A DNA stretch of 35,980 nucleotides. It comes from an uncultured Clostridia bacterium. GTDB lineage: Bacteria; Bacillota; Clostridia; UBA1381. Numbering within the stretch: position 1 is the stretch's first letter; the number at the start of each line of letters is the position of its first letter. Positions 1 to 35,980 of this stretch are shown piece after piece. Both the position numbers and the translations under genes were made by a program. The stretch lies in contig CALXWJ010000039.1 of assembly GCA_944392335.1 (NCBI GenBank), positions 1 through 35,980 on the forward strand, read 5' to 3'. The notes under the pieces are model-generated. The model had not been told where the DNA came from, ran no database searches, and saw only the letters and a program-made list of their open reading frames with translations.

Positions 1-472
1 AGAAATCGTATTTTACATATGTTTTCTCATCAAAAAGCAACAAATGAACAAGCAGCTGCCTGATGACAACTGCTTGCCGCAAAATTTCATTTTAATTATT
101 TTACCCCAACTATTGACAAAGAGCCTTATACTACCAATCAAAGTTTTTATATCCACTGCTCATAGTAATAACCTTTTTTGAACCATACAATTATCGCGTG
201 GTTTTCATATACAATAGAGGCTGCTGCAACAGCCTCGTGGGGCTTTAGAAAACTAGTGCAAAACGGACGAAACGAAGGGGCAAAGCCCCTTGCCCGAAGG
301 CATACATGGATACGCCGAGAGGTTCGTTTTGTTCGCAGCATAAAGCGAATTTAATACTGAAATTTTCATTTTATGAAAATTTCCGCCTTAACCATTATCA
401 GAGTAAGCTGTAAGAATGGCTTAGCTGCTTTATTTTATTCGCTTTATGCGGTCTGTGCATTTTGATTTAAGA
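1..472. other. Non-coding region rich in hairpins downstream of the glycan operon
   Basis: I see no convincing gene here. The stretch holds several stem-loops: a 7-bp stem at 49-55/70-76, a stem-loop GAGGCTG..CAGCCTC near 217-238, a GGGGC-AAA-GCCCC hairpin near 277-291, and a nested palindrome at 338-449 listed separately. It follows the stop codon of the last gene of the minus-strand operon, so one or more of these hairpins may end that transcript, but none is followed by a clean T-run on the minus strand. A 64-codon minus-strand frame at 147-341 is composed of these hairpins, has no clear ribosome site, and is probably not a gene. Confidence 0.5.
338..449. repeat. Nested palindrome with 13-bp outer arms
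   Basis: GCATAAAGCGAAT at 338-350 is the exact inverse of ATTCGCTTTATGC at 437-449. Inside lies a perfect 11-bp hairpin, GAAATTTTCAT (359-369) with ATGAAAATTTC (373-383) and a TTT loop. The structure is compatible with a miniature inverted-repeat element or with a structured 3' end for the minus-strand operon. No second copy is seen in this window. Confidence 0.55.
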
Positions 473-3400
473 TTAATATCCGATACCTGTACTTTCTGTT
501 AAAGGTATCATGCTATTGAGTCCATCCCATACAAATGCCTTAGCCTTTGTATCTCCGTCCGCCGGAGTAATGGATAACGGCAGATTTCTTTCCTCGCCTG
601 ATGCATCAGCTGTTGTAGTAATATATTGTATAGAGGTTATTTTATCTTCCGAATTGTAAAGAGCAACAACAAAAGTAAACATTTTTTCTTCTGTGGCAAT
701 ATAATCTACCGAAGCTGTAAGCAGTTCTCCCGCCGTCACGTCAAGTGCATCAAATTCCGGATTATTAAAGATTATTCCGCTGTTCTTCATTCTGTAAATT
801 GTATGAAGTACAGCATCATTTCCTCCTACGGTAACATCTCCCGGTTCAATTACGGTAATTGTTACTGTATGTTTTCCATATCCGAGTCCGTCATATCTTA
901 ACTGTGTATCAGGTCCTGACGTTCTGTATGTATTGACAGCCTCATCAATTGTTATTCCGTCAATATCAACTTTTATCATTCCCGCAGATGAACTCTTTGA
1001 AAATTCCATTGCAAATTCATCACCGATTATATCAAAGGAATAAGTATCGCCTATTCCGCTGAGGGTGTGACTTACATTTTCATAATCATAGCAGTAATCC
1101 TTTGCACCGTCGTTAAGCACTGAAGATTTTTGCGGATAAACAAAATATTTTACACTTTCGCTTTCAAGCAACGCATTGACATACTCACCATACATTGTTG
1201 AAGCTTCAGCCGAAGGATGAGTGCCGTCGGTCAGATAAACTTTATTATCCCAATCGGAAGCAAATTCAGAATCATTATTGTATAATGACAGCATATAATC
1301 ACGAATATTTATTGACGGTATTCCGTAATGCTGTGCCACCTTTTCCTGTTCTGATATTGAGTTATTGTTATCTGCAAAATTTATAACAGTCGTATAAACG
1401 AATATTATCACAGGAGGTTTTTCCATATTATTCAAAGTTCTTACAATGCTTTCTATATCTGTTCCGGCATTTACATTATTTGCGTCATTTGTTGCAAATT
1501 CAACAAATACTATATCCGGATTTTTTGAGATTACATCTCTGTTTATTCTCGTCCATCCGTAAGCCGCGCCTGTGCCTCCTACCGAAGCATTTACCGCATT
1601 TACATTTTCTTCACCGTATTTTTCCTTGAACCAATTAGTGGTAACAACTCTCCATCCGTCCTGGTTTGTGATACTTCCGCCGAAAAATACTACGTCAAGC
1701 TTGTTATCGGGATTAAAATCATCTGCTTCAAATCCCGTAGGATAAACAAATTCCGCATTTTTATTCCATTCGGTACGGAAATTAACCGTCTGATCCGTAA
1801 GAGCGCCTGTTGCAGATTTTGGAACAAATAATGTGTATTTTGTATTATAAGATAAAATATCAGGTGTAAGTGTAATTACATTTTCTATAGCATAAGCATC
1901 AAAATCAATATCATTTCCATATTCATCCTTCAATGTAATTCCTGATGTATTTGCATAAACGCCCTCTTTACAGGTAATTGTAAATTGTTCACCGGTAATA
2001 GGGATCAAAGCGGCATTATCCAGATCCGCACCGTTAGAATAAGAAATTTTAGCTCTTCCGTAATCTTCATCGGAAATTCTCAGATAATCAAGATAAACCG
2101 AAGCTGTAACCGCATCTGCGCTTCTCCATGTATAGCTTACGTTGTTTATATCATTACTTGTTGAATTGTTAAGGAATTTTAAAGTTCCGGAGTTTGCAAC
2201 ATTTCCATGTTCATCAGATACAGTAACTGAATATGTGTGTGTATTATAATTAACATTGAATTTAAATGTATACCATTCATCTCTCAGAACCTCAAACGGA
2301 GTATCATATACCATAAAATCTTTTCCTGTTGTACTGTTTGAACCGATACAATCATATCTAAATACACCGTTTAATACTCTTATTACTGCAAAATCGGTTT
2401 GTATAGGTGTTGAACCGTCGCCTATAACACCGTCTGATCCGTATTTTATTCTTGTTTCCAAAACAACATTTTCCAGTCCTTCACAATTTAAAGCCCCGCT
2501 TGTACTGCTGAATTTAAAATGCATTCTGTTGTTATAAGGCATTGACAAAATTCCGTCTGAGATATATTCGGAATTATTTGTAATCTGTGTATTGCTGTTT
2601 GTCATAATAGGTGTATCATCATCATTACCGTCAAATTCCGCACGGTATAAGTATTTTGGTTCATCGGCGCTTCTGAATACAAATTCAGCGGATTTTGCAC
2701 CGTTTATCTGATCTACAAATAAAGTATTCCACTGTCTGTAACCGATATAGAATAACGGAACCTTTACATTGTATTCATCTATAATCTCCGCAGGCACTCC
2801 CTCACCGTTAAGAGTTATTTTGCTGAGATCTTCTTCTGTAACAGGATATGGTAGAGTAACGATTGCTTCTGTTCCCTCAATAACATTCTTTGCCGAGTTA
2901 AGGTCCGCACCATTATATGTTGCTGTGGGTTTCGGTACAAGATCTTCATTGCAAATACGGAAGTAATCCATTGTCACTTTGATCTGATATAAGTATCCGA
3001 ATCCTATCTTATCTGAAAGTATGTCATTAAAATCACGGTCATCATTTGACTTGAAAGTGTTTCCATTTTCATCCGTAACAGTAAGCTTTAGCTTTTTGGT
3101 TTCCGTATTATAATCAACTCTTATGGTATACCATGTTTCGGCATAAATTTTGTAATCCGATATAAAATTATAACTTGTTGCTTCTATTAAAGCGTCTGTG
3201 TTTGTATTACTGCTGTTTATATAACCAAGATTACCGCTTTTATCCGTAAATAATCTGAAATTACCGATATCCAAAAAGTTTTTGCTGCTGTATAATGCTT
3301 TTTTATCTCCTGATGTTATAAAATTATCGTTTGTTCCCGGGGAATATTTTATTCTTGTTTCATATGAGATATTTTTTGCAGCAGTTTCACTTAATCCGTC

Positions 3401-4570
3401 TATTGTAACGCTTAAATAACTGTTTCCTCCGCTTTGTGCAAATAACGTACTTTCTTCTGCATTTATTGACGTAACATTTACCCAGTTTGATAAATCATAA
3501 TCATTTCCGTCAAATTCTGCTTCATATATCCATCTCGGATCTTGAACAGCTAATGTATTGAAGCTGATAGATGATGCTTTGTTCTGTCCGATTGTACCTG
3601 TATTAATTGTATACTGTGTATCCGGAGTCAGTCCGGTAAAATCAAGAGTAACAATTTTACCATCTTCCGATAATGTTTTACTTACCTCAGCATTGTTATT
3701 TACCACTATTCTGCAAAGATCATTTTCGGTAATTGGATCATTAAAGGTAATAGTTGCTGTAAGACTGTCAGGAATTCCTATTGCCCCGTCAAGAGCAGTC
3801 GCTGTTCCGTTATTCTGATATGTTGCCGATGGCGAAGTTAGCAATGTATTATCATACAGACGTATATAGTCAACTGTTGTTACTACGCTGTCTGTCATTG
3901 GAAACGGGAATGATTCAATTTCTTTCAGTGTTCCGTTATATGATATGCCGGAACTTGGTCCGAAATATACATCTCCGGAATCGGAAACAATTTCAACGGT
4001 CATTGTTTTATTATTCTGTAAGTGAATAATATATGTATACCATTCCCCTGATTTCAGTTCGAAATCCGATATTATTTCGGCAGCAGACGCTTCATTTCTT
4101 TTACCGCCTCCGTATACTGCCATGGAGTTCTGCTGGAAGATAGTAGCATAATAATTGCCGTCCTGTATCATACCGCAAATCTGTTTGCCTAATCCTGCAA
4201 TATTGCCTTCCATTTTTATCCTTGTTTCAAAAACAAGATCACTGTAATTTTGAATATTCATTGCATTGCGGGTATAGCTTCCGTCCTCATTTTTATCCAT
4301 AAACTTCAGGTGCGGCATTCTGCCACCGCAATTTTCTTTGTTAAGCTCTACCGTTCCGTCTACAGGTTCAACGGTCATGTACTCCTCTGTTATACCCTGA
4401 CTTGAGTTTCCGTCATGATACCATGTGACGCCTGTCATGTCATCATTTCCGTCAAATTCCATATGCCATATATATTCCGGTTCAGTATCGGCTGAAACAG
4501 AAAATGCCGGCAGCATGGATACCGCAGTAACAATGCTCAGGATAAAATTTACAATTTTTCTTTTTTTCAT
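473..4570 (-). CDS. Secreted multimodular SGNH/GDSL-type esterase with three concanavalin-like/Ig repeats
   Basis: This is a 1365-residue exported protein with a signal peptide at about 1-27. Three similar units follow. Each has a concanavalin-like (LamG type) beta-sandwich opening with an aromatic-rich strand and EFDGND (starts near 33, 345 and 638), and each is followed by an SbsA/Big_5-like Ig domain. An SGNH hydrolase domain covers about 940-1150. Its block I reads FFGGSIT (Ser near 965), a later FATND matches the Asn block, and DGTHP (near 1113-1118) supplies the Asp and His. A beta-sandwich follows, and then a C-terminal module of about 95 residues ending in a VWDGLN motif. SGNH enzymes of this kind commonly deacetylate polysaccharides, so an esterase acting on decorated glycan bound by the sandwich domains is inferred. 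The start has an AGGAGG site (GAGGAGGAAAAAAGAATG). It is the last gene of the operon, 35 bp after its neighbour. The substrate is unknown. Confidence 0.85.
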   Translation of the reverse strand: MKKRKIVNFILSIVTAVSMLPAFSVSADTEPEYIWHMEFDGNDDMTGVTWYHDGNSSQGITEEYMTVEPVDGTVELNKENCGGRMPHLKFMDKNEDGSYTRNAMNIQNYSDLVFETRIKMEGNIAGLGKQICGMIQDGNYYATIFQQNSMAVYGGGKRNEASAAEIISDFELKSGEWYTYIIHLQNNKTMTVEIVSDSGDVYFGPSSGISYNGTLKEIESFPFPMTDSVVTTVDYIRLYDNTLLTSPSATYQNNGTATALDGAIGIPDSLTATITFNDPITENDLCRIVVNNNAEVSKTLSEDGKIVTLDFTGLTPDTQYTINTGTIGQNKASSISFNTLAVQDPRWIYEAEFDGNDYDLSNWVNVTSINAEESTLFAQSGGNSYLSVTIDGLSETAAKNISYETRIKYSPGTNDNFITSGDKKALYSSKNFLDIGNFRLFTDKSGNLGYINSSNTNTDALIEATSYNFISDYKIYAETWYTIRVDYNTETKKLKLTVTDENGNTFKSNDDRDFNDILSDKIGFGYLYQIKVTMDYFRICNEDLVPKPTATYNGADLNSAKNVIEGTEAIVTLPYPVTEEDLSKITLNGEGVPAEIIDEYNVKVPLFYIGYRQWNTLFVDQINGAKSAEFVFRSADEPKYLYRAEFDGNDDDTPIMTNSNTQITNNSEYISDGILSMPYNNRMHFKFSSTSGALNCEGLENVVLETRIKYGSDGVIGDGSTPIQTDFAVIRVLNGVFRYDCIGSNSTTGKDFMVYDTPFEVLRDEWYTFKFNVNYNTHTYSVTVSDEHGNVANSGTLKFLNNSTSNDINNVSYTWRSADAVTASVYLDYLRISDEDYGRAKISYSNGADLDNAALIPITGEQFTITCKEGVYANTSGITLKDEYGNDIDFDAYAIENVITLTPDILSYNTKYTLFVPKSATGALTDQTVNFRTEWNKNAEFVYPTGFEADDFNPDNKLDVVFFGGSITNQDGWRVVTTNWFKEKYGEENVNAVNASVGGTGAAYGWTRINRDVISKNPDIVFVEFATNDANNVNAGTDIESIVRTLNNMEKPPVIIFVYTTVINFADNNNSISEQEKVAQHYGIPSINIRDYMLSLYNNDSEFASDWDNKVYLTDGTHPSAEASTMYGEYVNALLESESVKYFVYPQKSSVLNDGAKDYCYDYENVSHTLSGIGDTYSFDIIGDEFAMEFSKSSSAGMIKVDIDGITIDEAVNTYRTSGPDTQLRYDGLGYGKHTVTITVIEPGDVTVGGNDAVLHTIYRMKNSGIIFNNPEFDALDVTAGELLTASVDYIATEEKMFTFVVALYNSEDKITSIQYITTTADASGEERNLPLSITPADGDTKAKAFVWDGLNSMIPLTESTGIGY

Positions 4571-4605
4571 TCTTTTTTCCTCCTCATTTTTTATATATTT
4601 AATAA

Positions 4606-6936
4606 TTAAATATCATTTCTGTAGACAGAATCATAGTAAATACCGCACTCATTTTTTAAATTTGTTATACGACGCTGTGTTTCTTCGTCAGGAGCAGATG
4701 TCATTACATTTCCGCTCTGAATAAGATCACTGTCCTTCTGGCCCGCATCATAGGAATAGATTTCATCCTTTACATTAATGAAAATATTATCAACAGAACT
4801 GTTGCCTTCCGCAATTCTTGTTGTTTTATTATTGACATATTTTAAAGTATTGCCGTATTTATTCTGCCATATTTCGCTTTTCCATGGCAAGGTTTTAAGT
4901 TCATTAAGAAGAGTATAATTTGTATAGCTTTCATTCCACTCATTTACAAGTCCATCAGACATACTTCCTTTTGCCCTTATTCTTACTCCTATATTTGCAT
5001 CAATAACTATATTTCCTTTAAATTCATTATTCACACCAGCATGAATGAATATTGCTGTATATTCTCCGTTGTCAATATTTTCAAATAAATTGTAATTACA
5101 ATATTGTCCGCTCAAAAAATCATCAAGATATATACAAGCCATACCACCGTTTGAATCATGAATATAATTGTTTCTTATCTGATTGCCCAGACTTGACAGG
5201 TTTCGTCCGGCATAAAACAATCCTGCATCGGTTGAGCCGTCTGTAAGACCGTTTGATATATCATTATATTCCATAACATTGTCATTTCCCCTGAAACTGA
5301 TAGATGAATGAGGATTGTTTCTTATTGTATTATGACTTGCCGTGGTACCGCAGCCCATAACATAAAGAGGCGCACAGTTTGTTCTGTATATCTGAGAAAC
5401 AGTATCAAACAGACAGTTGTCAACAACACTTCCGCCCGGTGTAAGAGTGTTTCTGTCTCCGCCGCTTATTTCAAGTCCGCTGCCACCAAGATTAAGAAAG
5501 TCACAGGCATAAACAAGGTTTCCGTTACCGTTTACACTAACGGCATTTGCAGCGTTATTTCGAAATGTACATCCGAGAATCTGTAAATTATCAGTATTGG
5601 CATCTATAAAATATCCTTTTGAATTTTCAAATGTAATACCTTCTATTGTAAGATTTTTTGTCCCGGAAATTTCAAATATATTATTTTTGCTTGTATTTAA
5701 ATTTATATGCGCATTTTCAAATTCTCCCGATTCCACATCCGCTTCATGCGGATAATAATAAAGATAATTCTGATAAATGACATACTCTCCCTCTTTGTTT
5801 AATTCCTCCGGAAGATTATATACATAGCATTTTTTATCATAGTATTCACCTGCATCCGCAGCGGAAAATCCCGAAAAGCATTTATTTCCGGCAGGATCAA
5901 ACGTTACTGTTTTATTTACAGGATCATATTGATTAAGATAACCCTTATTCAAATCCCAATCATATACAAACCATCCTCTGATCCATGCTTCATCGGCATA
6001 ATTCCAATTTTTAAAGGATTCGGACGATACCTTTACTATTTTATGATTTTCATTTAATTCCGCAGTTGCGCTAATATATCCCTCATCAGGGTATTTTGCT
6101 ATCTGTGCGTTTTCACCGTTAACATACATTTCTGTAAGAATAGGATCATTTTCCTGACTCTTTCCGTTTTTAAATGCAGAACTAAGATTTACCAATCCGT
6201 ACTTTACCAAATTAACACCGTATATTTTATCACGTACATTTTCAGGGAATCTCTCCAGTACATCACTGTTTGTAATCAGTTCAAAATCCGAACCCTTCAG
6301 AGAAAGTCCCGATGATATAAATGTATCTGACATTTCAGAAGTTATTTTTACCGAGTTGAGATTTTCATACTCCGTGATATTTATTGTATTATCAACTGTA
6401 TATGTACCTTCTGCCAAAACAACAGTTACGTCTTTCCCGTAAAATTCCTCATCAGAATTTAAAATTGAAAGTTTTTCAATTGCTTTTTCAATGGAACGGT
6501 ACGGGAAAGAATATGATCCGTCATTAAGGTCACTTCCATATTCACTTACATATATGGTATTATCATTCTCCGGTAATCTTACCGTCAGGCGCGCATTAAT
6601 TTCTCCCTCCGCACCTGATATGTTTGAAGAATAAATCAAAGGAAAACTTTTCTGCGGTTCTGTTTTTCTTCTAAAAAAAGTATTGGCTATAGTTTTTCCT
6701 GTACTGTCTGTTACATCAAGTTCCACATTAATATCCATTGTATAATCTGCAGTACACTCTGCAATATATTCCAAATATATCTTATTTTTATCGGTATATG
6801 CTGCTTTGACTTCTGAAACAGATATTCCGCCTACGGAATATATCTGTGTATTAATCTGTGTTTGGGAATATATATTCTGTACATGGATAATATTCAAAAT
6901 AAATATTAATAATATTATTTTTATCCGCTTTATCAT
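4606..6936 (-). CDS. Secreted right-handed beta-helix protein, GH141-like
   Basis: This 776-residue protein has a hydrophobic signal peptide at about 1-25 and a short beta domain. A right-handed parallel beta-helix begins near residue 130 with a DUF1565-like opening (YVSEYGSDLNDGSYSFPYRS). Near 369-395 it has the segment YVYNLPEELNKEGEYVIYQ, a pattern I associate with glycoside hydrolase family 141 beta-helix enzymes. Asn-rich helix turns follow up to about 640. It is a paralogue of the 1140-residue protein upstream: both share the segment GDR..L.P.G, a GNDN..EYN turn and a DAG..Y.GRN turn, which are candidate active-site regions. Known GH141 members act on fucosylated pectin side chains or xylan, so plant cell-wall glycan is a reasonable but unproven substrate. 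The ribosome site GGAGG precedes the ATG, and the gap to the upstream gene is 13 bp. A lyase or a non-enzymatic binding role cannot be excluded. Confidence 0.75.
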   Translation of the reverse strand: MIKRIKIILLIFILNIIHVQNIYSQTQINTQIYSVGGISVSEVKAAYTDKNKIYLEYIAECTADYTMDINVELDVTDSTGKTIANTFFRRKTEPQKSFPLIYSSNISGAEGEINARLTVRLPENDNTIYVSEYGSDLNDGSYSFPYRSIEKAIEKLSILNSDEEFYGKDVTVVLAEGTYTVDNTINITEYENLNSVKITSEMSDTFISSGLSLKGSDFELITNSDVLERFPENVRDKIYGVNLVKYGLVNLSSAFKNGKSQENDPILTEMYVNGENAQIAKYPDEGYISATAELNENHKIVKVSSESFKNWNYADEAWIRGWFVYDWDLNKGYLNQYDPVNKTVTFDPAGNKCFSGFSAADAGEYYDKKCYVYNLPEELNKEGEYVIYQNYLYYYPHEADVESGEFENAHINLNTSKNNIFEISGTKNLTIEGITFENSKGYFIDANTDNLQILGCTFRNNAANAVSVNGNGNLVYACDFLNLGGSGLEISGGDRNTLTPGGSVVDNCLFDTVSQIYRTNCAPLYVMGCGTTASHNTIRNNPHSSISFRGNDNVMEYNDISNGLTDGSTDAGLFYAGRNLSSLGNQIRNNYIHDSNGGMACIYLDDFLSGQYCNYNLFENIDNGEYTAIFIHAGVNNEFKGNIVIDANIGVRIRAKGSMSDGLVNEWNESYTNYTLLNELKTLPWKSEIWQNKYGNTLKYVNNKTTRIAEGNSSVDNIFINVKDEIYSYDAGQKDSDLIQSGNVMTSAPDEETQRRITNLKNECGIYYDSVYRNDI

Positions 6937-6949
6937 TTTTCCTCCATAA

Positions 6950-9661
6950 TTAATTCTTATCTATTGCAATTATGCATTTACTTTGTACATATCTGCTGTA
7001 AATAAAGATATTTTCACCATTTTGTATATCTTCCCAATTTATATTTTCAACTCTGACACGACTACCGTTTACAGTCATTCTGTAACAGGTTGTTCCGTCA
7101 TCAACCTTCTTGATATGTCCGCTCCTGTCCCCTTCGGCTATGTACTCAAAAAAGTTGTTTGCAAGTTTTTTACGCACTGTTACATAAAGGCTTTCTCTTG
7201 ATGTATTGCCAAGTCCCGAATTTCCGTGTACAAGTCCCGTTGACGCGCTGAATCCCAATTCATCATACCTGTCAATGTCAAATGCTTTATATAAAAATGT
7301 TATTCTTCCTGCGCTATCTGTTTCATAATATATAATATCCCCCGGTTTTGCCGACATAAATTCCACCTTTGTGGGCTCGGGCATTTTCTCGTAATATTCG
7401 AGGAATACTGTTTTGCCCTGATTGTTCCCGGTAATTGTAAGAACAACCTCATCATCCTCATTCAGAGTTTCACTTACTTCGGTAACGATTGTAGGTGTAC
7501 ACTGGAATGAATTTGACCATTGCTGCGTTTCTTCCGACGCTGTGCCTTCTTTTCTGTTTATTATTACATCTGCCGTATTTTTATCCTCAAGGATATTATA
7601 AAATTCCACCTCGTAATTTGTATGCTTTTCATTTGTAAAGTTTCCGCCCACATATGACATTTCCAAATCATCATAAATATTGAACCATATTGTATCACTG
7701 TCCTGCCAGAACAGGTTTTGGAAAGAAGAACCGTAATAATTGTATTCGCCGTTATTAGCAAGATACTCATTCTTTTCCTCATCAACATAACTGAATTCCG
7801 TTACGTCATCTCCATAGATTCCCCCATATTTGCTTTTGAAGGTTTCAAGAGAGTAATTGAAAAATTTTCCGTTATACTTTAATTCACCGTCTTCGGTAAT
7901 AGTGTAAAGTTCTGATACTTTACCATCTTCATCAAGCTTATACATTATAAGCTGATCCTGCCACTCATTTTCCGATGCCGAATCTGCTTTCAATACCTGC
8001 ATTGCTTCATCGTTATCCTTTTTACGGTTGTTTAATTTTACAGTTTCATTAAGTTCATAAGTTTCAAATTCATTTTCTTCTGTAAGCACTCTGATGCCTG
8101 CCTGTACCGGATATTCTTCTTCAATACAGTATCCTCTGATAAAATATCCGTATACAATATCATCTATTCTATCCTTTTCAAATCCATAAACATTTAGTTT
8201 ATCGTCTATCCAGAAAGTACCTGAATCATTTAGTTTATATGTATATTTAAGCATATTTGACGTTAATGTATACTCAACCCCGTCAATTATAATATATCCA
8301 TCATCTGATTGCGCACTTACTGCAGATATAGTTCCTGTTATTGTTTCCGAATAAGCATATGTAATGCTGTGTTCATTATTTGTGCCTATCAAAACAAGCA
8401 TTCCTGCGGATAATGCTGCCGGGCCGCTCTTTTCTCCGTCAACATATACCGTATAATTATCATATTCGCTGTCATAAAGATAGGTATTTCCCGGATCTTT
8501 TTTATCCGCTATGCTTATACCGTCATCCTTTGAAGAAGCATAATCAACTATTATTGTGTGTTCAGCTTTAAAAATATTTATACAGTCATAAATGCCGTCA
8601 TTATTATTATCAATAAAGTTCAGATATCCTATACCCGGAATAAGATCATCCTTGCTGTATTCAGGCTTTGCCGCGCCGTTATATATAATTGATGTGTTCT
8701 GATTGATCTTTATATTTTTTACAGATCCCGCTTCTGTTTCATAAACAAAATTATATGCGGAAAAATCACTTGAATCATCAAATACATACTTTGCATCAAC
8801 ATTTAATACATTGTTTCTTTTATCTTCTTCAAAATATCTTACTTCACCCGTTTCATCTTCATCTTCAAAATAAACATATGCTTCTACCGCATAGCCAAGG
8901 TAATCTGAAATATTTGTTTCACCCGCAAGAACACTTTCATCATTCAATTTTACATAATTAATATCCTGCGTCTTGTCATTTATCGACTTCAGTCCTGTTA
9001 CCGCATTTGCCGTAACTACAGCCTTTACCTTTGCTATATTGTGAAATTTCCAAAGCGCGTCAATTTCTTCCGATTCGGTATATTGTATGGTATTTCCGTC
9101 ATATCCTATTTCAAGAACATTACATTCCAATGCATTTTCTATAAGTTTTGAAAATATTTCATAATCCAGATTAACGATACCCATTCCTATACCGTCTAAA
9201 AGACCGATGGAATTAGCCGCATAAATGTATCCGTTTGGATATCCTCCGTTCTGATTTGCAATTACTTCATATCCAAGAACATTTACAAAAGCTTTTACTG
9301 CGTCATTCACTGTAATAATATTTTCAGGATAATAATTGCCATCTGTATATCCAACCATATATCCAAGACGGGCTCCAGTGCTTATTTCAGAAAAGCACGG
9401 ATGATCCTTATCTACATCAAAAAATATTTCTTCTTCAATGCTTGCCTCAACATTTGCAAATTTCAAAAGATCTCTGATAAAATTTGCCCTTGTTACTTCT
9501 GTATCCTTTTCAGTGCCTTCTTCAAAATAAATGCCCAAATATGTAAGTTTTTCAACTCTTTTATTATAGCTGTCATCTGATGCTGTTTCTTCAGCATTGA
9601 CAACAACACCGGCAAAAACAAAAGATATTAAAAGAAATATACTTATTATTTTTTTATACAC
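6950..9661 (-). CDS. Secreted protein with N-terminal SLH repeats
   Basis: This is a 903-residue exported protein with a GTG start. AGGAGG lies nine bases before the GTG, and the sequence after it (YKKIISIFLLISFVFAGVV) is a typical signal peptide. Residues about 30-190 hold SLH-type repeats (for example ITVNDAVKAFVNVLGY and GYTDGNYYPENIITV), which normally bind pyruvylated wall polymer and hold proteins at the cell surface. The remaining 700 residues are acidic, beta-rich and not recognised. They contain repeated short motifs of the form NNNDGIYD/DEDETGEV. The protein sits between the two beta-helix genes in a tight operon (13-bp gaps on both sides). A role as surface anchor or glycan-binding scaffold is inferred from context only. 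Confidence 0.75.
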   Translation of the reverse strand: MYKKIISIFLLISFVFAGVVVNAEETASDDSYNKRVEKLTYLGIYFEEGTEKDTEVTRANFIRDLLKFANVEASIEEEIFFDVDKDHPCFSEISTGARLGYMVGYTDGNYYPENIITVNDAVKAFVNVLGYEVIANQNGGYPNGYIYAANSIGLLDGIGMGIVNLDYEIFSKLIENALECNVLEIGYDGNTIQYTESEEIDALWKFHNIAKVKAVVTANAVTGLKSINDKTQDINYVKLNDESVLAGETNISDYLGYAVEAYVYFEDEDETGEVRYFEEDKRNNVLNVDAKYVFDDSSDFSAYNFVYETEAGSVKNIKINQNTSIIYNGAAKPEYSKDDLIPGIGYLNFIDNNNDGIYDCINIFKAEHTIIVDYASSKDDGISIADKKDPGNTYLYDSEYDNYTVYVDGEKSGPAALSAGMLVLIGTNNEHSITYAYSETITGTISAVSAQSDDGYIIIDGVEYTLTSNMLKYTYKLNDSGTFWIDDKLNVYGFEKDRIDDIVYGYFIRGYCIEEEYPVQAGIRVLTEENEFETYELNETVKLNNRKKDNDEAMQVLKADSASENEWQDQLIMYKLDEDGKVSELYTITEDGELKYNGKFFNYSLETFKSKYGGIYGDDVTEFSYVDEEKNEYLANNGEYNYYGSSFQNLFWQDSDTIWFNIYDDLEMSYVGGNFTNEKHTNYEVEFYNILEDKNTADVIINRKEGTASEETQQWSNSFQCTPTIVTEVSETLNEDDEVVLTITGNNQGKTVFLEYYEKMPEPTKVEFMSAKPGDIIYYETDSAGRITFLYKAFDIDRYDELGFSASTGLVHGNSGLGNTSRESLYVTVRKKLANNFFEYIAEGDRSGHIKKVDDGTTCYRMTVNGSRVRVENINWEDIQNGENIFIYSRYVQSKCIIAIDKN

Positions 9662-9674
9662 TGTTTTATGCCTC

Positions 9675-11627
9675 CTATCTAATCTTTATAATCTGATACA
9701 GCATCTGGGCTGTCTGCGCTCTTGTTGCATATTCATGTGGTCTGAATTCTCCGTCAATCCCGTTTATTGCACCTTTTTCTATCATAAATTCGACAGCTTC
9801 TTTTGCATACTCACTTACCGTATCAAGATCTGTAAGCTCAGGTATATCTTCTACTATTATATCTGTATCAATACCTGAAACTGTTACAGCTCTGTAAATC
9901 ATCACCGCAATATCTTCTCTTGTAATATTTTTTCCAATACCGAATTCAGTTTCGCTTATACCGTTTACTACCCCAAGATTAGCGGCGGAAATAAGATAAT
10001 CATAATACCAATCATTACTGTTAACATCATTGAATGTAATTTCGCCCTCTGCACTCAGCCCAAATGCATTTACAACAAGTTTAACAAATTCCTCTCTTTT
10101 TACATAATCATCCGGAGCAAAGCTGTTTTCTGATTTTCCGTTTAATATCTTGTTATTATAAAGATATTCTATTGCTTTATGTGCCCAGGAAACGTTTTGT
10201 ATATCTGTAAACGGAAGATTTGTATTATTCTGATTTTCAGGAGGATTTTCAACTTCTGCAGGCTGTTGGGTGGTAGGAGCAACATAATTTGTATTTACGG
10301 ATGGCAGCTGTGTAGAAATACCTCCGCCGTAACTGTTTCCCGAACCTCCGCCTGAACCGCTTCCCGAACCGCCTCCGGAGCCGCTTCCTGAAGTATTTTT
10401 ATTTTTTATTTCTTGTATTACATCATTTATTTCTTCTGCATCATTAAAATTTTTATTGCCCAATGCCTGAGCACATTTATCACTGTTCTTAATAAAGTAA
10501 TCATACATATCACTATCAAGACCAAGATATTCCTGATAATTTTGTATTATAGTCTTCATTTGAGAAGGTTCAGCCTCATTTATCATTGCTACAGGAACCG
10601 CCTTATTGAATATTTCCCTTATATCCTTTTCATTATCTTTTCCGGCTATTTTTTTATCTACATCGGATTTATCCTTAAGCTGATTATAATTATCATACAT
10701 TTCAAGCATTAAATATTTATTATATTCATTTAAAATCTCTGACGGAGATTTATTGTCATAAATCCAAGCAACTGCAACACCCTTATAAAATGCCGAACCG
10801 ATTTCATCCGCAGAAGAATAATCTTCATCATTTTCCAAGGCTTTTATTGCCGTAAGCTTTGCATTTTCTGAAAGTTCATTATATTTTGCAATATCAAGGC
10901 ATAATGCCCTGTAATTTTTCTCAATGAATTCCTTCAATATTTGCGGGGTATTTTCACCATCAAATTTTGTTTTTTCATTAAGTTCTTTTATGGCATTTTC
11001 TATATCGCTTTCAGACATATAAAATCTTGTTGTATAGTAAGTCTTGTCATTCCCGTCTGCTGCAAACAAAAATCCATATTGTCCGCTGACTGCCTTTGCC
11101 GGGAACTTATATTCTATCAAATTATCACCTGTACCGTTGATACTAACCATATCCAGAACTGCTTTTTCCATTGCACTGCTGTCTGCTTCATCAAATGTAT
11201 ACGTTTCCTCCGAAAATGCCTCCTTCGGCCGCATTATAAACATTTTCAGGGCAGCTCCTTCCTCTACGGTTCCGGAAACATTAAGCATACCGTCTGCACT
11301 GAGTTCAAGGCTTGTAATTTCATATCCTGCTGTCTTTTTCTCAAATACAAACCTGTATCTTTCCCCTGTATCGTCTTTTACCAATATCGTCGTATTTTCT
11401 TCTGTAAGCGCATTTCCGTCATATGGTATTGTTGCCTGTCTTTCCAATGTATATCCTTCAGCCTCAATGACCGGTATTTCTTCTCCTGCAATAGTAACAT
11501 AATAAAGTGTCTTGCTCTCATCAAACGTCCTGTCCAGAACACCGTTTTCTATATATATTTCTGCACCTGCAGACGTTCCTGCCAAAAGCGAAACGACAAG
11601 ACTGAAAACCAGTATTTTCCTTTTCAT
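9675..11627 (-). CDS. Secreted protein with three C-terminal SLH domains and a Gly/Ser linker
   Basis: The protein has 650 residues when started at the ATG at 11627. An upstream in-frame ATG (11744) would place 39 non-signal-like residues in front and would overlap the preceding gene. The chosen start has AAAGGAAAAG upstream and a clear signal peptide (MKRKILVFSLVVSLLAG). An N-terminal beta domain is followed by a helical, charged middle. A Gly/Ser-rich linker (near 430-460) then leads to three SLH repeats (about 490-650: FTDIQNVSWAHKAIEYLY, FNDVNSNDWYYDYLISAA, AKEAVEFMIEKGAINGI). It is likely a wall-bound surface protein of the glycan operon, with the linker acting as a flexible arm. It lies 19 bp after the beta-helix gene and 13 bp before the next SLH gene, and its stop is TAG. 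Confidence 0.8.
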   Translation of the reverse strand: MKRKILVFSLVVSLLAGTSAGAEIYIENGVLDRTFDESKTLYYVTIAGEEIPVIEAEGYTLERQATIPYDGNALTEENTTILVKDDTGERYRFVFEKKTAGYEITSLELSADGMLNVSGTVEEGAALKMFIMRPKEAFSEETYTFDEADSSAMEKAVLDMVSINGTGDNLIEYKFPAKAVSGQYGFLFAADGNDKTYYTTRFYMSESDIENAIKELNEKTKFDGENTPQILKEFIEKNYRALCLDIAKYNELSENAKLTAIKALENDEDYSSADEIGSAFYKGVAVAWIYDNKSPSEILNEYNKYLMLEMYDNYNQLKDKSDVDKKIAGKDNEKDIREIFNKAVPVAMINEAEPSQMKTIIQNYQEYLGLDSDMYDYFIKNSDKCAQALGNKNFNDAEEINDVIQEIKNKNTSGSGSGGGSGSGSGGGSGNSYGGGISTQLPSVNTNYVAPTTQQPAEVENPPENQNNTNLPFTDIQNVSWAHKAIEYLYNNKILNGKSENSFAPDDYVKREEFVKLVVNAFGLSAEGEITFNDVNSNDWYYDYLISAANLGVVNGISETEFGIGKNITREDIAVMIYRAVTVSGIDTDIIVEDIPELTDLDTVSEYAKEAVEFMIEKGAINGIDGEFRPHEYATRAQTAQMLYQIIKIR

Positions 11628-11646
11628 TATAATCTTTTCCTTTCTG

Positions 11647-14600
11647 TTATTCTTCAACCGGCATAATTTCGAGTATATTATTTCTTCCGCAGTTATACAA
11701 TTCAAGATAACCCATTCCGGTAATAGGTGCATTTGTGTCCTCATATTCCACTATTACTTCCCCGTTGATTTTTACAACTATTTCAACGCTGCCTTCTTCT
11801 GTGTCAAGTACCGACATTTCATACTCATTCCAATCCCCGTCCTTAACAATATTATTTGGATATTCAAAGAGGAAGCTGTTATCCCCTCCGAGCCTTTGCA
11901 GTTCAAATGTGGTTTCTTTCATAACAAAGAGATATTGTTCATTTCCTCCCCACGCAACGGCAGTAGGAGAGGCTTGAGCTCTTAATGCGATTCCAAACCA
12001 GTTCTCTGACAAACCTTCCAGTTTTATGTTGGCTTTAAAAATCTCATGCGTTCCTATTCGGTTATTCGTACCCAGCGTCTGTGTTCCCAGATTTGTAAAC
12101 GTTATTTTTTCCGGGGAGAATACTGTCTGATTCGGTGTAAACGCCCAGCTTCCGCCGTTGTTGATTATGCTTGCCAAATCAAATATTGCAGGATTTTTTC
12201 TGTTGCTCAAAATGTCAAATTCATTCTTAAGGGTTTCTGTAAACTGATTTACCTCCTTTTGAGTAATGGTTTCCCTTTCAGCAAGCTCTTTGTAATCATT
12301 TATGAGCTTGTTCATCTGATCCAATGTACCGGTTTTGTAATCGCCCGGATTATTACCCTCAACGACCCCATTTATTCTTCCTTCGCATATTTCGATCTGA
12401 TCATACAATTTTTCTTTTGAAACAACTTCATATGCTTTTGTTGTAAAGGTAAAATATTCCTGGTTTGCCGGTAAAAGTTCATCCGATTCAATGGAATTAA
12501 CGTCATTAGGTATCGCTTTTACTTTCCAATAGTATCTTGTATTGAAATAATTTAATTTAGATAAAGTCACATTATTTGTTGTAACTATTTTATTTGAAAT
12601 AACATCCTCAAATTCGCTGTCGGTAGCGAGGGTAAACTGATAACCGTATGCATTTTCCGCCTGTGTCCATTTAAAGGAAACTTCCGATGCTTCAACCCTT
12701 TCTGCTTTATCAAGCGGCCACAGTAAATCAAAATTGTTTAGTCCTGTCATTTCAGTACGGTATTCATCAATATATATTCCCGAATTATCCATTACCTCCT
12801 GATATTTTTCAGGTATCTCATAATTTTTTGCCTCTTCACCGGTAATAACCGTATTATTCTCAACCGTAACGTACGGTATGGTATCTTCAGGGAACGACGC
12901 AGGATTTGTTTCGGTTTCTTCATTTACGCATATATTTCCCGTAACCACGTTATCATACATAGGAAATGGATTCTCATCATTGTACAAATATTTAAAAACA
13001 TGGTTATATTTTGTCCACGGTTCCGATTTATAATCAAAAGCTTTAAGGTGATATGTAAAGCTGTTTACCGTCTGTGTCGCGATATCTATATCCCATGAAT
13101 TTGCATATCCCGAAGAATTTACGCAATAGTTCATGTCAATACACAAATTATCGGTTATTTGATTTGCCACACCGCCATGAATAAATACGGCTGTACCTGA
13201 ATTTTCAAAAACATTTGATTCTACAATAACATCACTATTGCCGTCATCAAAATATACATTACATATACTTGGATAATTGTCGTGAAAATAATTATTTCTT
13301 ATTACATTTCCAAGAACAGATACATTACGTCCACCATATATAACACCTGCATCATGTACTTCATCGGAAAGACAATTATAAAATTCGTTATATTCCACTA
13401 TATTGTCATTTCCACCATAACTCATACCGGTATGAGGCGATCCCGACAATTCATTATGTGATATGACATCACCGCATCCTGAAAATGCGATTGGTGCTGT
13501 ATTTCTGCTTGTAACGCTTATATTCTGCATTTTGTTATTAGTAATAACCGTTCCTGACGGAATAAGTTTCTGTCTGTCACCACATGAAGAAGTAATACAC
13601 TGCGTCATAACATTATAAAAATCACAGCTTTGTATACGATGATTGAAGCCTGCCAGCGATATTCCGTATGAAATATTTGTAAATCCGCATCCTTTTATTT
13701 CAATGTTTTTGCATGTATCAAGGACGTTAATACAATATCCCAGTGAATTTTCAAAATTCAGACGTTCTATATTTATATATTCTGCCCTGTCAAATTTCAG
13801 CATATCATCCGACAACAAGGAAAACTGAACTTTATTTTTCAAAAATCCCGAGTCATTTGCATCTCCTTCCAACGGATACAGATAAAGATAGTTTGTTTTT
13901 GTATCAAAATAATATTCTCCGGGCGCGTCAAGCTCTGTTGCCATATTATACACATAATATTCCTTATTTGACGATATACCTCTTTCAGCATAATCATCAG
14001 AGCTTATTGACAGGGTTGTGGTATCTATCTCAATTATTTTTCTTTTTTCGTTTGCCCAGGTATATGCAAACCAGCCTATCATACGCGGATCGTCTTCCAG
14101 CAGCCAGTTTTTTATTCTTGTGTCCCCCACTACAAATTCAAAGGATTCTCCTCTGTTTTTACCCGGTCTTAATACTTCTCCGGTATATGCCATCTGATCA
14201 TTCGGCCAGCGGGCAAGGGTGAGCGCCGAGTTATTATAATATAAAGACCATGTAAGAGGATCTGCGGTTTTGAATAAATCATTGAATCCCTCAAGCTTTG
14301 ATGTAAGATCCACACATACAACTTTATCGGTATCCGGAAGTTTTTTCTTCATATTAGAATCTGTTACATTCGAAAATTCACTTCCAAATACGCTGACCCC
14401 GCCCTCGATTACAACATTTTCATCTTTGTAGCGAGTGTAAGTTATGGGGGAGCCTTCCATACCGCTGTCACTTTCATTGAAAAGTATTGTATTTGTAACG
14501 GTATAATTTCCCTCTCTGAAATAAACTGTAATTCCACCGTCAGGCAGTCCTATGGATTTTTTTACTTCCTGTATAACATTTTTTGCTGTCTGAATACTGC

Positions 14601-15069
14601 CAGCCGGATTTTCAAAGCTTCCCGAACCTTTTGAACCGTTTTTCACATATACTCCAAAAAAACTGTTGATACTTCTTGAAATTTCAGAGGGCAATTCATA
14701 ATCCTTGCCTGATATATAGTAAATCCCGTTTTTTTCTGTAACAGCAAGATTATTTTCTTCAGCAAATCCGTTTAGCTCGCAAACCTCTCCTGCTATTGAA
14801 GCCTCGGGAAAAGCCTCCCTCAAAAAATCCGAACTTACAGATATGCCGTCTCCGTTCTTTACAGCCTCGCCAAATTCTTTCAAGCTGTAATTTTTACCGT
14901 AAACAAATGCATTCTGTGCACCCGGCAGTATCATAACAGTGTTTTGCATAACATTTTTCACAGAATCGGAAACAATATTTTTGAAAAGCGGATTTTCCTC
15001 AGCATGAACTATGTTTAAACTACATATAAACACGCTGATACAAATTATCAGTGATATTATTTTTTTCAC
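11647..15069 (-). CDS. Secreted beta-helix protein, GH141-like, with FN3-like and concanavalin-like modules
   Basis: This is a 1140-residue exported protein with signal peptide KKIISLIICISVFICSLN. The start is GTG: the ATG two bases upstream is out of frame and is followed at once by TGA. AAAAGGGG lies about seven bases before the GTG. A right-handed beta-helix begins near 135 (GVYVKNGSKGSGSFENPAGS). The segment YVYNMATELDAPGEYYFD near 368-390 is strongly reminiscent of GH141 enzymes, and PbH1-type turns continue to about 680. An FN3-like domain (about 778-880), a helical FIVAR-like segment (about 882-960) and a C-terminal concanavalin-like sandwich (about 965-1140) follow. It is a larger paralogue of the 776-residue protein. 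It probably cleaves a polysaccharide outside the cell, with the extra domains binding it. The exact activity is inferred from family resemblance. Confidence 0.8.
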   Translation of the reverse strand: MKKIISLIICISVFICSLNIVHAEENPLFKNIVSDSVKNVMQNTVMILPGAQNAFVYGKNYSLKEFGEAVKNGDGISVSSDFLREAFPEASIAGEVCELNGFAEENNLAVTEKNGIYYISGKDYELPSEISRSINSFFGVYVKNGSKGSGSFENPAGSIQTAKNVIQEVKKSIGLPDGGITVYFREGNYTVTNTILFNESDSGMEGSPITYTRYKDENVVIEGGVSVFGSEFSNVTDSNMKKKLPDTDKVVCVDLTSKLEGFNDLFKTADPLTWSLYYNNSALTLARWPNDQMAYTGEVLRPGKNRGESFEFVVGDTRIKNWLLEDDPRMIGWFAYTWANEKRKIIEIDTTTLSISSDDYAERGISSNKEYYVYNMATELDAPGEYYFDTKTNYLYLYPLEGDANDSGFLKNKVQFSLLSDDMLKFDRAEYINIERLNFENSLGYCINVLDTCKNIEIKGCGFTNISYGISLAGFNHRIQSCDFYNVMTQCITSSCGDRQKLIPSGTVITNNKMQNISVTSRNTAPIAFSGCGDVISHNELSGSPHTGMSYGGNDNIVEYNEFYNCLSDEVHDAGVIYGGRNVSVLGNVIRNNYFHDNYPSICNVYFDDGNSDVIVESNVFENSGTAVFIHGGVANQITDNLCIDMNYCVNSSGYANSWDIDIATQTVNSFTYHLKAFDYKSEPWTKYNHVFKYLYNDENPFPMYDNVVTGNICVNEETETNPASFPEDTIPYVTVENNTVITGEEAKNYEIPEKYQEVMDNSGIYIDEYRTEMTGLNNFDLLWPLDKAERVEASEVSFKWTQAENAYGYQFTLATDSEFEDVISNKIVTTNNVTLSKLNYFNTRYYWKVKAIPNDVNSIESDELLPANQEYFTFTTKAYEVVSKEKLYDQIEICEGRINGVVEGNNPGDYKTGTLDQMNKLINDYKELAERETITQKEVNQFTETLKNEFDILSNRKNPAIFDLASIINNGGSWAFTPNQTVFSPEKITFTNLGTQTLGTNNRIGTHEIFKANIKLEGLSENWFGIALRAQASPTAVAWGGNEQYLFVMKETTFELQRLGGDNSFLFEYPNNIVKDGDWNEYEMSVLDTEEGSVEIVVKINGEVIVEYEDTNAPITGMGYLELYNCGRNNILEIMPVEE

Positions 15070-15085
15070 ATCTGCACCCCTTTTC

Positions 15086-16375
15086 TTAATTTACAAAGTT
15101 AATTCCGTCCCACAAATATCCGGATACCGTAACGGCATCTTCACTTACCGTTTCAGATGTAATTGTTTTTTCCTCACCTGCTGCAATTACAAATTTTTCA
15201 TTTGTCATCTTCACAAGATTATTTTCTTCATCATATAAAAGATTTAATATGTAATATTCTTTGTCCTCAGTCCCATTATTTGATATAAATACCGAAGTTT
15301 TTGCTGTACCCTCTGTTATTGTTGACTGTATTGTATCAATATACAATGCAGGAAATTCTGTTTTAAACTTATATACAGTTTCTGATAACGTTTCATTATT
15401 TTCATTTACAACTGTAGCCGGCACAGTAACAGTGTAATCTTCATTATATTTCAGTCCGGCATTAAAGAACAATTCTGCATCTTTGCCATTAAGTTTTACT
15501 TCATACGGTACATTATTATTTTTTGAATCCCTTACATAAATATTATTTAATGATGACTCTCTGGGAATAGAAGAAAAAGTAAGAGTCATTTCAGAATCGG
15601 CCGGTACATCGTTTTTCCCATTTGAAATAGATGATTTGCTTACTTTAAAATCATCATCCCATATATGAATATAATCAAGACTTGTGTTACCGAATTCCGG
15701 AAGGTAAGGCAAGCTTAACGAAGCAAGATAATCAAGATTATACCACATAAGAGGCTGTATAAATTCATATCCTTTTTCTGCCGCATATTCTTCATTATAT
15801 ACCGGCAACTCCTCATTGTCAGGAATAATCTCTACAGACACCTTTTTCTCCTGATTGTATATATGCATACGTATTGTATACCATTCATTGCCAAAAATCT
15901 TATAGTCGGTTTTAAGAGATGCGTTGCTCGGATTATCCTGATTACCTTTTCCGTAATATAAATTACCGTCGCGGCAATAAATAGAAGCAAAATAGTTTCC
16001 TGATGAGCCTGTCCATTTTAAAAATGGCTTTCCGCCACTCAGCTGTTCATCTGTATTTTGTTTCAATCTTACCTCTAAATACAGATTTTTCTTTTTTGAT
16101 ACGTCAATTCTTGTATCAAGTTTTAATACCGGTGCACGTCCGCTAAAGTCAGAACTTTTCAGTTCAACAATTCCGTTTTCCGGTATCACCTCTACATCCG
16201 AAAGTGAATTATTGTCATTTGACCACTTGAATGACGGCGCATTATCCGTCCCGTCAAAATCAAGACTGAATATTGCACTTTCTTTTTCATATTCCGCATA
16301 TGCGTTTACCCCTGCAATTATAATGCATGCGAATACGGTCAATGCTATTCTTCTTAATAATTTAATTTTTTTCAT
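15086..16375 (-). CDS. Secreted concanavalin-like/Ig protein, first gene of the glycan operon
   Basis: The protein has 429 residues. The ATG at 16375 is preferred over the in-frame ATG at 16387, because AAGGA directly abuts the latter with no spacing while the former begins a proper signal peptide (MKKIKLLRRIALTVFACIII). A concanavalin-like domain (about 30-240) opens with FSLDFDGTD and shares GxVEL and GRxPxLK motifs with the first repeat of the 1365-residue esterase. An SbsA-like Ig domain (about 245-345) and a C-terminal module ending in GYLWDGIN follow, and that module is again shared with the esterase. The protein is therefore a cut-down version of the esterase without the SGNH domain, and a glycan-binding role is likely. 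It is read from the minus-strand promoter at 16522-16550, divergent from the AraC-type gene. Confidence 0.75.
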   Translation of the reverse strand: MKKIKLLRRIALTVFACIIIAGVNAYAEYEKESAIFSLDFDGTDNAPSFKWSNDNNSLSDVEVIPENGIVELKSSDFSGRAPVLKLDTRIDVSKKKNLYLEVRLKQNTDEQLSGGKPFLKWTGSSGNYFASIYCRDGNLYYGKGNQDNPSNASLKTDYKIFGNEWYTIRMHIYNQEKKVSVEIIPDNEELPVYNEEYAAEKGYEFIQPLMWYNLDYLASLSLPYLPEFGNTSLDYIHIWDDDFKVSKSSISNGKNDVPADSEMTLTFSSIPRESSLNNIYVRDSKNNNVPYEVKLNGKDAELFFNAGLKYNEDYTVTVPATVVNENNETLSETVYKFKTEFPALYIDTIQSTITEGTAKTSVFISNNGTEDKEYYILNLLYDEENNLVKMTNEKFVIAAGEEKTITSETVSEDAVTVSGYLWDGINFVN

Positions 16376-16521
16376 TAATAACACCATTCCTTGTACAAAT
16401 CTAATTTTTATTAATTATCTGTTCAATATTAATAGTTTTTTGTTATACTTTTGTAATATTTGCTTATTTTAAACAATTTATTACTATTATTTGAACTTCA
16501 TAATAAGCATATTATACAAAT

Positions 16522-16550
16522 ATAATAGCATATTTTATAAATATTGTCAA
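16522..16550 (-). promoter_or_regulatory. Predicted promoter of the glycan operon
   Basis: On the minus strand TTGACA (16550-16545) is followed after 17 bases by TATTAT (16527-16522), close to a consensus vegetative promoter. Transcription would start near 16515, leaving a leader of about 140 bases before the ATG at 16375. Confidence 0.6.
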
Positions 16551-16555
16551 TCTAA

Positions 16556-16590
16556 ACATTTTGACTAGTAAAACATAAAAATTTTGATAT
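16556..16590. promoter_or_regulatory. Possible AraC-family operator
   Basis: The 7-mer ATTTTGA occurs twice in the same direction, at 16558-16564 and 16581-16587, a spacing of 23 bases (about two helical turns). It lies immediately upstream of the -35 box of the glycan operon promoter. This is the usual arrangement for paired half-sites of AraC-type activators. The region is very AT-rich, so a chance repeat is possible. Confidence 0.3.
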
Positions 16591-16696
16591 ATACTTTTTT
16601 TATATTTTTTTATATAATATAATTGGCTTATTTATCATAAAAAAACAGCAACATTAATATTCAAAAAAACATAATCAAATATTTTATATAAAAATA

Positions 16697-16725
16697 TTGA
16701 CATATTATTTCAAGTATAATATAAT
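16697..16725 (+). promoter_or_regulatory. Consensus promoter of the AraC-type gene
   Basis: TTGACA (16697-16702), a 17-base spacer and TATAAT (16720-16725) form an exact consensus promoter, about 30 bases of leader before the ATG at 16763. A second TATAAT at 16715 has too short a spacer. Confidence 0.75.
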
Positions 16726-16762
16726 AAAGTCAAAGAAAACCCTTAAAAAAGAGGAAAATATT

Positions 16763-17629
16763 ATGGAAATTAAATATTTTGATGAAAATAATATTGATAT
16801 TAACAATCTTGACAGCTGTGTATACCAGCCTCGCTATAATATTTCAGATAAATTCAATCAACCTATAATTCTCAAAAAAATAGGGAGAAAATTTCCTCAA
16901 CTCAGAGTAAAATATTCAGCAACATCCGCTCCCTTTATTAACTTTTGCATTGATGGCCGCGGAAAACTTCATCTTAATAATAAAACATATGATATTACTC
17001 CCGGTACCTGTATGGTAATTACTAAGGGCACACCTGTAGAATATTATCCGGTACAGAATAAATTTACTACATACTGGGTATCTTTCGGTGGTGAATATGC
17101 CGAAAAATTGCTTCGTTACAAGGATATCTTTTTTACACTTACCGATGTCAATGAATTAATTGAAGAATGGTACAAAATATACAATCTTGAAAAAAATTCT
17201 GATTGGCCCATTAATTCTTCCGCGCTTGTGTATAAGTTCATATTAAAAATCAACAAGCAAATGAGCATGGCCTTTGAAAAACATATAACCGCATCCGACA
17301 ACAAGCTTTCTGCTATAACAGAATATCTGTCCCTTGCAATATCAAACCCATATTCTCTGGACTATCTTTCAAAAACATTTAAACTTTCTCCTGCGCATAT
17401 ATGCAGAATGTTTAAAAAAGAATTCAATATGACGCCAAATGAATATTTTGAACTTCAAAAAATAAATCACGCAAAAGATTTATTAACAGACTCAGGATAC
17501 TCTGTGAGAGAAATTTCGGTATGCTGTGGGTATAACGATCCCAATTATTTTTCATATATTTTTAAAAAACATGTCGGTATTTCTCCCACACAATACAAAA
17601 AACAGTTTGTTAAGTTAAATGAAAATTGA
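16763..17629 (+). CDS. AraC-family transcription regulator
   Basis: The protein has 288 residues when started at the ATG at 16763, which has AGAGGA upstream. An upstream in-frame ATG at 16697 lies inside the -35 box and is rejected. Residues about 40-130 form a cupin-like sensor (INFCIDGRGKLHLNNKTYDI, GTCMVITKGTPVEYYP). Residues about 200-283 form the double helix-turn-helix typical of AraC/XylS proteins (LSKTFKLSPAHICRMFKKEF, VREISVCCGYNDPNYFSYIF). Such proteins usually activate sugar-use genes when they bind a sugar. Its divergent position next to the beta-helix/esterase operon makes that operon its likely target. The last eight codons (FVKLNEN and the TGA stop) lie in a 24-base sequence identical to the left end of the insertion sequence at 27672, so the native C-terminus seems to have been replaced by insertion-sequence DNA. 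Confidence 0.9.
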   Translation: MEIKYFDENNIDINNLDSCVYQPRYNISDKFNQPIILKKIGRKFPQLRVKYSATSAPFINFCIDGRGKLHLNNKTYDITPGTCMVITKGTPVEYYPVQNKFTTYWVSFGGEYAEKLLRYKDIFFTLTDVNELIEEWYKIYNLEKNSDWPINSSALVYKFILKINKQMSMAFEKHITASDNKLSAITEYLSLAISNPYSLDYLSKTFKLSPAHICRMFKKEFNMTPNEYFELQKINHAKDLLTDSGYSVREISVCCGYNDPNYFSYIFKKHVGISPTQYKKQFVKLNEN

Positions 17630-17760
17630 AACCTTTTCCATTTTAACTAAAACCTAAATTTATGTATAAAAAATGCGTGTTAACAATAACTCATATCGAG
17701 CAGTAAACACGCATTTCAAATATCTGCATTAAATTTTATATCATATGATAAAAGTGATTT
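17606..17760 (+). mobile_element. Internally deleted insertion-sequence remnant
   Basis: Bases 17606-17629 are identical to the left end of the degenerate insertion sequence (27672-27695), and the match continues weakly to about 17635. Bases 17636-17760 are similar to its right end (about 28746-28868). The two ends are therefore joined and the transposase is absent. The right part forms a stem AAATGCGTGTT (17671-17681) with AACACGCATTT (17706-17716). Its loop includes ATAACTCATATCGAGCAGT, identical in both copies. On the minus strand the stem is followed by TTTTTT, so it can also act as a terminator. Confidence 0.65.
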
Positions 17761-17900
17761 AATAAGGTCTTGCCCCGTCTTGGGCGAGGACAAGAGCGCA
17801 GACCGTGCTTTGCTGTAATCAGCGGGAGATTGTGCTCTCACTGATTACAAATATGGAACCCGCCGCCGTTTACGGCGGTTGACAACATGCGCGCAGTTAT
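17761..17900. repeat. Small structured repeat element, copy 1
   Basis: This segment of about 140 bases is clearly similar to 27832-27976. It is richer in G and C than its surroundings and folds into tandem hairpins: a TCTTG..CAAGA stem near 17768-17795, GTAATCAG..CTGATTAC (17815-17847), and CCGCCG-TTTA-CGGCGG (17862-17877). The shared blocks include GATTACAAATATGG, ACCCGCCGCCG and GACAACATG. It has no coding capacity. It directly abuts the insertion-sequence remnant. Confidence 0.6.
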
Positions 17901-17915
17901 ATATGCCTCTTCCTG

Positions 17916-17957
17916 ATAAAAAGAAGCTACCTTCTTTTTGTTGGAAAGCAGCTTCTC
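17916..17957 (-). terminator. Rho-independent terminator of the region 2 surface operon
   Basis: On the minus strand AGAAGCT (17956-17950) pairs with AGCTTCT (17928-17922) and is followed by a run of T. It lies 16 bases after the stop codon of the 999-residue surface protein. Confidence 0.65.
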
Positions 17958-17972
17958 TTGTCAAACATTAAT

Positions 17973-20972
17973 TTATTTTAAATTTTCAAAAAATCTTACC
18001 ATTGTTGTAATGGCCTGTTCTTTCGTATATGTTCCTTGCGGCTCAAAGCCATTGTCTGTGCCTGTCATAATTCCACGATCAACAACAAAATTAACACCAT
18101 TTACTGCCCAATCAGAAACTCCGTCTATGTTTGTTGTAGGAGCATTTGTATTATATCCCATTACTTCCGCAGCAGCACAAAGCATTTTCGCGGCTTGTTG
18201 ACGTGTTATGTCTCCCAACGGTTCAAATTTATTATTACCAGTTCCATTTATTATACCCATCTTTGCAACTTGTGTTACATAATAGAACAAAACATCATCG
18301 AACTCAACTGTTATTTTCTTATTTACCGTACTTTGTATTTCTTCAAACTTAATCGGATTTTTTAAAGCCATTGTATTATAAAGCAACATACAAAATTCAG
18401 CTCTTGTTATATTATTCTGATAATTATTTTGCATATCCGGCCATAAGAAACCATAATTTTTAGCTTTTTCAACATACTCTTTTGCCCACTCGCTCGGGGT
18501 TTCGGAAACAACATTTCGCAAGTATTTTGAAATATCTATGCCCATTGGATTATACAAATCCCAATCATCCACAGATTCGGTAATATATTGAATAATATTA
18601 ATTCTGTCTTCTTGATTATTTCCTGTCAATTTTGTAATTAAAGCATCATCATAGTGTCTAAAAAATTTTTCAGTCGCTATACAACCATATTTACATAATG
18701 CCTTATAAAAATTAGCACAAGCCATAAAACGAACCGCATTATCTCGTGTTGGATAATCTGCAAATATTGTTTCAGTATTTTTTACTTTAAAATTCATATA
18801 TCCGTCAATTACTGAAACTGCATCCATAAGAAGAATGTCATTTGAAAGTTCATCCTGATTAAATAATCCATTTGATACAAGCTGGGCAGATGCGACTATT
18901 GCTTTTGCAGCATTAACTCCCGGCACAAGTGAAATTAAAGAATCCCAACCATATTGGCCAACATTTTCAAATAATTCTTCGACACCTTCAAAAACTCCTT
19001 CAGCAATTTTATTAACCGCCTTTTCATTTGCCTCTTTTACAGCTTTCATTACAGTATCACATGCTTCCGTTAATTCAGAAACAGTTGATATTTCCTTTAA
19101 CTGTTCCAATGCACAAATCTGCTCTTCTGAAACCAAGCATAATGCTGTTAATTGCTTATATTTGTCATTCATCGCATCAAAGCTGTCTTTTGCAGTAATT
19201 ACTGCGTCTAAAATACTAATATCATTAAAGAATTTATCAACATCAAATCCCTTTTTTATTTCATCTGACAACAGTTTATTTATTTCATCTTCTGCAAACG
19301 AACCAACCTTATTAAGCTTCTTAGCGGCAAATTCAAGATTGTCTAAATACAGGCTGTCTTTTACGGTATCATAGAATGTGTCTGATGTCACCATATCCAT
19401 CAATACTGCTTCATAATAATTTTTACTGTCAAATTCCAAACTAAATGCGTCAATAAAGCTATTTAAATCATTATTCATTTGGGCAGCCACATCAGAAGAC
19501 GAATCGGCGTGAAGTGTCGCAGGATTATTAAATGTATCTATCATATATTTGTATGTAGGATTATCTGCACATATTTTTGCTTTTAATACTAATTCATCTG
19601 AGATCGTATCAGCGATAGCCGCTTCAACGGTTACATCTATTGTTCCGATGTTCTCGCCCTGACAATAATACGTAAGCGTTGCAGTACCCGGACTCATACC
19701 TTGGACAAATGCATCCATAGATGTTAAATATGACACATCACTGCTGTCAAACGGATTGCTTACACCTCCGCAGCTGGAATATTGACTTATGATTTTTACA
19801 ACGTCCTCATTGCTGCTTGTTATATTAAACTCACTACTTGGAATTTCGCTGTAAATACCACCCACATATGACGTAATCCATTTTTGCTCGCCTAATGTTA
19901 TCGTTTGCGCAGAACCTGCCGACAGTGTTGGATTGTTTTCAGGAGTTGGCACTACATTCGGCAACAATTCATCTTTTTTTTCATCTGTTTCGGTTTTATA
20001 GTCATAATGTAATGTGGCTCTATTTAAAATAGAGAAATTGGAACCACCACTAAAATTAATAGATTGCCATTCCTTTGCGCTGCCACTATAATACACATCA
20101 TTTAGCTGGCATCCCCAAAATGCATAATCATCAATAACAGTGAGGCTGCTAGGTATTGTTATGGTTGATAAGCTAGTACACCCATCAAATACGCTCTCTC
20201 CAATACGTTCAACTCCACACCCAAGAAAAACATTAGTTAAACTGATACAATCTCTAAAAGCGGCTGCTTCTATAACACTAACGCCATCACCTATATACAC
20301 GTTTTTTAAGTTTCTACATGAAGAAAAGGCACTCCAGCCTATTTCTTTTATGTTATCAGGAATTGTTACACTTGTTATATTAAAATTAGCAAAAGTACAT
20401 GAATTAATATTTTCAATATTTTCAGGAATCGTTATATCTTCTATCAGTTCACCATTGATATATAGATTTATACCATAAACCAAAGAAGATATCCAACCAT
20501 TTAATGTAATATTGCACCATGATGATAAATCTCTTATATATACATTTCTCAATTCAAAACAATGATCAAACACATCTTTGCCAATATTCAAAATTCCTGT
20601 TCCAAATTTAATATTTTTTAACCAAATACAACTATAAAATGCATTATCTCCTATACTTATCACACTATCGGGAATAGATACATCTGTCAATTGTTGGCAA
20701 TCTCTAAATGCCCAATCGCCAATCTTCGTTATACCACTTTCTATAATTAAATTATTTATAAAGGTGGACCAAGGAGCACGTTCTTCATATGACCAATCCC
20801 ACATATCTCCCGTTCCACTAATCGTCAGCGTACCGTCTTCATCCAGTGTCCATGTAAGATTATCACCGCAAATACCACTGTCAACTATTGCAGCATTAGT
20901 AGTAATTGGCACAAACATAGATATGCTTGATAACATCGCTATCGTCAAAACTAAACTTATTAATCTTTTCAT
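17973..20972 (-). CDS. BspA-type leucine-rich-repeat surface protein with C-terminal SLH domains
   Basis: This is a 999-residue exported protein with signal peptide MKRLISLVLTIAMLSSISMF and an AAGGGGG ribosome site. Residues about 33-55 carry the CGDNLTWTLDEDGTLTISG opening common in BspA-like proteins. Leucine-rich repeats of the LRR_5 type then run to about 310 (ITKIGDWAFRDCQQLTDVSI, VISIGDNAFYSCIWLKNI). The middle is helical and unrecognised. The last 200 residues hold three SLH repeats with the usual GxxNG/GxxxxFxP pattern (MGIINGTGNNKFEPLGDITR). Proteins of this type are anchored on the wall and often bind host or microbial partners. It is the last gene of the second surface cluster. Confidence 0.85.
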   Translation of the reverse strand: MKRLISLVLTIAMLSSISMFVPITTNAAIVDSGICGDNLTWTLDEDGTLTISGTGDMWDWSYEERAPWSTFINNLIIESGITKIGDWAFRDCQQLTDVSIPDSVISIGDNAFYSCIWLKNIKFGTGILNIGKDVFDHCFELRNVYIRDLSSWCNITLNGWISSLVYGINLYINGELIEDITIPENIENINSCTFANFNITSVTIPDNIKEIGWSAFSSCRNLKNVYIGDGVSVIEAAAFRDCISLTNVFLGCGVERIGESVFDGCTSLSTITIPSSLTVIDDYAFWGCQLNDVYYSGSAKEWQSINFSGGSNFSILNRATLHYDYKTETDEKKDELLPNVVPTPENNPTLSAGSAQTITLGEQKWITSYVGGIYSEIPSSEFNITSSNEDVVKIISQYSSCGGVSNPFDSSDVSYLTSMDAFVQGMSPGTATLTYYCQGENIGTIDVTVEAAIADTISDELVLKAKICADNPTYKYMIDTFNNPATLHADSSSDVAAQMNNDLNSFIDAFSLEFDSKNYYEAVLMDMVTSDTFYDTVKDSLYLDNLEFAAKKLNKVGSFAEDEINKLLSDEIKKGFDVDKFFNDISILDAVITAKDSFDAMNDKYKQLTALCLVSEEQICALEQLKEISTVSELTEACDTVMKAVKEANEKAVNKIAEGVFEGVEELFENVGQYGWDSLISLVPGVNAAKAIVASAQLVSNGLFNQDELSNDILLMDAVSVIDGYMNFKVKNTETIFADYPTRDNAVRFMACANFYKALCKYGCIATEKFFRHYDDALITKLTGNNQEDRINIIQYITESVDDWDLYNPMGIDISKYLRNVVSETPSEWAKEYVEKAKNYGFLWPDMQNNYQNNITRAEFCMLLYNTMALKNPIKFEEIQSTVNKKITVEFDDVLFYYVTQVAKMGIINGTGNNKFEPLGDITRQQAAKMLCAAAEVMGYNTNAPTTNIDGVSDWAVNGVNFVVDRGIMTGTDNGFEPQGTYTKEQAITTMVRFFENLK

Positions 20973-20992
20973 TTTTTAATTCCCCCTTATAC

Positions 20993-21232
20993 TTAAAAAT
21001 CAGAATATCCGCCATAATGTTGATCTGATTCCAAGCACCAAGTATATTTTGCTTTCAGTTGCCCGTCTTCATAGAAGTAAATTCTTGCAACCCACTCACC
21101 TATAGCCGGTAAAAATTCTGTTTCGATTGTATATGTAATTGTATCTCGTACCGGTATGTCAAGATTTGTTATCGCTTTTTGAATTAGGTATTCTTCATCA
21201 TATTATGGCGCAGTATTGTCAGCCATTTCAGA
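20993..21232 (-). pseudogene. Decayed C-terminal extension of the upstream leucine-rich-repeat gene
   Basis: The reading frame of the gene ending at 21233 continues in phase past its TAG. It meets a second stop (TAA, 21203-21205) after 10 codons and then stays open for about 69 codons to a final TAA at 20993-20995. The open stretch (LDIPVRDTITY, IYFYEDGQLKAKYTWCLES) is clearly related to the C-terminus of the transglutaminase-like neighbour (LNIPERESIS, VRFYENDEEMASASWCIES). This is therefore a real former protein domain cut off by two nonsense changes. No ribosome site supports it as an independent gene. Confidence 0.65.
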
Positions 21233-22981
21233 CTAAGAACAAATATCTACTGTATTTGTCTCACCATTCCAGTTCACAGTTAACTCTAATGATTCCGATA
21301 TAGCTCTGACCGGGACAAGCGCTCTATCCTCAACAATACAAGCAGGAGAGTCCAATTCTACAACTGTATCATTTACATACATTTTTGCTTCACCGATAGT
21401 CAAAATGATAGTTTTATCATCTTTATGTGCTGTTACGGTACTTGTATCACCGTTCCATTCAACTGTGGCACCGAGCGCTTCAAATATGGCCCGCATAGGC
21501 ACCATAGTTCTGTCATTGATAAGCTGCGGTGGCACGTCAAATTCAATTTGTTTTCCATCAAGAATAACTGCAATATTACTTTCAGTTTCTAAAGATATTG
21601 TAAGATTATCTCCGCAGACTCCACTTTTGGCAAAAGAGTAAAGAGTGCTTTCTCCATATAATGTTTGATCTGTTGTTCCTTCGATTAAAGATTCCCATTG
21701 TTCTTTAGTACCATTATAATACAAGTACGGAATTTCCCAATTATAATGCCTAAGACTTGAAAAAAATGCTGAATAGTCCAAATTATTTATGGTAGATGGT
21801 ATATGAATACTTTCTAATTTACAGCCGCTTGCAAATGCCGATCCAAGTGTTGTAACTCCCTCCGGTATAATAAGCTCACTAATATTCCCGCATTGATCGA
21901 AAGCCCTTTCGCATATTATTTCCGTTCCGTCAGCAATCTTAACAGTCCCTGATTTATTCAATGCCGGAGGGCATATAACTAGTTGCTTTCCGTCTTTACT
22001 GTAAATAATCCCATCAACTGATTTAAAATGGCCATTTGCGGCAATATTTATATTTTTTAAGTTATAACACAAAGAAAAGGCAGCATCCATTGTTTTAAGA
22101 GATGAGGGTATTGTAACACTTTCCAAATTTATATTTTCGGAAAACGCCTGTATGCCAATATATTCAATTCCATTCCCTAAATATATGTTTTTAAACTCAT
22201 TTATGTAAAAAGCTTGTTCCCCTACATAGCGTATCGAATCCGGTAAAACCAGATTATCCATGCAAGTTACTCTAAAAGCCTCTTTTCCTATGCTGATAAG
22301 TCCTTCCGGAAAGTCTAAAGTGCTTAAAGAACCACATCTAAAGGTAAACGAATAATCTCCTATAGTTTTAATCGACTTTGGGAATATCAACGATGTAAAA
22401 TTTCCACCATATTCATAATAAAAAGAGTAATTTCCTATGTGGGTAATATTGACGTCAAATATTACGGATTTTATATACCGCGTATACCCATACCAAGGAG
22501 GTCGTGTACTTTTTTCCTTCCCATAATCATACATATCGCCACTACCTGTTATTGTTAATGTTCCGTTATTATCGAATGAATAATACACATTATCTCCGCA
22601 TTTGCCGGAATCTGAAAAAATTTCTATACTAATTGTATATTTTCCGTCAATAGCAACACCATCAGAATTACTGAATGTTGCTGTAAATGGGATTACATCT
22701 CCGGCAGATATATTTAAAAATATATTACGAACACCTTTTCCATTGTATCCGCCTCCATTGCCATATTGAATATTATGCTCATAGTCATCATATCCATCAA
22801 GAGAAATAGAAATTTTATAAAGGGCTGTTTGATCCGAAAGTATTGTAATGGTTTCTCCTGTATTAAGCTGATACTCACCTACCCCTGCATTCTCTATATT
22901 TTCAGCCTGTACGTTAATAGAAACACACATAAATGCTATAAACAAACATGCAAAAAATAATGTCCCAACTGATTTTTTCAT
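21233..22981 (-). CDS. Leucine-rich-repeat surface protein with stalk domain, C-terminally shortened
   Basis: The protein has 582 residues when started at the ATG at 22981. GTGAGG lies about ten bases upstream and a signal peptide follows (MKKSVGTLFFACLFIAFMC). The in-frame ATG at 23014 would overlap the preceding gene and lacks a signal-like start. An N-terminal beta domain (about 25-120) is followed by a BspA-like opening (CGDNVYYSFDNNGTLTITG) and LRR_5 repeats (about 150-440). A copper-amine-oxidase-N-like stalk domain covers about 470-582, with two PxxxxRxxVPxRAI-type motifs (NDRTMVPMRAIFEALG, EDRALVPVRAISESLE). It is probably displayed on the surface. It ends at a TAG beyond which a former domain can still be read, so the protein is probably shorter than its ancestor. 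Confidence 0.8.
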   Translation of the reverse strand: MKKSVGTLFFACLFIAFMCVSINVQAENIENAGVGEYQLNTGETITILSDQTALYKISISLDGYDDYEHNIQYGNGGGYNGKGVRNIFLNISAGDVIPFTATFSNSDGVAIDGKYTISIEIFSDSGKCGDNVYYSFDNNGTLTITGSGDMYDYGKEKSTRPPWYGYTRYIKSVIFDVNITHIGNYSFYYEYGGNFTSLIFPKSIKTIGDYSFTFRCGSLSTLDFPEGLISIGKEAFRVTCMDNLVLPDSIRYVGEQAFYINEFKNIYLGNGIEYIGIQAFSENINLESVTIPSSLKTMDAAFSLCYNLKNINIAANGHFKSVDGIIYSKDGKQLVICPPALNKSGTVKIADGTEIICERAFDQCGNISELIIPEGVTTLGSAFASGCKLESIHIPSTINNLDYSAFFSSLRHYNWEIPYLYYNGTKEQWESLIEGTTDQTLYGESTLYSFAKSGVCGDNLTISLETESNIAVILDGKQIEFDVPPQLINDRTMVPMRAIFEALGATVEWNGDTSTVTAHKDDKTIILTIGEAKMYVNDTVVELDSPACIVEDRALVPVRAISESLELTVNWNGETNTVDICS

Positions 22982-23000
22982 TTTGAATACCTCACAATTT

Positions 23001-25127
23001 TTAATAATTTTCAAATTCCGAAAATCTTGTATAAAACTGCTTGCTTTCTATGCACCATGAAGCAGATGCCATTTCTTCATCATTTTCATAAAATCTAACC
23101 CACACTATATATTCCTGTAATTCTTCATCAAATTTGGGAATAGAAACAACACAAGAAATGCTTTCTCGCTCAGGTATATTTAATTCTTCTTCTGCTGCAT
23201 ATATTATTTCTGTAATATTATAATGTATTCCATCTATAATACGATCTCCATTGTCCTCACTTTGAGTATAATCCACTGCTTCTGCTAAATCAACTTCACT
23301 CAAATTGTGTTTATAATCCACTGGGCAAAATGGTATTTTAATTTCCATCGTAGAACCGAACATATTCTCTCCGTATTCACTGCCACCCCATTTATGGTCA
23401 ACAGCAATTGTATCATCAGATACAAGGAAATAATCATATCTTAAAATATCAGCACCAACGGGGTCATCCCAGGTTACATCAACATGATAGTATCCGTCAT
23501 CTATTTTTACAATATTCCAAGCATGTCCAAGTCCCCATGATGGGGTATCGTCTTCATAGACAATGCCTTTAGCGTCCCCGAAAACAAGCCAACAGTCTAA
23601 TCCGAAATATTCACATAAATATTGATACGTATATGCATAATCATTACAAACACCTTTTCCTTCATATAAACTCATATATACAAAATTGCCATTCTTATCA
23701 CTATTTTCAACAAAGTCATAATCATATTCCATGTTTTCTACTAAATAATCGTGTATGATTTTATATTTATCATAAGTTGTTTCGACATTGTTTAGTTTGG
23801 ACTCTATAAATTGAATTTTTTGTTTTATTGTTTCATATACTTTTAACGCATCTTGATAATTAAATTCATCATCCAAATATAGATACATGGGCATCAATGG
23901 AAAAAGTATAGCTTCTTCAACATTTATATCATACAAAAAACTATCATCTTTGATTTTAATCGCTGGCAAACTTAGGTTTTTTAAATTCTTTAAATTACCA
24001 ATTTCAGAAAAATCATTAAGTTCAATGTTTTGAGAATAAAGACTCAAGCTATCAATATTAGGAGTATAGACCAAATCCTTCAAACTCTTAAGCTTTATAT
24101 TATCCGGCAAATACCGTGTTGACAATCCCGTTATTTTTTGCAGCATTTCATTAGAAATTTTTCCAATATATATTACGCAATCGTTATTTGGATATCCATT
24201 TGGAAGGCTCATACGAACGCATAATTCAAAAGCAAATCCGGTAAATTCCACTTCACTGTTAGAAATCACTGCCAAGTCAGTTATATTATTAATATCATTT
24301 TCGAACTCAATGGCTTTTAGATTAGCAAGTTTGTCAATATCCGAAACGCTTGTTAATTTCTTTCCATTTGGTACATCATATAGAAGTAACGAGGTTATTT
24401 CATCTAATAATTCTGTAGTTAATTTTCCATCATACGTAGTACCCCATTCGTAATTCAGGTCGAGGGCTATAGCTCTACGCACAGAATACTCAAAAGCTGC
24501 ATCACGAAAAACAATATCATTTTTTTTAATTTGATCCGAATTATTTTCATATATTCTGTATGTTAATAATATTGCTTGCTCACAAGTGGTGTTTCCTAAC
24601 GGATCTATTTTATTTTCTCCGACACCTTTAATTATGTTATTATCAAAGGCATATTGAACAGAAGATAAGGCCCAGTCCGAAATATCCTCTATATCCGCAA
24701 ATTGTGTTACATTATAGTTATGTATATCTGCACTTTCTATTGAAATATCTATACATCGTGTAAGCATAACGCAAATCTCCTGTCGAGTAATAAAAGTATT
24801 TGGAGAAAAAAGATTATCCGTCACACCTTTTACAATACCCAATTGATATGCTTTTAATATTTCTTCATTGTCAGTATCATCAAATACATCATTTGTCTTG
24901 ATTTCATTAGTATTAGTAATGCTTTCATACAACTTCATCACCAGTTCGCAAAATTGCTCTCGTGTTATATTTTCTTGATAATTTTCTGTTACGCTATTTG
25001 TTATGATTCCAGCGTTTTTTGCACCTTCAATTTCTTTTTCCGCCCAATCAGACGGTGCTGAATCAGCAAATGCAACAGTAGAAACTAATAATAAAATCGT
25101 AGTTAATATGCCAATTATTTCTTTCAT
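23001..25127 (-). CDS. SLH-anchored transglutaminase-like protein
   Basis: The protein has 708 residues when started at the ATG at 25127. An alternative ATG at 25139 overlaps the preceding stop as TAATG, but the later start begins the signal peptide directly (MKEIIGILTTILLLVSTVAF). Three SLH repeats occupy about 20-195, at the N-terminus. A weakly leucine-rich region follows (about 280-430). A transglutaminase-like domain at about 450-570 has the full triad: Cys in GKGVCNDYAY (near 493), His in GHAWNIV (near 533) and Asp in HVDVTWDDP (near 549). A C-terminal module of about 75 residues is shared with the decayed end of the next gene. Family members are proteases, amidases or cross-linking enzymes, so wall-surface protein processing or cross-linking is inferred. 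The gene is translationally coupled to the gene before it. Confidence 0.85.
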   Translation of the reverse strand: MKEIIGILTTILLLVSTVAFADSAPSDWAEKEIEGAKNAGIITNSVTENYQENITREQFCELVMKLYESITNTNEIKTNDVFDDTDNEEILKAYQLGIVKGVTDNLFSPNTFITRQEICVMLTRCIDISIESADIHNYNVTQFADIEDISDWALSSVQYAFDNNIIKGVGENKIDPLGNTTCEQAILLTYRIYENNSDQIKKNDIVFRDAAFEYSVRRAIALDLNYEWGTTYDGKLTTELLDEITSLLLYDVPNGKKLTSVSDIDKLANLKAIEFENDINNITDLAVISNSEVEFTGFAFELCVRMSLPNGYPNNDCVIYIGKISNEMLQKITGLSTRYLPDNIKLKSLKDLVYTPNIDSLSLYSQNIELNDFSEIGNLKNLKNLSLPAIKIKDDSFLYDINVEEAILFPLMPMYLYLDDEFNYQDALKVYETIKQKIQFIESKLNNVETTYDKYKIIHDYLVENMEYDYDFVENSDKNGNFVYMSLYEGKGVCNDYAYTYQYLCEYFGLDCWLVFGDAKGIVYEDDTPSWGLGHAWNIVKIDDGYYHVDVTWDDPVGADILRYDYFLVSDDTIAVDHKWGGSEYGENMFGSTMEIKIPFCPVDYKHNLSEVDLAEAVDYTQSEDNGDRIIDGIHYNITEIIYAAEEELNIPERESISCVVSIPKFDEELQEYIVWVRFYENDEEMASASWCIESKQFYTRFSEFENY

Positions 25128-25138
25128 TGATATCACCA

Positions 25139-25831
25139 TTATTTCACTGTCATATTTCCAATACCTATTCCATAGTCACTACCGCTAAAATATTCATTTG
25201 CAACAATTTTAAGCTGTAAACCGTAGCTTACCGGAATAGAGACTTTCTTAGGCATACATTCCGGTTCAAGCTCTATCTCTTCAACCACCTTACCGTCAAC
25301 CACAAACGAAACACTTTTACTTCCTTGTTCATTATCTGTATGTCCTACAGTACATTCTATAGCGGAATATTTGCTGTTCAGATTAAAAAGCGCATATGAA
25401 CCATAATATGATAATGTTATTCCGTCACTGTACTTTTCTCCCGCCATGCTGAAACTCTTGCCGTTTGAAGCTAAGTAAGTATTGCAACCGTTTTCGTCAT
25501 ATGGCGGGCATTCCTCAATAAAAGAAGTTCCATCAGCAACCAGATTATCCCACAAATATACACTTTTGGTTGCGCCGTCCCATGTTACCTGCATATCCGC
25601 CAAATTTGCCGTACCACGCACCGGCATATATGTTGTACCGTTGTAAATAAACGGCTCAATAATACTTCCGTTTGCGTCTTTCAGTTCGCAAAGTACATTA
25701 TCTTTATAAACTTTAATGTTATCATACATAACCTCAATATTTTCCAAAGCTGTTTTTGCAAAAACAGCTCCGCCAGTCAACAGCGTCCCTACTAATACTC
25801 CTACTATTAAACCTTGCATTCTTTCTTTCAT
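25139..25831 (-). CDS. Exported stalk-domain protein with NPCBM-like C-terminus
   Basis: This 230-residue protein has a membrane or signal segment at about 6-25 (GLIVGVLVGTLLTGGAVFA). A stalk domain at about 35-95 contains FIYNGTTYMPVRG, a motif of copper-amine-oxidase-N-type modules. A beta-sandwich resembling NPCBM carbohydrate-binding domains covers about 105-230 (GEKYSDGITL, YSAIECTVGH, FVVDGKVV). GGAGGG lies about eight bases before the ATG. It is the first gene of the second surface cluster and its stop overlaps the next start by one base. A surface binding or mechanical stalk role is inferred. The region upstream is the TetR pseudogene, so its promoter is uncertain; a weak TTGATA-15-TATTAT pair overlaps the pseudogene end. 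Confidence 0.7.
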   Translation of the reverse strand: MKERMQGLIVGVLVGTLLTGGAVFAKTALENIEVMYDNIKVYKDNVLCELKDANGSIIEPFIYNGTTYMPVRGTANLADMQVTWDGATKSVYLWDNLVADGTSFIEECPPYDENGCNTYLASNGKSFSMAGEKYSDGITLSYYGSYALFNLNSKYSAIECTVGHTDNEQGSKSVSFVVDGKVVEEIELEPECMPKKVSIPVSYGLQLKIVANEYFSGSDYGIGIGNMTVK

Positions 25832-25874
25832 GATAAAACCCTCCGTTTTCCTTTAATTTTGCTAACAAATAATA

Positions 25875-26422
25875 CTATACATCCGCTTGTATCAACTCAT
25901 AAATACGTTGCATTTCCACTTTAACTTTGTTCTTATCTTCCCATATTATATAATCTAAAACGGCAGAAACAAAAAGATAAATCTTCGGCTTTAATTTTTC
26001 TATATCGTAATGATTTCATCTGCCATTTTGACTGTAAGCATATCATAGGATTCAAATAACGTATTTGCTCTCTCATCAAAGCTCCGCATTGTCTGCTTGT
26101 AGCAATCTGATATATAAACCCTTAATTCGTCCTTATGTTTAATAATCTGTCCGGGAAAATAATTAAACATTTTCTGTCAATTTGAAGTATTTGCAAATGC
26201 AAAGTTGAACAAGTCTTCCGTAACATTTTTGAGTTCATAAAATGTTGCGTTCAAAATCATTTCATCTCTGCCTTCAAACCAATAATATATGCTTCCGCTT
26301 AAAACCCCGATTTCCTTACAAAGATTTTTAACTGACGCATTTTCCAACCCCTTATCTACAAGATATTGAAAACACGCCTCCATAATTTCTTTTCATATGT
26401 CTCGCCCATACGGTTCTCTCAT
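25875..26422 (-). pseudogene. Broken TetR-family regulator gene
   Basis: When lesions are ignored the frame gives about 182 residues, the normal TetR length. A helix-turn-helix is visible (NASVKNLCKEIGVLSGSIYY, then WFEGRDEMIL), and the C-terminal part (KIYLFVSAVLDYIIWEDK) also fits the family. Three lesions are seen. One TGA (26393-26395) follows nine codons after the ATG at 26422. A second TGA (26177-26179) lies in the middle. A one-base frame change near 26006-26014 is needed to reach the end at 25875. The internal ATG at 26383 opens only a 68-codon fragment with the DNA-binding domain. TetR genes of this type often control drug-efflux pumps, such as the MMPL gene now about 7 kb away. Confidence 0.75.
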
Positions 26423-26460
26423 CCATAGCCCCCTTCTTTCCTGTAGTGTAATCTTTATTG

Positions 26461-26489
26461 ATTATAGAACCCTATATAATCAAATGAAA
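26461..26489 (-). promoter_or_regulatory. Possible relic promoter of the TetR gene
   Basis: On the minus strand TTTCAT (26489-26484) is followed after 17 bases by TATAAT (26466-26461), with GAAGGGGG and the ATG at 26422 further on. The -35 box is weak. Confidence 0.35.
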
Positions 26490-26503
26490 AAAATATGATT
26501 ACT

Positions 26504-26522
26504 ACATAATCAAAATTATGTG
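26504..26522 (+). repeat. Left 19-base inverted repeat
   Basis: ACATAATCAAAATTATGTG. Within it ACATAA and TTATGT are inverted arms around a six-base TCAAAA centre, the general plan of a tyrosine recombinase crossover site. It is exactly inverse to 26776-26794. Confidence 0.8.
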
Positions 26523-26698
26523 ATAAACATGTTGCAATAAAATAAATTTAATTTGATATTTTGTTTTTTTAAAGAACAGTAATTGCTATTAAACTGCATA
26601 CTAATTAGACCAATAGAAGAAATTGCTCAATTGGTCTGTTTTGTTGTGATTTTTTTTAATTTTATGTTTATGTTTTTTCTGCTTTTCATCACAAATCA

Positions 26699-26727
26699 TT
26701 GACTTTCTTCGCTTAATGTGATATAAT
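26699..26727 (+). promoter_or_regulatory. Strong rightward promoter inside the inverted-repeat segment
   Basis: TTGACT (26699-26704), a 17-base spacer and TATAAT (26722-26727) are preceded by TGA directly before the -10 box, giving an extended -10 element. No gene follows it on the plus strand. A transcript would meet the hairpin at 26772-26803 after about 70 bases. Confidence 0.7.
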
Positions 26728-26771
26728 GTCCAAAACTATTAAGATGCTTTTGCTTACAAATCTCAATATGT

Positions 26772-26803
26772 AAACCACATAATTTTGATTATGTGGTTTT
26801 TTT
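26772..26803 (+). terminator. Hairpin terminator overlapping the right inverted repeat
   Basis: AAACCACATAA (26772-26782) pairs perfectly with TTATGTGGTTT (26789-26799) around a six-base loop, and seven T follow on the plus strand. It would stop the rightward promoter at 26699. The stem reaches beyond the inverted repeat on both sides, so inversion of the segment would shorten it. Confidence 0.6.
26776..26794 (-). repeat. Right 19-base inverted repeat
   Basis: Reads ACATAATCAAAATTATGTG on the minus strand, identical to 26504-26522. The non-palindromic TCAAAA centre fixes the two copies as inverted rather than direct. Confidence 0.8.
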
Positions 26804-27641
26804 AATATCTTAACAATCCTAGCTTTTGTAATTGCTTGCGGTGAACATCTCCACTTTCCATAGTATAGATGCGGGTAGTATTCACAGATGAATGACCGAG
26901 TATATCGGCAAGGCGAACAATATCTTTTTGTAATGAATAATATGTTCTTGCAAACAGATGACGTAGATTATGCGGAAAAACTTTATCCTTTGACACTCCT
27001 GCTATTTCGCAGAGCTTTTTCATATCAGACCATATATTACTGCGATCAAGCGGTTTTCCTGTTTTTGTTACAAACACGGAACCGCTTTTTACATTGTGTT
27101 TTTTTATGTAATTGGCAAGCATTTTACAAAGCTGCTTGGTAAGAAATACAATTCTGGTTTTTCCTTTACATCTAATAACCGCTTGTCCGATTTTCAAATC
27201 ATTGCAAGTAATATATTTTAATTCGGATACCCTAATCCCAGTACTGCATATAGTCTGCATTAGATAATAGAGTCTCTCGTTATTTTTGTTTTTTGCGACG
27301 TTAAGCAATTTTTCATACTCAGCCTTTGTTAGCTCCTTTTCTTTACTCGCAAATACCTGTCGTTGAATTTTCAACGCCTTAACTTTGCAGTCATACCACT
27401 CGTTATAGCTAAAAAAACTGTTTAAGGATGAAAGAACAGAGTTTACACTTGCGGGAGCATAGTCTTCTATAAGCTTCTGTTTATAGGCAAGTACCATCTG
27501 TTTTGTAATTTCCGTACCTGCAAGCCACTTCATAAAAGCCGTTATATCTCGGATATACTTTTCAATAGTTGCTGTTGCTTTTTCCTCGTCAATTAAATAT
27601 TCATTAAATTTTTGAATAAGTTCATTAGTGATTGTTTTCAT
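26802..27641 (-). CDS. Tyrosine recombinase (XerC/XerD-like)
   Basis: This 279-residue protein has an N-terminal SAM-like DNA-binding domain (about 1-90) and a C-terminal catalytic domain. The catalytic pattern is complete: Arg in STGIRVSEL (near 137), His-x-x-Arg in PHNLRH (near 222-225), His in LGHSS (near 250) and the Tyr nucleophile in TRIYTM (near 258). AAAGGAG precedes the ATG. Enzymes of this size either resolve or invert DNA segments or move small elements. The gene lies immediately beside the inverted-repeat promoter segment, which is a likely substrate. An insertion sequence starts only 30 bases upstream of its start codon, so its native promoter has probably been displaced. Confidence 0.9.
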   Translation of the reverse strand: MKTITNELIQKFNEYLIDEEKATATIEKYIRDITAFMKWLAGTEITKQMVLAYKQKLIEDYAPASVNSVLSSLNSFFSYNEWYDCKVKALKIQRQVFASKEKELTKAEYEKLLNVAKNKNNERLYYLMQTICSTGIRVSELKYITCNDLKIGQAVIRCKGKTRIVFLTKQLCKMLANYIKKHNVKSGSVFVTKTGKPLDRSNIWSDMKKLCEIAGVSKDKVFPHNLRHLFARTYYSLQKDIVRLADILGHSSVNTTRIYTMESGDVHRKQLQKLGLLRY

Positions 27642-27691
27642 ATTTCGACAACTCCTTTTACTATGTATCGTTTTGTTAAGTTAAATGAAAA

Positions 27692-27720
27692 TTGAGACCT
27701 TGAACTCCTTATGGTATAAT
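27692..27720 (+). promoter_or_regulatory. Promoter of the insertion-sequence transposase
   Basis: TTGAGA (27692-27697), a 17-base spacer and TATAAT (27715-27720), 58 bases before the probable ATG at 27779. Confidence 0.55.
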
Positions 27721-27778
27721 GGTTTTATCACACAAACCCATACCTCCCTGAAAATCAGAGAAAGAATATCAAGATCTC

Positions 27779-28826
27779 ATGGATAAAATTATACCACATT
27801 GTTGCCCACGGTGCAACTCTAAAAAACTTTCAATAAGGGCTTGTCCCGTCATTCAACGAGTATAAGAGCGCAAGCAAAGCTTGTGCTGTAATCAGTGGGA
27901 AATTGTACTCTCATTGATTACAAATATGGGACCCGCCGCCGATTACGACGGGGGGGGGGACAACATGTGCGCATTTATAAATATGGCAAGGATAAATTTG
28001 GTAACAAAAAATATCAATGCCCTACTTGTAAACATCAATTTGCTCCCGATTTTGTTTCAAGCGGATCTAAATGAGCAAAACCACTTCCAACTGACAAGAG
28101 AAAATATCCCTCCTGCCCTGTTTGTGGCAAATCCGCATTTCTTCATCATGACTTTGATGATTATTCTAATTATCGTTGCTATGACAAAAAATATAATCAT
28201 TCATTCTTTCAAGCAAAGCCTACAGTAAAATCCCACCATCTATGGCTAACGTATTCGGAAAAAATGATTTCAAGCGTATGCGTCACAGCGTCCATCTTGT
28301 TATTGCGCTCTTGTTATGTTCTACATAGGCGGCACCTCGTTTTGCAAAATTGCTTTATACTTGAGGTTATTGTATAATATCAAAATTTCTCATGTAACTA
28401 TCAACAATTGGCGCAAAAAATTTGCTCCTATGTTTCACTCTAAAATGGCTACGCTTATGCCTGCTTTAAATTTTAACTCATATTAATGGCATACTGATGA
28501 AACTGTTGTTAAAATAAAATGCAAAAAGTATTATATTTGGTTTATCACTGATAGCGAAGCTCATTTTATTTTGGGCTTTCACCTATCTGCTTGCAAAGTT
28601 TTGCATAAAGCTGTTTTTGATGCTAAACATATTCGTGTTGCCAGCTTCAAAGATGATATATCAAACAATGTTATTGAAGCCTTTAACAAACAATTCAAAT
28701 ATTGGCAAAAATCAGAGGAATTTTGTGAAATTATTATGCTATTTTTTTAACTTTACAAAACCTAAATTTAGGTATAAAAAAGCGTGTTCACATAACTCAT
28801 ATCGAGCAGTTAACACGCATTGTTAA
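27779..28826 (+). pseudogene. Broken DDE transposase with N-terminal zinc ribbons
   Basis: Fragments in several frames read as one transposase. The ATG at 27779 opens with a first zinc ribbon (CCPRCNSKKL). After the inserted repeat it resumes as YKYGKDKFGNKKYQCPTCKH. After a TGA and a frame change it reads YPSCPVCGKSAFLHHDF. It later reads ISHVTINNWRKKFAPMF, then WHTDETVVKIKCKKYYIWF (first Asp of the DDE triad), then FKDDISNNVIEAFNKQFKYW (the Glu). The stretch that should hold the second Asp is missing. Multiple stops, frameshifts and an internal deletion make it inactive. The family resembles IS6/IS240-like DDE transposases, but the assignment is from memory. Confidence 0.65.
27831..27976. 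repeat. Small structured repeat element, copy 2, inside the transposase
   Basis: Similar along its length to 17761-17900. It splits the transposase between the first zinc ribbon (ends about 27830) and its continuation (about 27977), so it is an insertion in its own right. It carries a run of ten G (27950-27959) where the first copy has CGGCGGTTG, which destroys one hairpin. The stem GTAATCAG..TGATTAC is retained. Confidence 0.65.
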
Positions 28827-28868
28827 TATCTTTATTCAATTTTAAATTACATACTAAAAGTAATTTTA

Positions 28869-29695
28869 TTTCACCAAATTATGTCAAACTACGACATACT
28901 CATCAAACAGAGAAAATCGAAGTGGAAAATATAAAAAATTACGAAAATAAAGGCTAAAATTTAGCCATTTTTTTAAGCTCTTTTTAATGAAACAATACAA
29001 TTTAGCCATTTTTTAACCCATCTAAATTGGTTTAAAATGAGTTAAATTCCGTCAAATTTTATCAAAGACGACAAAGATTTTCAGGCATAAGAAAACCCCG
29101 CAAACCGCATGGTTACGGGGTTTATAAGCATTTTCGCAAGAGAAATTATCTCTTTGATAGTTTTTCACACTTTGAAACGCCTGATTTTATGGGGTTTTTG
29201 CATATCTTTGTTTCTTGCGCGTTACTTGTGCAGAACTTCTCACCACAACATAATAACACAATACCAATAGATATTTTCTTAATATTCTTACATACAACAA
29301 TCAGAAAATTTCAAGGTATATATGTAGACATTTAGAACATTTCAAGCCCTTATTTCATGCGGCTTTCAAGGCTCAAAATCAGCGAGGTAAGGTGTTTATA
29401 TTACCACCCCCTAAAACAGCTCTTAAACTTTCCACTTTTCCTACTTCTAAAGTAAGCATATAGGGCTAAAGAAAAAACAGCATGGAAATATAAAAGCAAA
29501 AATAACCTTTCCAATGCTCATAAAATTGTTTTTTTACCGTATCTTGAATTTTAATATTGTTTGCAGCAAATACGTTTTGATTCCATTAGCAACGGCATAG
29601 CTGATTTTCTCCCCGCCCTTACGGAAGCTGTATATGTATTTTGATAAAATCAATTTTAAGAGGCGGAGGCCGGCAGCAAGCAATGATATAATTCC
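28869..29695. other. Gene-poor relic region
   Basis: No convincing gene. A 17-base direct repeat based on AATTTAGCCATTTTTT occurs at 28958-28974 and 28999-29015; the first copy is also part of a GGCTAAA-A-TTTAGCC hairpin. A terminator-like hairpin lies at 29092-29124. Near 29610-29690 the minus strand has a short open stretch (FRKGGEKISYAVANGIKTYL) that looks protein-like but has no start or ribosome site, possibly a gene relic. The general look is that of a former mobile-element boundary. Confidence 0.4.
29092..29124. terminator. Hairpin resembling a bidirectional terminator
   Basis: AAACCCCG (29093-29100) pairs with CGGGGTTT (29116-29123), with a further AACC/GGTT pairing inside. TTTT follows on the minus strand and TTTA on the plus strand. 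It lies about 570 bases beyond the stop of the GLUG-repeat gene. Confidence 0.5.
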
Positions 29696-32600
29696 CTATG
29701 CTCTCAGTTTAGACTTCCTGAATTTAATTATACATAAAGATGCTATTATCAATAATGCAATCAAAATCAACCAAAAAGCATTAAAATCTCTTTCTTCATA
29801 TTTCAAACAAACGGTGTTTTGTATTCCCTCTGTTTCCAACATTACATATTTGCCTTTATCGGTAGTTTCGGCTTTTTCCCAATTCCCGTCTTTTAAAACC
29901 TGCGCTGTAACTTTGTCGTTATTCTCGTTCAAAATACGAATTGTTACAGTATCACCGTCCTTCAGATTGGTATTGATAAGAGATATATCATAAACTTTTA
30001 TCTCGCCATCTGTATCGGCAGGCGGTTTTTGTGTACTGTCCGTGATATGCAGTTCAGCCTCATCTGTAAATTCTCCTTCGCACAGTGCAAGGGCTAATTT
30101 CCCGGTTTTGTCCTTTTCCGAGCTTGCAAGGACCGTGATATAAGGTTTATATTCGCACGATACCTCCATGTTTTCAGTTACGGTTTCCGCTTCTATCTGT
30201 TCCCACCTGCCAAAGTGCCCGTCTTTTGGAGGGATCGGCGGATATTTGATTTTTGCAGTTTCTTCGCCGTATTGAATATCTTGCGTTTCCACAATTTTAT
30301 CTTCAGCGATGAAGGTGATAGTAAAACTGATAAACCGTTTCGGAATACCGCCTATATTCCTTAATTCATCAAAGGTAACAGGCAAAGCCTTTTCGCTGTA
30401 ACTTATGCCGTCAATAGCTCCAAGACCATTATTCACATAAAAGTTTTGATATAGATTATCCTTATTTTCTGCATCACCGCAAATACTTCCCGTATTTTCA
30501 TCACCCGCGACATTTACGATTGTATAGCAGTCTGTTACAATATCCGCTTTTCCTGCAATGCCGCCCACATATCTTTTGCCGGCCAGTTTGCTTTTTGCAT
30601 AGCTTTTACGGATTGCAGATTCGCTCTTCCCCGCGATGCCGCCTACATAATTTCCGTTTGTACTCTCTGTATCGGCATAATTTTGACATTTATAAACTGT
30701 CCCTATTCCAACAAGGCCGGCAATACCGCCCGTACAATCTTTTTTGCCGGTTATTTCGCCGTCGTTTAAGCATTCTTGCAAAATAGCTTTTGTCCGGTAT
30801 GTAAAGTTAAGCGCGTCGGGTTTCTCTATATCGTCCTCCGGGTCTTTTGCATATTCAATCGCCATTGCCCCCGCTATTCCGCCTGTATTTCTGTCAGCTT
30901 CGACATTGCCGAAGTTATGACACTGCGCAACCTTGCCCTGCCGCGCACTTTCGATATCCTCATCGGACACATCAAGAAATCTATCAGAACCACCGCTTAT
31001 CCCATCCTGCAAATTTTCAAATTCGTCCATCAGCAAATCCATAACCAGATGAAATTGATTGATGATAGACGTAAGGTTGTTTGTTATGGTTTCTTTTCCG
31101 TTTGAAACAGTATTTTTAAGCCCATCTATTTCGCCGGATATATCCGAAAGAGAGTTAAATAAATCCTCACTTGCTATTTTGAAATCATCACCGAGCTTTA
31201 CAAATTCCAAAGGCTTCTCATTTGACAAATCTGTGATTATGTCTTTTATATCTCCGATTGCTGCTGTAATATCTTCCATTGTATAAGATAAAGAGGTAAT
31301 AGCATCTGCCAAATCATCTTTTGCAGCATTTATTTCTCCGCTTATATCATCAGCGTAGTCCCCCAGCTCATTAGATGTACTTTCGATAGCCGTTCCTAAA
31401 TCTTCAAGACCGTTCGTTATGTAATACATAGCATCGCCTAAATATTCCATAGCCAATTCCATGTTTTGAGCAGCAGACTTAAATTCCGAAAAATCAATCT
31501 CGGTATTAAGTATGATGGTATCAAGGCTTTTTTCGATTGTTTGCAAAGAAGATATTATAATATCAACATTATCTTTTATAGTTTTGATGTTTTCTAATAT
31601 TTTTTTTACGTTAATGCCTATCGCTTCAAAACTTTCCGGCTTGGTCTTTAATGTAGTTTCTATTGTTTCAAGCGCTGTTTTAATTCTTTGTTTTGCAGTT
31701 ATTATATCTTTTATAGATGACGACAACTCAGAAACAGCATTTTTCACCTTTGTCTGATTATTAAATTCGATTGCATCATCTAAATCATTGCTTGCCCTGC
31801 CTGCTCTTGAAGCAGCTTGTTTTATACTTCTTTCCGCCCTTGAAATCTCTGATAAAGCGGCGTTTATATTATCAATTTCATCACTCAAATCGGGGGCATA
31901 TATTTTTATTTCATCAAAAACCTCTGCTGTTTTATCAAATGCAGCTTTTAAATCTTCTCCGCCATTTTCAAAACTTTCAAACACAGGTATCAGTTTGTCA
32001 AGTGTGTTGGACAGAATTGCCGACTGTGCATTTATTTCACTTAAATTATCATCTATAAAGCCCGCTCCTTGATTGAGCAGAATTTCAGCATTATCCTGTG
32101 CAGTTTTAGAATATTCCGAAATGTCCGTCAAATGCTTTTCGGTATCAGCCCCCAAAGTATCAGTATCAGTTATAAACCGATTCACCATCTGATTCAGATT
32201 GTCAAGCTCCTGCCGTATACCTTCAAGACCGCTTTCGGATATATTCAGCAAAATATATGGCTCAACCTGTCCTACAATACCGCCTACATCTTTTCTGCCC
32301 TGAATAAATCCGCGATTTTCGCATCCCAGCATATACCCCGACTGCCTGCCTGCGATACCGCCGACGTTATAGCCTATGTGCTGATAGCCGACAGCGGCAT
32401 GATTGGTACAGCCTTGTACAATACCGGAGGAATAGCCAGCAATACCGCCTGTGTCACTATGTCCCAAAACGCCTTCTTCTTCGTTTTCTTCGGAATTGGT
32501 TTTATAATTTTCAATGATAGCCCCCCCGGGTCTGTGTCAATATTTGAAATGTCATTTTTCTTTTCTTCATATACCGTATTTACAGCGGCATGATTGGTAC

Positions 32601-33195
32601 AGTTTTGAATAAAGCCACTGTTTTTTCCTGCAATACCGCCTGTAGAATTTTCTCCGATTACACTGCCCGTTGAAGCGCAGGAAAGAATTTGTCCGCTGTC
32701 GGCATTGTTACCAACAATACCACCTATGACATTCTGACCTTTAACTGTTCCCTCAAAGCTACATAGCGCCAAAATTCCGTAATTTTCACCAACGATACCG
32801 CCTGTAAAACTCTTTGTGCCGTTTGGTGTGAATGTAGCTTTTACATTAAGATTTGTTATTTTTCCGTTTTGCTGAACATAACGGAATATTCCCATATATG
32901 ATCCGTTTTCAGAAAACTTAATACCCGAAATTGTATAGCCGTTTCCGTTAAATGTTCCGCCGAAAGTAGGTACAGGAGAAAAATCGCTGTTCGTAAAATC
33001 GATATCGCAGGTTAAATTCACGGTTTTACCTTGCGACCAAGTATCCAGAGTACAGTTTTTGGAAAACTCAATAAAATCTTCTTTGCTTGAAATTGTAATT
33101 GTATTTTGAGCAGCAAGTACTGGCGGAATGGTTGCAAGAAGTATGGATAAAATCATTGCGACAGCAAGTATTCCAGCTATTACTCTATTCCTCAT
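29696..33195 (-). CDS. Large GLUG-repeat/coiled-coil surface protein, frame broken at a G7 run
   Basis: The gene starts at the ATG 33195 (AGGAGG eight bases upstream), overlaps the transporter stop by 11 bases, and opens with a signal peptide (MRNRVIAGILAVAMILSILL). The first part has GLUG-type repeats (GGIVGENYG, GGIVGNNADSG, GGIAGKNSG). At 32521-32527 a run of seven G on the coding strand shifts the frame; one extra G would join it to AIIENYKTNSEEN and restore a single protein of about 1166 residues. Further GLUG repeats follow, then a long helical, coiled-coil-rich segment (about 310-620), more GLUG repeats and a C-terminal membrane helix (FWLILIALLIIASLCII) with a basic tail. As sequenced, two products are possible, of which the first ends at 32374. 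The partner transporter suggests a role in envelope export or in organising the transporter outside the membrane. The function is not known. Confidence 0.75.
32521..32527 (-). repeat. G7 homopolymer at the frame break
   Basis: Seven C on the plus strand (G on the coding strand), next to CCC on the coding side. Eight G would keep the GLUG-repeat gene open. Slippage and sequencing error are both plausible. Confidence 0.8.
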
Positions 33196-35497
33196 CTGTA
33201 CCACCTCCTGATTTGAAGTGTTCTTTAATATCCTTTAAGCTGAAAGATGTTTTTTCAATTATCTTATCTCCGAGAACTAAAAGCTGTGGAAGTATTCCCA
33301 TAACCAAAACAATCGAAATTACCGTACCTCTGCCGAGTGCCGTACCTATTGAGGAAATGGCAGGGTCAGACGAAAATAAGCCTATGGCAAATCCGGCAGA
33401 TGCTAAAATTGTTCCCGATGTAAAAACTGTCGGAAAAGCTAAATCAAGCGATTGTTTTATTGCTTCAAACTTATTCATTTTCCGTCTTAATTCCGTGTAT
33501 CTGTTTGTTATTACGATAGCATAATCTATATTTGCACCCATTTGAATTGAACTTACGACAAGATAGCTCATAAAGAAAATGGGGCTGTTTTGAATAGTCG
33601 GAAAAGAGAAATTGATCCATATACTGCCTTGAATAACCAAAATCAGTATTATCGGTATTCCTGCCGATTGAAAAGTGAAGAATAATACGATAAGTACAAA
33701 CAAAATCGAAAGAATATTTATTACCATATTATCTCTCACAAAAGCAGTTGAAAGGTCATAATCACTTGTAGAATTACCTACAAGCAAAACATTATCACCG
33801 TAATATTTTTTCGCAGTATCTCTTACAACACTTAAAAATTCAAATGTTTCCTCGCTTTCCTCGAGGATATTCAAATTCATTACCAAGCGTGAATAATTTT
33901 CGCTTCCAAGCTGCTTTTTACCGTCTGTGAGCTGTTCGTGCAATTCGTCTAAATCATTCTGCATTTCCTCATCAAGAGAAACATATCCGTTATCTATCAT
34001 TTCAAAAACAAAGTCAAACATATCCAAAAGTGCGATTGTGTATGTATCTATGCCGCCGACTATTCTGCCGTAACTTTCATTGTCTGCGGCATAAGCGGAG
34101 TATAAAAGACGCACGGTTTCAATATCCATATCGGTAAGCTCCGAAAATTCACGGGGCGTTAGCCTGTCTCCGACAGAATATCCGTCAATAGCTTCCACAG
34201 AAGCAAGTCCCGTTACCTCGTCAACTTGCGAAAAACTCTCAAGCTCTTTTTTTAGTTTTTCTTCTTTTTCATAATCGCCGGATGGTACAACAACCGCAAG
34301 TGTATTTGGTTTGCCAAATGTATTTTTTATCATTTCATCTGCAATTTGTGATTCGTTCTTTTTCACAGTAGACAAGTTGGTATAGCTGAACGCATAAGGG
34401 CAGTTGTTGGAAAAGAAGAATGCAACAACAATCAAAACAGCAAAAATACAAGGCGTTATAAATCTTGCCTTAACAACAGCATTACTCCAAGCAGTAATTT
34501 TAGGTACAAAACTTTTATGATGTGTTTTGTCAATCAGCTTTGAAAAAGACATCAAAAGACCGGGCATAAGAGTGAATACAGTTAAAATGCTGATAATTAT
34601 TGCCTTTATAAGAACAATACTCATATCAAAACCAATTCTAAACTGCATAAAACCCAATGCCGCAAGTCCCGAAAGAGTAGTTAAGCAACTGCCGGAAATT
34701 TCGGGAATAGCTTTACGAAGAGCCGTGATAACTGCTTCTCTCGGCTCTTTTGTTTCTCTTTCTTCGGTATATCTGTGACAGAGAATAATTGCATAATCTA
34801 TTGCAAGGGCGAGCTGCAAAATAACAGCGATTGAATTTGAGATAAAGGAAATAGTTCCGAACATAAAATTAGTACCTTTATTCAAAATCGCTGCAACACC
34901 GAAAGTCATAATCAATACAGGAATTTCCATATAGGTATGAGAAGAAATGAGTAAAACAATCAAAATAATAACACAGGCAATCAGCATTACAATATTTATT
35001 TCTTCTGACAGTCTTTTTGCACTTGTATCTCCGATTTCAGCAGATATATATGTATCATAATCAGTTAAATATTTTTCTATTTCATGAAAGGCGTTTACAG
35101 TTATTTCGTCCCCGCTACCACCGTTAAATGTTACGGAAAATAAAGCGGAAGCATTTACAAAATGGTTGCCGGTGTCATCAAAAGCAATTTCTTTGACGCC
35201 ATTGATTTTTTCCAATTCCTCACATAATATTTCGGCATCTGAATAGCTTATGTTATCTATCATTATTTCCGCCGTTGCATAAGTAACAAACTCATTTTCC
35301 ATAAGGGTAAGACCTTTTCGGGTTTCTGTTTCTTCCGACAGATAATCGGTTATTGTATTATTTACCGATACCCAATTAGAAGAAAACAAACTGAATATAA
35401 TAAGTAATATATATACCAAATAGAAGCCTTTTCGCCTGTCAACGATAAAAGCAGCTATTTTTTCTATTGGTGTAGTTTTGCTGTGATGCTTTGCCAT
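33185..35497 (-). CDS. MMPL/RND-family membrane transporter
   Basis: The protein has 770 residues when started at the ATG at 35497, where AAGGAGAGA is well spaced; the in-frame ATG at 35527 has no such site. Two halves each carry an extracytoplasmic loop and a bundle of membrane helices, about twelve in total. Both halves contain the proton-relay type motif of the family (LALAIDYAIILCHRYTEER and MGANIDYAIVITNRYTELR). MMPL proteins use the proton gradient to export lipids, surfactants or drugs. The large first loop (about 55-170) and second loop (about 380-560) are as expected. The gene overlaps the GLUG-repeat gene, so the two are made together. No intact regulator is adjacent, and the nearest TetR gene is broken. 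It could be a drug pump or an envelope-component exporter. Confidence 0.9.
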   Translation of the reverse strand: MAKHHSKTTPIEKIAAFIVDRRKGFYLVYILLIIFSLFSSNWVSVNNTITDYLSEETETRKGLTLMENEFVTYATAEIMIDNISYSDAEILCEELEKINGVKEIAFDDTGNHFVNASALFSVTFNGGSGDEITVNAFHEIEKYLTDYDTYISAEIGDTSAKRLSEEINIVMLIACVIILIVLLISSHTYMEIPVLIMTFGVAAILNKGTNFMFGTISFISNSIAVILQLALAIDYAIILCHRYTEERETKEPREAVITALRKAIPEISGSCLTTLSGLAALGFMQFRIGFDMSIVLIKAIIISILTVFTLMPGLLMSFSKLIDKTHHKSFVPKITAWSNAVVKARFITPCIFAVLIVVAFFFSNNCPYAFSYTNLSTVKKNESQIADEMIKNTFGKPNTLAVVVPSGDYEKEEKLKKELESFSQVDEVTGLASVEAIDGYSVGDRLTPREFSELTDMDIETVRLLYSAYAADNESYGRIVGGIDTYTIALLDMFDFVFEMIDNGYVSLDEEMQNDLDELHEQLTDGKKQLGSENYSRLVMNLNILEESEETFEFLSVVRDTAKKYYGDNVLLVGNSTSDYDLSTAFVRDNMVINILSILFVLIVLFFTFQSAGIPIILILVIQGSIWINFSFPTIQNSPIFFMSYLVVSSIQMGANIDYAIVITNRYTELRRKMNKFEAIKQSLDLAFPTVFTSGTILASAGFAIGLFSSDPAISSIGTALGRGTVISIVLVMGILPQLLVLGDKIIEKTSFSLKDIKEHFKSGGGTDEE

Positions 35498-35520
35498 TTT
35501 GTCTCTCCTTAAATCAATTA

Positions 35521-35549
35521 TTGACAAATGTTTATTAAACGAATATAAT
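35521..35549 (+). promoter_or_regulatory. Exact consensus promoter facing away from the transporter gene
   Basis: TTGACA (35521-35526), 17 bases, TATAAT (35544-35549). It starts 24 bases upstream of the transporter ATG and points the other way, into the insertion sequence. It may be the promoter of a former divergent gene. Confidence 0.65.
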
Positions 35550-35590
35550 ATAATTAATGACTGCTGAATAAATAAAAATTGGCTAAAGTA

Positions 35591-35619
35591 TTGGCTTTTT
35601 GATCAATTTGTGGTATAAT
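35591..35619 (+). promoter_or_regulatory. Probable promoter of the right-hand transposase
   Basis: TTGGCT (35591-35596), 17 bases, TATAAT (35614-35619) with TGG before the -10 box. A hairpin AGTGCAAGG (35621-35629)/CCTTGCACT (35654-35662) lies in the leader just before the ATG and could limit expression. Confidence 0.55.
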
Positions 35620-35670
35620 AAGTGCAAGGGAAAATGCTGAAAATGGCAAAAAACCTTGCACTTTTGTTTT

Positions 35671-35980
35671 ATGGGAGTTATAAAAATATATAAATATAGA
35701 AGCAAACAAATCAGTTTCACAGATTTCAATACGCCTATCGGAATGAAACTCAATCCCAACAATCGTTGGGTAAAGAAAGCCGAAATGATTCCATGGGATG
35801 AAATAGAGCAGCGTTATGCAAAGCTTTTCGCCAACCGAAAGGGAAATGTTGCGAAACCACTTCGTCTTGCTCTCGGAGCGTGTATTATACAAGCTGAATA
35901 CGGTTTTTCCGATGAAGAGGTTGCATTGCAAATTCAGGAAACAGCATATCTGCAATTTTTCTGCGGTTATTCGGAATATA
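35671..35980 (+). CDS. IS1182/IS5-like transposase, N-terminal part, cut by the window end
   Basis: From the ATG at 35671 the frame is open to the end of the window (103 codons). It reads as the N-terminal domain of IS5/IS1182-type DDE transposases (DUF772 type): GMKLNPNNRWVKKAEMIPW, then NRKGNVAKPLRLALGACII, then YGFSDEEVALQIQE. The catalytic part lies beyond the window. The opposite-strand frame at 35554-35955 is its shadow. The left end of the element must lie between about 35550 and 35590, close to the transporter gene. Confidence 0.85.
   Translation, partial: MGVIKIYKYRSKQISFTDFNTPIGMKLNPNNRWVKKAEMIPWDEIEQRYAKLFANRKGNVAKPLRLALGACIIQAEYGFSDEEVALQIQETAYLQFFCGYSEY

Follow-up and report, generated by a model that had tools for sequence, protein, structure and literature searches.

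A putative self-contained promoter-inversion switch between a tyrosine recombinase gene and a surface-protein operon in an uncultured Clostridia bacterium

The window, that is, the whole stretch of 35,980 nucleotides analyzed here, carries a tyrosine recombinase gene whose stop codon faces a short, mostly intergenic segment bounded at both ends by inverted repeats, and on the other side of this segment the remains of a tetR gene lie between the left repeat and an operon coding for surface proteins. The features embedded in this region are the following:

17973–20972, minus strand: surface protein with leucine-rich repeats (LRR) and SLH domains, possibly the last gene of the operon.
21233–23014, minus strand: BspA-type leucine-rich-repeat surface protein.
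23001–25139, minus strand: SLH and transglutaminase surface protein.
25139–25831, minus strand: NPCBM / Cu-amine-oxidase-N surface protein, the first intact gene downstream of the putative switch.
25878–26386, minus strand: relic of a TetR-family regulator with in-frame stops and a frameshift, 34% identical to the intact TetR of locus L068 (E = 1e-27).
26472–26484, plus strand: CTATATAATCAAA, possibly a second copy of the distal site that has decayed, 30 nt outward of that site; such doubling is common in the family.
26504–26521, plus strand: putative distal crossover site ACATAAT-CAAA-ATTATGT, matching the family consensus, with its core at 26511–26514; the exact repeat runs to 26522.
26513–26785, no strand: putative invertible segment, about 273 nt between the core centres, in the OFF orientation in this assembly.
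26607–26637, no strand: hairpin AGACCAAT-15-ATTGGTCT upstream of the promoter, an apparent bidirectional terminator kept in the family.
26699–26727, plus strand: predicted extended -10 promoter TTGACT-17-TGnTATAAT, inside the segment, aimed at the 3' end of the recombinase gene and conserved in the family.
26772–26799, plus strand: intrinsic terminator made up of the proximal crossover site and a T-run, which would stop OFF-state transcription ahead of the recombinase gene.
26777–26794, minus strand: putative proximal crossover site with core TTTG (26784–26787), separated by 7 nt from the stop codon of the recombinase gene; the exact repeat starts at 26776.
26802–27641, minus strand: tyrosine recombinase of 279 aa (PF00589, E = 4e-31) with intact catalytic residues.

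On the far side of the recombinase gene, about 2 kb (27650–29690) are poor in genes, and a start with the letters MDKIIPHCCPRCNS, near 27780, resembles a transposase remnant. They are followed in a row (29696–35527) by a coiled-coil protein that weakly matches the MCE family, an open reading frame of 276 aa without any match and an MMPL-type transporter.

A previous interpretation of this DNA, made from the letters alone and referred to here as the sequence-only reading, had proposed a candidate inverton, that is, an invertible promoter, flanked by an intact tyrosine recombinase starting 7 bases beyond the right repeat. The gene is indeed intact, and the residues R137, K161, H224, R227, H250 and Y259 are invariant among its relatives; however, what lies 7 nt from the repeat is the stop codon, since the gene starts at 27641 and its 3' end is at 26802. 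Relatives detected at E ≤ 1e-30 occur at least once in 36 of 70 genomes of the family to which the bacterium belongs, and Clostridia hold hundreds of them, with Muricomes intestini, Holdemania sp. and Lachnoclostridium sp. among the isolates. The genome of the window itself possesses a paralogue (72% identity) on a different contig, C85, where a second module (L021, positions 2899–5581), with core TGTG and set to OFF, precedes a gene for an Hsp70-like protein and one for a protein of 912 aa that weakly matches helicase-like defence proteins (SspH, mad8). As to mobile DNA, the relative found on the megaplasmid of Monoglobus pectinilyticus ends in the same type of site, with the very core of the window, while no site of the family consensus was seen behind the recombinase gene of the Pusillibacter plasmid relative (L201). 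Six records of viral contigs (L202, L203, L206, L207, L209 and L214) carry both a recombinase gene and a site pair, although some of them may be mislabelled host DNA.

The anatomy of the two sites and the identity of their cores are legible in the DNA itself. The 19-nt inverted repeats recognized by the sequence-only reading (26504–26522 and 26776–26794) are exact, and under relaxed matching they extend to 34 nt at 85% identity; when the surrounding 2.2 kb were dinucleotide-shuffled 300 times, the longest inverted repeat reached a maximum of 15 nt. The left repeat is a near-palindrome, ACATAAT-CAAA-ATTATGT, and the right one is its reverse complement. When the relatives were each oriented on the recombinase gene and the region after the stop codon was inspected, a site pair was found directly after the stop codon in 100 of about 125 non-redundant relatives; pairs were selected by their arms only (ACATAAT-N4-ATTATGT, two mismatches allowed), ignoring the core. 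The layout is constant: one copy directly adjoins the stop codon or overlaps it, and its inverted counterpart lies at a median distance of 254 nt. Even though the core played no part in the selection, the 4-nt cores of a pair are exact reverse complements in all 100 loci. Fifty-six distinct cores occur among these loci, none of them palindromic, and in the first 41 loci only 3.2% of the comparisons between different loci gave a core match. Cores that are matched within a locus and varied between loci are characteristic of an overlap region where strand exchange depends on a match, and the asymmetry of the core is predicted to set the direction of that exchange. At least 75 core changes can be placed on the recombinase tree, after which both copies are still matched. 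A similar concordance is exhibited by variant arms, which are shared by all four half-sites of the locus in which they occur (ACGGAAT/ATTCCGT in L158 and GCATAAT/ATTATGC in L169). The idea that equal cores might be avoided within the same genome was not supported, as the cores are equal in 4 of 38 pairs from one genome versus 5.3% between genomes. Sites are doubled at one end in up to 19 loci, mostly at a spacing of 33–45 nt; doubled or tripled sites, mostly in the same orientation, at either the proximal or the distal end, were observed in L057, L058, L067, L070, L077, L116, L117, L123, L126, L147 and others.

The sequence-only reading had itself pointed out that the repeats might only be TetR operators, in which case no recombination would take place. 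The palindromic form of both sites and the adjoining TetR relic speak for this explanation; yet the same pair also stands behind the stop codon of the recombinase gene at loci that lack a TetR gene nearby, and an operator would not require a core that is matched within each locus and varied between loci. Moreover, only 4 copies of the site consensus, with any core, exist in the 3.64-Mb genome, two in the window and two at the C85 recombinase, so that they are confined to the two recombinase loci. We rejected this explanation, which we hold to be extremely improbable, because the sites track the recombinase and not TetR.

The analysis of the segments enclosed by the site pairs revealed that they usually contain a promoter. 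In the first 41 loci, a near-consensus sigma-A promoter with a score of at least 12 is present in 71% of the segments versus 0.3% of the shuffles. The distance between the end of the -10 element and one of the sites has a median of 37 nt. Over the 100 loci, this promoter points toward the recombinase gene (OFF) in 62 cases and toward the neighbouring gene (ON) in 13, the orientation being unclear in the remaining 25, and at least 10 changes of orientation are required on the recombinase tree. The clearest comparison concerns L058 and L070, two loci from different species, whose segments align in opposite directions over 261 nt with 78.5% identity while the recombinase gene stays on the same side; further inverted pairs of segments were found among the relatives. 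Among viral contigs from different samples, near-identical pairs were detected, all in the same orientation and none in the opposite one. Assembly breaks were also considered: of the 18 contigs ending within 700 nt of the recombinase stop codon, 6 end within 5 nt of the end of a site, and in three of these genomes a site with an identical core forms the start or the end of other contigs. Breaks at the sites are what a sequenced population with mixed orientations would be expected to yield. The comparison with related genomes that had been proposed as a check on the inverton thus shows both orientations across the relatives and, together with the 100 matched cores, the inverted homologous segments and the contig breaks, it strongly supports the inverton, in whose favour each of these independent tests came out.

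The window fits this scheme in its details. The promoter, the terminator overlapping the right repeat and the OFF setting, as previously read, all withstood the analysis, as did the idea that inversion would weaken the terminator, whose stem is computed at -12.7 kcal/mol as assembled and -8.3 kcal/mol after inversion. In the single assembly available the switch reads as set to OFF, and after inversion the promoter within the segment could face the target gene. About 14 nt beyond the distal site a T-run forms a possible weak ON-state terminator (-8.8 kcal/mol). Outside the segment, a promoter-like 10/12 match (26490–26461, minus strand) is at chance level.

Among the relatives, a T-run of at least four nucleotides lies outward of the proximal site in 28 of 41 loci versus 4 of 41 for the distal site (p = 2.5e-7), and this bias implies that the crossover site on the recombinase side doubles as an intrinsic terminator of OFF transcription. 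Most loci also carry a hairpin in the segment, typically AGACCAATG-N14-17-CATTGGTCT with a variable outer stem, located about 50–60 nt upstream of the -35 element. Its stem changes are compensated between loci, the z-score of the best local hairpin is below -2 in 61 of 95 segments, and its flanks are A-rich on the 5' side and T-rich on the 3' side (5.0 of 10 positions each versus a background of about 3.5). An Rfam search with the segment hairpin returned only sub-threshold chance matches. The hairpin is apparently a bidirectional terminator, and the cassette looks insulated.

The genes that adjoin the cassettes on the other side are arranged in a constant way, the first gene past the distal site pointing away from it in 91 of 94 loci at a median gap of 38 nt. 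Their products are diverse and include SLH, leucine-rich-repeat, cohesin and dockerin surface proteins and TetR regulators, as well as a diguanylate cyclase, a chemotaxis receptor, an Hsp70-like protein and restriction-like helicases. In L081, L086, L074, L082, L055, L084 and L101 the modules precede genes for Nmad2 (nucleotide modification), YpsA-like proteins and ResIII/HA-helicases, which suggests phase-variable defence-like genes.

This arrangement bears on a different view of the recombinase, i.e., that it is the integrase of a mobile element, that the repeats are its attachment sites and that inversion is incidental. The presence of several copies per genome, the patchy occurrence, the relatives carried by plasmids and viral contigs and an Xer-like integrase fold would all agree with it. 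However, the sites of a pair are inverted and not direct, only a promoter and a hairpin lie between them, no cargo ending in the same repeats was seen, and the orientation of the target genes and the placement of the promoter are conserved; we therefore regard an integrase as very improbable.

On the basis of these findings, we consider it highly probable that the locus in the window is a self-contained promoter-inversion switch, and very probable that the adjoining segment is flipped by the recombinase of the window. The anatomy of the sites, the matched cores, the predicted promoter, the terminator hairpin, the occurrence of both orientations in relatives and the direction of the genes can be read directly in the sequences; what we infer is that this protein is the enzyme, that inversion occurs in the strain and that the surface-protein operon is the present target. 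According to the mechanism that we propose, the recombinase would bind the two near-palindromic sites and recombine them across the 4-nt (possibly slightly longer) overlap, whose match would be required, thereby inverting the 273-nt segment together with its promoter. In the OFF state the promoter would fire toward the 3' end of the recombinase gene and transcription would be halted at once by the terminator at the proximal site; in the ON state its transcripts would leave the segment across the distal site and enter the former tetR and then the NPCBM/SLH/LRR operon. Whichever way the segment lies, read-through from the recombinase gene appears to be blocked by the hairpin upstream of the promoter.

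As to the gene under the control of the switch, an intact tetR occupies the position of the relic in L057, L068 and L112, and tetR was probably the original direct target in the window. It is possible, if rather unlikely, that the switch still works but is vestigial, its direct target being dead and the surface operon having a promoter of its own. The relic directly behind the distal site, its intact counterparts in the three loci, the T-run beyond the distal site and the 673-nt leader that separates this site from the first intact gene (the family median being 38 nt) all speak for such a decay. Against it, the leftward strand yielded no terminator from the distal site to the operon, and the DNA immediately ahead of 25831 yielded no promoter better than chance; furthermore, the relic ends close to the first ATG of the operon, as genes do within an operon, and the recombinase, the sites and the promoter are all intact. 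Since the path from the site is free of detected terminators, the surface operon is likely the ON-state target of the inversion switch, even though the T-run could attenuate its transcription. The operon had already been named as the target by the sequence-only reading, which the terminator-free path favours, whereas the distance of 673 nt and the decayed tetR, probably the direct target, do not.

Tyrosine recombinases that invert promoters are well known. In the fim switch of E. coli, a promoter segment of about 300 bp is flipped by the adjacent tyrosine recombinases FimB and FimE; that system differs in the phylum of the host and in having two recombinases, and the window recombinase gives only a weak profile match to fim-type invertase models. 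The recombinases XerA, XerD and XerH act on dif in dimer resolution. They are the best solved relatives of the window recombinase by sequence (4a8e, 5hxy and 1a0p), but its bit scores are far below the curated XerC/XerD cut-offs and it adjoins a local inverted site pair in place of dif. The RecV/cwpV system of C. difficile (PMC2784873) shares with the window an Xer-type tyrosine recombinase, a surface protein, an intrinsic terminator in the OFF state and short inverted repeats about 200 nt apart; however, the cwpV promoter is not part of the segment and recV is encoded away from the switch, whereas in the window the promoter would flip and the recombinase gene adjoins. A literature search by the letters of the arms gave only unrelated papers among the matches listed. 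Of the published sets, inverton group 139 with invertase group 35 of gut Clostridia comes closest, and its orientation changes in culture are supported by reads (Jin et al. 2025, PMC11892184). As in the window family, the hosts belong to the class Clostridia, the adjacent gene for a tyrosine-type recombinase is oriented such that the inverton promoter cannot drive it, and the element measures about 255 bp. Its inverted-repeat motif was previously unpublished, and the text on which we draw makes no mention of matching 4-nt cores or of roles for terminators. The window family, which agrees with it in taxon, size, gene arrangement and enzyme type, is probably this same group.

We consider evenly balanced the broader interpretation that the family represents a transferable, insulated promoter-flipping cassette of gut Clostridia, in which a site would serve as the terminator protecting the recombinase gene, a bidirectional terminator would stand behind the promoter, the matched 4-nt core would change fast and the target genes would be unrelated to each other. 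If this is true, such a cassette would have been placed before surface proteins, regulators, a diguanylate cyclase, Hsp70-like and restriction-like genes. The comparison of the relatives makes a recognizable family out of a single candidate and raises the question of how both copies of the core change together through so many changes on the tree. In addition, it provides a simple rule, consisting of a tyrosine recombinase of the window type, ACATAAT-N4-ATTATGT, about 250 nt and an inverted copy, which predicts phase-variable genes of uncultured gut Clostridia from assemblies alone, naming both the switched gene and its current setting.
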